A stretch of 50,418 bases of DNA from positions 1 through 50,418 of the forward strand of contig RPRQ01000034.1 in assembly GCA_003818205.1 (NCBI GenBank), in the 5' to 3' direction. The translations under genes were made by a program, and so were the position numbers. The first letter of the stretch is position 1. Each line of letters opens with the position of its first letter. This DNA is from Bacteroidales bacterium (GTDB taxonomy: Bacteria; Bacteroidota; Bacteroidia; Bacteroidales; Tenuifilaceae). Below are positions 1 to 50,418 of the stretch, one piece after another. Below the pieces are notes generated by a model that was not told the DNA's origin, did no database searches, and saw only the letters and a list, made by a program, of their open reading frames with translations.

Positions 1-2
1 AG

Positions 3-89
3 CTTTCAGATGCAGATCAAGGTGTATTAGTAGTGGTAGCCTTCCTATGCGATAAGCCTACATTAGAGGTAGTTAAAGTAACAATTTAA
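3..89 (+). CDS. C-terminal tail of an unidentified protein (5' end outside window)
   Basis: A reading frame open from the window edge runs 28 codons to a TAA at 87-89 and ends ...PTLEVVKVTI. The residue pattern is protein-like but too short to assign. Doubt comes from the first 23 bases, which are an exact copy of 1133-1155, where the same bases are read in a different frame inside the downstream FN3 gene. The edge may therefore be a duplicated fragment or an assembly join instead of an ordinary gene end. Confidence 0.3.
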   Translation, partial: LSDADQGVLVVVAFLCDKPTLEVVKVTI

Positions 90-136
90 AGCCCCTTCCT
101 ATTAAACGAGCGGTATAATTTAAACAGATACTCTTT

Positions 137-907
137 ATGAATTCAAAAACGTTTATATTTTCTTTCTTAGCCCTTGCGCTCTCTTTAAGCTTGGCAACCT
201 GTTGCAAGGACGATTCCCCGGCCCGCAAGGGCAAAACCACCGCTGTATTCAACCCCGACAAGGAGTACGGAACGGTTACCGACATTGACGGCAACGAGTA
301 CAAGACCATTACCATTGGGACCCAAACATGGATGGCGGAGAACCTTAGGGTTACCCACTACCAGAACGGTGACCCCATACCCAATGAAAAGGGGGAAATG
401 AATATTTGGCAGTGGGGCAATCTTACCACTGGAGCGTACTGCAGCTACAAGAACACCAACGACGTTGATAGCATTGCCACCAATGGACTACTGTACAACG
501 GCTATGCGGCTACCGATAGCCGAGGCATTGCCCCCCCTGGGTGGCATGTACCCACTGACGCAGAATGGAACTCCCTGATTGAATTTGTTGCCGCTGGTGA
601 TGCCATAACCAATGAATATGGTGGAAACCCTATTGCTGGCGGCAGGCTCAAGGAGGCGGGGACTTTACACTGGGGGCGCTCTAACCGCGCAACCAACAGC
701 AGCGGTTTTACAGCGGTGCCAGGGGGTATCAGATACTCCTCGGATGGCACTTTTGCTTTCATCAGCTATGTTGGAGACTACTGGACCAAATCAGAGAGAA
801 ATCCAATTCAAATCTGGTACTACAGCTTAGATCCAGATTTTAATAGCATTATTAAACAGGCTGATACTAAGGCAACTGGAAGATCCATCCGATGCATTAA
901 AGACTAG
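137..907 (+). CDS. FISUMP-domain surface lipoprotein
   Basis: A 256-residue exported lipoprotein. The N-terminus is a lipoprotein signal peptide with lipobox L-A-T-Cys22, followed by C-K-D-D, which fits the Bacteroidota surface export signal (Lys plus acidic residues just after the lipid-bearing Cys). From about residue 45 it matches the Fibrobacter succinogenes major paralogous domain: DIDGNEYKTITIGTQTWMAE, then a central GWHVPTDAEWNSL block and a C-terminal GRSIRCIKD. The family is common on Bacteroidota cell surfaces and has no known biochemical activity. The ATG at 137 is the first one, directly ahead of the signal peptide. Base composition is more GC-rich than the flanking spacers. Family assignment is firm; function is unknown. 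Confidence 0.85.
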   Translation: MNSKTFIFSFLALALSLSLATCCKDDSPARKGKTTAVFNPDKEYGTVTDIDGNEYKTITIGTQTWMAENLRVTHYQNGDPIPNEKGEMNIWQWGNLTTGAYCSYKNTNDVDSIATNGLLYNGYAATDSRGIAPPGWHVPTDAEWNSLIEFVAAGDAITNEYGGNPIAGGRLKEAGTLHWGRSNRATNSSGFTAVPGGIRYSSDGTFAFISYVGDYWTKSERNPIQIWYYSLDPDFNSIIKQADTKATGRSIRCIKD

Positions 908-994
908 AGTAACAAGTATTTAAACCTTTATGCACTCTATTACTAAATACAAATTACACTTTAACCTTACTATTAACCCCTTAAAACTTTTAAA

Positions 995-2797
995 ATGAAT
1001 AAGTATTTATCTACGATCCTCTCCGTAATTGTGCTGGGAATGTCATTAGCATCATCCGCACAAAATTTTACGGTAACAAGCCCATCCACCGATCCCTTCA
1101 AAAAACTGTGCAAACCCATTAAAGCAGGGGGTAGCTTTCAGATGCAGATCAAGGTAAAAAGTAACATCAACGAAACGTTAACCATTTCTATCGACAAGGA
1201 CCTCTCTTTTTCTACTTGGGCTGATTGGTTTACCATTGATGTTAACAGCTACGCCATCGTTAAGGACCAAACGGTAGTTTTTCTACTAACAGTCAATGTC
1301 CCTGCGAATACCGATGAAAACAAATATTATTTTAACCCTTATTTCAACGCAAGAAAGGGTACTACCAATTCCCCTTTTCAAGGAGGAGATTTTAATATTA
1401 TCGTTGACAACACCCCGCCCCAAACCCCGAGCGTGAACATTTCGAGCAAGACGAGCAGCTCCATTGCCATAAACTTCAACAGCTACGATGATCGCTCGGT
1501 CGAGTACACCAATGCGAACGCCGGTGCCGGTGTGAATGGCATAAAGAGCTACACCCTTGTGCTGAAAAATCCGGATGGTACACCTAAAGAGACCAAATCC
1601 GCCGATGCCAAGGATATTAGCACCTCCTACACGTTTAGCAACCTCGCAGGCTATACCGAATACACCGCAACGGTAACCGCAACCGATGTGGCCACCAACT
1701 CCAAAACATCACCGGGGTTAGCCACCAGAACCAAGGTTTCGGCTCCAACCAACCTTACTGCTGCGAGCATCAGCTACTGCAGCGCTACCCTAACCTGGGC
1801 CTCTACACCCGGGGCAACCCGGTATATCGTTTCCCGATCTGAGAATGGGGAGAATCCAACATACACTTCATCTACCTCACTCCCTGTTTCCGGGCTAGCA
1901 GCAAATACCAGCTATACCTACTACATCTCGGCTGAGGGGGCTGAGGGGGAATCGCCCCGGAGCAAGCTAATTATTAAAACGCTTACGATTCCATCCCCCA
2001 GCATCTCTGGTCCCACCGCTGTTTGCACCTCCAGCGCAACCTATACCGTTACCAACCTACCCTCGGGGTGTACGGTTTTATGGGGTCAAAGCAGCAATCT
2101 AAGCCTGCTATCGGCATCGGGTAATTCTGCTACTTTTATATCCAACGGGGATAATGGGTACGGTTGGGTAAAGGCAACTTTTGATTCGGGTTGCGGGACT
2201 GCATTTAACTCTTCTAGTGTTACCACCGGCTTACTTATACCAGAGCCTATTACCGTTGCATTTGATTTTCCGCCAGGTAGGATCACAGCATACATCGATG
2301 GGGTACCCAATGCTACCGCCTACAAATGGTACCTAGATGGTGCCCTGAAATTTAATAATACACCAAATACCAAAGTTGTCTTCCGGCGGTATCAGAATGA
2401 CTACGACCATGTTTACTACATCGATGTTGCAGCCGTAAACGCATGCGGGGTATCTTATATTAGACGTGCCGAGGTCTCCGCTCCATCTGGTTCTGGCTAT
2501 AATGCCTTTACCATTTATCCCAATCCAGCTACCGAGAATATCACATTAGCGATTAGCCGCGGGGAAAATACTGCCTCTACATCATTAACAGGTACTGCAA
2601 CGCAAACAGCGAAATTCATTTCAACGAGCGCTTACACCATCCGTATTCTAGATAGCTCCGGAATGCTAAAGGCTAGCGTAAAGAAATCTGGGGAAACGGC
2701 TACCATCCTGGTAAGCAACCTTAGAAATGGTATCTACATCGTTGAGATAAATGATGGGAAAAACGTTTACCAGCAGCAGCTGGTAATAAAACGCTAA
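995..2797 (+). CDS. Secreted fibronectin type III protein with type IX secretion sorting domain
   Basis: A 600-residue exported protein. It has a signal peptide (residues 1-22, ending ASSAQ), an N-terminal beta-rich region, two FN3-like modules (about 140-250 and 250-328, the second with GLAANTSYTYYISAEGAEGE) and a PKD/Ig-like stretch. The C-terminal domain from about residue 503 starts FTIYPNPATENI and ends NGIYIVEINDGKNVYQQQLV, the standard T9SS type A sorting signal. It should cross the outer membrane by the type IX system and be surface-anchored or released. No enzymatic domain is visible; adhesion or matrix binding is inferred from FN3 content only. The gene lies 87 bp after the FISUMP gene on the same strand and has a clear terminator at 2811. 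Confidence 0.85.
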   Translation: MNKYLSTILSVIVLGMSLASSAQNFTVTSPSTDPFKKLCKPIKAGGSFQMQIKVKSNINETLTISIDKDLSFSTWADWFTIDVNSYAIVKDQTVVFLLTVNVPANTDENKYYFNPYFNARKGTTNSPFQGGDFNIIVDNTPPQTPSVNISSKTSSSIAINFNSYDDRSVEYTNANAGAGVNGIKSYTLVLKNPDGTPKETKSADAKDISTSYTFSNLAGYTEYTATVTATDVATNSKTSPGLATRTKVSAPTNLTAASISYCSATLTWASTPGATRYIVSRSENGENPTYTSSTSLPVSGLAANTSYTYYISAEGAEGESPRSKLIIKTLTIPSPSISGPTAVCTSSATYTVTNLPSGCTVLWGQSSNLSLLSASGNSATFISNGDNGYGWVKATFDSGCGTAFNSSSVTTGLLIPEPITVAFDFPPGRITAYIDGVPNATAYKWYLDGALKFNNTPNTKVVFRRYQNDYDHVYYIDVAAVNACGVSYIRRAEVSAPSGSGYNAFTIYPNPATENITLAISRGENTASTSLTGTATQTAKFISTSAYTIRILDSSGMLKASVKKSGETATILVSNLRNGIYIVEINDGKNVYQQQLVIKR

Positions 2798-2810
2798 AGC
2801 AACCCCTATG

Positions 2811-2850
2811 AGTAGGAAACCCTGCGAATGCAAGGTTTCCTACTTAGTTT
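2811..2850 (+). terminator. Rho-independent terminator of the FN3/T9SS gene
   Basis: An 11-bp perfect stem (2811-2821 with 2834-2844) is extended by an inner TGC/GCA pairing, with loop GAAT, and followed by TTAGTTTTT. It starts 13 bp after the stop codon at 2797. Confidence 0.8.
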
Positions 2851-2867
2851 TTCGTTAGTTAAACACT

Positions 2868-3059
2868 CTATTCGCTCATCTCCCCATCCGACACCGTTAC
2901 CACTTACTCTTTGTAACCATTCTTCGTAAAGGTCACAATATACGTTCCCTCTGGTAGCGCTTAAACCATAAAGCCACCCTTTTCAGCGGTTCTCATTACA
3001 ATTACTAACTGATTGCGATTGCCTTCTACAGGAGTTTCTGTTAAAGCAAATAACGATTT
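2868..3059 (-). pseudogene. Decayed carboxypeptidase-regulatory-like domain gene fragment
   Basis: On the minus strand one continuous frame reads ...TETPVEGNRNQLVIVMRTAE, then GGFMV-stop-ALPEGTYIVTFTKNGYKE-stop-VVTVSDGEMSE-stop. The LPEGTYIVTFTKNGYKE block is typical of the CarboxypepD_reg-like beta-sandwich that precedes many Bacteroidota outer-membrane and lipoprotein genes. Three in-frame stops (two TAA, one TAG) with the protein pattern kept on both sides point to recent decay by point mutation, not a chance match. The family name is inference; the interrupted frame is directly visible. Confidence 0.5.
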
Positions 3060-3082
3060 AACCACTGAGGATTTAAATGAAG

Positions 3083-3216
3083 GTAATTATTCACCCTATT
3101 TAAGCCACAGGTTCACAGATTGTTAATTTTTAACATCAGTAAAAAAATAAAAATATGCGAATAATCTGTGGCATTTATATCAGGTGTTGAATAAATTTTA
3201 GTGGCTGAATAGTTAC
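3083..3216. repeat. Family B inverted-repeat element, diverged copy (B1)
   Basis: The left end GTAATTATTCACC and right end GGCTGAATAGTTAC are the ends of family B. Inside, CCACAGGTTCACAGATT is mirrored by AATCTGTGGC. The 8 bases outside the left end (AAATGAAG, 3075-3082) are repeated outside the right end as AAATGAAA (3217-3224), an 8-bp target duplication with one change. This supports real insertion despite the divergent left end. Confidence 0.6.
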
Positions 3217-3571
3217 AAATGAAATTCTCCTTGAATTCATTAAGGAATTTTTTGAACCCGCAGGCAAACAATATATTGATGAATTAATTTATCGTTACTT
3301 ATTGACATTAGGTGGAAGAATGAGAAATTTAGTTGGTTCAATGGCAAATGAGAAACTGACTAGAGTTGTTATTTCACAATTACAGGTGCTTAAATTGAAG
3401 TTTAGATATTATAATAAAGTTTCAAAAACTTGGCTAGTTGCAAATGATTACACAATAAACCATGCTCCTGAAATTCGTTCAATTCAATGGTCGCTAAAAT
3501 CAGACAAAAAGCGTCAAATTATTTACAATTTAACTGTTTCTATTGTAGTTAGATTGATCCCGATTTTGTGA
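3209..3571 (+). pseudogene. 5'-truncated protein fragment next to element B1
   Basis: The frame is open from just inside the right end of element B1 and reads EFFEPAGKQYIDELIYRYLL, then LTLGGRMRNLVGSMANEKLTR and onwards to a TGA at 3569-3571. There is no ATG in frame before a sensible domain start; the first in-frame candidate is TTG at 3302. The protein-like region begins within about ten codons of the element end, so the gene has probably lost its 5' part. The GGRMRNLxGxxANxKLTR pattern recalls some type II restriction endonucleases, but I cannot name a family. Low A/T-rich codon usage suggests foreign origin. Confidence 0.4.
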
Positions 3572-3643
3572 TCACTTTAATACCCACTTTTCCTAAATGA
3601 TTAAAATCATCTTATCGATTACCCTTTTCTAATGTGTATTCTA

Positions 3644-4302
3644 ATCGAGTAGGAGGAAAATAAAATAGTTTTCCTCCTATTTTATTTTCCGACCTCTCAC
3701 ACCACCGTATTCCGCAGAGCGGGACAGGCTGTACCGTTCGGTATACGGCGATTCCTTGCTTTGACACCATGAGATGTATGAGATGTTGTTTTCAGTTATC
3801 CCATCGAGAAACATCACTCTTACATATCTTTCGGATACCGTCCTATCTTTTTGTAAGGAGTCTCTTTCAAACATCTGATGACTAAAGGCTCTCAAGGTAA
3901 CATTCATTTACTTTCTCATTGCAAGGTTCAGACCTTCCCAAAGCATCGCGAACTTCGGTACTATGTCCTCTGCTGACTCCTGGCAGCAATTGTTATCCGT
4001 GCTTCATACTGCGTTTCGGCACGTTCGCCAGGCCTCCCGTGGTAAACTCATCCACCTTCATCCCATGTAACCTCTGTATTTACACTCCATTATCCGGGTA
4101 GTTATGGGGCTTCGATTTGTATTGCAATCTCGTCCTATTGGATATGCGTGATACAGTTCGTGTTCCTAGGTTCGGGCCTTTGCCTCCAGCTTCCTTCAGA
4201 TTCCGCTTCGCAGCGGACACCCTTGCTCTCGGCTAATGGTTGGTAACTACCGACCTCCATAAAGGACTTACACCTTCAAGGTAATGTGTATGCACGGCGC
4301 AC
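3644..4302 (-). ncRNA. Group II intron RNA without intron-encoded protein, domain V interrupted
   Basis: Read on the minus strand, the segment starts GTGCGCC (GUGYG 5' consensus). It continues through the familiar domain I text (AGCAAGGGTGTC, AATCTGAAGGAAGCTGGAGG, GGAACACGAACTGTATC, GTTTACCACGGGAGG) and the block GCCAGGAGTCAGCAGAGGAC that normally precedes a maturase/reverse transcriptase gene. No reverse transcriptase follows: about 190 nt later comes domain V (CGCCGTATACCGAACGGTAC...ATACGGTGGTGTGAGAGG), then a domain VI-like 12-bp hairpin (3657-3668 with 3677-3688) and a CTACTCGAT 3' end. About 20 extra bases (3711-3730) sit inside domain V, between GGTAC and ATACGG, where intact relatives read straight through. 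The intron is therefore probably non-mobile and catalytically damaged. Ends are estimated from consensus; base-pair certainty is a few nucleotides. Confidence 0.75.
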
Positions 4303-4304
4303 AA

Positions 4305-4334
4305 TAAAAGAGAAAAGGCCTACTTTCGCAGACC
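4305..4334 (-). terminator. Terminator-like hairpin immediately 5' of the group II intron
   Basis: On the minus strand GGTCT (4334-4330) pairs with AGGCC (4321-4317, one G-U) around GCGAAAGT, followed by TTTTCTCTTTT. It lies just before the predicted intron 5' end at 4302. Some bacterial group II introns (class C) insert after terminator hairpins, so this may be the target site. No gene it would serve is recognisable upstream. Confidence 0.45.
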
Positions 4335-4508
4335 CTTTCTTGCTAAACAACTAATTAACCACCGGAGATTTAAGCATTAACTGCTTTTCTCACGCTCAAA
4401 TTTAACTCTAGTTTACCTTAATTAACCTTTGTTTTGACTAACCTCTTCATTCGCTTGGTAAACGTTTCTTTTTAGAATGTAACCATAATAGTCTTTCGAG
4501 TTCTATGT

Positions 4509-4579
4509 TTTTTGGGCATTGTTAATTTAGTATAGCTATATCTTTGTTCCATTTGGACATTAGCAATAAAACGGAGTAT
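4509..4579 (-). mobile_element. IS1-family remnant (last 71 bp of the element)
   Basis: These 71 bp are identical to 6327-6397, the transposase-tail end of the IS1-family element on the far side of the GH20 gene, and lie in the same orientation. They include the terminal inverted repeat and the last codons of the transposase (…LLLMSKWNKDIAILN-stop). The two copies diverge abruptly beyond both ends. The rest of this copy is gone. Confidence 0.8.
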
Positions 4580-4624
4580 TGTCTTGCACCGCCAAGTTAT
4601 CGCCCATGCTGGGCGCACATGAAC

Positions 4625-4649
4625 TACCCCGCCGCAAGCGGTCGGGGTA
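4625..4649. repeat. Strong GC-rich hairpin of repetitive type
   Basis: TACCCCG pairs with CGGGGTA, with CCGC-AA-GCGG stacked inside and one unpaired T. The surrounding 4600-4710 sequence (ACATGAACTACCCC, GGTATCAAAGAGCC) resembles a repetitive palindromic segment known from Bacteroidota genomes, but only one copy is in this window. No T-run follows on either strand, so it is not an obvious terminator for the GH20 gene. Confidence 0.4.
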
Positions 4650-4742
4650 TCAAAGAGCCTTCGCACAAGGCTAAAATATGCGCCCAAAGGCGGAGAATTG
4701 AACCCCAAAGAGATTAAACTCCATCTGCTTTTGCACGGGAAA

Positions 4743-6317
4743 TCACCATAAAACAGGCTCAGGGTGATTACCAGGTTCAAATGGATCGAAATAGTAAATT
4801 CGCTGTTGTTTATATAGTTCAATATGTGGTTTTAACCGGAGAAGAAAGTTATCATAATTTTTGCCTTTAGCAGACGACCAAGATGTTTCAGCCAAAGCAG
4901 CAATACGAGGAAACATTAGATAGTCGAGCCGCTGTTCATTAATGATGGTCTCTGTCCAGATATTAGCCTGAACGCCTAATATTTGCAGAAGATATTTAGA
5001 ATCAATTGAAAGCTTAGATATCGAAAAGTCGTAAACACTTTGAAGATCGTTAAAACCTCCTGCCCATTTTCGACCGAACCTGTGATCATCTTTTTGAACA
5101 AAATCGAAATAAAAAGGTAATCGGGGACAGACAACCGTTTGGTATCCATTCTCAAGACTCTTTTTAAGTTGTCCGGGGTTATCGTGTCGCCACCAGAAAA
5201 TGATGCTCCGGTTTCGAGGAAGGTCGACTTCAGCCATTTCATCCCATGCTAAAACTTTCGCATTTAAATAAATTAGGGAATCCGCCATCCTTTGCATAAA
5301 ATAATTCTCTACGGCTTTTAAGTCAGCAAGCTTCTTTATTTTCATTAATTGTTGGATGCTAGAATCAGCTTTCCATCTCTCTATCCCAAAGCTTACTTCA
5401 TCTCCACCCAAATGAATCATTTGGGATGGAAACAAGACGTTAACCTCTTTTAAAATGTTCGTCAGGTATTGGTAAGTACCTTCCTTTGCCGGATTAAAAG
5501 TAAATTCAGGGTGTTTCTCAGAACCACCACCACTGAATTCAGGATAAGCCCGATTGGCAGCGGTAGCATGACCAGGCATATCAATCTCAGGGATAATTTC
5601 TATTTTTCGTTCCTTAGCATAAGCTACAATCTCTTTTATATCTTCTTGCGTATAATACTGGCTTGGCGAGCTAGCATTAGTAAAAGTTCCAACACCCCCG
5701 ACTAAAGCCAATTTAGGATATTTCTTAATTTCGATACGCCATCCAGGCTCATCGGTTAAATGCCAATGAAACCAATTAAGCTTATAATACGCCATCCAAT
5801 CGAGAATTGATTTGACTTTTACCTTACCAAAGAAGTGGCGCGATTCATCAAGCATCAACCCTCTCCATCCCATTTCAGGAAAATCTTTTACCGTAATACA
5901 TGGGATTTGCAAGCTTTGTTCAACAGTTTTTGCATTATTTACAAGTTGAAGAAGCGAAACAACCCCGTAAAATATTCCCTGATCAGAATTTGATGATATT
6001 GTTATTCTATGCTGATTTACTTCGATTTGATAAAGGCAATTTTGACAATCTGCTTTTTTCAGCAGAATGGTTGCTTTTTTATCTTCACAGGAAATTGCGG
6101 TTGTAATACCCCTATATCTTAACAATTCCTTTTGCAAGAAATGTAATTCATTTTCAAAAGGCCTATCGGCAAATAATTTATTATTACCGCTAAGGTTGAA
6201 ATATCCGTCCCCAAGTTTGCAGTTTTGAGGAGCAGGAATAATCGAAACCTCCTGCTGAGCACTGCTTAATAAAGGGATTATTACAAGGAACAATAAGAGT
6301 AAATATTTTTTTATCAT
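4743..6317 (-). CDS. Glycoside hydrolase family 20 beta-N-acetylhexosaminidase
   Basis: A 524-residue exported enzyme expected to remove terminal beta-linked GlcNAc or GalNAc from glycans. The signal peptide spans residues 1-20 (ends LLSSAQQ). The GH20b-like N-terminal alpha/beta domain covers about 25-145, and the TIM barrel starts near GWRGLMLDESRHFFGK. Family signatures are FHWHLTDEPGWRIE, EIIPEIDMPGHATAA and HLGGDEV; the catalytic Asp-Glu pair is D306-E307. Trp-rich barrel segments (LAWDEM, IIFWWRHD, QANIWTETI) follow. The length is ordinary for a two-domain GH20 enzyme and the gene looks intact. Its start codon is only about 14 bp from the end of an IS1-family element, so the native promoter is probably displaced. 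With the 71-bp remnant downstream, the gene sits between direct repeats of the IS end. Confidence 0.92.
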   Translation of the reverse strand: MIKKYLLLLFLVIIPLLSSAQQEVSIIPAPQNCKLGDGYFNLSGNNKLFADRPFENELHFLQKELLRYRGITTAISCEDKKATILLKKADCQNCLYQIEVNQHRITISSNSDQGIFYGVVSLLQLVNNAKTVEQSLQIPCITVKDFPEMGWRGLMLDESRHFFGKVKVKSILDWMAYYKLNWFHWHLTDEPGWRIEIKKYPKLALVGGVGTFTNASSPSQYYTQEDIKEIVAYAKERKIEIIPEIDMPGHATAANRAYPEFSGGGSEKHPEFTFNPAKEGTYQYLTNILKEVNVLFPSQMIHLGGDEVSFGIERWKADSSIQQLMKIKKLADLKAVENYFMQRMADSLIYLNAKVLAWDEMAEVDLPRNRSIIFWWRHDNPGQLKKSLENGYQTVVCPRLPFYFDFVQKDDHRFGRKWAGGFNDLQSVYDFSISKLSIDSKYLLQILGVQANIWTETIINEQRLDYLMFPRIAALAETSWSSAKGKNYDNFLLRLKPHIELYKQQRIYYFDPFEPGNHPEPVLW

Positions 6318-6339
6318 AATATTAAATTTTTGGGCATTG

Positions 6340-7019
6340 TTAATTTAGTATAGCTATATCTTTGTTCCATTTGGACATTAGCAATAAAACGGAGTATAGT
6401 AACATTTTATGACTTTTGGTATAACACTTTGTTTCCCTTCGAAGCCTAGCTAAAAAATGACGAAATAAGCTATTATACCCTTCAGCCGCATAGGTTCCGG
6501 CTTTTGTTGGCACATGCTTTTCTTTGGGAATAAATGTTTCATATGGCTGCCTATAATCTGTTGCTACTATCCCTACCGCCTTGCCTCTTATTTTTTTCCA
6601 AAGCTTTTCTCCGACCCTGGTACTCCTTGCGCCAATAACGCAATTGACGAACCTTTGGCCATGTCTATCAACAGCAATCCATATCCAACAGCAATTTTTT
6701 TTGAACTAACATATGTATGCATTTCATCCATTTCAACCACCTCTATTCCTTCTGATGACCTTAATTCATCAAGCCTTTCTCCATACTCTTTAATCCAATT
6801 ATAGACTGCAACGTGGCTTATTTTCAAGTAGCGGCCTATAGACCTGAAACCAAGCCCTTCTAAATATAGAATCAGTGCAGTCCTCTTTAATAATTCTGGC
6901 TTCCCTATATGTTCGACAGTAAACCTAAAATTACATCCTTTGCACCTGAATCGTTCCTTATGCTTAGCTATACCATCTTTGCATAACTCCTCTGATTTAC
7001 ATTTTGGACATTGTCTCAT
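6340..7019 (-). CDS. IS1-family transposase (InsAB), produced by -1 frameshift
   Basis: The first frame (7019 to 6588) encodes the InsA-like part: a zinc ribbon CPKC...C-x2-C (MRQCPKCKSEELCKDG, RCKGCNFRF), a helix-turn-helix (SIGRYLKISHVAVYNWIKEY) and the start of the catalytic domain (EVVEMDEMHTYV). It ends at TAA 6588-6590. Just before that stop is GG-AAAAAAA-T. Slipping back one base at the A7 run continues in the -1 frame as KKIRGKAVGIVATDYRQPY, then TYAAEGYNSLFRHFLARLRR and TKCYTKSHKML to TAA 6340-6342. This is the InsB-like catalytic half, and the full product is about 226 aa. IS1 uses this same kind of -1 slippage, so the break is programmed, not a mutation. Every conserved block seems present. 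Confidence 0.85.
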
Positions 7020-7070
7020 AATATGCGCTATAGTTTAACAGTCTCCAAACATACAAAACTATATTAAATT

Positions 7071-7285
7071 AACGTGAGCTCGACGTAAGAATCAACTTAA
7101 CTACTTGTTTATTATCATTATATCCTTAATGATTAATTGGAAGAGTGGAAAAATGGAATATTGGAAGAAAAATGTTAGAAGAAACCCCATTATTCCACTG
7201 TTCCACCATTCCAATTCCAAATGAAAAATTTGTAACAAATTCCATTTTAGAGCATTACCACTATTTCTTATATCGAACTCACGTT
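7071..7285. repeat. Family A MITE-like element inserted in the IS1 end (A1)
   Basis: A 215-bp element bounded by AACGTGAGCTCGACGTAAG and the inverse CTTATATCGAACTCACGTT. Flanking AAATT at 7066-7070 and 7286-7290 is a perfect 5-bp target duplication. Inside lies an A/T-rich inverted repeat built on GGAATATTGGAAG and its complement. There is no coding capacity. Confidence 0.8.
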
Positions 7286-7365
7286 AAATTAACAATGTCG
7301 TTTTTTTAATCTCGTCATATTGCTGTATTTTTACATCGTTGATTTATACCGAAAATAGAAAAGAT

Positions 7366-8634
7366 ATGGGTAACGAGGTTAAAATAGAAATCAATTCAGA
7401 GATTGGCGAATTGGAGGGTGTAATCCTGCACACCCCTGGTGCTGAGGTTGAAAATATGACCCCGCAGAACGCACAACGTGCGCTCTATAGCGATATTCTT
7501 AACCTTTCCATTGCAAAAAAGGAATACTCACAGCTAAGCGGAGTGCTATCCAAAGTCTCTAAAACCTATCAGGTACAGGATTTACTCGTGAAGGTTCTTT
7601 CAAAGGATAACTCGAAGCAGGAGCTCGTTTCAACCATCTGCAAGCACGAAGATGCCACATACTTAATCGATGAGCTGCTTAGCATTTCCCCGAAAGAACT
7701 TGCTAACCTACTCATTGAAGGGGTACCGCTAAAAAGGAATGATCTAACAAGCTTTTTAAGCCACGAAAGATTCTCCTTACCCCCACTTTATAACTTCTAC
7801 TTCACTAGAGACGCCTCAATTTCGATACGTGATAAGGTTTTAATCTCACGAATGGCTAACAGGGTTAGGGATTTAGAGTGCATTATCATGGAGGCCATAT
7901 TTAAACACTCTGGCGCTTTTTCTACAACAACCATTAACCCATTGGACTATGGATGCACCAACAGCACAACCATTGAGGGGGGCGATGTTCTAATTGCTCG
8001 TGATGATATTCTACTCATTGGCAATAGCGTAAGAACCACAACTCAGGCTATCGATTTTATCCTTAGGCAATTGGTGGCGAAAAACGATAAAGGGAAAAGA
8101 TATATTATCGTTCAGGAGCTACCTGAATCACCTGAATCTTTCATCCACCTCGACATGGTGTTCACCCTGCTCGATATAGATAAATGTATGGTATTCGAAC
8201 CCGTTATCCTTAAGCCAAATCGTTACCAAACCGTTCAGATTACCATTCAGAATGGTAAGGTGCTGGAGATTAAAACTGTTGAAAACATGCTTACCGCACT
8301 TAAAAGCCTTGGAATGGATATGAAACCCATAATTTGCGGTGGAGCACGCGATCAATGGATACAGGAAAGGGAGCAGTGGCATAGCGGTGCAAACTTCTTT
8401 GCCATTGGACCAGGCAAGGTTATTGGCTATGCACGAAATACCTACACCATGGACGAAATGAATAGAAATGGGTTTGATATTATCCGAGCCAAAGATGTAC
8501 TCGCCGATAAGATAAATCTGAAAGATTACGAAAAATTTGTTCTTACCATCGATGGAAACGAACTCCCCCGTGGAGGAGGCGGCGCCAGGTGTATGACCAT
8601 GCCTATTAGAAGAAAACCTGTGATTTGGAAATAA
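7366..8634 (+). CDS. arcA: Arginine deiminase
   Basis: A 422-residue cytoplasmic enzyme hydrolysing L-arginine to citrulline and ammonia. Guanidino-modifying superfamily landmarks are all seen: EIGELEGVILHTPG at the N-terminus, FTRDASI, the EGGD block, a HLDMVF stretch with the catalytic His, and the nucleophile Cys409 in GGGGARCMTMP. The ATG at 7366 is preferred over an in-frame TTG at 7339 because the family begins just before EINSEIG. Ornithine carbamoyltransferase (arcB), carbamate kinase (arcC) and the antiporter (arcD) are not adjacent, so an ATP-yielding ADI operon is not shown here. The gene lies 66 bp downstream of the IS1/MITE composite, which may have altered its promoter. Confidence 0.93.
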   Translation: MGNEVKIEINSEIGELEGVILHTPGAEVENMTPQNAQRALYSDILNLSIAKKEYSQLSGVLSKVSKTYQVQDLLVKVLSKDNSKQELVSTICKHEDATYLIDELLSISPKELANLLIEGVPLKRNDLTSFLSHERFSLPPLYNFYFTRDASISIRDKVLISRMANRVRDLECIIMEAIFKHSGAFSTTTINPLDYGCTNSTTIEGGDVLIARDDILLIGNSVRTTTQAIDFILRQLVAKNDKGKRYIIVQELPESPESFIHLDMVFTLLDIDKCMVFEPVILKPNRYQTVQITIQNGKVLEIKTVENMLTALKSLGMDMKPIICGGARDQWIQEREQWHSGANFFAIGPGKVIGYARNTYTMDEMNRNGFDIIRAKDVLADKINLKDYEKFVLTIDGNELPRGGGGARCMTMPIRRKPVIWK

Positions 8635-8683
8635 ACATTCCCCTCTCCCATTTGTTTAACAGTAAACCATAAAGCCAAAACAA

Positions 8684-8875
8684 ATGAAAAAGAATGTTGG
8701 AAAAGTTGATATGATTATCAGGGTAATCATAGGAATTATAATCGCATCCATTGGGATTGTCTATCAAAGCTGGTGGGGATTATTAGCCGTCGTTCCGCTA
8801 ATTACCGCTTTTATTAATTTCTGTCCGCTCTACACCGTTATGGGATGCAATACTTGCTCTACGGAAAAGAAATAA
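8684..8875 (+). CDS. DUF2892 family small membrane protein
   Basis: A 63-residue protein with two hydrophobic helices (about 12-28 and 32-50), starting MKKNVGKVDMIIRVIIG and ending CPLYTVMGCNTCSTEKK. This is the DUF2892/YgaP transmembrane-tail family: a conserved NxGxxDRxxR-like opening and CPLYxxxGxxTC close. In YgaP this segment follows a rhodanese domain; the stand-alone form has no established function. It lies 49 bp after arcA on the same strand and could share its transcript. Confidence 0.8.
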   Translation: MKKNVGKVDMIIRVIIGIIIASIGIVYQSWWGLLAVVPLITAFINFCPLYTVMGCNTCSTEKK

Positions 8876-8885
8876 AGCTATTTAA

Positions 8886-8947
8886 ACACAAAGACACAGA
8901 GCAATATTATTTAAAACTATGCGGCTCTGTGCCTCTGTGCTTGTTTT
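8886..8947. terminator. Convergent-gene terminator hairpin
   Basis: AGACACAGAGC (8892-8902) pairs imperfectly with GCTCTGTGCCT (8924-8934), followed by CTGTGCTTGTTTTTA, between the convergent DUF2892 and sucC genes. Its CACAGAG/CTCTGTG text resembles the interior of the family B elements, so it may be a repeat relic reused as a terminator. Confidence 0.5.
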
Positions 8948-8949
8948 TA

Positions 8950-10137
8950 TTAATTTACCGTCTTCTTCACCAAATCGGCTGCTTCCTGCAACGAGATTGC
9001 AGAGGATACCTTAAGCCCTGATTGATCGATTAAGTCTTTACCCTCCTTAGCATTTGTACCCTGCAAACGAACGATAACAGGAACAGAGATATTACCAATC
9101 TCCTTGTAAGCATCAACAACACCCTGGGCTACCCTATCGCAGCGAACAATTCCACCAAAAATATTAATGAGAATTGCTTTAACATTTGGGTCTTTGAGGA
9201 TTATGCGGAATCCTGCTGCTACCGTTTTTGCATTCGCACCACCGCCCACATCAAGGAAATTGGCAGGATCGCCACCCGATAGCTTAATAATATCCATGGT
9301 AGCCATGGCTAAACCTGCCCCGTTGACCATGCAGCCTACATTCCCATCGAGCTTTACAAAGTTCAGATTATTCTCACCCGCTTCAACCTCTGCCTGATCC
9401 TCCTCATCCTTATCACGTAAGAGTTCCAGATTTGGATGGCGATAAAGGGCATTATCTTCAATATTAACCTTGGCATCAACAGCAAAAATATCTTCGTTCG
9501 AGGTTTTAACCAATGGATTTATTTCAAGCAATGAGAGATCATTTTTAATGTAGGTATCGTACATGGCTATCACGCATTTCACCATTTGAGAGAATGCCTT
9601 ATCCTTTAGCCCAAGGTTAAAAGCAATTCTTCTTGCTTGGAAAACCTGAACACCCAGAGGGTGAATCTCCTCTTTGTAAATCAATTCAGGGGTTTGTGCT
9701 GCCACCGCTTCAATGTCCATCCCTCCCTGAGGGGAATAAACAATCATGTTTCGCCCAGTTGCACGATTGAGCAGAATACTAACATAGTACTCCTTAACCT
9801 CCGAGGTCCCCGGTTTGTATATCCCCTGCTGAACAATAACCTTGCGAACAAATTTACCCGCAGGACCCGTTTGGTGAGTAATTAGAGTCATGCCCAATAT
9901 CTGTTTAGCATACCTCTCAACCTCATCTAAGTTATGGGCAATCTTAACCCCACCACCCTTGCCTCTACCGCCTGAATGGATTTGAGCCTTAACGGCAATC
10001 TCATTCGTGCCGCTCTGTTCGAATATTTTCTTTGCGGCATCTACTGCCTCTTCAGGCGTATAGGCAAGAATGCTCATAGGGACAGGGACTCCAGATTCTT
10101 GGAGTAATTGCTTAGCTTGATATTCATGAATATTCAT
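8950..10137 (-). CDS. sucC: Succinyl-CoA synthetase (ADP-forming) beta subunit
   Basis: A 395-residue TCA-cycle enzyme subunit that couples succinyl-CoA cleavage to nucleotide triphosphate formation with the alpha subunit SucD. It opens MNIHEYQAKQLLQESGVPVP and has the ATP-grasp glycine-rich segment SGGRGKGGGVK, LLEINPLVKT and DAKVNIEDNALYR, then the C-terminal flavodoxin-like domain with GLAMATMDII, FLDVGGGA and NIFGGIVRCD. Length is normal. sucD is not adjacent; the upstream neighbour is a divergent methyltransferase 73 bp away, so alpha and beta are encoded separately. Confidence 0.96.
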   Translation of the reverse strand: MNIHEYQAKQLLQESGVPVPMSILAYTPEEAVDAAKKIFEQSGTNEIAVKAQIHSGGRGKGGGVKIAHNLDEVERYAKQILGMTLITHQTGPAGKFVRKVIVQQGIYKPGTSEVKEYYVSILLNRATGRNMIVYSPQGGMDIEAVAAQTPELIYKEEIHPLGVQVFQARRIAFNLGLKDKAFSQMVKCVIAMYDTYIKNDLSLLEINPLVKTSNEDIFAVDAKVNIEDNALYRHPNLELLRDKDEEDQAEVEAGENNLNFVKLDGNVGCMVNGAGLAMATMDIIKLSGGDPANFLDVGGGANAKTVAAGFRIILKDPNVKAILINIFGGIVRCDRVAQGVVDAYKEIGNISVPVIVRLQGTNAKEGKDLIDQSGLKVSSAISLQEAADLVKKTVN

Positions 10138-10187
10138 AGAATAAGTTTTTGTTTAAGCAGCCTCTAAATTACAAAAAAAGGTTTATT

Positions 10188-10195
10188 TACATTTG
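10188..10195 (+). promoter_or_regulatory. Possible -7 box of the SpoU methyltransferase gene
   Basis: TACATTTG matches the Bacteroidota -7 consensus TAnnTTTG and lies 15 bp upstream of the ATG at 10211. No good -33 box was seen. Confidence 0.35.
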
Positions 10196-10210
10196 TAAAA
10201 AATCAAAACA

Positions 10211-10750
10211 ATGACCGATAAAAGAAAACTAGAGAACAAAGAGCTGAACCGTAAATCAGTTGAAGAGTTCAAAGGTACTTCAAAGACCCCAATAATAGTA
10301 GTTCTTGACAATATTCGAAGCCTTAATAATATTGGTTCAGTATTCAGAACATCCGATGCCCTACTCGTTGAAAGGATTATTCTATGTGGAATTACAGGAA
10401 CTCCTCCTAACAAGGAGATTCATCGAACAGCGTTAGGGGCAGAAGATTCGGTTGCTTGGGAGTATTTCGAAAAAACAGCGGATGCCATTGTATGGCTCAA
10501 GGAGAATGGCTATAAAGTGATTTCGCTTGAGCAAACGGTTGGCAGCACTGATCTGATGAAGTTTAAACCAACCATAAACCGCAAATACGCTTTAGTTTTC
10601 GGTAATGAACTCCGGGGCGTAGAGCAAGAGGTAATTAACCTCTCCGATGAGTGCATTGAAATTCCACAATTCGGGACAAAGCACTCGTTCAACGTTGCCG
10701 TTTCGGCAGGAATTGTGTTATGGGATTTCTTTTCGAAGCTGAATAAATAG
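10211..10750 (+). CDS. TrmH/SpoU family RNA methyltransferase
   Basis: A 179-residue SAM-dependent 2'-O-ribose methyltransferase of the SPOUT class acting on tRNA or rRNA. The three SpoU motifs are clear: DNIRSLNNIGSVFRTSDA, ALVFGNELRGVEQEV and HSFNVAVSAGIVLWDF, which together form the trefoil knot SAM site. It lacks the N-terminal L30e-like substrate domain of the RlmB type and is nearer the short TrmL/TrmH-like forms. The exact target nucleotide cannot be read from sequence. It is divergent from sucC and followed by element B2. Confidence 0.9.
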   Translation: MTDKRKLENKELNRKSVEEFKGTSKTPIIVVLDNIRSLNNIGSVFRTSDALLVERIILCGITGTPPNKEIHRTALGAEDSVAWEYFEKTADAIVWLKENGYKVISLEQTVGSTDLMKFKPTINRKYALVFGNELRGVEQEVINLSDECIEIPQFGTKHSFNVAVSAGIVLWDFFSKLNK

Positions 10751-10792
10751 CTGTCAGTATTTTTTTCTCAATGAAACAATATTAGTATTTTG

Positions 10793-10909
10793 GTAACTAT
10801 TCAGCAATACTATGAAATGAAATATAAACCACGGAGACACAGACCTGCCTACCCTGCCTACCGGCAGACAGGCGGCAGGCAGGTCTGTGTCTCCGTGGTG
10901 AATGGTTAC
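10793..10909. repeat. Family B inverted-repeat element (B2)
   Basis: A 117-bp element from GTAACTATTCAGC to GAATGGTTAC. CCACGGAGACACAGACCTGC is mirrored by GGTCTGTGTCTCCGTGG, with a nested CCTGCC/GGCAGG palindrome at the centre. Flanking octamers GTATTTTG and ATATTTTT agree at six of eight positions. It ends 20 bp before the Crp/Fnr gene, so it supplies most of that gene's leader. Confidence 0.7.
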
Positions 10910-10929
10910 ATATTTTTAAAAAGAATAAA

Positions 10930-11448
10930 ATGTTTGTAGAATCATTACATAATACGATTTTTCTGAAAAAAGGGGAGACCTTTTTAGAGTATAGCAATCG
11001 ATGTACACGGATTGGCAGGCTTACAAAGGGAGTATTACGAGGATTTGTCGTAGATAACGATGGAAATGAGATTACTACTCATTTTTATCAAGAGGGAGAC
11101 ATGGTTATCGGTAGTTATATACCAAACGTGAAAGCCGCAATGACTATACAAGCGTTGGAGAATTGTAGCATTTCAACGGCTGATTACTCAACGGTAATGT
11201 CTCTCGTTAATAAAAATCAAGAAATTACAGATATTATCAATTTAGCATTTCAAAAGCTAAACAATCAATTGCAATCACGATTGGTCTCACTTCTGAATTT
11301 AGATTCAGTGGAAAAGTATGAGCTTTTCTTGAAAGAGTATCCTAATCTAATAAACCGAATACCACACTACCATATTGCAAATTTCTTAGGAATTACTTCT
11401 ACGCAGCTAAGTAGAGCACGGAAACGATTTATCGACAAATGTAAATGA
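10930..11448 (+). CDS. Crp/Fnr-type transcriptional regulator
   Basis: A 172-residue protein with a cyclic-nucleotide-binding-like beta barrel (about 10-115; FLKKGETFLEYSNRCTRIGR, LRGFVVDNDGNEITTHFYQEG, DMVIGS) and a C-terminal winged helix (about 140-170; IPHYHIANFLGITSTQLSRA RK). It is the short Bacteroidota variety with a reduced dimerisation helix; its effector is not predictable. The ATG at 10930 is the first and gives a family-typical start. Its only spacer from the methyltransferase gene is element B2. The SRPBCC gene downstream, beyond element B3, may be its partner. Confidence 0.85.
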   Translation: MFVESLHNTIFLKKGETFLEYSNRCTRIGRLTKGVLRGFVVDNDGNEITTHFYQEGDMVIGSYIPNVKAAMTIQALENCSISTADYSTVMSLVNKNQEITDIINLAFQKLNNQLQSRLVSLLNLDSVEKYELFLKEYPNLINRIPHYHIANFLGITSTQLSRARKRFIDKCK

Positions 11449-11499
11449 AAAAACTGCTTTAGATATTTTACTTTGCAGCACGAGAAAAGTAATTATTTT

Positions 11500-11733
11500 G
11501 TAACTATTCAACACGGAGACACTGACCTGCCCGCCGAGCCTTGGCAGGCGGGGATCACAGAGTTTAATTTCAATAATTGTTTCACAAATCACAGAGAAAT
11601 AACCTTGAAACAGCTTGGCAAACTGGCTTACGATATGCAATGCCAATATTTTTTATTGAATAATCATCTCTGTGTTTCTCTATTTTCTCTGTGTCTCCGT
11701 GGTTTTTTATTTCGCCTAATGCTGAATAGTTAC
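11500..11733. repeat. Family B inverted-repeat element (B3)
   Basis: A 234-bp element from GTAACTATTCAACACGGAGA to GCTGAATAGTTAC, with ACACGGAGACACTGACCTGC mirrored by CTCTGTGTCTCCGTGGT and a nested CCCGCC...GGCGGG block. Flanks ATTATTTT (11492-11499) and AGTATTTT (11734-11741) are an 8-bp target duplication with one mismatch. Confidence 0.75.
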
Positions 11734-11785
11734 AGTATTTTTAACTTATATCCTTTCTACGAACGGGTGTACAAAACATGTAGTT

Positions 11786-12256
11786 ATGAAAAATGACATT
11801 TTCAAAGCAGAAAAAGTATCAAGAACCGAAACATTTGTGGTTAGTGGAAAAATTGAAATAGTTTTCCCGCTATTCGGAGCTTTTGAAGAAAGAAAGTGGG
11901 AGCCAACATGGAATCCGATTTTAATTTATCCTTCAGAAGAGGTTATTGAAGAAGGAACTACCTTTAAAACGGATGGACGTGATGATGAAACGGAGTTTTT
12001 ATGGCGGGTTTCTAAATATGAAAAAGATTTACACCTAATTCAATATTTGGTTTCAACAGAGAATAGGTATTGGACAATAACAGTAAAGTGTAGTAAGTAT
12101 AATAATGAAGACAAAACTAATGTGACTGTAACTTATACATTTATAGGGCTAAATATAAAAGGAAATGAGTTGAATAAAGTTCATATACAAAGCATGTATG
12201 AATACAACCTAAAAGACTGGGCAGACGCGATTAACAAATACCTTAAAACGAAATAG
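11786..12256 (+). CDS. SRPBCC (START-like) fold protein
   Basis: A 156-residue cytoplasmic protein. TETFVVSGKIEIVFPLFGA, the W-x-P-T-W-N-P segment, TTFKTDGRDDETEFLWRV, and a C-terminal amphipathic helix (MYEYNLKDWADAINKYLK) fit the helix-grip ligand-binding fold of the polyketide cyclase/SRPBCC group. Ligand and role are unknown. It follows the Crp/Fnr gene, separated by element B3. Confidence 0.7.
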   Translation: MKNDIFKAEKVSRTETFVVSGKIEIVFPLFGAFEERKWEPTWNPILIYPSEEVIEEGTTFKTDGRDDETEFLWRVSKYEKDLHLIQYLVSTENRYWTITVKCSKYNNEDKTNVTVTYTFIGLNIKGNELNKVHIQSMYEYNLKDWADAINKYLKTK

Positions 12257-12407
12257 AAATACTGCTAACACATTGTTTTATCTATTGGGATTGATGTGAT
12301 GTGTTTGAGACTCATCCCTCTTAAAATCCGCTTAGCTGACGACAGATAATAAAGCCATTTTAAACGCCCACGAGTGTTTAGACTTCGGAAACGCTTATCA
12401 TACGCTT

Positions 12408-12441
12408 AAAAAAAAGAGGCTGCTTGATAAAGCAACCTCTT
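12408..12441 (-). terminator. Terminator of the OmpA/TPR lipoprotein gene
   Basis: On the minus strand AGAGGTTGCTT pairs with AAGCAGCCTCT around TATC, followed by eight T residues. It lies 20 bp beyond the stop at 12462. The stem lacks a comparable T-run on the plus strand. Confidence 0.8.
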
Positions 12442-12461
12442 CTCATTTAATGATATACTAT

Positions 12462-14177
12462 TTACTCAACAATAGCTTTGAAAGCATCGTTTTGGAAATA
12501 ATTACGGAATTCAAGGTCATTCTTGGCACGAGCTTTTAGAGCAGCATCTTTACCAATAGCGGTACGTAGGTTGTTAAGAACCATTGACTCATCGGTCATG
12601 CGAGCACCAACAACAGCTAATCCGTAGAAACCTTTTGCAGTATCAACCTTTTGGAAGGTATTCTTAGCAGCATCAGTTTTTCCTACCAATAGTAACGATA
12701 AGCCTTGGTTGAAAGAATCGGAACCTGCAAGATACTCAACAGCAGCTGGGTATTGGTTTTTGATAACAGCAATGATACCTAGGTTATACTTAACATCTGG
12801 ACCAGCATTGGTAGCAGAAGCAAATAATTTTTCAGCGCCATCAATATCGCCTTCGAGCAATGTAACACAACCACGGTTATTGATAATTGAAGGCTCGGTT
12901 GAAGCGGCTGCTTTCTCAAGAGCAACTTTAGCGTTAGCTAAATCTTTCTTTACCAGGTAAAGGTATGCAACATTGTTGATAGCGCGAATATCATTGTATT
13001 TTGCTGCAACTTTATTGTAAACCTCAATCTTTTTATCAGCGTCAGCGATTAAAGTAACTCCGTACATAATCTCTTCAAGTTGAAGACTATCGTAAGTATT
13101 ACCTTCAATCATGGCTTTTAGCTGCTCATCAGAATAACCCACTAGGTTGATGTTAGCGATCATCTTTGAACGACGTAGCTGAGGAAGAATCTTCTCGGCA
13201 AGAACTAAATAAACTTTAGATAGGTTCTTGATCTCTTTCTCACGAACTGCAGGATCTGAGTACATTGAAAGTACACGAAGGATAAGCTCTTTATCCTGAA
13301 CATCAGAAGCACTAATTAATGATTGGAAACCTTCCCAATCCTCAGAGGTTGATTGAACGGTTACATAGTTTGTAGCTTTGGTATCAACTTTTGCTTTCTT
13401 GAAAATGTCATTAACCCATTTCTCGGTGCTCTTTCCGCGTTCCGAGGATAGCTTCTCATTATCAGCTTCTGGTCCATCGGGTGAAGCATAAGCAGAAACG
13501 CTAACACCTTTAAACTCTTTTGTAGAATCAACGATTGATTTTGCAATAAAATCTTGAAGCATTTTTACTTCTTCCTTTGTTAGCTCCGATTTACGAACAT
13601 CTGCTTTTGAGATTACGAAGTTGATTTGACCTTCTTTTTTATCGGGAACTATTCTTTCGAATTTGTTATCCTTTAACATAGTAGGTTTAGGATCGATGTC
13701 AACAAGCTTATAGGTAGCTAATACACCTTTTCCTAGTTTATAAGGAGCATCGAAAGGTATTTTCTTATCCTTATAGGATATAACGAAACGAAGTTCAAGC
13801 TCAGAGCTGAACATTTCATCTTTATAATCAAATTCAACTTCGTGCTTAAAGCTTCCGCCTGCTTCGTAGTTAATAACTTGATTGTTAGCTTGTACTTCCT
13901 CACCTTGTAAAACCTTAACGGTTAGAGGTAGCTCTCCACCTTGATAAATCAATACTGGAGTTACATCAACAATAGCCTTTTTGTTAAAATACTTTGCAGG
14001 TATTACACCTTCAATAGTTGCTTTAACCTTATTGCCATGAACCTCTAATGGGTTTGGGGTAAGCTTAAAGCTTACGCCTTCGGGAAGTTGTTTCATCTTT
14101 TCAACCCCGCCACAGCCAATTAAAATAAGAGCAGCTACAGCGATGAATGCTAGATGTTGAAACCTGATTCTTTTCAT
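12462..14177 (-). CDS. OmpA-like/TPR lipoprotein
   Basis: A 571-residue envelope lipoprotein. The signal peptide has lipobox L-I-G-Cys22. The N-terminal 25-185 region is beta-rich and unassigned. A central segment (about 195-300) resembles an OmpA-type peptidoglycan-binding fold, with FKGVSVSAYASPDGPEADNE and ERGKSTEKWV. TPR-like helices (about 370-550; NNVAYLYLVKKDLANAKVAL, IINNRGCVTLLEGDIDGAEK) complete it. This architecture recurs in Bacteroidales cell-envelope lipoproteins, and a periplasmic scaffold role is inference. A TAnnTTTG box lies 51 bp upstream and a strong terminator follows. Confidence 0.8.
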   Translation of the reverse strand: MKRIRFQHLAFIAVAALILIGCGGVEKMKQLPEGVSFKLTPNPLEVHGNKVKATIEGVIPAKYFNKKAIVDVTPVLIYQGGELPLTVKVLQGEEVQANNQVINYEAGGSFKHEVEFDYKDEMFSSELELRFVISYKDKKIPFDAPYKLGKGVLATYKLVDIDPKPTMLKDNKFERIVPDKKEGQINFVISKADVRKSELTKEEVKMLQDFIAKSIVDSTKEFKGVSVSAYASPDGPEADNEKLSSERGKSTEKWVNDIFKKAKVDTKATNYVTVQSTSEDWEGFQSLISASDVQDKELILRVLSMYSDPAVREKEIKNLSKVYLVLAEKILPQLRRSKMIANINLVGYSDEQLKAMIEGNTYDSLQLEEIMYGVTLIADADKKIEVYNKVAAKYNDIRAINNVAYLYLVKKDLANAKVALEKAAASTEPSIINNRGCVTLLEGDIDGAEKLFASATNAGPDVKYNLGIIAVIKNQYPAAVEYLAGSDSFNQGLSLLLVGKTDAAKNTFQKVDTAKGFYGLAVVGARMTDESMVLNNLRTAIGKDAALKARAKNDLEFRNYFQNDAFKAIVE

Positions 14178-14227
14178 ATTCTACGTATTTTTTGTTTGGG
14201 TTTTCTGCGTTAATGTGTAATGACTTA

Positions 14228-14235
14228 CAAACATA
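14228..14235 (-). promoter_or_regulatory. Likely -7 box of the OmpA/TPR lipoprotein gene
   Basis: TATGTTTG on the minus strand matches TAnnTTTG and would give a leader of about 44 nt before the ATG at 14177. The remaining spacer, 14236-14533, shows no credible gene; a 61-codon plus-strand frame there is A/T-driven. Confidence 0.45.
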
Positions 14236-14533
14236 CTACTCTTTTTGCAAAAAAAGAAGGGTTATGTTTTAAAATATTGGAATCATCACTAAAAAGTAAC
14301 CATATACATACTATTTTTATACTTTTGGTCAAAAAAAGGTTCTTTAAGTTTAAGATAATCAGACTTATTCGAAACAAAACCAATTGTGTTTATAAATACA
14401 GCTAAGAAAGTAAATTAAAGAATTGTTGATAAAAATAGATGTTACCTTTCTGGATAATTCCAAGATAATTGGATATTATGGTCTTTTCATATCCCTTCAA
14501 CATTTTTGTTTTTGAGACTTGGGTATCTCCAAT

Positions 14534-14560
14534 AAAAAAGGAGTTGGTTTCCCAGCTCCT
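14534..14560 (-). terminator. Terminator of the S9 peptidase gene
   Basis: On the minus strand AGGAGCTGG pairs with CCAACTCCT around GAAA, followed by six T residues. It lies 25 bp after the stop codon at 14585. Confidence 0.8.
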
Positions 14561-14584
14561 GATTTACAATATGGATTGAATCTA

Positions 14585-16696
14585 TTACTTAAGTTCTTCA
14601 CCTAAATTATAAAAGGTAAACGAATATATATCAGTAGCCTCACCTATAAGAATTGATGTAGGAGTACCCGCCCCATGACCAGCCCTTGTCTGAATTCTAA
14701 TCAAGGATGGATTTCGGCTATGGCGCTGCTTATCCTGCACAGCAGCAATGTACTTGTATGAATGTGCAGGTACGACCCTATCGTCCCTATCGGCTGTTGT
14801 TACCATGATAGCAGGGTAACGAACCCCTGAGCGTACATTATGCAAAGGGGAGTACTTGTAAAGGTTGATGAATTGTAATGAGTCGGCACTTGAGCCAAAA
14901 TCGTTAATCCATAAACTACCAATGGTAAACTTGTCGAAGCGAACCATATCCATAACACCAACCTCGGGGATAGCAACTTTAAACAGCTCAGGGCGTTGGT
15001 TTACAACCGCTCCTATGAGTAAACCACCATTTGAAGCACCTTCAATGGCTAACTTTCGGGGTGTTGTGTACTTCTCCTTTATGAGGTATTCGGCTGCTGC
15101 AATAAAATCGTCGAATACGTTTTGTTTATTCAGCTTTGTTCCCGATTTATACCAATTCTCGCCGTACTCTCCCCCTCCACGAATGTTGGCTTGAGCATAA
15201 ATCCCACCATTCTCCAACCATAGTAATCGGTCGATGCTGAAATAAGGTAGTAAACTCACGTTGAATCCGCCATAGCCGTATAGCAGGGTTGGGTTTTTAC
15301 CATCCAATGCTATCCCTTTCTTACAAACAATAAACATTGGCACCGATGTTCCATCTTTGCTGGTGTAGAATACCTGCTTGGTCTCATAATCATCAAAATT
15401 AAAGTTGATGGCAGGCTTAAAAAACTCCGAAGATTTATTGGTGATAACATTGTACTTATAAACTATTGTAGGGATTGTGAACGATGAGAACGAGTAGAAG
15501 GCAACTGAATCATCAATATTTCCGTTAATCCCGTTAAATCTACCAAGCGTTGGGAAATCAATCTGATTAATCTTCTCGCCATTTAAATCGTAAACTTCGA
15601 CTTTGCTTTTTGCATCCTGTATGTAGTTGGCAACAACTTTTCCTCCAATTAGGTAACAGCTTTCAAGCACTTCCTTTTTCTCGGGCAGAATATCACGCCA
15701 ATTACCCACATCAAGCGTATTTACGTTAATCTTAATCAATTTATATTTAGGCGCTTTATAGTTGGTTAAAACAATAATATTGTCATTTATATCATCGAGA
15801 ACCCTGTATTCAAACTCGTAACCTGTGGTCAACTTCACTATTCCATCGTTACAGGTTAAATTCTTTATGTAAATCGAGTTGCCATAGGTTGATTCCGCTT
15901 CATAGATAATTAAATACTTTTCATTACTCGTTACCTGTGAGGTAAAGATTAGCGATGGAACTGTGCTATTACCAAGTATAATCTCATCCTGTTCCTGTGC
16001 ATCGCCCAATTTGTGGTAGTAAACCTTCTGATACTGGCTAATATCTACAAGCCCTTTGCCATCCTTGGGCGCATCGAAGCGGCTGTAGAAAAATCCATTC
16101 TTGAACCATGATATATCGGAAAATTTCACCCAATTGATTTCATCAATAAGATCGCTCCCTGTAGCAATATCCATAACCTTAATCTTTCTCCAATCGGAAC
16201 CACCATCGGCAATGGCGTAGGCAAGGTATTTTCCATCCTTAGATACGCTTACATCGGAAACAGCAACTGTACCATCAGTGCTCAACTTATTGGGATCGAG
16301 AATTAATCGAGGCTCTGATTCTAATGTTTCTTGTATATAGAGTATGCTTTGATTCTGATCGGGTTCTTTTTTATAGAAAAAATATTTGCCCCCCTCTTTA
16401 AATGGAGTTGACATGGTGGAGTAGTTCCAAAGTTCGGTTAACCTTTCTTTTATTTTATCTCTAAAAGGTATCCCGCTTAGATATTTATTGGTAACCTCAT
16501 TCTGCTCCTGAACCCATTCGGCAACCTCATTAGATGAGTTATCTTCGAGCCAACGATAAGGATCGTGCACCTTAACGCCAAAATAGGTATCAACCACGTC
16601 AACCTTCTTGCTTTTGGGGTATTTCGCACCATTCCTGTAACACGAAACGGAAATAAGTAGGATTGCAGACAGAAATATGGGAATTAACTTTTTCAT
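14585..16696 (-). CDS. Prolyl oligopeptidase family (S9) lipoprotein peptidase
   Basis: A 703-residue serine peptidase expected to cut short peptides after proline in the periplasm. The signal peptide has lipobox I-S-V-S-Cys19, so it is membrane-anchored. The beta-propeller covers about 75-420 (VVDTYFGVKVHDPYRWLED at its entry). The alpha/beta-hydrolase domain follows, with the YGGFNVS oxyanion segment, nucleophile Ser555 in EGASNGGLLIG, Asp in DRDDRVVPAHSYK and His in RAGHGAGTP. All triad residues are present and length is normal for prolyl endopeptidase. It is monocistronic, with its own TAnnTTTG box and terminator. Confidence 0.93.
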   Translation of the reverse strand: MKKLIPIFLSAILLISVSCYRNGAKYPKSKKVDVVDTYFGVKVHDPYRWLEDNSSNEVAEWVQEQNEVTNKYLSGIPFRDKIKERLTELWNYSTMSTPFKEGGKYFFYKKEPDQNQSILYIQETLESEPRLILDPNKLSTDGTVAVSDVSVSKDGKYLAYAIADGGSDWRKIKVMDIATGSDLIDEINWVKFSDISWFKNGFFYSRFDAPKDGKGLVDISQYQKVYYHKLGDAQEQDEIILGNSTVPSLIFTSQVTSNEKYLIIYEAESTYGNSIYIKNLTCNDGIVKLTTGYEFEYRVLDDINDNIIVLTNYKAPKYKLIKINVNTLDVGNWRDILPEKKEVLESCYLIGGKVVANYIQDAKSKVEVYDLNGEKINQIDFPTLGRFNGINGNIDDSVAFYSFSSFTIPTIVYKYNVITNKSSEFFKPAINFNFDDYETKQVFYTSKDGTSVPMFIVCKKGIALDGKNPTLLYGYGGFNVSLLPYFSIDRLLWLENGGIYAQANIRGGGEYGENWYKSGTKLNKQNVFDDFIAAAEYLIKEKYTTPRKLAIEGASNGGLLIGAVVNQRPELFKVAIPEVGVMDMVRFDKFTIGSLWINDFGSSADSLQFINLYKYSPLHNVRSGVRYPAIMVTTADRDDRVVPAHSYKYIAAVQDKQRHSRNPSLIRIQTRAGHGAGTPTSILIGEATDIYSFTFYNLGEELK

Positions 16697-16734
16697 AGAA
16701 GTTAAATTTTTCAGTTACACTCTTTGATGATTTA

Positions 16735-16742
16735 CAAAAATA
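16735..16742 (-). promoter_or_regulatory. Likely -7 box of the S9 peptidase gene
   Basis: TATTTTTG on the minus strand matches TAnnTTTG and gives a leader of about 30 nt to the ATG at 16696. A second candidate, TATATTTG, lies about 20 bp further upstream. Confidence 0.4.
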
Positions 16743-16828
16743 CAATAATGTTTCAAATATAATAATTTGTAATGATGTTCTTTTATTATTAACACATTGG
16801 TGGATATGGATTGCCGTTTTTTGAAGAC

Positions 16829-16853
16829 AAAAAAAGGAGGTTCCCCTCCTTTT
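16829..16853 (-). terminator. Terminator of pnp, displaced by a MITE
   Basis: On the minus strand AAAAGGAGG pairs with CCTCCTTTT around GGAA, followed by seven T residues. It is about 260 bp beyond the pnp stop because element A2 lies in between. Confidence 0.75.
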
Positions 16854-16873
16854 CGTATTTACCTTGCTAAATT

Positions 16874-17108
16874 AACGTGAGTTCGATATAAGATGGCTTG
16901 TTATATTGTTATCTGTTAACGCTTTAATGTTAATACTATGGTTTTGGAAGACTGGAATGATGGAATATTGGGAGTTGTTTACAACTTTTTTCTTCCAATA
17001 TTCCAGTTTTCCCTGTCTGCCGACAGGCAGGCATCATTCCAATAATGATTTTATAGTAAGATATTGCTATTCTAGAACTTAGTTTGTTTTTTACATCGAA
17101 CTGACGTT
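16874..17108. repeat. Family A MITE-like element in the pnp 3' untranslated region (A2)
   Basis: A 235-bp element from AACGTGAGTTCGATATAAG to CATCGAACTGACGTT. AAATT at 16869-16873 and 17109-17113 is a perfect target duplication. The interior has ACTGGAATGATGGAATATTG mirrored by CAATATTCCAG, plus a nested CTGTCTGCCGACAGGCAG hairpin. Its right target copy is one base from the pnp stop codon. Confidence 0.85.
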
Positions 17109-17114
17109 AAATTA

Positions 17115-19265
17115 TTAAGCTTTTTTCTCATTATCGGATTGCTGCTCCTTGGCTGGCTTTGGGAGTAGAACTTTACGTGAGAGCTTGTACTTACCTGATT
17201 TTTTATCAATCTCAATAAGTTTAACTTCTACCATATCGCCCTCTTTCAGAACATCTTCAACCTTATCAACTCGTTTCCAGTCGATTTCGGAGATGTGAAG
17301 TAAGCCATCCTTTCCCGGAAGTATTTCGATAAAAGCACCAAAAGCAAGAATTGACTTCACTTTACCTTTGTAAATTTCACCAACCTCGGGTACTGCAACA
17401 ATATTTTTAATCCATCGAACGGCCTCATCCCGTGATTCGGCATTGTCGGCAAATACGTTTACGATACCATTATTGTTAACCTCTTCGATATTGATTGTTG
17501 CTCCGGTCTCACGCTGAATCTCCTGTATAACCTTACCACCTGGGCCAATTACAGCACCAATCGATTCACGAGGGATAAGGAACTGTTCCATGCGTGGTGC
17601 ATGTGGTTTAAGATCGGCCCTTGGTTCAGAAAGGGTTTCAAGCATCTTGCCAAGGATATGCAGTCTTCCCTCGTGAGCCTGTTGAAGCGCTTTTGCTAAC
17701 ACCTCGTAGGAAAGACCATCAACCTTAATATCCATCTGAGTAGCGGTGATACCATCCTTCGTTCCGGCAACCTTGAAATCCATATCGCCAAGGTGATCTT
17801 CGTCGCCAAGAATATCGGAAAGAACAGCAAACTTGGAGTTATTGCTTGAGGTGATGAGCCCCATGGCGATACCCGAAACGGGTTTCTTCATTTTAATACC
17901 CGAATCCATCAAAGCGAGGGTTCCTGCGCAAACGGTAGCCATTGAGGATGAGCCGTTTGATTCAAGGATGTCGCTTACAATACGAACTGCGTAAGGGTTC
18001 TCGGGGGGTGTAGGCACCATACTCTTCAAAGCGCGATGAGCAAGATTGCCGTGACCAATCTCACGACGGCTAATGCCACGTGATGCCTTCGCTTCACCGG
18101 TTGAAAAAGGAGGAAAATTATAATGCAATGTAAACTTCTCGGTTCCTTTATATAAAACCTCGTCAATTATTTTCTCATCGAGCTTAGTCCCAAGAGTGAC
18201 CGTGGTAAGCGACTGGGTTTCGCCTCTTGTAAAAAGGGCTGAACCGTGTGCCATAGGAAGAAAATCAACCTCACTGGCAATCTGCCTAATCTCATTGGTT
18301 TTACGTCCATCGAGGCGAACGCCCTCATCGAGAATCATATTCCTCATGGCCTCCTTCTCTACATCATGGTAATAACGGTTCACCAAAAATAATTGGGCTT
18401 CGCGCTCCGCTTCGGGCATGGTTTCGATAAATTCCTTCTTAATAGCAGAAAAAGCATCTGACCGTTCATGCTTTGGAAGCACTGATTTAGCTACCTTGTA
18501 AACTTTATCGTAGCAGAATTTATGGATATCGGTTTTTAAAGCCTCATTGTTGGTTTCGTGGCAGTACGTACGTTTTATAACACCAAGTTCTTTTGCAAGT
18601 TCAATCTGAGCAACGCACTGTTTTTTAATGGCTTCGTGAGCAATTTTAATTGCCTCAAGCATTACGGCTTCAGAAACCTCTTTCATCTCACCTTCAACCA
18701 TTAGTATGTTATCGTAGGTAGCACCTACAAGCATATCGAGGTCGGCATTAGCAAGATCGCAATATTTAGGGTTAATTACAAATTTACCATTTATGCGAGC
18801 AACCCGAACTTCTGATATTGGACCATGGAATGGTACGTCAGAAACAGCTAAAGCAGCTGATGCTGCAAGACCTGCAAGAGCATCGGGCATAATATCTTTT
18901 TCGGCAGAAATCAGGTTGATGGTAACAAATGTTTCTGCATGAAAATCTTCAGGGAATAGTGGGCGCAAGGCACGGTCTATAAGTCGTGCAACGAGTATTT
19001 CAGAATCGGAAGGTCTTGCCTCACGCTTCATAAAGCCACCAGGAAATCGACCGCTGGCAGCATATTTCTCTTTGTATTCAACGCTAAGGGGCATGAAATC
19101 GACATCTTCCTTAGTTTCTTTTGCGCTTACCACCGTGGCAAGCAGCATGGTGTTACCCATTCGAAGAACAATTGATCCATCGGCTTGCTTAGCAAGTTTA
19201 CCGGTTTCGAGGGTGATAACACGTCCATCACCTAGATCAATCGTTTTCTGTACAACTTTAAACAT
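17115..19265 (-). CDS. pnp: Polynucleotide phosphorylase
   Basis: A 716-residue phosphorolytic 3'-5' exoribonuclease. Two RNase PH-like domains (about 1-220 and 300-540) flank a helical linker. The second carries [16 protein letters not shown] and the [17 protein letters not shown] metal and phosphate site. A KH domain (about 550-610; [20 protein letters not shown]) and an S1 domain (620-690; [32 protein letters not shown]) follow, with a short charged tail. Everything is present at the usual length. rpsO lies upstream on the same strand with a terminator hairpin between, the ancestral rpsO-pnp order. Confidence 0.97.
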
Positions 19266-19375
19266 ACAATAATTCTTAAGTAAAAATGAATAATAATATA
19301 AATCAAAAATTTCCAGTTTAGAGCAGCAAGGATAGCCAATGGAGATAATCGGCTTACCTAAGCTAGCATAATTAC

Positions 19376-19402
19376 AAAAAAGGGCAATCCTCGAATTGCC
19401 CT
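19376..19402 (-). terminator. Terminator/attenuator between rpsO and pnp
   Basis: GGGCAAT pairs with ATTGCCC and is followed on the minus strand by six T residues, 8 bp after the rpsO stop. A T-rich run also follows on the plus strand. Read-through into pnp is possible; in other bacteria this hairpin region is also an RNA-processing site. Confidence 0.75.
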
Positions 19403-19409
19403 TTTCTTT

Positions 19410-19682
19410 TTACTTTCTCAAGTTTAGCGCTTTTATAATCGCACGGTATCTTTCGATATCACGTTCCTTAAGATAATCGAGTAGCCTTCTCCGCTTACCC
19501 ACTAGCTTCAGCAGCGCACGTTGAGTCCCATAATCTTTCCGATGGGTCTTTAGGTGATCTGTGAGGTGGCTAATACGGTATGAAAATAACGCTATCTGAC
19601 CCTCTGGGGAGCCAGTATCGGTATTAGACTTTCCGTACTCGGTAAATAATTCCAACTTTTTTTCTGCAGTCAAATAGTTCAT
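19410..19682 (-). CDS. rpsO: 30S ribosomal protein S15
   Basis: A 90-residue primary 16S-binding ribosomal protein. It contains EYGKSNTDTGSPEGQIALFS, RISHLTDHLKTHRKDYG and RRLLDYLKERDIERYRAII, all S15 hallmarks. The start is set at 19682, where the protein begins MNYLTAEKK; a longer in-frame start at 19760 would add 26 hydrophobic residues not seen in S15 and run through the promoter box. Confidence 0.97.
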   Translation of the reverse strand: MNYLTAEKKLELFTEYGKSNTDTGSPEGQIALFSYRISHLTDHLKTHRKDYGTQRALLKLVGKRRRLLDYLKERDIERYRAIIKALNLRK

Positions 19683-19725
19683 AACACTGATAATTAGTGG
19701 GTATTTAAATGCGTAATTTGAGGCG

Positions 19726-19733
19726 CAAAGATA
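19726..19733 (-). promoter_or_regulatory. Likely -7 box of rpsO
   Basis: TATCTTTG on the minus strand matches TAnnTTTG. It implies a leader of roughly 35-40 nt before the ATG at 19682 and supports the shorter start. Confidence 0.5.
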
Positions 19734-19864
19734 TAATATTTTTTGGAAATAAAAATGCAAGTTATAGCATATATTATTCGCTACGTTATTAAAAGCTTTA
19801 CATTTATGGGTGTTTAGGCTATATTAGATTGCATAAAAATTTATTAACAACCGAGGGTGCTAGA

Positions 19865-20758
19865 TTAAAAATCCAATAGTTCCTGCTTTAAATTCTTTAG
19901 TGAATCGATAAGTGGAGTGGGTTTGTATCCGATAATATTTTTCGCCTTAGTAATATCGAGACTGGAGTTTAAGGGACGCTTAGCAGGTTCGTCCAGTTCG
20001 CTGGCAGAAATGGGAATCAGAAGCGATTCGTTGTACCCAAAAACGGCGGCGATTTGCCTTGCGAAATCGAAAACCGATAGCTTTTGCGCACCGACAATAT
20101 TGAATACCCCACCGATTTTTTTTTCGGTAAATGTTTTCAAAGCACTGGCTAAATCATTGACATCGGTTGGGGCTCTTAGCTGATCGGTAGGCAATCTGTA
20201 TGGCTTCCCTTTTTGAAGATTATCAATCACCCTTAAGACTAGATTTTGCCGGGATAGGTTTTCATCATGCCCATAAACAAGTGATGTACGAACAATTGTA
20301 GCCCCGGTATTCAATCCGATAATACTATTTTCGGCCTCTATCTTTGATTCGCCATAATACGAAATGGGCGAAGGGGTATCGGTTTCGGTATAATCGCCCT
20401 TTAACCCATCGAATACAAAGTCGGTTGAAAGAAAAATCATGTGAACGCCGTAATCCCTACATGCCGATGCCAAACGAGCTGTAACCTCAACGTTAATTTT
20501 ATTGCAGCTGTACCTGTCCACCTCACAAGCATCAGGGCTAGCCATGGCTGCGCAATGAATTAACACCTCGGGTCTTATGGTATCAATCAGCTGATTTAAA
20601 TCGGAATAGACCAGATTGACCGTAAAAAAATTGACCTCAGGGGGGAAATTTAATCTTTTCTGCGAAGTAGCAAACAGTTGATGATCTTTACCTTGGCTAA
20701 GCAAACGGATTGCCTTACGGCTAATCAAACCATTTGCACCTGTTATCAGAATTTTCAA
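19865..20758 (-). CDS. RmlD-like NAD(P)-dependent sugar-nucleotide reductase (SDR)
   Basis: A 297-residue extended short-chain dehydrogenase related to dTDP-4-dehydrorhamnose reductase. The Rossmann start MKILITGANGLISRK has the family GxxGxxG with Ser13 in the third Gly place. LIHCAAMASPDACE, the substrate segment FLSTDFVFDGLKGDYTE, the Tyr-Lys pair in YYGESKIEAE and the C-terminal RmlD substrate domain follow. No rhamnose-pathway genes (rfbA, B, C) are adjacent, so the substrate is unproven; some family members act as MAT2B-like regulators. Confidence 0.8.
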   Translation of the reverse strand: MKILITGANGLISRKAIRLLSQGKDHQLFATSQKRLNFPPEVNFFTVNLVYSDLNQLIDTIRPEVLIHCAAMASPDACEVDRYSCNKINVEVTARLASACRDYGVHMIFLSTDFVFDGLKGDYTETDTPSPISYYGESKIEAENSIIGLNTGATIVRTSLVYGHDENLSRQNLVLRVIDNLQKGKPYRLPTDQLRAPTDVNDLASALKTFTEKKIGGVFNIVGAQKLSVFDFARQIAAVFGYNESLLIPISASELDEPAKRPLNSSLDITKAKNIIGYKPTPLIDSLKNLKQELLDF

Positions 20759-20954
20759 TTAAATGAGATTATAATAATACAATTAGCGTATAAAAATAAG
20801 AAAACTTAGAATATAATTTAGTAAATGTTCGAATTTTTTGCTCAAGAATACTTGTGCCATGATTTCTTAAAAAGCGCTATACCTTCTCTCCTTCTTCGAA
20901 ATGAAAGAGTTTATAAGCTATTTCGAGTTTTGAATCAGCTGATAGGCTATAATT

Positions 20955-21047
20955 AACGTGAATTCGGCATAGCCAATGATGGAACCGAGCTTGCGAATTC
21001 GCCGTAGGCAAAAATGCCTGCCCTACCTACCGGCAGTCAATAATTCG
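20955..21047. repeat. Degenerate family A element (A3)
   Basis: The left end AACGTGAATTCGGCATAGCC is a family A terminus. GAACCGAGCTTG and a TGCCTGCC...CCGGCAG hairpin recur in other copies (A6). The right end is barely recognisable (AATTCGGGTT) and no target duplication is visible. It lies 3 bp from the stop of the DUF2851 gene. The adjoining 20759-20954 shows nothing. Confidence 0.45.
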
Positions 21048-21049
21048 GG

Positions 21050-22333
21050 TTAAGGTATTTCAATGCTTTTCAATAGCAGCTTTGCACCCAAATGGCAGTA
21101 AAGGCATTTCTTGGGGTCGCAGTAGCAGGTTTTTAGCTGGATCAACGCTTGGGTGTCGTAAGCCGACTCGGGCTTAACACCCAAATTTTCAAATCCTTTG
21201 GTTATGCTATTGATTTCAGGTTTTAGGCTCTCAAGGAGTTTTGTTGCCTTGCTCTTCAAACTACTATTGCCTTTGTTTATCCCATAGGCAAAAATAAATG
21301 GAACTAAAGAGTTGATTGCGATAATGCTAATTGTGTCTTTTCCTATTCTCTTTTCAATTGATGCTGATTTTTTATCAAAGATATAGTGATTCTCCCAATA
21401 CTCTGAGGTATGAACTTGAAATAGCTTTACAATCTCTTTGTCATCATTAATTTCAATTATCTTTGAGAATAGGGAGGTTGAGCTATGGATAAGCTTGGCG
21501 AATTGGGCTATCCGAATGGTCGGGAAAGCGGTTGGTCTCATTCTCAGGAACTTCCATAAATGAGTTTGAATCGGCGTAAGGTTAAACTTGTGCTGAAGGT
21601 ATTGGTATTCTTTCAGCAATGCCGATGTATAGCTATCGGCAGATTCAACCTCTAGCAATAAGCCCGATTGACCGAAAAGCAATGCTTCAATCTGAAAGAG
21701 ATTATCCTTATGCTTAGCTAAAACCTTTAAAGGAATAGCCTTGGCCAAGAGTTCGAATGGGAGTGCATTTGCCTTTAAGCCAAAACTTCGGGCTACCGAC
21801 TGGTAGAATGCCTCCTCCCAGCTGCCCTGTGCGCTATCGACAAGTTCAAATACATACTTAGTTTTTTGCTCCAAACGCTCCACCAAAAGGCATTCGAGCC
21901 ACATTCTCTGTGTAAAGGAATCGAATGAGGTGAAGCTCTCCTCACAGGGAATCCATTTCCCCGAGCTGGTTAAGCGCATAAGATTCCATTCGAGAGCATC
22001 GGGATACTTGATTTTGAGAGTTGGTATTGCTCTACCTTTGCTGTTTTCAACGAGTTTATCGTTGTTAACCACAACGTGTAGAATTACATTATCGTAGGCA
22101 GAGTCTGCCTGATGATTATGGTTTAGCCAATCGGATGAATTTATGTGAAACTCTACATTGCCGGCCCAAATGGTATTCCCAATCCGAATTTTTGCATTAA
22201 AAAAATCGGGACCCGAATCGCTATTGAATTCTCCTGGGTGTATAACTTCTACCAATTCTCCATCGGTAGTGGTTTGACCGTTGAAGGTGAAATAGCTTGT
22301 TTTCCAAATGAAGTAGAGCAAATCCTCTTTCAT
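21050..22333 (-). CDS. DUF2851 family protein
   Basis: A 427-residue protein that matches the DUF2851 family found almost only in Bacteroidota. It opens MKEDLLYFIWKTSYF, then VIHPGEFNSDSGPDFFNAKI, NVEFHINSSDWLNHNH, YDNVILHVV and WIPCEESF. The C-terminus has a Cys cluster (TCYCDPKKCLYCHLGAKLL) that may bind a metal. The N-terminal fold looks nuclease-like but no function is established. The gene is full length, with its start at the first ATG preceding the family's opening motif. Confidence 0.85.
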   Translation of the reverse strand: MKEDLLYFIWKTSYFTFNGQTTTDGELVEVIHPGEFNSDSGPDFFNAKIRIGNTIWAGNVEFHINSSDWLNHNHQADSAYDNVILHVVVNNDKLVENSKGRAIPTLKIKYPDALEWNLMRLTSSGKWIPCEESFTSFDSFTQRMWLECLLVERLEQKTKYVFELVDSAQGSWEEAFYQSVARSFGLKANALPFELLAKAIPLKVLAKHKDNLFQIEALLFGQSGLLLEVESADSYTSALLKEYQYLQHKFNLTPIQTHLWKFLRMRPTAFPTIRIAQFAKLIHSSTSLFSKIIEINDDKEIVKLFQVHTSEYWENHYIFDKKSASIEKRIGKDTISIIAINSLVPFIFAYGINKGNSSLKSKATKLLESLKPEINSITKGFENLGVKPESAYDTQALIQLKTCYCDPKKCLYCHLGAKLLLKSIEIP

Positions 22334-22552
22334 ATATATGAGAATAAATCAAGCCATAAGTTAAAGAAAATTGATAAAGAAATGTACTTTTTGAATGGGA
22401 AGATAAAAAAATTGTACTTTTACTAACCTAAGTTTTAGGGCCTAATATCCACCATAGGTTTGATGAAATAGACCCAAGCCCCAAGCTGTTTCTGGCTTTT
22501 ACGAGGGTTGCTCGCTGCGGGCAAAAACGTTCTTTATCAAAAATTTACTTAT

Positions 22553-22630
22553 CGGGGTGTAGCGCAGCCCGGTTAGCGCGCTACGTTCGGGACGTAGAGG
22601 TCGTGAGTTCGAATCTCACCACCCCGACCA
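22553..22630 (+). tRNA. tRNA-Pro (anticodon CGG)
   Basis: Acceptor CGGGGTG pairs with CACCCCG, discriminator A, CCA encoded at 22628-22630. The anticodon stem CTACG/CGTAG encloses TTCGGGA, giving anticodon CGG at 22588-22590. The T arm GTGAG-TTCGAAT-CTCAC is perfect. Confidence 0.96.
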
Positions 22631-23037
22631 ATCTATTGTTAATACCCATGCCTTACTATGTGCACTTAGAAGCCTGAAGGACGGAAAGTTCTACATCGAC
22701 TCCTCTTCCAGCCCTTCCCTACATTTAACGTACCATAGCTCGGGCAGGCAACGTTTGAAAAATAGTTGCTACTGGTGAAAACCTTAAAAACCAGTTTATA
22801 AGTAGTTGCCAAAATCAAAAATAGTGGTGATGTAAATCATTGTCCTAAATGCCTAATAATCCTATCTTTTAATTAATTTACAATCCTATTTATGGGTTCA
22901 TTCTGCCAAGAGGTTTTTCATTCAATAAACGCATTAGTAAACCCCGAGATGGAATACAACAAATTCAATATCTATTACTTGCAAATATTGATTGGATTTA
23001 CCAAAGAACCGAAAAAGACATAATCATACAATAGAGT
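22631..23037. other. Gene-poor spacer after tRNA-Pro
   Basis: No convincing gene is present. A 43-codon plus-strand frame (22892-23023) with a plausible tail (INALVNPEMEYNKFNIYY) could be a fragment of a lost gene, but nothing can be assigned. No integrase, attachment-site repeat of the tRNA 3' end or promoter was recognised. Confidence 0.4.
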
Positions 23038-23116
23038 ACCTCTAAAATTTCATTTTCTCCCTCTACTCATCGAGTAGGGAGGATGGGGTGAGTAATCAAA
23101 AAAAGTGTTTAGAGGT
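23038..23116. repeat. Short inverted-repeat element ahead of the first kinase gene
   Basis: ACCTCTAAA (23038-23046) and its exact complement TTTAGAGGT (23108-23116) bound 79 bp that contain a second hairpin, CCCTCTACTC against GAGTAGGGAGG. It ends 24 bp before the kinase ATG. It may be a small MITE or a leader RNA structure; no second copy was seen. Confidence 0.4.
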
Positions 23117-23140
23117 GCCCAATAAATTAAACGGAACAAT

Positions 23141-26100
23141 ATGATAAACCTAGGTATCGAAGGAGCAAAAAGAAAAGTATGGCTATCGGTACTCCTTGGT
23201 ATTTTATGCTTTGCCTTCTCGCCTTTCGGCATAACAACAGTACTGGGCGAAGTGCAGGTTGATATTCCATGGTCGATGATACTGCCTATACTCGCTTCAA
23301 TGGCCTTTGGATTTCGCTATGGTTTAATCGCAGGGCTTTCTGGAGGAGCTTTTTTTCCTTTTCTGCTTTGGGCTAATAATGGGTGGCCAAATCTATTCAC
23401 ATCCATAATCTATTTAGGCATTTACGCTCTGCTTGGTTTGCTGAACGATAAAAACTATTTCAAAAAAATTCAACCTTTTCCTGTTAGGGCTGTTATCGTT
23501 TTCGGGATATGTGCCTCTGTTTTTGCCCTTTACCATCAAATTTTATTCAACCCTCTTTTAGCGATCAACCCCCCATTCTGGGTAAGTAAAACAATCATGA
23601 ATCTTCCGACCGATACGCTAATCGCTTTTACACTAAAGGATACTATAAATATTTTTCTACTCACATTGGCCTCTGAAACCTTGCTAAAGCTACCAGCTGT
23701 TGGCAGGCTTTTGGGATTACCTTCTGAACAATCATCTAAAGCAAATAATAAGATTTTTATCATCTCGATTACAATTTTTTTATTGGTTTGGTTAGCATTT
23801 GTTGGATTAGGCTATTCCCTTTTTAATAAGAATATAGGTTTTGAGGGGGTTCATGTTTCCCTTGCGTTTCTCATAATACTTTCGAGTGGTTTTTTTGTTT
23901 CCCGAATACTCTTCTTCTACAACGAAAAACAGCTCAATGCTCAAGGCGACCTTCATCATAGTGAAGAGAAGTACCGCACTTTAGTTCAGTACTCAAGCGA
24001 CCCAATATTCAGCTTTAACCCCGATGAGACCTATCGGTTCGTGAACGAAGCTTTTGCGCGTGCTTTTGGAAAAGAACCAAAAGACATTATAGGAAAATCT
24101 CCGCATGCCATATTCCCTTTTGATGAAGCTGAAAAACGGCTAATTTTAGTCCGCAAGGTATTTCAGACTGGCAAAAAGGGTGAAATAGAGGTCAAGGTTA
24201 ACGCCCATGCTGGCGATGTACGCTATTTTTTAACCCTAGCCGACCCAATAAAAGATGAAAGCGGCGATGTGCTATTCGTTACTTGTATTTCGAAAAATAT
24301 CACCGAACGCAAACTAGCGGAGAATGCGCAAAAGGAGACCGAGGAACGGTATAGAATCTTTATCTCCCAAGTATCGGAAGGGGTCTATCGTTTCGAACTG
24401 GATGAACCCATGCCTGTGGAAATGCCCCTTGAAGAGCAAATTGATTTTTTATATAACCATATGCGAATTGCAGAGTGCAACAAGGCGTTTACCGAAATGT
24501 ATGGTGCTGATTTACAAAACAAGATAATTGGTAAAACCCAGAAAGAATTTCACGGTGGAACCGATGACCCTATAAACCGTGAAGCCTTTAAACAGTTCAT
24601 AAAAATGGGTTACAGAACCGAGAATGTTGAAACAAAAGAGGTTGATGCCAGTGGGCAGACAAAGTATTACATTAACAACTCCATCGGAATCGTTGAGAAT
24701 GGCTATCTTATCCGAACATGGGGTACTCAAACCGATATTACGACTCAAAAAGAGACCGAATTTGAGCTGATCCGAGCCAAAGAAAAAGCCGAAGACCTAT
24801 TGAATAAAACTCAAAAACAGAATTCAGAGATTGAACTACAAAATGAGCGGTTAGAGAGTTTGCTACGCATATCGCAGCACAAACCAAGTTCGAATCAGGA
24901 TTTACTTGATTACGCTTTAGGAGAAGCCATCTCACTTACTGACAGCAAAATAGGCTATATATACTTTTACAACGAGTCATCCAAGCAATTTACATTGAAC
25001 ACATGGTCTAAAGAGGTAATGAAGGAGTGTTCCGTTTTAAACCCTCAAACGGTGTATGATTTAGATAAAACAGGCTGTTGGGGCGAAGCAGTAAGGCAGC
25101 GTAAGCCAATTATTATCAATAATTATACTGATGAAAACCGTTATAAAAAAGGAACGCCCCATGGGCATGTTAAACTATTAAGGTTTCTAACTATTCCTGT
25201 AGTTATCGACAATACCATCGTTGCGGTTGTTGGCGTTGCCAACAAGAAGGAGGACTATAACCAATCCGATATTCGACAGCTAACCCTTCTCATGGATACC
25301 GTTTGGCGAATTTCAGAAAGAGAAATCATGATCGAAAACCTCAAAAGAGCCAAAGAGAAGGCCGAGGAGAGCGATCGCCTAAAATCGGCTTTTCTTGCCA
25401 ATATGAGCCATGAGATACGCACTCCAATGAACGGAATACTCGGCTTTACAGAACTACTCAAAGAACCACAGCTAACCGGTGAGAAACAGCAGAAATACAT
25501 CGATGTAATAGAACAAAGCGGAACAAGGATGCTCAATATCATCAATGATATCATCAATATCTCAAAGGTTGAATCGGGTCAAATGGAGCTATTGATCTCC
25601 GACACGAATATTAACCAGCAGATTGAATTCATATATACCTTTTTCAAACCCGAGGTTGAGCAGAAAGGGCTACAGATTTTAATGAAAACCCCTTTAGCGG
25701 CAAAAGAAGTTACCATAAAAACAGACCCCGAGAAAGTTTATGCAATCCTCACAAACCTTGTTAAAAATGCCATTAAATTCACCACGCAAGGTTCGATTGA
25801 GATTGGGTATGAGAAGAGGGATCGCTACCTCGAATTTTATGTGAAAGACACGGGGTCAGGCATACCTCAGGAGCAAAGAGATATTATTTTCGAGCGGTTT
25901 AGGCAGGGCAGCGAATCGCTAAGCAGAACATATGAGGGAGCAGGGCTAGGTCTGTCGATATCGAAAGCCTACGTAGAGATGCTAGGCGGTAGAATCTGGG
26001 TAAGCGGTGAGCCTGAAAACGGTTCAACGTTCTATTTCACCTTACCCTTTAACTATATGGAAAAAGAAGAACGTGCTTTAAAAAATGAAATTCCAGCAGG

Positions 26101-26485
26101 TATAATCGAAAAAGTTTCTAAAGACCTGAAAATAATTGTTGCAGAGGATGATGAGCCATCAAGATTATTAATTTCAGAAATCATTGAAAAACAAGGAAAT
26201 ACAGTGCTGTACGCTCAGGATGGCGTTGAAGCGGTTAACCTCTGTCGCAACCATCCCGACATCGACCTAGTGCTAATGGATATTCAAATGCCCGAAATGG
26301 GGGGATATGATGCAATAAAGCAAATCCGAAAGTTCAATAAGGATGTTATAATTATTGCCCAAACCGCCTTTGCCCTTTCGGACGACAAAGAAAAGGTAAT
26401 GGCAGCAGGCTTTAACGATTATATTTCAAAACCGATTAACAAAACGGAGCTATTATCGGTTATTCGATCGCATTTTGAACAGTAA
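23141..26485 (+). CDS. Hybrid sensor histidine kinase (multi-TM, PAS, PAS, GAF, HisKA, HATPase, REC)
   Basis: A 1114-residue inner-membrane signalling protein. A hydrophobic N-terminus of 6-8 helices (about 15-265; MAFGFRYGLIAGLSGG) resembles 5TM-Lyt or S-component-like sensor modules. PAS domains follow at about 273-395 and 398-545, a coiled coil, and a GAF domain at about 573-730 (the IGYIYFYNESSKQFTLNTWS type). HisKA has His757 in FLANMSHEIRTPMNG, then the ATPase (N box NLVKNAIKF, GSGIP, GAGLGLS) and a C-terminal receiver with Asp1047 in LVLMDIQMPEMGG. All catalytic residues are intact. It is the first gene of the same-strand kinase island; the signal is unknown. Confidence 0.9.
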   Translation: MINLGIEGAKRKVWLSVLLGILCFAFSPFGITTVLGEVQVDIPWSMILPILASMAFGFRYGLIAGLSGGAFFPFLLWANNGWPNLFTSIIYLGIYALLGLLNDKNYFKKIQPFPVRAVIVFGICASVFALYHQILFNPLLAINPPFWVSKTIMNLPTDTLIAFTLKDTINIFLLTLASETLLKLPAVGRLLGLPSEQSSKANNKIFIISITIFLLVWLAFVGLGYSLFNKNIGFEGVHVSLAFLIILSSGFFVSRILFFYNEKQLNAQGDLHHSEEKYRTLVQYSSDPIFSFNPDETYRFVNEAFARAFGKEPKDIIGKSPHAIFPFDEAEKRLILVRKVFQTGKKGEIEVKVNAHAGDVRYFLTLADPIKDESGDVLFVTCISKNITERKLAENAQKETEERYRIFISQVSEGVYRFELDEPMPVEMPLEEQIDFLYNHMRIAECNKAFTEMYGADLQNKIIGKTQKEFHGGTDDPINREAFKQFIKMGYRTENVETKEVDASGQTKYYINNSIGIVENGYLIRTWGTQTDITTQKETEFELIRAKEKAEDLLNKTQKQNSEIELQNERLESLLRISQHKPSSNQDLLDYALGEAISLTDSKIGYIYFYNESSKQFTLNTWSKEVMKECSVLNPQTVYDLDKTGCWGEAVRQRKPIIINNYTDENRYKKGTPHGHVKLLRFLTIPVVIDNTIVAVVGVANKKEDYNQSDIRQLTLLMDTVWRISEREIMIENLKRAKEKAEESDRLKSAFLANMSHEIRTPMNGILGFTELLKEPQLTGEKQQKYIDVIEQSGTRMLNIINDIINISKVESGQMELLISDTNINQQIEFIYTFFKPEVEQKGLQILMKTPLAAKEVTIKTDPEKVYAILTNLVKNAIKFTTQGSIEIGYEKRDRYLEFYVKDTGSGIPQEQRDIIFERFRQGSESLSRTYEGAGLGLSISKAYVEMLGGRIWVSGEPENGSTFYFTLPFNYMEKEERALKNEIPAGIIEKVSKDLKIIVAEDDEPSRLLISEIIEKQGNTVLYAQDGVEAVNLCRNHPDIDLVLMDIQMPEMGGYDAIKQIRKFNKDVIIIAQTAFALSDDKEKVMAAGFNDYISKPINKTELLSVIRSHFEQ

Positions 26486-26493
26486 ACTATTTT

Positions 26494-26575
26494 AACGTGA
26501 GTTCGATATAAGAAATAGTGGTAATGCTCTAAAATGTAATTTGTTACAAATTTTTTATTTGGAATTGGAATGGAG
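26494..26575. repeat. Half family A element forming a kinase gene leader (A4)
   Basis: AACGTGAGTTCGATATAAG and the next 60 bp match the inverted right half of element A1 with only a couple of differences, then the similarity stops. No opposite end exists, so it is a truncated copy. It fills most of the 110 bp between two kinase genes. Confidence 0.7.
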
Positions 26576-26595
26576 TCTAAAACACCGAATGGATT

Positions 26596-29595
26596 ATGAA
26601 CATTGATATCCATACACTAATACTGATAATAGGCATCTCGCACTTGATGCAGGTATTGGTTTTCTTTCATCAATACAAAATCAACCAGTACATTAAAGGA
26701 CCTGGCTGGTGGCTCACATGGAGCGCAATGGAAACGTTGGGTTTTGCGCTTATCCTTCTAAGAGAAGTCCCAGCCTTTACACAATGGAGCATTATTTTTC
26801 AGAATCCAATAATATTCCTAGGTGCAATATTTATATACATAGGTGTGCTGAGATTCTTCAACCAGAAAGTAAATCGGATGCTCATTATCTCCATTATCAC
26901 CTCGTATGCTGCCCTACACCTAATTTTTATTTTCGTCAGAAACGATATACTTATAAGAACCCTTGTATTTGATGCTTACATCGCCTCGATTGCCTTCATC
27001 ACCGCCTTTACACTTTTCAAATACAAGACTAAGGCCTTTGTTTCCTCCATAAATTTTAATATAGCCATATTTATTGTCCATGGAGCCATTTTCACCTACC
27101 GTACGATAATGATTTTATCAGGCACTCCATTTGATGGGGTATTCAGCCAGTCCCTCTTTAACCTCGTTCAGTACTTCGATGCGCTTATCGTTGCATTGCT
27201 CTGGACCTTTGGCTTTATCATCATGCTCAACCAGAGGTTGAACGCTGAAATACTTGAAACCAAAGCGCACTTTGAGGAAATTTTCAATACTAGCCCCGAC
27301 ACTTCGCTGATTACCCGACTCAGCGATGGGTTAATTGTTGATTTAAACGAAAATTTTTCAAAAACATTCGGTTATACAAAAAATGAGCTTTTGGGCAAAT
27401 CGACCCTTGATATTAGCATGTGGAAGAATCCGAAGGACCGGCTTGCAATGATTCAAAATATAGAAGAGAATGGGTATGTAGAAAACTTTGAAGCGCTATT
27501 TCAGCGTAAAAACGGAGAGGTTTTAACCGGGTTAATATCCGCCAAAGGCATATCGCTTAATGGAAATAAGCATATTATAAGCATTACCCGTGATATTACA
27601 GATCGTAAAGAAATTGAATTAAATATACTAAAAACCTCAGAAGCGCTTACATTCCTTGCACAATTCACAAAAACGACATCTAATAGCGATTTTTTTGAGA
27701 AACTTGCTCTTTACCTCGCCGATGCGCTTGAAGCTAATTTTGTATGTATCGATAAGCTTGAGGGTGATGGCCTTAATGCAACTACAATTGCGGTATGGCA
27801 TGATGGAAACTTTGAGGATAATGTAACTTATGCCCTTAAAGATACTCCCTGCGGCGATGTTGTTGGAAAAGCGGTTTGCTGCTTTCCTGCAAGCGTTACT
27901 AGGCTTTTCCCGAATGACACTGTACTTCAAGATTTGAAAGCCGAGAGCTATGTGGGTGTAACCTTATGGAGCCACTCAGGAACGCCAATAGGTCTTATTG
28001 CTGTGATAAAGAAAGCACCACTTAGTAACCAAAAACAAGCTGAGGAATTGCTAAAACTGGTCTCTATTCGCGCTTCGGGTGAACTTGAAAGGATTGAAGC
28101 TGAAGAAACACTTAAAGATAGCGAGCAACGATTGCAATTTGTTCTTCAAGGAAGCGAACTTGGTTTCTGGGACTGGGATTTAAAAACCAATGAGGTTAAA
28201 CGAAACGAGAAATGGGCCGAAATGCTTGGCTACAAACTCGATGAGGTAGAATTTACCGTTAAGCAATGGATTGATTTTATTCATCCCGATGATCAGGCAA
28301 TTGCGCTAAAGTCAATTCAAGATCACCTCGATGGTTTAACGCCAACACATAAGCTTGAGTATAGGATGCAAGTAAAAACAGGCGAGTACAAATGGATTCT
28401 TGATCAGGCTCAAGCGGTGGCTTGGGACTCGAATCGCAAAGTGATTCGTATGAGCGGAACACATACCGATATTACGGAGCGAAAAATGGCTGAAATAGCC
28501 TTACAAGAAAACGAAAAAAAGTATCGGCTACTATTTCAAAATCTTTCCGTTGGGTTTGCATTGCATGAGATTATCTTGAATTCCGATGGTAATCCCTGCG
28601 ACTATAGGTTTCTTGAAATCAACCCCACTTTTGAAATACTTACCGGTCTAAAGGCCAATGATTTAATAGGTAAAACAATTTTAGAGATATTGCCTAATAC
28701 TGAATCGTACTGGATAGATAATTACGGAAAAGTAGCACTAACAGGAATGCCTGTTAGCTTTGAAAATTATAGCGTTGAATTAAACCGACACTATCATGTT
28801 AACGCATACTCTCCCGAATATGGAAAATTTGCCACGATTATTAATGATATCACAGAAAAAAAACAAGTTGAGATTGAAATTCAAAATAAAAACGTTGAAC
28901 TTACAAAGATAAGCTCCGATAAGGATCGCTTTATTTCAATTCTAGCCCACGACCTAAAAAGCCCATTCAATACCATATTGGGCTACCTCGAACTGCTTAC
29001 CGAGAATGTTCGCATCTACGATATCAATAAAATTGAAAACCAAATAGAGATAATTAACCAATCCGCACAGAACACCTATAACCTGCTGGAGGATATACTG
29101 ATGTGGGCACGAACGCAATCGGGTAAAATACCCTTCGAACCAAAAAAAATAATTTGTTCTAGGATATGCGAAGAGGTATTACTTGAAATTAAATTTCTTG
29201 CTGATATTAAAAAAATCACAATTAGCCATTCCTCTGTAGAAGATATAGCCATTTTTGCCGATATTGATATGCTCAAAACCATTCTTAGAAACTTAATCTC
29301 TAACGCCATTAAGTTCACCAACCCTGGAGGAAAAATCAATATTTCAATTAAACAACAAGCAAACTCTCTGATAATCTCTGTCTCCGACAACGGGATTGGA
29401 ATCCCCCCCGAAACCATAAATAAACTGTTTGATGCTACGCAAACAACTACAACCAAAGGAACCACATATGAAGGAGGAACAGGTTTAGGATTAATACTTT
29501 GCAAGGAATTTGTGGAGAAACACGAAGGAAAGATATGGGTCGAGAGCGAGGTGGGCAAAGGGAGTACATTCTATTTTACACTACAAAAGGAGTAA
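26596..29595 (+). CDS. Sensor histidine kinase (7TM, PAS, GAF, PAS, PAS, HisKA, HATPase)
   Basis: A 999-residue membrane kinase. About seven helices (1-225) form an unclassified sensor. A PAS (about 230-340) ends SITRDITDRK, then a GAF-like domain (345-500; DALEANFVCIDKLEGDGLNA, DTPCGDVV) and two further PAS domains (510-630 with GFWDWDLKTNEV and a PAC tail, 640-760). HisKA has His785 in ILAHDLKSPFNTILGY and the ATPase has NLISNAIKF, DNGIGIP and GTGLGLILCKEF. There is no receiver domain, so a separate response regulator must take the phosphate. The 5' leader is largely the half element A4. Confidence 0.9.
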   Translation: MNIDIHTLILIIGISHLMQVLVFFHQYKINQYIKGPGWWLTWSAMETLGFALILLREVPAFTQWSIIFQNPIIFLGAIFIYIGVLRFFNQKVNRMLIISIITSYAALHLIFIFVRNDILIRTLVFDAYIASIAFITAFTLFKYKTKAFVSSINFNIAIFIVHGAIFTYRTIMILSGTPFDGVFSQSLFNLVQYFDALIVALLWTFGFIIMLNQRLNAEILETKAHFEEIFNTSPDTSLITRLSDGLIVDLNENFSKTFGYTKNELLGKSTLDISMWKNPKDRLAMIQNIEENGYVENFEALFQRKNGEVLTGLISAKGISLNGNKHIISITRDITDRKEIELNILKTSEALTFLAQFTKTTSNSDFFEKLALYLADALEANFVCIDKLEGDGLNATTIAVWHDGNFEDNVTYALKDTPCGDVVGKAVCCFPASVTRLFPNDTVLQDLKAESYVGVTLWSHSGTPIGLIAVIKKAPLSNQKQAEELLKLVSIRASGELERIEAEETLKDSEQRLQFVLQGSELGFWDWDLKTNEVKRNEKWAEMLGYKLDEVEFTVKQWIDFIHPDDQAIALKSIQDHLDGLTPTHKLEYRMQVKTGEYKWILDQAQAVAWDSNRKVIRMSGTHTDITERKMAEIALQENEKKYRLLFQNLSVGFALHEIILNSDGNPCDYRFLEINPTFEILTGLKANDLIGKTILEILPNTESYWIDNYGKVALTGMPVSFENYSVELNRHYHVNAYSPEYGKFATIINDITEKKQVEIEIQNKNVELTKISSDKDRFISILAHDLKSPFNTILGYLELLTENVRIYDINKIENQIEIINQSAQNTYNLLEDILMWARTQSGKIPFEPKKIICSRICEEVLLEIKFLADIKKITISHSSVEDIAIFADIDMLKTILRNLISNAIKFTNPGGKINISIKQQANSLIISVSDNGIGIPPETINKLFDATQTTTTKGTTYEGGTGLGLILCKEFVEKHEGKIWVESEVGKGSTFYFTLQKE

Positions 29596-29631
29596 CTATT
29601 TAGCATTATACGAAATTAAGAACAAATAAAG

Positions 29632-29854
29632 GTAACTATACCACGGAGAAACGGAGGGCACAGAGTTTCACAGAGAAAATAATTATGTTTTTCGTGTTAG
29701 TGATTCTTTTGCATTTTGATACTCAGTCGTTTTTTATAATTGCCTCTCCCGATAAATCGGGACAAGTTGTGGTTCTCCTTGCTCTCTCCCGATACATCGG
29801 GACGGGCTATGTCTCAGTGGTTTTTGTTCAATTCGATTACTGCTGAATAGTTAC
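29632..29854. repeat. Family B inverted-repeat element (B4)
   Basis: A 223-bp element from GTAACTATACCACGGAGA to GCTGAATAGTTAC. A perfect 8-bp target duplication AAATAAAG lies at 29624-29631 and 29855-29862. The interior has CACAGAGTTTCACAGAG and two CCCGATAAATCGGGA-type hairpins. It sits about 120 bp upstream of the ATPase-kinase fusion. A lone end-like GTAACTATTTAGCA overlaps the preceding stop at 29592-29605. Confidence 0.85.
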
Positions 29855-29971
29855 AAATAAAGAAGTAATTTGAAAAACATTTAATGTTGAAATTGTACCA
29901 TTCGGCACAGAATATAAACAATAAAACTGAGGTATTATACTGTGCCTTTGGGTACGCAACGCATATACAAA

Positions 29972-32900
29972 ATGGCAAATGTTAAAATCTCCACCATGCC
30001 CATTACGGGGCTCTCATGCAGTAACTGCGCAATGAGTGTGGAAACGAATGTACGAAAGTTGAAAGGGGTTACTGAGGCCAACGTTGATTTCGCTAGCGAA
30101 AAGCTGAACGTTACCTTTGATCCCACTACGATAAGCGAACTCGATATTATTACCTGTATCCGTAATGTCGGATACGGTGTTGCTATTGGCAAAATAGAAC
30201 TACCCATTACGGGTTTGCAGGATAATACCGATGCCTTGACCTTAGAAAAAATTCTTATCAAACAGAATGGCGTGCTTGCTTGTACGGTGAGCTATAGCAC
30301 TGAGCATGCATCGCTAGAGTATATACCCGGTGTAGTAAGCATCGCCGAATTTGCAGAAATAATTCGTAAAGCCGGATTTGATCTGGTTCAAGCAGCCGAA
30401 ACCGAAGAAATAGAGGATGTAGAGGCTCAGGTACGAGCATCGGAGCTTATTAGGCAATGGCAATTACTTCTGGTTGGCCTTATTTTTACCATTCCTTTGG
30501 TCACATACAGCATGCTACGCGACTTTCGAGTTGTAGGATTTGAATATGATCAATTCGCTATGCTATTTGCGGCAACAATAGTACAGTTTATTGTAGGCTG
30601 GAAGTTTTACATTGGCGCATTCAAAAGCCTTAGATACGGAAGCGCAAATATGGATGTTTTGATTATGCTCGGTTCATCGGTTGCCTACTTTTCAAGTTTA
30701 CTGGTTACCATAAAAATAATCGATAGCCCAAACGTTTACTTCGAAACGGGTGCAGCCATAATCACCCTTATCCGACTTGGGAAATACTTAGAGGTACGCG
30801 CCAAAGGCAAAACATCGGAGGCGTTGAAAGCGCTCATGGGCTTACGAGCAAAAACAGCATTCGTTATACGCAATGGGGTTGAAATAGAGATAAGCGTTGA
30901 GGGGGTTACTGTTGGCGATATAGTTGTGGTCCGCCCTGGCGAGAAAGTACCCGTTGATGGTATTATTAGCGAAGGTCGATCGGCTTTTGAAGAGTCGATG
31001 ATTACCGGTGAATCAATGCCCGTAAGCAAAGGTCCTGGCGATGAAGTTATCGGAGCAACAATTAACCACGAAGGGTTAATAAAATTCGAAGCAACCAAGG
31101 TTGGGAAGAACACCGCTCTGGCTCAGATAGTAAAACTTGTTCAGCAAGCACAAGGAAGTAAAGCGCCTATTCAGAAGCTAGCCGATGAGGTGGGTAAATA
31201 TTTCGTTCCGATAATTATAGGATTAGCTCTATTCACTTTCTTCGGGTGGGTCTATGTTGCCCAAGTTGACTGGACTGGAGCCATGATAAATGCCATTGCA
31301 GTGGTAGTTATCGCCTGCCCATGCGCAATTGGGTTAGCTACCCCAACAGCAATTATGGTGGGTACATCCAAGGGTGCAGAGAACGGAATCCTATTCAAGA
31401 ATAGCGAGGTGTTGGAGCGAGCCGGGAAAATAAACATTGTTGTACTCGATAAAACGGGAACCATTACCCGAGGTGAGCCCGAAGTTACAGATATCATCGC
31501 GCTTAGTAATTTATCAGAAAACGAAATTCTTCGTCTTGCAGCAAGCGCAGAGCGGGGCTCAGAGCACCCCATAGGTCGTTCTATGGTAATATCTGCGCAG
31601 GAAAAGGGGTTAACACTTATCGACCCATCGCAATTCCGTGCGCATAGCGGTTTTGGTATTCGGGCAACTGTTGAAAACCAAAACATCATTTTTGGAAATC
31701 CACGGATGATGCAGAACGAAGGCATCGACATTGAATCAATCCAAGATGAGGTTACCCGGCTGCAAAGTAGAGGCAGAACGGTTATGGTACTAGCATTAAG
31801 TTCTTCAAACAGCAATCACCCTTTCCGATTAGCCGGTTTAATAGCCGTAGCCGACACATTAAAAGCAGGTGCCAAAGAGGCCATTGCCGAACTGCGACAG
31901 CTTGGGCTAGAGATTGTAATGATTACAGGCGATAACCAGAGCACCGCCGATGCCATTGCCAAAGAGGTAGGCATTACCCGAGTAATTGCCGAAGTACTAC
32001 CGAATGGAAAAGCTGATGCAATCAAGCAATTGCAGGCTAGTAAATCGTTAGGGAATTTTGCACACCCTACCGTTGCTATGGTTGGCGATGGCATAAACGA
32101 TGCCCCTGCCCTAGCGCAAGCCGATGTAGGAATTGCCATTGGCACAGGCACCGATATTGCTATGGCTGCCGCAGGTATTACGCTAATAAGCGGCGACCTA
32201 TCGGGTGTTGGAAAAGCCATATCGCTTTCGCGGGGTACTTCACAAACTATAGTTCAGAATTTGATTTGGGCGCTATTCTACAATGTAGCCTTAATCCCCA
32301 TTGCAGCATACGGTTTGCTTAGCCCAATGTTTGCCGCTGGGGCTATGGCGTTCAGCTCCATTTTTGTGGTAACCAATAGCCTCCGATTGAAAGCGTACAA
32401 GGTGCAAACTTTCGCACCAAAGAAAAGTATTCTTCGCCAATCGTTGGAGCTTTTACCACGTATTATTGCACCTGCAATAGCTCTAGCCGTACTCATTATT
32501 GCGCCAATGCTATTCATGCCAGACAGTAGCATGGAGATCAAGGGCGCAAATCCCGGAAATATGCCACCGTTCCTAATGATGGTTATGGCCCTTTCCAATG
32601 CCTTAATTGCAGTGGCTTACGCCTCTATCCCATTCTTCCTAATCGTTTTTGTCAGAAAACGAAAGGATATGCCTTTCACTTGGATAATCTTCCTGTTCGG
32701 GCTATTTATTCTTGCCTGTGGGACTACGCATATCATGCACGTTATCGGTCTTTGGTGGGAGGTAAACTGGTGGCAGGCTAGCGTTGATGCTATTTGCGCA
32801 ATTGTTTCAATAGCAACAGCTGTTGTTGTATGGCCTGTACTACCAAAAATCTTATCAATCCCTAGCCCAAAACAGCTACAGATGGTGAATAGTGCATTAC

Positions 32901-35900
32901 AAGAGGAGAAAAACAAACTTATTTTCACACAAAAAGAGCTACAAAGGGCTTATAATGAAGTAGAAAAACTTATAAAAGAAAGAACCTCCGAGCTAGTTAT
33001 CGCCAATAAATCCCTAAAGGAAGAGATCGATGAGCGCATAAGAGCTGAAGAAGCCATGCAAAGAAGCGAAGAGTACTTCAGAAATATTTTCGAACATGCT
33101 ACCGTTGGAAAATCGATTACCCAAATAGGGGGGAATTTAAAAACCAATAGAGCGTTTCGACAGATTCTAGGCTACTCCGAGGATGAACTGGCAACACTTA
33201 AATGGTTTGAGATAACCCATCCTGATGATGTGGAAAGAGACAAAAATCAGATCGATTCGCTGATATCTGGCAAATACAGCTCATTGCGCTGGGAGAAGAG
33301 GTACATCCACAAAAATGGGCATACCGTTTGGGTTGACCTAAGCACCGTTCTACAACGGGATAGCAATGACAAACCTCAATACTTCATAACTACAATTCAG
33401 GATATTACAGAACAAAAACAGACAATAACAGCACTCCTTGAGAGTGAGGAGCGATTCCGTAAAGCATTTTTAATCAACCCCGATTCGATAACCATTACCC
33501 GTCAGAATGATGGGAGATACGTTTCGGTGAATGAGGGGTTTACTAATATTTTTGGCTACACCCAGGAGGAGGTTATAGGTAAAACCTCCCTGGAGATAAA
33601 TATGTGGCAAAACCCCAATGAACGGAATAAATTCGTTGCCGAATTGAAAGCGAAAGGGGTTACTGAAAATTTTGAGGCAAAGCTCATAACCAAAGATGGG
33701 AGGTTGGTTGAGTGCATTGTATCAGCAGCGTTAATAGATCAAAATAACACTCCTCTAATACTAAGTTCAACCAGAAATATAACCGAGAACAAACGAACAG
33801 AAGCAACAAAAGCAAGGCTTCTGCACATCCTCGAATCGAGTATCAACGAAATTTATGTATTCGATCCTAGCAGCTTACTTTTCGAATATGTAAATAAAGG
33901 AGCGTTACAAAATCTTGGTTACACCTTGGAGATAATGCAGAGCATGACACCTGTTGATTTGAAGCCAGAGTTTACAGAAACATCATTCCGCAAAACTATC
34001 GAACCATTGCTCAGACACGAACAAAAACAGCTAGAATTCAATACGGTACACCGCCGTGCCAATGGCACTCTTTACTCCGTTGAAGTTCATCTGCAACTCG
34101 TTGAATACAAAGGCAATCAGGTATTTCTAACCGTAATTCTCGATATCACAAAGCGTAAAGAAGCCGAAGAAGCCCTTATAGAAAGCGAACGACTGCTGAG
34201 AGAATCTCAAGAAGTTGCTCGGCTGGGTAGCTACGCCTGGGATTTATCGATCGGGCTATGGAAAAGTTCCGATATTCTTGATGAGATTTTCGGGATAGAT
34301 GATAATTATATACGAACTCTTGAGGGTTGGGAGAATATCATTCATCCCAACTGGCGAAACGAAATGACCAGCTACGTTATCAACGAAGTTATTGGTAAAC
34401 ATCAACGATTCGATAAGGAGTATAAGATCATCAGGCAAAACGATGGTCAGGAACGCTGGGTGCATGGATTAGGCGTTCTTGAGATTAATGATAAGAATAA
34501 GCCCCTAAAGCTAATCGGAACGATAAGCGATATAACCGAGCGGAAGCAGATAGAATCGGCTCTACTCGAAAGTGAAGAGAAATATCGTTTAATTGCAGAT
34601 AACACAGAGGATTGGGTCTATTGGGTAACCCCAAATAGAACCTTGCGTTACACCTCGCCGTCCTGCGAAAAATTAACCGGATACACACCCCTAGAATTCA
34701 CTAGTAATCCCAACCTTATTGAGGAAATAATTTACTCTGAGGATGCCGAAGTTTTCAAGCTTCACTCCAAAATTATTCAAGAAGAAAAGTGTGCGGAGGA
34801 TATAGAGTTCAGAATAAATACAAAAGCAGGTAAAGTACTATGGGTGAGCCATTCATGCAGTCCAATATACACACCTATTGGCGAATATGCTGGACGAAGA
34901 ATAACATGCCGAAATATTAATGCCCGCAAGCTAGCCGAAGAAGCGCTCAACCGACAGAATACGCTTCTTTCAACTCTATTAAAAAATCTTCAAATTGGAA
35001 TATTTATGGTTGAGGCACCATCGGGCAAACCCTTACTGGCGAATGATGCTGCCTACAATCTACTTGGACGCGGAATACTGCCTGATGTAAACAAGAATAA
35101 TCTTTCGGAAGTTTACAGAGCATATAAAGCTAGTAGCAATGAGCCATACCCTCCCGAAGAGATGCCAATTACCCTCGGGTTAATGGGTGAATCGGCACAT
35201 ATTGACGATATGGTAGTGGAGCGTCCTGATGGTACAAAAACGCTACTTGAAATATTCGGAGCACCTATACTCGATAAGGATGGTAAGGTTTGGGCAAGCC
35301 TTGTGAGTTTTTTTGATATCACAGAGCGCAAACAAGCCGAAGAAAAACAAAAAGAAAGTCTTGCTATTATTAAAATTGCTGGCAAAATAGCCAAGCTGGG
35401 AGGCTGGAATGTAAATCTTAAAGAAAATCGTTCATACTGGTCTGACGAGGTGGCTGCTATTCATGAAATGCCAGTTGGTTACGCCCCTCTTGTTGAAGAC
35501 GGCATTAACCTTTACGCCCCAGAGTGGCGCGATAGAATATCTGAAGTTTTTACCAATTGCGCTCAAAAAGGTATTCCTTACAATGAAGAGTTGGAAATCA
35601 TCACTTATAGCGGTAAAAGGGTTTGGGTACATACTATTGGTGAAGCAGTTAAAGATGATCAAGGTGTTATTTATAAAGTGCAAGGTGCATTTCAGGATAT
35701 ATCAGAGCGAAAGCGAGTGGAAAATTCGTTGCATTCAATTACGTTGCGTCAGGAAGCTCTTCTTTTTTCAATCCCTGAAATACTGATGGAGGTCGATAAT
35801 AACAAAACCTACATATGGGCAAATAAACCAGGTTTTGATTTTTTTGGTGAAGATGTTATTAGCCATAATGCCGATTTCTACTTTGAAGGTGAGCAGGATA

Positions 35901-36829
35901 CCTATAACACCGTAAAACCGATCTTTAATAGTACCGAAAACTTGATCTATGTTGAGAGTTGGCAACGGCGAAGGGATGGAGAGAAAAGATTACTTGCTTG
36001 GTATTGTACTCCCCTCAGAGATGAAAATGGAAAGGTGAAAGGTGCGCTCTCCTCTGCCCGGGATATAACAGAACGAAAGCAAATCGAGGAGGAAATAAAA
36101 AAACTCAACGAGACGCTAGAACAAAGGGTTGTCCAACGTACCGAGCAGCTCGAAGCGGTCAACAAGGAGCTGGAGGCATTCAGCTACTCCGTCTCGCACG
36201 ATTTGCGATCCCCTTTACGGCATATCAGCGGTTTCGCCGAAATGCTGTCGAAAGATGCAGGCGAGCAGTTAACAAAAGATGCTCAGCATTACCTTGAAGT
36301 TATCAATGGTTCGGCTCAAAGAATGGGAATCCTGATCGATGATCTGCTCAAATTCTCCCGGACTGGTCGGGCTGAGATTAAAAAATCGAAATTTAGCATG
36401 AATCAAGCGGTGGATGATGCAATATCGCAGGTTAAACTTGCAATTACCGAACGCCAGATTCGTTGGGAAATATCACCTCTACCCGAAATTTTCGGCGATT
36501 ATAACCTTATACGTTTAGCATTAATTAACTTAATCGATAATGCAGTAAAATATACCCGAACCCGTAAAAAAGCCATAGTACGCATCAATTTTAGGGAAGA
36601 GGCGAATGAGTATATTTTCTGTATTCACGATAACGGGGTTGGTTTCGAGATGCAGTATGCTCAAAAATTATTCGGTGTTTTCCAACGCCTACACACATCC
36701 TCCGACTTTGAAGGAACAGGTATAGGTCTAGCAAATGTTCGCCGCATAATTCTTAAGCATGGCGGACGTATTTGGGCCGAAGCAGAGGTTGATAAAGGAG
36801 CCAAATTTTACTTTACAATACCAAAATAG
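29972..36829 (+). CDS. Cu(I) P1B-ATPase fused to an ethylene-receptor-like sensor, eight PAS domains and a histidine kinase
   Basis: One open frame of 2285 codons. Part 1 is a copper exporter: heavy-metal domain with C16-S-N-C19, a second such domain without Cys (75-140), actuator TGES 345-348, CPC 449-451, phosphorylated D493 in DKTGT, HP 532-533, GDGIND from 705, and Cu(I)-type Y770-N771 and M792-x2-S795-S796. Part 2 is an extra helix, about 831-851. Part 3 (872-970) aligns to ETR1 without gaps: Tyr883, Ile886, Pro887, Ile913, Cys916 and His920 match Tyr32, Ile35, Pro36, Ile62, Cys65 and His69; Asn876 replaces Asp25. Part 4 is a coiled coil, eight PAS domains (1032-2032), HisKA with His2076 and an ATPase ending [14 protein letters not shown]. 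The ATG is preferred to GTG at 29942, which adds ten residues. Copper-dependent ethylene or small-olefin sensing is inferred from residues and spacing. Confidence 0.93.
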
Positions 36830-37008
36830 AGATTCGCTGGTATAGGAGTTGAATTTTTGATAATCACTATTAGGTGCGCTAATGTTTTTTATTAAACAAC
36901 TGAAAATAAGTGCTTTTAATATTGAAATGTATCATTTAAATGCGTAATTTAGAAACACCTAATTCTTAATATCTATAGATTAATGCCTACTCACCAAATA
37001 TAACCAAT

Positions 37009-37455
37009 ATGGTCGATCTAAAAACAATTCTGCTTGCAGAAGACAACCCGAATGATGTAGAGCTAACCCTCCGGGCTCTTTCCGAGCATAACCTTGCCAA
37101 CCGGGTTGTTACCGTTAAAGACGGTGTTGAGGTTATGGAGTACCTAAAGTGCGAGGGAAAATTCAAACAGCGCAAAAAAGGTAATCCTGCGGTAATCCTG
37201 CTAGATATTAAAATGCCCCGCATGGATGGCATTGAGGTGCTAAGCTCAATACGAAACGAGCCTGCATTCAGAATAATTCCTGTTGTAATACTCACCTCCT
37301 CGCGCGAAGAGCCCGACCTAAAAAGATGCTATGAGCTTGGAGCGAATGCCTATGTAGTTAAACCCGTTGATTTTAAAGATTTTTTTGAAGCCGTTAAACA
37401 ATTAGGGGTGTTCTGGGGCTTAATCAACGAGCTGCCCCCCAATGGAGGGAAATAG
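37009..37455 (+). CDS. Single-domain response regulator, Rcp1 (phytochrome partner) type
   Basis: A 148-residue receiver with no output domain. ILLAEDNPNDVELTLRAL supplies the acidic pocket, Asp66 in VILLDIKMPRMDG is the phosphoacceptor, and VILTSS plus Lys in YVVKPVDF complete the site. The long insert with KCEGKFKQRKKGNPAVI is typical of Rcp1-like regulators, which pair with phytochrome-type kinases whose dimerisation helix reads [11 protein letters not shown], the form seen at the end of the preceding fusion. It starts 179 bp after the fusion and is its probable phosphate acceptor. Confidence 0.9.
   Translation: MVDLKTILLAEDNPNDVELTLRALSEHNLANRVVTVKDGVEVMEYLKCEGKFKQRKKGNPAVILLDIKMPRMDGIEVLSSIRNEPAFRIIPVVILTSSREEPDLKRCYELGANAYVVKPVDFKDFFEAVKQLGVFWGLINELPPNGGK
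37445..37449 (+). promoter_or_regulatory. Shine-Dalgarno-like GGAGG that sets the second receiver start
   Basis: GGAGG lies 7 bp before the ATG at 37457, inside the last codons of the preceding regulator. It favours 37457 over the ATG at 37442, and the two genes are probably translationally coupled. Such a motif is uncommon elsewhere in this window. Confidence 0.45.
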
Positions 37456-37456
37456 T

Positions 37457-38020
37457 ATGGAAACGATTAAAACAGAGGGAGCGCTGAACGTACTTTCGCT
37501 TGAGGACTCAATGCCTGACTTCGAGATAATTCGAAATCATCTGATAAATGCTGGCTTTAACCTAAACTTTTCTCACGTTGACACGGAGAATGATTTTTCG
37601 TTTGCCCTGCGCAGCAACAGGTTCGATATCATCATAGCTGATTTCAGCCTGCCAGGGTTCAACGCCTTTGCTGCGCTAAAGCTATGCAAAGCAATTTGTC
37701 CGATGACCCCATTCATCTGCGTATCGGGTTCTATCGGTGAGGAAACAGCTATAGAGCTAATCAAACAGGGTGCGGTTGACTACATCCTAAAGGATAGGCT
37801 AGGCAGGCTTTCCTCAGCCATAAAGCGTGCGCTCGACGAAGCCAAAGAAAAAGAGATACGGCTAAAGGCAGAGAAAGAGCTGTTAGCCAAAATGGATGAA
37901 TTGCAGCGGTTTCACGACCTAACCGTAGGGCGCGAGCTGAAAATGATTGAACTCAAAAAGGAGATAAATGAGCTGCTGAAAGAATTGGGAAGGAAAGAAA
38001 AGTTTAAGATTGTTGAATGA
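37457..38020 (+). CDS. Response regulator with C-terminal coiled coil
   Basis: A 187-residue protein. The receiver covers about 8-130, with acidic pair LEDSMPDFEII, phosphoacceptor Asp62 in IIIADFSLPGF, Ser in CVSGSIGEE and Lys in YILKDRLGRL. A charged coiled coil (about 135-187) includes a TVGRELKMIELKKEINELLK segment, the phase-setting text often found just before kinase or cyclase domains, but here the protein stops. It may be the receiver-plus-linker piece of a larger regulator used as a stand-alone adaptor. It begins one base after the stop of the Rcp1-like gene, so the two form one operon with it. Confidence 0.88.
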   Translation: METIKTEGALNVLSLEDSMPDFEIIRNHLINAGFNLNFSHVDTENDFSFALRSNRFDIIIADFSLPGFNAFAALKLCKAICPMTPFICVSGSIGEETAIELIKQGAVDYILKDRLGRLSSAIKRALDEAKEKEIRLKAEKELLAKMDELQRFHDLTVGRELKMIELKKEINELLKELGRKEKFKIVE

Positions 38021-38027
38021 GGCTAAA

Positions 38028-38103
38028 TAACCATAGAAATGCAAAGTATACCTAGAATCTTAGTACATTCATCGAGAAACTCTGTATCTCCATGGTAAAT
38101 GTT
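38028..38103. repeat. Possible degraded family B interior
   Basis: ACCATAGAAATGCAAAGT is roughly mirrored by ACTCTGTATCTCCATGGT, resembling the CCACGGAGACACAGAG core of family B. The terminal GTAACTATTCAGC ends are missing. Confidence 0.25.
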
Positions 38104-38136
38104 TTTCAATCTAGCGTAATGTTAAGTATGTATTAT

Positions 38137-38390
38137 AACGTCAGTTCGACGTAAGGGATAATTTAAATGCTATATTATCAATATTTTGCTTTGATGGGAG
38201 AAATGGAATGATGGAAAAATGGAATATTGCCTGCCTGTCGGCAGACAGGGAAGAAATAAGTTAGAAGTAACTCCAATATTCCCTGCCTACCGACAGGCAG
38301 GCATTATTCCAGTCTTCCAAAAACATAATTTTGGCATTAAAGCACTAATAAATAATGATATAATAAGCATTCTTATATCGAACTCACGTT
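38137..38390. repeat. Family A MITE-like element (A5)
   Basis: A 254-bp element from AACGTCAGTTCGACGTAAG to CTTATATCGAACTCACGTT. A perfect 5-bp duplication ATTAT flanks it (38132-38136, 38391-38395). It contains GGAATGATGGAAAAATGGAA and two nested hairpins, CCTGCCTGTCGGCAGACAGG and CCTGCCTACCGACAGGCAGG. Confidence 0.85.
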
Positions 38391-38407
38391 ATTATAACGT
38401 TTTTATT

Positions 38408-38435
38408 ATAACCGACGGGTTAACCCGTCGGTTAT
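38408..38435. repeat. Perfect 28-bp palindrome
   Basis: Bases 38408-38421 (ATAACCGACGGGTT) are followed directly by their exact reverse complement. It lies 13 bp after the right target copy of element A5 and 52 bp upstream of the CheR gene. With no loop or T-run it is more likely a repeat module or a protein site than a terminator. Confidence 0.7.
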
Positions 38436-38487
38436 AAGCGCTGAATACTATTACGTCATAGTATAGCACTAGGTAAATATTATATAG

Positions 38488-39321
38488 ATGAACGAGAAAA
38501 CCAAGCATATAACCAAACAGCTAGCCATGCATGGTATCGATATCACTCGATTCGATGCTAAATTTATAGAGAAGGCCTTTCAGAAATGCTTTGTCGAGAC
38601 CCTTTGCAATTCCGATGAAGAATACCTCCAACATCTCAGAATGAATGACGATGAGGTCAAAAAATTCCTATCCTCGTTACACATCGGCTACAGCGAATTC
38701 TTTCGAAATTCTCTTACATTCTCCGTATTAGAACGTATAATACTACCATCCATTGTTTTGCAAAAAAAGAGTTCCAAACGGAAGGAAATTCGGATTTGGT
38801 CAGCAGCATGCGCTGCAGGGCAGGAAGCGTATAGCCTTGCCATGCTGTTGGAGGAGTTGAAAAAAGGGAATGATGAAAAAATCAGCTACCGTATTTTCGC
38901 AACCGACCAGAATCAATTATCAGTAAATAAGGCAGAAAATGGCAAATACCCCATTGAATCGTTAAATAACCTGAGTATGAAACGGGTTAAGGAGTGGTTT
39001 ACAAAGCATGATGATGCCTATAGCATTAAACCACTACTGAAAGAGAATATTAACTTCTCGCGATTCGACCTGTTCAGCCATGAGCTGAGCTCGCCGCCCG
39101 AAAGCATTTTCGGCGATTTCGACCTGGTGTTTTGCGCAAACCTGCTATTCTACTATAAACCCAAGTATAGGGATGCAATACTTCAAAAAACTAACTGCTC
39201 GCTTGCCAATGAGGGGTTTCTTGTTGTAGGCGAAGCGGAACGTGACATCCTTTTAAAACATGGCTATTTTGAAGTTTCTCCGCAATCGGGAGTATTTAAT
39301 AAAAGAATGGAACACCAATGA
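38488..39321 (+). CDS. CheR-type protein glutamate methyltransferase
   Basis: A 277-residue SAM-dependent methyltransferase. The N-terminal helical CheR domain covers about 1-80, with GYSEFFRNSLTFSVLER matching the family NxTxFFR motif. The catalytic domain has IRIWSAACAAGQEAYSLAML (SAM site), RIFATDQNQLSVNKAENGKY, INFSRFDLF and DLVFCANLLFYY. No chemoreceptor, CheA, CheW or CheB gene is in the window, so it probably serves a CheB/CheR-like branch within the kinase network and not classical chemotaxis. It lies between elements A5 and B5. Confidence 0.9.
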   Translation: MNEKTKHITKQLAMHGIDITRFDAKFIEKAFQKCFVETLCNSDEEYLQHLRMNDDEVKKFLSSLHIGYSEFFRNSLTFSVLERIILPSIVLQKKSSKRKEIRIWSAACAAGQEAYSLAMLLEELKKGNDEKISYRIFATDQNQLSVNKAENGKYPIESLNNLSMKRVKEWFTKHDDAYSIKPLLKENINFSRFDLFSHELSSPPESIFGDFDLVFCANLLFYYKPKYRDAILQKTNCSLANEGFLVVGEAERDILLKHGYFEVSPQSGVFNKRMEHQ

Positions 39322-39391
39322 AAAAATGGAACGCTGATGACACGAATGATGTAAGCAACGCAGATAAAGACATATCAGGAAAAAATTTAAT

Positions 39392-39645
39392 GTAACTATT
39401 CAGCAGTAATTGAAATAAACAAAAACCACGGAGACACTGAGAACACAGAGATTAAATAAGAACAAAAGTTTAGATTATTCTTATTCAATTTAGATGATTG
39501 CTTAATAAAATGAATTTGTTTTGGTTTATTATCAAAGAGCTAATCAAGTTTATTATCTGTGGTCAATGAAATAAACCTCTGTGCTCTCCCTGACTGCCGC
39601 CTGCCTGCCGGTAGGCAGGTCAATTTCTCCGTGGTGAGTGGTTAC
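39392..39645. repeat. Family B inverted-repeat element (B5)
   Basis: A 254-bp element from GTAACTATTCAGCAGTAATT to GAGTGGTTAC. CCACGGAGACACTGAGAACA is mirrored by TCAATTTCTCCGTGGT, with a nested GCCTGCCTGCCGGTAGGCAG hairpin. The flanking octamers do not match convincingly, so its target duplication has decayed. Confidence 0.75.
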
Positions 39646-39715
39646 AATAAATCAGCGGTTATCTGCGTTTGAAAATCCGCTTTATCAGCGTTCAGTTGTT
39701 TAAAAAAACAGATTT

Positions 39716-42688
39716 ATGAACCTAAAAAACATCCGAATCGGAACTCAGCTCAAGCTAGGCTTTGCCCTACTACTAATGTTTGTTGTTGTGCTTGGTGTAA
39801 TTTCATACAAGCAGAGCGGGCAAATCCACCTGCAAACGGAAACCATGTACGCTCATCCCATCAAAACCCGAAGGGCTATTGGAGAGATAACAAGCAGTGT
39901 CTTATCTATGCGTATGAATATAAGAGACTACCTGCTAATTGAAGATGACAAAGCCCGTCAAAGCATTTTAAATGAGATGGTTGTTAATCAGTCCAATGTC
40001 CCACAAAAGATATTAGAACTCCGCCAAAGCTACCTAGGCCCCCAAGCAGATATTGATAACTTCTATAATGAATTCGCCAAATGGGTCTCTATCCGTGAAA
40101 CAACTATTCGAATTGCAGATTCCGGAAGGCTAAAGGAAGCTCGGCTTCGCCATACAACAGGAGGAATAGCCCCTACTCAGGCACTAAAGGTATTTGGAGC
40201 ATTGCAAAAAATTAGTGCCTTTGCCACGAGCAAAGGCGATGAGCTATATGCCAATTCCCAAAAATTAAACGCCTCGCTGAACAGGCGATTGATATTACTG
40301 GTTACTGCCATCCTTCTACTCTCTATACTTATTTACTACATTTTAGTTCGGAATATTCGCAAACCAGTAAAAAACCTGATTGATGCTACCCGTCGCTTCC
40401 ACAATGGCGATATGAATTCACGCAGTATATACGAATCAAATAACGAATTTGGGGAGCTATCCCTATCTTTCAACTCCCTAGCCGAAAGCATTCAGGGTAA
40501 AATGAGTTTGGATGATAAAATTTCAAACCTTTCCCAGTTAATGCTAAGCGAATATGATGCAAAAAAGTTTTTTCAGGTTACGCTTAACGCCCTTGCTACG
40601 CATACTAATTCGCAAATGGCAGCTATTTACCTGCTAAGCGAAGATAAAAAAACCTTTGATCACTTTGAATCTACGGGGATAGACAACAACGCCCGACAAT
40701 CGTTTAACGCCGAAAACCCCGAGGGCGAATTTGGTGCAGTGCTCTCAACACGAAAGATTCAGCATATTAAAAACATACCCGCTGATACCCTCTTCGTTTT
40801 TCACACCGTTAGCGGCAAATTTATCCCACGCGAAATGATTACGCTTCCAATTCTAACCGACAAAGAAGTTATAGCAATCATTTCTCTTACCAGCGTCAGT
40901 TCTTACAGCAAAGAATCCATCCAATTAGTCGATAACATTTACATCACCCTTTGCGCTCGAATAGAGGGAGTGTTGACCTACCAAAGAATTAAAGCGATGA
41001 TGAAAAAACTTGAGCTCCAAAACAGCGAACTCGAAGCTCAAAAAACTGAACTCGCACAGCAATCGGCAGAGATGATTGAGCAAAACGCTGAGCTGGAGAT
41101 GCAGAAAAAGCAGCTGGGTGAGGCCAACCGGCTTAAAACAAATTTTCTGTCGAATATGAGCCACGAGCTACGCACTCCCCTTAATTCGGTTATCGCACTG
41201 TCGGGGGTGCTAAACCGCCGTTTAGCGAACAAGATTCCAGCGGACGAGTATAGCTACATCGATGTTATTGAGCGTAATGGGAAACATCTGCTCTCGTTAA
41301 TTAACGATATACTCGATATTTCGCGTATCGAAGCGGGGCGTGAAGAGGTTGATGTTGAATCATTCAATATTAATAATTTAATTTCTGAACTTATTACCCT
41401 GATTCAACCTCAAGCAGAACAGAAAGGTATTGAGCTCATCAATGCCAAAGAAGATTTGAATATATCCATTTTAAGCGATGCTAAAAAGTGCCGCCATATT
41501 CTACAAAACCTAATCGGGAATGCGGTTAAATTTACCGAGAAGGGCAAGGTTGAAATAACATCAAAGCAAACCAAGCATCATGTTTCGATAACAATAACCG
41601 ATACAGGCATTGGAATATCCGATAACAACCTACCTCATATATTCGATGAGTTCCGACAAGCCGATGGTAGCACATCGCGCAAATTTGGTGGCACGGGCCT
41701 AGGGTTAGCCATTGCTAAGAAATACTCTAACCTGCTCGGAGGCACCATTTCAGCTAAAAGTGCTATAGGAAAAGGTTCTGAATTTATCCTAACCCTTCCC
41801 CTTCTCTACGCTGAGGAGAAAAGAATTATTGAAATGGATAAAGCCCATAACCTAAAACATGCCATTAAACCAACGCATACTAAGGTAACCTCCGATTCTG
41901 AGCTGAAAACCATACTACTGGTTGAGGATAGCGAACCAGCAATCATTCAGATGAAGGATATCCTAGAAGATAATGGCTATCATTTGCTCATTGCTCGCAA
42001 TGGTAACGAAGCGCTCAATATTATTGCCCAAACCATACCCAATGCCATGATTCTAGATTTGATGATTCCTGATATCGATGGTTTTGAGGTGTTAAAAAAC
42101 CTTCGTAATGCCGAAGCAACAGCCCACATACCAGTACTAATACTTACAGCAAAGCATATCAACAAAGAGGAACTTACGTTTTTAAAACGCAATAATATTC
42201 ATCAGCTAATCCAAAAAGGAGATGTAAAGCGCGAGGAGCTACTGAATGCTGTCGCATCCATGGCATACCCTAAACTAGCCGTAGAGGATAAACCCCAGCG
42301 AAAAATACTAATCGCTGATAAAAAGCCCATTGTGCTTGCCGTGGAGGATAACCCCGATAATATGACCACCGTTAGGGCGCTTCTGGCCAAAAACTTCGAA
42401 CTAATCGAAGCGATTAACGGTAAGGAAGGTGTTTCTATGGCCAAAGAGCATATCCCAAACCTGATATTAATGGACATTGCACTGCCTGAGATGGATGGAA
42501 TTGAAGCATTCAAAGCAATACGTAACAATCCTCGCTTACAGAATATTCCAATTATTGCACTTACCGCCAGCGCAATGACCACCGACCGTGAAGCGATTCT
42601 GGCACATGGCTTTGATGCGTACATCCCAAAGCCTATCGACGAAAACCTCTTCTTTAAAACCATCAATAATACACTTTATGGAAGATAA
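39716..42688 (+). CDS. Hybrid histidine kinase (4HB sensor, HAMP, GAF, HisKA, HATPase, REC, REC)
   Basis: A 990-residue membrane kinase. One helix (15-35), a periplasmic four-helix-bundle MCP-like sensor (to about 190), a second helix (193-213) and a HAMP domain form the input. A GAF domain (275-425) and a long Glu/Gln-rich coiled coil (LEAQKTELAQQSAEMIEQNA) lead to HisKA His483 in FLSNMSHELRTPLNSV. The ATPase has NLIGNAVKF, DTGIGIS and GTGLGLAIAKKY. Two receivers follow, with Asp781 (MILDLMIPDIDG) and Asp920 (LILMDIALPEMDG), and all catalytic positions are present. The stop overlaps the next kinase's start by 11 bp, so the two are translationally coupled. Confidence 0.92.
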   Translation: MNLKNIRIGTQLKLGFALLLMFVVVLGVISYKQSGQIHLQTETMYAHPIKTRRAIGEITSSVLSMRMNIRDYLLIEDDKARQSILNEMVVNQSNVPQKILELRQSYLGPQADIDNFYNEFAKWVSIRETTIRIADSGRLKEARLRHTTGGIAPTQALKVFGALQKISAFATSKGDELYANSQKLNASLNRRLILLVTAILLLSILIYYILVRNIRKPVKNLIDATRRFHNGDMNSRSIYESNNEFGELSLSFNSLAESIQGKMSLDDKISNLSQLMLSEYDAKKFFQVTLNALATHTNSQMAAIYLLSEDKKTFDHFESTGIDNNARQSFNAENPEGEFGAVLSTRKIQHIKNIPADTLFVFHTVSGKFIPREMITLPILTDKEVIAIISLTSVSSYSKESIQLVDNIYITLCARIEGVLTYQRIKAMMKKLELQNSELEAQKTELAQQSAEMIEQNAELEMQKKQLGEANRLKTNFLSNMSHELRTPLNSVIALSGVLNRRLANKIPADEYSYIDVIERNGKHLLSLINDILDISRIEAGREEVDVESFNINNLISELITLIQPQAEQKGIELINAKEDLNISILSDAKKCRHILQNLIGNAVKFTEKGKVEITSKQTKHHVSITITDTGIGISDNNLPHIFDEFRQADGSTSRKFGGTGLGLAIAKKYSNLLGGTISAKSAIGKGSEFILTLPLLYAEEKRIIEMDKAHNLKHAIKPTHTKVTSDSELKTILLVEDSEPAIIQMKDILEDNGYHLLIARNGNEALNIIAQTIPNAMILDLMIPDIDGFEVLKNLRNAEATAHIPVLILTAKHINKEELTFLKRNNIHQLIQKGDVKREELLNAVASMAYPKLAVEDKPQRKILIADKKPIVLAVEDNPDNMTTVRALLAKNFELIEAINGKEGVSMAKEHIPNLILMDIALPEMDGIEAFKAIRNNPRLQNIPIIALTASAMTTDREAILAHGFDAYIPKPIDENLFFKTINNTLYGR

Positions 42689-45191
42689 AATTGTAAAAAT
42701 ACTAGCCATAGACGATAATAACGACAACCTGATAAGCCTCAATGCACTTATCAAGGAAGCCTTCCCCGAAGCGCAATTCTTCACAGCACCGAATGGTAGG
42801 CAAGGAATTGAGATTGCTGCTCGGGAGTACCCCGATGTAATCCTTCTCGATATTATAATGCCTGATTTTGATGGGTTTGAAGTTTGCAGGCTGCTAAAAG
42901 CCGATCAAAAATTACGTTACATCCCCATAGTATTTGTTACCGCCCTTAAGGGTGATATGGAAAGCCGCATTCGAGCACTTGAGTGTGGTGCTGAGGCTTT
43001 CCTAGCAAAGCCAATCGATGAGATTGAGCTGACTGCACAGATTCGAGCAATGGTAAAGATAAAATCGTTCAACATCGAAAAGATATCTGAAACAGCTAGA
43101 CTTGCGAAACTCGTTGAGGAAAAGATTCGGTTATTAAGCCAAACGAATACCGCAACCCTGAACCTGCTTGAGGATTTGAGAAACGAGAATGAAGCCCGTA
43201 AAAATAGCGAGAAGGCGCTTAGCGAAAAGGAGGAGGAGTATCGTTCTATGTTTGCCAACAACCCTCAGCCCATGTGGATTTACGATTTGGAAACGCTCAC
43301 TTTCTTAGAAGTAAACGATGCCGCTTTGCACCATTATGGCTATACCCGAGATGAGTTTCTATCGATGACCATAAAAGATATACGCCCAAAGGAAGATATT
43401 GACCACCTGCTGAAGGATGACGAAACGACAAACCATACCTATAGCTCAGCCGATGAATGGAGGCATCTAAAGAAGACCGGCGAAATTATTACCGTTGAAA
43501 TCGTATCCCATTCCCTAACTTTCAACGAAAGAAAAGCGAGACATGTAATGGTTACCGATATAACCGAACGAAAGCAAACGGCGGAGGCACTTCAACTAAG
43601 CGAGGAAAAATACCGTACGATATTCGAAAATATACAGGACGTTTTCTACCAAACCGACCTCGAAGGATTTGTTCTTGAGATTAGCCCATCCATTAAACAT
43701 TTCTCCGAATTTAGCAGAAACGAAATAATCGGATTACCCATTTCAACGCTTTACTTCAACCCCGATGATAAGGATGTTTTTCTTAAAACGATAGAAGTAA
43801 AAGGTGAACTTCATGATTATGAATTGAAACTGAAGACCAAATCGGGCAATATGAAATATGTTTCAATTAACGCCCGCCTGATCCTCGATTCAAATGGTAA
43901 GCCCCACCATATCGATGGGGCAATAAGGGATATCACCGAACGTAAACGAGCAGAACTCCAAATCCAAGCCAGTAATGAGCAGATAGAAATTCAGAACAAG
44001 GAGTTACAGGGTCTAATCGAAGAGCTGAATAGAACCAATGCCGATTTAATTACGGCCAAGGAAAAAGCCGAAGAGAGCGACAAGCTCAAAACAGCCTTCC
44101 TCCACAATATTTCGCACGAAATCAGAACACCGATGAACGCAATAATTGGCTTTACCGAATTTCTCACGGAACCAAACCTATCCATAGAAAAAACTAAGTA
44201 TTTCACCAAAATAATTGTGAATAGCAGCTACCAACTACTATCCATCATTTCTGATATTATAAGCATTGCCACCATTGAAGCTGGTCAGGAAAAGATTAAT
44301 GAAAAGGAGTGCAACATTAACGCAACGTTAAAATCGCTTCATGAACAATTCCTACTAAAAGTAGATGAGACAAACGTTTGCCTTATCTTGAAACACCTTT
44401 TACCCGACAATGATGTTTACATCAAAACCGATGAAACAAAACTTATTCAGATTTTAACCAACCTAATAAACAATGCCATTAAATTCACGAATAGGGGGTA
44501 CATCAACATAGGCTATAAAATACAGGATAACCAGCTAGAATTTTTAGTTGAAGATACCGGAATAGGCATTCCTTCGGAAATGCACAAAGAGATTTTCAAC
44601 CGATTCAGCCAGGTTGAAAGCACCACCGCTCGCCAGTATGGAGGTTCAGGACTAGGGCTATCGATATCAAAAGCTTATATTGAACTTCTTGGTGGAAAGA
44701 TTTGGGTTAAATCGGAACTGGGTAAAGGTTCTGCATTCCATTTTACAATCCCATTTAAACCGGTTGAAAAGAAAACAATTATTGAACAACCATGTAATAG
44801 CAAATCAAAAGCGAATGGCAATGGGGTGAAAAACTTTCTAGTTGCTGAGGATGAGGACTCCAATTTCATGCTAATCAAAGAATTTTTATCGGGTTTTAAC
44901 GCTAATATCATTCATGCGGTAAATGGTATCGCCGCTGTGAATATCTGCAAATCGGACCAGCCAATCGATTTAGTACTAATGGATATCAAAATGCCCCTGA
45001 TGGATGGTTACGAAGCAGCCAAACAAATTAAAGAGGTCAGACCCAACCTACCAATAATTGCCCAAACCGCCTACTCAACCGAAGCGGACAAGAACAAGGC
45101 TTTGGCCTGCGGTTGCTCCGACTTCATTAGTAAGCCCATAAAAAAAAGCGCATTGCTAGCCAAAATAAAAGAGCAGCTGAGCAAGACCTAA
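42678..45191 (+). CDS. Hybrid histidine kinase (REC, PAS, PAS, HisKA, HATPase, REC)
   Basis: An 837-residue soluble kinase with a receiver at each end: Asp58 in ILLDIIMPDFDG at the front, a coiled coil, PAS domains at about 185-305 (NNPQPMWIYDLETL) and 310-430, HisKA His480 in FLHNISHEIRTPMNAI, ATPase (NLINNAIKF, DTGIGIP, GSGLGLS) and Asp769 in LVLMDIKMPLMDG at the back. The ATG at 42678 is chosen because the receiver starts KIVKILAIDDNNDN; an upstream in-frame ATG at 42588 would add 30 unlikely residues from inside the preceding gene. The arrangement suits a relay taking phosphate from the kinase just upstream. Confidence 0.92.
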   Translation: MEDKIVKILAIDDNNDNLISLNALIKEAFPEAQFFTAPNGRQGIEIAAREYPDVILLDIIMPDFDGFEVCRLLKADQKLRYIPIVFVTALKGDMESRIRALECGAEAFLAKPIDEIELTAQIRAMVKIKSFNIEKISETARLAKLVEEKIRLLSQTNTATLNLLEDLRNENEARKNSEKALSEKEEEYRSMFANNPQPMWIYDLETLTFLEVNDAALHHYGYTRDEFLSMTIKDIRPKEDIDHLLKDDETTNHTYSSADEWRHLKKTGEIITVEIVSHSLTFNERKARHVMVTDITERKQTAEALQLSEEKYRTIFENIQDVFYQTDLEGFVLEISPSIKHFSEFSRNEIIGLPISTLYFNPDDKDVFLKTIEVKGELHDYELKLKTKSGNMKYVSINARLILDSNGKPHHIDGAIRDITERKRAELQIQASNEQIEIQNKELQGLIEELNRTNADLITAKEKAEESDKLKTAFLHNISHEIRTPMNAIIGFTEFLTEPNLSIEKTKYFTKIIVNSSYQLLSIISDIISIATIEAGQEKINEKECNINATLKSLHEQFLLKVDETNVCLILKHLLPDNDVYIKTDETKLIQILTNLINNAIKFTNRGYINIGYKIQDNQLEFLVEDTGIGIPSEMHKEIFNRFSQVESTTARQYGGSGLGLSISKAYIELLGGKIWVKSELGKGSAFHFTIPFKPVEKKTIIEQPCNSKSKANGNGVKNFLVAEDEDSNFMLIKEFLSGFNANIIHAVNGIAAVNICKSDQPIDLVLMDIKMPLMDGYEAAKQIKEVRPNLPIIAQTAYSTEADKNKALACGCSDFISKPIKKSALLAKIKEQLSKT

Positions 45192-45322
45192 CAACGGTTT
45201 GAGCATCGATTTCATGAACCTCTATGGAAAAATCTAACAGCGTATTCAAATCAACGATGAGGTAAATCATTGTGTAAATTCAATAATTCACACATCAATT
45301 AAGTAATTTGCAGTAGCTATTT

Positions 45323-45646
45323 AACGCCAGTTCGATGTAAGAAACAATTTAAGTGCTATGTTATCAGTATTATACTTTGAGGGAAGAAATGGAACCGAGC
45401 TTGTGAACCGATCCGGCAGCTGCCGGAGAGCTCAGCGAAGCTAGTTCGGCGTAGCCAATAATGGAATAGTGGAAGAATGGAAGAAAAAAGTTAGAAGAAA
45501 CCCCATTATTGACTTCGCCGTCCGGCAGTTGCCGGATCGCTCCAGTTCCACTATTCCCTGCAGGCATCATTCCAATACCATATGATAAACTTGTAACAAA
45601 TTACAATTTAGAGCATTACTATCATTTCTTAAATCGAACTCACGTT
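45323..45646. repeat. Family A MITE-like element, longest copy (A6)
   Basis: A 324-bp element from AACGCCAGTTCGATGTAAG to AAATCGAACTCACGTT. ATTT (45319-45322 and 45647-45650) is a 4-bp duplication. It has acquired two GATCCGGCAGCTGCCGGA-type palindromes and the GAACCGAGCTTG segment shared with A3. It fills most of the 535-bp spacer between two kinase genes. Confidence 0.8.
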
Positions 45647-45726
45647 ATTTATTATTATTCGAATGAGAAAAAAACAGTAGTAAACATCTCCGCTATTGAA
45701 AACGTAAAGAGCCCTAATTAAACCAT

Positions 45727-48700
45727 ATGAGACCAGCTAAACTATTCTTCGTCTTTCTTTTACTTTTTCTGCTATCCGAAAATTCAACCGCTCAGAAGCA
45801 AGGGTTAGAACTTATTGATTCATTAAAATTAGACCTCGTTAACGCATCTAATGACACCAACAAGGTAGCTAAGCTATGTCGTATTGCTTTCGAACACCAC
45901 AGATTCGATACCGACTTAGGGATAAAGTATGCCGAACAAGCATTGCGTATAGCCGATAGCCTTTCGTGGAAGAAAGGGATAGCATACGCTTGCAATGCTC
46001 TCGGTGTGAACTATATAATAAAAGGAAGCTATCCCGAAGCGTTGTACTACTTTCAGAAATCGCTAGCAAAGTACACCGAAATTGGGGATAGCCGAATGGT
46101 AGCCACCCTCTGCAACAACCTTGGTCTAATCTACAACGGACAGAACGACTACATAAAAGCCATTGAATACTTTAACAAATCCTTAGCCATCAACGAACGG
46201 CTCAAAAACCAAAGGGGGCTTTCCTTGAACTACGGCAATCTGGCCCTAGTATTCAGCAACCAAAAACAGTACGAGAAGTCCAACGAGTACTACCTCAAAG
46301 CGCTAAAGATTGACCAAGCGATGAACAATAAGGATGCCATTTCAAGAAACCTTTCCAACATCGCTTCCATGAAAAGCGTAACAAAAGATTACTGCGAATC
46401 GCTTGACTATGGCTTAAAAGCCCTTAGCATAAGCGAGGAGATCAAGAGCAATTACAACCAAGGGTTTTGTAATAAAAGTGTAGGCGAAACCTACTATGGA
46501 GTAGCCATTGATAGCAGCATTGCCCTTAACAGCTGCAGCCACTTTAAACCCAATAAGAATGAGAATCTTCGAGCGGCCATCATGTACCTAACCCGGTCAA
46601 TTGAATTCTTTAGCAAAGTAAACGATTTGCGCTCGATATCCGATGCCAATCTCATCATCTCTAAAGCATACGAATCTTTAGCCGATTCAAAAAACGCCCT
46701 TATTTACTTTAAGCATTACTCCAACAATAAGGACTCCGTAATCGCTCGCGATAACAAGGAAAAACTTGCCAAAATCGAAAACAAATTTGAAATCGACATT
46801 CAGGCAAAGCAGCTCGAAATTAAATCGCTTGAGGTAAAGAACAAGAACAACCAGATTTTTTTTCAGATTCTCGTCTCGCTAATCGTGGTAATCACAATAT
46901 CCATCATATCCTTTATCCTTTATAAAAAGCAAAAGTTTCAGAAAGCCATTAACCTGGAGCTGAACACGAAGAACCTAGCGCTCGAAAAGAGCGAGGAGAA
47001 GCTAAGGGTTCTTTTCGAGACTATGCCTATTGGGTTCTACATCTCCACGCTTGATGGCCACTATATTGATGTTAACCCGGCACTAGTAAAAATGCTCGGC
47101 TACGATAGCCGCGAAGAGCTGCTTAATGTTTCCATACCCAATGATGTTTACCTAAACGCATTCGAGAGGGATGATATTATCCAACGGAATAACGATTTCG
47201 TGAATAGCGTTGAGCAGTACCAGCTTAAGACGAAGGATGGGCGGGTTATCTGGATTGAGGATAACGCTATGTATATCAAGGATAGTAAGGGTAATGTTAT
47301 CTATAACGAGGGGTTCTGCCGCGATATCACCGATCGCAAGCTGGCTGATGAAATTCTGCGAGAGAACGAGGAGAAATACCGGTACATGTTCGACAACAAC
47401 CCACAACCCATGTTCATCTACGATCCCGAAACGCTTGCATTTCTCGAAGTTAACCAATCAATGGAGCACATCTACGGTTATACCCATGAGGAATTCCTGA
47501 ACACCACCCTAAAGGTTTTTCACCTACCCGAGGATAACGAGAAGTTGATGGTTGATATTGAACGGGCTAAGCGAAGCAGTAACCCAAGAGGGGAGTGGAG
47601 GCATATCAAGAAGAACGGGGATATAATTTTTGTTGAAATCCGATCGCACTCCCTGACATATCGAGGAAAGAGCGCACGTCACGTTCTAGTCCATGATGTT
47701 ACTGAACGCAAGCGTGTAGAGGATGCCCTACGCCTGAGCGAAGAAAAATTTAGGCGGTTAATCACCAATATAAGAGACATTGTCTATAGCGTAGATGTTG
47801 TAACGAAAGAGTTTAAATACCTAAGCCCTTCGTTCGAGAGAATCACTGGCTATTCCGAAGATGATATTAAACGGATGGGGGGACGCGAGGCCTTTCTGAC
47901 CTTTGCTGTAACCAAAGAAAAATTCACCGAATGGGATAATAACCTCCAAAAATTAACGGACCTCAACAATGGCGTCAACTTAGAGCATGAAACCTGGTGG
48001 CTTTGCAAGGATGGATCATACAAATGCCTAGAGGATCACTGGACTCCTGTATTTGAAAACGGTAAGCTGGTATCAACCGATGGTGTGCTTATCGATGTAA
48101 CCGATCGAAAACATGCAGAATCGGCACGACTCGAAAGCGAGGAAAAGCTCAAAGACCTATTTGAGAACATGATGAATGGCTTCTACCGCTCTACGCCCGA
48201 AGGTTATTTTGTTGATGCAAACCCTGCATTCGTTAAAATGTTGGGCTACGAGAGTAAAGAGGAGCTGCTAAAAGTTTACATCCCTATAGATTTGTATGTC
48301 AATCCTATTGAAAGGGACGAGTTCTCGCATACCGATGCAAATAACAGCTTCGAGATTTACCGCCTAAAAGCCAAGGATGGTCGGGTTATCTGGATTGAGG
48401 ACAACGCAAGATATTTAAAGGATGAAAATGGTAAAATCATCTACCACGAAGGGATTTGCCAGGATATCACCGATCGAAAACAGGCAGAAATGGCTCTTCG
48501 GGTAAGCGAAGAAAAGTTCAGGTTACTATTCGAAACAATGCCCAATGGCTACTACCGATCTACCAAAGAGGGCCATTATGTGGATGTAAATCCTGCATTC
48601 GTTAAAATAATGGGCTACGCAAGCAGAGAGGAGCTGCTAAAAGTGTATATACCCACCGATGTTTACGTAAAGCCCGAAGAGCGAGAACAGTTTATTCGTC

Positions 48701-50376
48701 AGAACTCTGAATTTGAAGACGAACTGGTAACTTTCCGCCAAAAGACTAAGGATGGAAGGATTATCTGGCTCGAAGAAAACGCAAGGTATATCAAAGATGA
48801 AAATGGAGAAGTAATTTTTTACGAAGGGATCTGCCGTGATATCACTGAACGCAAACTGGCTGATACTGCACTGCGGGAAAGCGAGGAAAAATTCAAAAAT
48901 TTATTCGAAAATATGCCCAATGGATACTACCGCTCAACGCATGATGGGTATTATGTTGATGCAAATCCTGCATTCATTAAAATGTTAGGGTACGAAAGTA
49001 AAGAGGAACTATTAAAAGTTTACATTCCTACCGACTTGTATGTTGAGCCAAGCGAAAGAGAGATTGTTATAGATTTTGTTAATAATCCTAATAATTTTGA
49101 AGTGTACCGTCAAAAAACCAAAGATGGTCGGATTATCTGGCTTGAGGATAATGCTCGGTATATCAAAAACGAAAAAGGGGAAATATTATTCCATGAAGGG
49201 ATTTGCCGCGATATAACCGATAGGAGACGAGCCGAGGAAGCCCTGCGCGAAAGCGAGGAGAAGCTGAATACCCTTTTCAACACCATGACCGAAATGGTGG
49301 CCATATATGAACTCGTGCTCAACGAACAAGGCGTAGCTATAAACTACCGCATTACCGATTGCAACGATACGTTCACGCAAATAACCAGCATTAAGAAGGA
49401 GGAGGCTATCGGTAAACTCGCCACCGAAATATATAAAACAACACACGCCCCATACCTCGAAGAGTTTGCCAAGGTTGCACAAACCGGTGAGAACTTCAGC
49501 TACTCAACCTATTTTGAGCCCATGGACAAGCACTTCATGGTCTCGGTGGTATCGCCTAAGAAAAACCTCTTCGCCACCATTACCACCGATATTACCGAAA
49601 TAAAGCAGATTCAGGAGGCGATGACAAGCAAAAAGAACGAGCTCGAAAACTACCTCTACGTTGCATCGCACGATCTCCGATCGCCCATGGTCAATATTCA
49701 AGGGTTTAGCCAACGTTTGCAAAGGCAATCCGATTCAATACAGGGAATTCTAGCAGAGTGCAAACTTGACGAGGAAACAAAGGTTAAACTCGGAAGCATT
49801 GCTCACGATGGGATACCAAAAACGTTAAACTTCATCCTCTCCAATGTTACTAAAATGGATACCCTCATCAACGGGCTATTGCAAATATCCCGAACGGGTC
49901 GGATAAAGATGAACATTCAAAAAATTGACATCAACCACCTATTCAAAACAATTATTGCGAATAATAACTTTCAGATATCTGAAATATCGGCACAAATTAT
50001 TGTCAATGACCTGCCCAATTGCTACGGAGACGAAAACCAGCTAAACCAGCTGTTCTCCAATATTATTGGGAATGCGCTAAAGTACAGAGATAAAAAACGC
50101 CAGATGACCATTGAAATTTCTGGTCATATTCATTTCAATAAAGTAATTTTTAGCATTCAGGATACTGGGATTGGTATCCCTCCCAAATACCTTGACAAAA
50201 TATGGGATGTATTCTTTAGGGTGGACACCAACTCTACCGAAAGCGGAGAAGGTATAGGGTTAAGCCTGGTAAAGAGAATTATTGATAAGCATAAAGGTAA
50301 AATATGGGTGGAATCCACCGAAGGGGTTGGTAGCACCTTTTACATTGAATTGCAAAAGAATGTCTTTTCCGAATAA
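45727..50376 (+). CDS. TPR-sensor histidine kinase with seven PAS domains
   Basis: A 1549-residue membrane kinase. A signal peptide (1-22), periplasmic TPR units (about 40-350; NNLGLIYNGQNDYIKAIEYF) and a helix (377-400) form the input, as in many Bacteroidota tetratricopeptide kinases. Seven PAS domains (422-1290) follow; the first, fourth, fifth and sixth are close paralogs, each with GHYIDVNPAFVKMLGY-like and KTKDGRVIWIEDNARYIKDE-like text. HisKA has His1315 in YVASHDLRSPMVNIQGF and the ATPase has NIIGNALKY, DTGIGIPPK and GEGIGLSLVKRI. It has no receiver; the next gene, starting at 50394, may encode one. The PAS repetition marks recent internal duplication. Confidence 0.92.
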   Translation: MRPAKLFFVFLLLFLLSENSTAQKQGLELIDSLKLDLVNASNDTNKVAKLCRIAFEHHRFDTDLGIKYAEQALRIADSLSWKKGIAYACNALGVNYIIKGSYPEALYYFQKSLAKYTEIGDSRMVATLCNNLGLIYNGQNDYIKAIEYFNKSLAINERLKNQRGLSLNYGNLALVFSNQKQYEKSNEYYLKALKIDQAMNNKDAISRNLSNIASMKSVTKDYCESLDYGLKALSISEEIKSNYNQGFCNKSVGETYYGVAIDSSIALNSCSHFKPNKNENLRAAIMYLTRSIEFFSKVNDLRSISDANLIISKAYESLADSKNALIYFKHYSNNKDSVIARDNKEKLAKIENKFEIDIQAKQLEIKSLEVKNKNNQIFFQILVSLIVVITISIISFILYKKQKFQKAINLELNTKNLALEKSEEKLRVLFETMPIGFYISTLDGHYIDVNPALVKMLGYDSREELLNVSIPNDVYLNAFERDDIIQRNNDFVNSVEQYQLKTKDGRVIWIEDNAMYIKDSKGNVIYNEGFCRDITDRKLADEILRENEEKYRYMFDNNPQPMFIYDPETLAFLEVNQSMEHIYGYTHEEFLNTTLKVFHLPEDNEKLMVDIERAKRSSNPRGEWRHIKKNGDIIFVEIRSHSLTYRGKSARHVLVHDVTERKRVEDALRLSEEKFRRLITNIRDIVYSVDVVTKEFKYLSPSFERITGYSEDDIKRMGGREAFLTFAVTKEKFTEWDNNLQKLTDLNNGVNLEHETWWLCKDGSYKCLEDHWTPVFENGKLVSTDGVLIDVTDRKHAESARLESEEKLKDLFENMMNGFYRSTPEGYFVDANPAFVKMLGYESKEELLKVYIPIDLYVNPIERDEFSHTDANNSFEIYRLKAKDGRVIWIEDNARYLKDENGKIIYHEGICQDITDRKQAEMALRVSEEKFRLLFETMPNGYYRSTKEGHYVDVNPAFVKIMGYASREELLKVYIPTDVYVKPEEREQFIRQNSEFEDELVTFRQKTKDGRIIWLEENARYIKDENGEVIFYEGICRDITERKLADTALRESEEKFKNLFENMPNGYYRSTHDGYYVDANPAFIKMLGYESKEELLKVYIPTDLYVEPSEREIVIDFVNNPNNFEVYRQKTKDGRIIWLEDNARYIKNEKGEILFHEGICRDITDRRRAEEALRESEEKLNTLFNTMTEMVAIYELVLNEQGVAINYRITDCNDTFTQITSIKKEEAIGKLATEIYKTTHAPYLEEFAKVAQTGENFSYSTYFEPMDKHFMVSVVSPKKNLFATITTDITEIKQIQEAMTSKKNELENYLYVASHDLRSPMVNIQGFSQRLQRQSDSIQGILAECKLDEETKVKLGSIAHDGIPKTLNFILSNVTKMDTLINGLLQISRTGRIKMNIQKIDINHLFKTIIANNNFQISEISAQIIVNDLPNCYGDENQLNQLFSNIIGNALKYRDKKRQMTIEISGHIHFNKVIFSIQDTGIGIPPKYLDKIWDVFFRVDTNSTESGEGIGLSLVKRIIDKHKGKIWVESTEGVGSTFYIELQKNVFSE

Positions 50377-50393
50377 TTTAAACCTATTTCACA

Positions 50394-50418
50394 ATGACTA
50401 ACTATAAAGAGATGATAA
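50394..50418 (+). CDS. Start of a further gene, cut by the window end
   Basis: An ATG 17 bp after the previous stop opens MTNYKEMI before the sequence ends. Position right after a receiver-less kinase suggests a response regulator, but eight residues cannot prove it. Confidence 0.4.

Follow-up and report, generated by a model that had tools for sequence, protein, structure and literature searches.

Why would a copper pump and a receptor of the ethylene-binding type be made as one protein, and what would such a protein report? The question is raised by a single open reading frame in the window, a stretch of 50,418 nucleotides from a Bacteroidales bacterium (contig RPRQ01000034.1), which runs without interruption from an ATG at 29972 to a stop at 36829 and encodes 2,285 residues. 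The sequence-only reading had proposed that a copper ATPase, an ETR1-like domain, PAS domains, and a histidine kinase form one protein here, and the single frame and its profile matches bear this out. An alternative GTG start lies upstream at 29942 and would add 10 residues if used. The features of the locus are listed below, where EBD stands for the ethylene-binding domain.

29972..36829, + strand: fusion gene (2,285 aa), with HMA, P1B Cu ATPase, linker helix, EBD, PAS array, and histidine kinase in that order (open reading frame, profile searches)
29999..30175, + strand: HMA copper-binding domain, residues 10-68, with C16xxC19 (Pfam/NCBIfam profile)
30188..30376, + strand: possible second HMA-like fold, residues 73-135, without CxxC (weakly indicated by model secondary structure and sequence)
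30596..32392, + strand: Cu(I) P1B ATPase core, residues 209-807 (profile, alignment, motif check)
32462..32518, + strand: linker membrane helix, residues 831-849 (hydropathy and charge; helix also in both structure models)
32516..32587, + strand: Met-rich segment ahead of EBD TM1, with M849, M854, M864, M869, M870, and M872 (alignment, frames)
32573..32860, + strand: ETR1_N ethylene-binding domain, residues 868-963, three membrane helices (profile, hydropathy)
32597..32599, + strand: N876, the ETR1 D25 position (alignment)
32717..32719, + strand: C916, equivalent to copper ligand C65 of ETR1 (alignment; 37/37 family sequences)
32729..32731, + strand: H920, equivalent to copper ligand H69 of ETR1 (alignment; 36/37 family sequences)
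32738..32740, + strand: H923, a family-specific second His near the copper site (alignment)
32786..32788, + strand: D939, the position of ETR1 K91 and AzoEtr1 K98 (alignment)
33062..36082, + strand: PAS domain array, residues 1031-2037 (Pfam/NCBIfam profiles)
36173..36361, + strand: HisKA phosphoacceptor domain, residues 2068-2130 (Pfam)
36494..36823, + strand: HATPase_c kinase domain, residues 2175-2284 (Pfam)
37009..37455, + strand: single-domain response regulator, the likely partner (adjoins the fusion gene; receiver domain)
37442..38020, + strand: second response regulator, its start overlapping the end of the first regulator gene

The fusion is real and conserved. One scan of species genomes left 80 loci, of which 31 have the same ATPase-EBD joint in frame; L016 is among these and lies within a contig of 5.26 Mb. 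The arrangement recurs in many uncultured bacteria other than the source of the window. Comparison of the window gene with four relatives showed a third-codon-position bias that is continuous over ATPase, linker, and EBD, and the joint region evolves like coding sequence. Because independent assemblies share the joint and the bias spans it, two genes joined by a chimeric assembly or a frameshift can be ruled out for practical purposes, and no evidence in favor of such an artifact was found. Literature searches of limited extent found no ATPase-EBD-kinase fusion.

The N-terminal half is a complete Cu(I)-type P1B ATPase, as had been claimed. TIGR01511, the copper P1B ATPase profile, matches residues 209-807 at 574.7 bits (cut-off, 397), and the full catalytic motif set is in place (TGE at 345-347, C449-P-C451, D493KTGT, H532, and GDGxND at 705-710). 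P1B-1 ATPases are defined by CPC in M4, N(x6)YN(x4)P in M5, and MxxSS in M6, and the last two signatures are found here as N763x6YNx4P776 and M792xxS795S796. A motif check covered 28 of the 34 intact fusions, the remaining ones having been fetched or assembled only partly; CPC, DKTGT, GDGxND, and the M5 and M6 signatures occurred in all 28, while TGE (exception, L041) and the HP pattern (exception, L020) each occurred in 27. Across 27 alignment rows of fused copies, the CPC, M5, and M6 signatures are invariant, as are C16 and C19 of the HMA domain (27/27). The best PDB matches to the ATPase are copper ATPases, and from the intact motif set we infer that it exports Cu(I). The source genome (99% complete) encodes no P1B ATPase over the cut-off besides the fused protein, and by our reading the same is true of 12 of the 22 intact-fusion genomes searched, for which completeness was not given. 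This suggests that copper pumping in those genomes is the work of the fused protein. The copper repressor CsoR was sought in four same-genus genomes and found in none.

The C-terminal half opens with an EBD. ETR1_N (PF25487) matches residues 868-963 at 107.5 bits (cut-off, 27; E = 4.3e-31), far beyond chance, over three membrane helices with a predicted N-out topology. Ethylene binding by ETR1 involves D25, Y32, I35, P36, I62, C65, and H69. Seven residues are reported as necessary, and six are retained in the window EBD, the odd one being Asp25, replaced by Asn876. The residues listed by the sequence-only reading (Y883, I886, P887, I913, C916, and H920) are all present; the first four correspond to Y32, I35, P36, and I62, and each is shared by 35 to 37 of the 37 family members. 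That list omitted Asp25, and the change at the D25 and K91 positions went unnoticed there. The D25 position is N in all 37 family sequences and D in 25 of the 26 readable unfused EBDs; the K91 position is D in 37/37, compared to K in 22, R in 4, Q in 1, and L in 1 of 28 unfused domains; and H923 is found in 36/37 versus 1/28. These residue counts leave out the fragment L044 and include L122, a very divergent unfused EBD. The alignment to ETR1 is gap free, as described earlier, as far as TM2 but not beyond, since H69 and K91 are 22 residues apart in ETR1 and H920 and D939 are 19 apart, the same spacing as from H79 to K98 of AzoEtr1 (numbering checked on L128). "ETR1-like ethylene receptor" is too strong for a family in which D25 and K91 have become N and D throughout.

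What those two positions do in ETR1 has been described. D25 matters for affinity and pairs with K91, which bears on signal output, and changing Asp25 to Asn leaves a receptor described as functional with ethylene binding weakened about 100-fold, while another paper states that mutation of D25 eliminates binding; natural variants at the D25 position are said to exist. The results of Azhar et al. (2023) are relayed in PMC13012798 and PMC11819568.

Two elements between pump and EBD, the linker helix and the Met-rich segment, are family specific, coding, and conserved. The Anaerolineae CopA proteins nearest in the tree terminate before the linker-helix position, and a Met-rich segment between pump and EBD occurs only in the fusion family. 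Within up to 32 residues before the D25 position, family sequences average 6.6 Met (n = 37) and unfused EBDs 1.1 (n = 28, with L123 and L125 contributing just 24 and 26 residues). A Cys-Trp motif precedes TM1 in 27 of 28 readable unfused EBDs and in none of 37 family sequences, which have the Met-rich segment there instead. Met columns of unfused EBDs were often unaligned in the residue alignment and were re-read from the frames; L122 and L107 (a TGA near the domain) are left out of the Met and Cys-Trp counts. The positive-inside pattern over the four C-terminal helices is compatible with an N-out EBD, and the extra helix is predicted to set the EBD N terminus on the outer side; the hydropathy scan of the window protein also gave one false helix, at 721-739. 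P1B copper pumps release copper toward the outer side, and cofactor delivery inside one molecule fits this layout. An AlphaFold2 model of 1,018 aa (pLDDT, 69.1; pTM, 0.51) had block pLDDT values below 60 throughout 771-970, and a second model, of residues 815-1004 (pLDDT, 79.4; pTM, 0.51), gave four helices and a coiled coil; neither, at useful confidence, shows the Met residues, H923, and C916/H920 together. Foldseek returned no PDB match to the second model at E up to 0.001, and a sequence comparison of the EBD with PDB chains gave no match at E up to 1.

An H-box is present in the window kinase, and the H-box pattern occurs in 21 of 28 fused copies. Pfam HisKA/HATPase matches were obtained for 27 of 31 family C termini and for none of the other 4, and the next gene downstream encodes a receiver domain in 19 of 29 fusion-family loci. 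The AzoEtr1 gene, too, is followed directly by one for a response regulator, of 135 aa.

The fusion is found in uncultured bacteria whose records carry several phylum labels; because all 31 named fusion records are metagenome assemblies, the number of phyla is a count of labels, and individual records may have been misbinned. Locus G+C is 36.9 to 52.4% in Bacteroidota-labelled fusion loci and 50.6 to 66.5% in the others. Each half forms one clade in its own tree, which suggests that the fusion arose once, long ago, and was afterward lost in places. Neither tree has an outgroup, and L122 is absent from the EBDs; the ATPase tree is of the quick kind, with SH-aLRT support only and several long branches, and leaves out L027 and L033 (L017 is a full fusion). 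Genes represented by two fetched loci were used once, and further genomes with a fusion or remnant were L014, L016, L024, L034, and L045-L047 again (same DNA), which contribute a rate and no new cases. Coupling of pump and sensor is not obligatory. Nine fetched relatives (L043-L051) keep the ATPase with the EBD and kinase degenerate or lost, L043 and L046-L049 retaining the linker helix and a partial EBD but lacking the kinase. Two same-genus genomes (G024 and G025) encode an EBD-kinase without the ATPase, both keeping N and D; the G024 protein retains the Met of TM1 and begins with MEIG at the position of the fusion's M854, and the G025 protein lacks P36 as well as two of those Met. In the stretches surrounding EBD genes on plasmids (10 genes, from 10 of 19 matching plasmid records), ATPase and EBD never occurred as neighboring separate genes, the arrangement expected before fusion; for unfused Bacteroidota EBDs, the surrounding DNA covered about 3.3 kb.

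We favor, at about an even chance, a protein that combines in one chain a copper pump and a sensor kinase for copper state, with Cu(I) handed over in cis and perhaps with tuning by a gas. The HMA domain would draw cytosolic Cu(I) for export by the ATPase, and the extra helix would orient the EBD N terminus to the outer face, where exported Cu(I) could be caught by the Met-rich segment and passed along TM1/TM2 past H923 to C916/H920. Copper occupancy of the EBD, or a ligand of that copper, would then act on the kinase by way of changes in the helix bundle and coiled coil, and the kinase, by its layout and analogy to AzoEtr1, may signal to the neighboring single-domain response regulator. Because the D25-K91 pair became N-D, copper itself is expected to be the main signal, with a weaker response to ethylene or another pi-ligand than in ETR1. 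A stricter version, which we entertain as a real but lesser prospect, is a metal transceptor of a new class. In it the EBD, rebuilt by the Met ladder, the second His, and the N/D replacements, would serve as a Cu(I) acceptor that meters the pump's export, and the kinase would report copper flux, not ethylene. If true, the RAN1-to-ETR1 hand-over would have a natural counterpart within a single chain, copper being supplied from the outer (lumenal) side. The retention of Y32, I35, P36, and I62 speaks for an ETR1-type pi-ligand pocket and counts against a copper-only reading.

The same residues form part of the case for a true receptor for ethylene (or CO, acetylene, or another olefin), with the pump loading the Cu(I) cofactor in cis and gas as the signal. 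The near-complete retention of the four pocket residues and both copper ligands, the functional D25N form of ETR1, the AzoEtr1-like order of EBD, kinase, and single response regulator, and the dependence of plant ETR copper on RAN1 all agree with such a receptor. Replacement of D25/K91 in every family sequence does not, and the loss of Cys-Trp with the gain of Met and His is better explained by copper than by ethylene binding; we consider a gas receptor less likely than the copper sensor.

Mere tethering, in which pump and kinase are linked only to be co-expressed or placed together and the EBD draws on periplasmic copper as unfused EBDs do, would account for the survival of each half alone in relatives and for the G024 start at the position of M854. 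It is difficult to square with a conserved, coding, family-specific helix and Met-rich segment, or with persistence of the fusion under several phylum labels, and we consider it improbable. More doubtful still, to the point of being very unlikely, is an EBD acting as a regulatory cap through which copper or gas throttles the ATPase, the kinase being secondary. Relatives with ATPase, linker helix, and partial EBD but no kinase, and the four C termini without a kinase match, could be read in that way, but such EBD remnants are degenerate (L043 lacks Y32, P36, and H69) and resemble decay, and the great majority of C termini do carry a kinase.

The copper pump with a copper-state sensor that we prefer differs from each system it resembles. 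It shares the whole ATPase (HMA, CPC, DKTGT, and M5/M6) with CopA-type Cu(I)-exporting P1B-1 ATPases (PDB 7r0g, 3j09, and 3rfu) and plant RAN1/HMA7, but has about 1,450 more residues comprising the extra helix, EBD, and kinase, whereas the nearest Chloroflexota CopA proteins end 1 to 24 aa past the core. With ETR1, SynEtr1, and AzoEtr1 it has in common the Pfam domain, C65/H69, the Y32, I35, P36, and I62 positions, and an EBD followed by a kinase, and with AzoEtr1 an adjoining response regulator gene; unlike them, it is pump borne and has D25 as N, K91 as D, no Cys-Trp, a Met-rich entry, and an extra His.

The route by which copper reaches ETR1 is disputed: RAN1 may dock directly with the receptor, or the metal may come by way of the ER lumen. 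With pump and receptor in one chain and the Met-rich segment predicted outside, the question becomes testable in one protein, and the N/D subfamily offers ready-made variants with which copper binding, ethylene binding, and signal output of the EBD could be told apart. The results also suggest that bacteria may read copper export through a kinase. A transporter-fused sensor kinase has a precedent in CbrA, which joins an SLC5 transporter to a histidine kinase in one chain; in the fusion, by contrast, the transporter is an ATP-driven metal pump, and the sensor domain that joins it to the kinase has as its known cofactor the very ion being pumped.

A copper pump and an ETR1-type sensor kinase are encoded in this window by a single gene, which lies among other signaling genes as follows.

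29972-36829, plus strand: fusion gene, 2285 codons in one frame
N-terminal part of the fusion protein, ahead of the ATPase core: HMA domain
Residues 209-807: complete Cu(I) P1B ATPase (TIGR01511, 574.7 bits)
Residues 868-963: ethylene-binding domain (EBD), ETR1_N (PF25487, 107.5 bits, cut-off 27)
C-terminal to the EBD: long PAS array, then HisKA, then HATPase_c
23141-26485: hybrid kinase upstream of the fusion
26596-29595: PAS kinase upstream of the fusion
From 37009: first response regulator, single-domain, 3' of the fusion
From 37442: second response regulator
Downstream of the fusion: CheR protein and two hybrid kinases

The sequence-only reading had joined a copper ATPase and an ETR1-like kinase in one protein, and this is confirmed by the unbroken frame, by coding bias through the linker, and by recurrence in other genomes. 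In a codon comparison of the window with four relatives, third-position bias was alike in ATPase, linker, and EBD; linker codons 810-865 differed from those of locus L022 at positions 1, 2, and 3 in 10, 6, and 29 cases. When the ATPase-EBD joint was searched against one genome per species (84,980 species), 31 of the best 80 loci among 191 relatives had, in one open frame, an ATPase together with an EBD whose core motif is intact, contig ends cutting five of these frames (L027, L033, L036, L039, and L052), so that the architecture is more general than had been reported. Titles of these records name Bacteroidota, Thermodesulfobacteriota (Geobacter, Desulfuromonadales), Verrucomicrobiota, Spirochaetota, Chlorobiota, Omnitrophota, a Clostridiaceae, and a "Deltaproteobacteria" bin, with L040 unplaced; because all 31 are metagenome assemblies, the bins may be wrong. 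Even so, locus G+C is 36.9 to 52.4% in fusions labeled Bacteroidota and 50.6 to 66.5% under other labels. Evenly sampled Bacteroidota held the fusion in 3 of 395 genomes (G000, G210, and G399). Within the window's order, 10 of 393 genomes gave a match (five full fusions, three remnants, one unfused EBD, and one chance match), the fusions and remnants, window excepted, being the same genomes as in the 84,980-species scan; in its family, an EBD was present in 1 of 9 genera and 4 of 27 genomes.

Trees of both halves point to a single fusion followed by several losses. Among 89 ATPases, the fused copies present and their truncated derivatives made one clade (41 rows, SH-aLRT 100), adjoining unfused CopA from Chloroflexota with a support of 91, not starred, and among 66 EBDs the fusion family made one clade (37 rows, support 100/96). 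Inside the fusion clade, the EBD is degenerate and the kinase absent in L043, the EBD is cut, deleted, or reduced to a stub in L044 to L049, and L050 and L051 are without it. All nine of these derivatives keep the ATPase, forming a decay series within the clade. Two genomes of the window's genus, G024 and G025, have fusion-type EBD-kinases without an ATPase:

L123:5973-10142
L125:1333-5886, minus strand

These begin MEIG (G024) and MEIE (G025) at M854 of the fusion, a Met in the linker before the first EBD helix, and the fusion gene could have an internal start at that place. No ATPase remnant was detected beside them in the fetched flank, and the CopA of each genome lies on a different contig and outside the fusion clade. 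Given separate EBD-kinases and ATPase-only derivatives in relatives, the halves can live apart, yet the fusion lasted. In G025 the domain of the free EBD-kinase is degrading, with P36 lost.

The pump part of the fusion looks alive from its motifs. All 28 fused copies that were checked have the M5 and M6 signatures along with CPC, DKTGT, and GDGxND; TGE was seen in 27 of them, as was HP. The HMA residues C16 and C19 do not vary among the 27 copies aligned. The genome of the window is 99% complete, and the fusion is its sole P1B ATPase over the cut-off, as is the fused ATPase in 12 of 22 searched genomes with an intact fusion, for which completeness was not given; at least one further P1B copy occurs in the other 10 of 22. 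A putative second HMA-like fold, without CxxC, lies at 30188-30376; plant RAN1 too is reported with a degenerate metal-binding domain, MBD3, in PMC12586476.

Judged by its residues, the family sensor is not a textbook EBD. We compared 37 distinct family members, 34 of them intact fusions and the other three L043 (degenerate) and the free EBD-kinases of G024 and G025, with 28 unfused EBDs (18 Bacteroidota and 10 plasmid-borne, AzoEtr1 included), using ETR1 numbering. The earlier description as an ETR1-like ethylene receptor holds for the copper ligands C65 (37/37) and H69 (36/37) and for Y32 (36/37), I35 (37/37), P36 (35/37), and I62 (37/37), but was too confident, since every family member has Asn at D25 and Asp at K91 (N876 and D939 in the window). 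Unfused EBDs have Asp at D25 in 25 of 26 readable cases and Lys (22), Arg (4), Gln (1), or Leu (1) at K91. A second His three residues past H69 (H923 in the window) occurs in 36 of 37 family members versus 1 of 28 unfused EBDs, and the stretch before the first EBD helix, counted over up to 32 residues preceding the D25 position, averages 6.6 Met versus 1.1. Conversely, an [HR][GW]xCxxW motif before that helix, possibly corresponding to the Cys residues near the N terminus of ETR1, is present in 27 of 28 readable unfused EBDs and in 0 of 37 family members. Its bearers are among L103-L121, L128-L137, L168, and L172; L134 is without it. The Azospirillum locus L128 gives D35, C75, H79, and K98, the AzoEtr1 numbers in PMC11819568. 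That paper reports that binding is lost when D25 is mutated and that K91, which is involved in output, is the predicted bonding partner of D25. According to PMC13012798, Asp-to-Asn at D25 lowers ETR1 affinity about 100-fold and leaves the receptor functional.

P1B ATPases have eight membrane helices, so the M6 end of the pump is expected in the cytosol and one extra helix is needed to bring the chain outside. Hydropathy and flanking charge place such a helix at 831-849 (four K/R before, one after), ahead of EBD helices at 876-894 (0/4), 904-922 (4/0), and 940-958 (0/2), and it is predicted to let the EBD start on the outer side as in ETR1. A first AlphaFold2 run of the membrane part was too weak for geometry; a second gave the same four helices plus a coiled coil (mean pLDDT 79.4, pTM 0.51).

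Sequence, conservation, and one clade for each half are direct observations, and the copper path, signal, and output most likely run as follows. Cu(I) would leave the pump on the outer side, be caught by the Met-rich segment, and be handed to C916/H920, H923 serving as a further ligand; the copper state would then shift the helix bundle and set the kinase, which would signal to the neighboring response regulator. In-cis delivery from pump to sensor is plausible. Because of the Asn/Asp pair and the new ligands, we put copper ahead of ethylene as the main signal, and since Y32, I35, P36, and I62 are kept, the sensor may also respond to a gas. Kinase output is, by domain content, common among fusions and not universal: Pfam kinase domains were found in 27 of 31 C termini, and 21 of 28 fused copies matched a simple H-box pattern. 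The next downstream gene has a receiver domain in 19 of 29 cases, some being hybrid kinases and some frames lying on the opposite strand.

Plant RAN1 and ETR1 are treated as two separate proteins in the available portions of PMC12586476 and PMC6656775, which leave open the side of copper delivery, and the output domains of bacterial EBD proteins are reported to be varied and to include types absent from plant receptors (PMC7700396). Among the matches listed, titles and abstract beginnings of open-licence papers described no EBD fused to an ATPase, weak evidence of novelty.

Around the fusion gene, 23141-50376 is a one-strand run of sensor kinases, response regulators, and one CheR, whose last frame (45727-50376) was matched by kinase and PAS hits alone. 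A DsbD_2 membrane protein is the immediate upstream neighbor of the fusion in 3 of 26 related loci (alignment A4). Outside the fusion family, the D25/K91 pair is broken in two unfused Bacteroidota EBDs, L113 (Asn/Leu) and L181 (Asp/Leu, read by eye); in another Bacteroidota genome (G397), the EBD gene L107 has one TGA inside the match.
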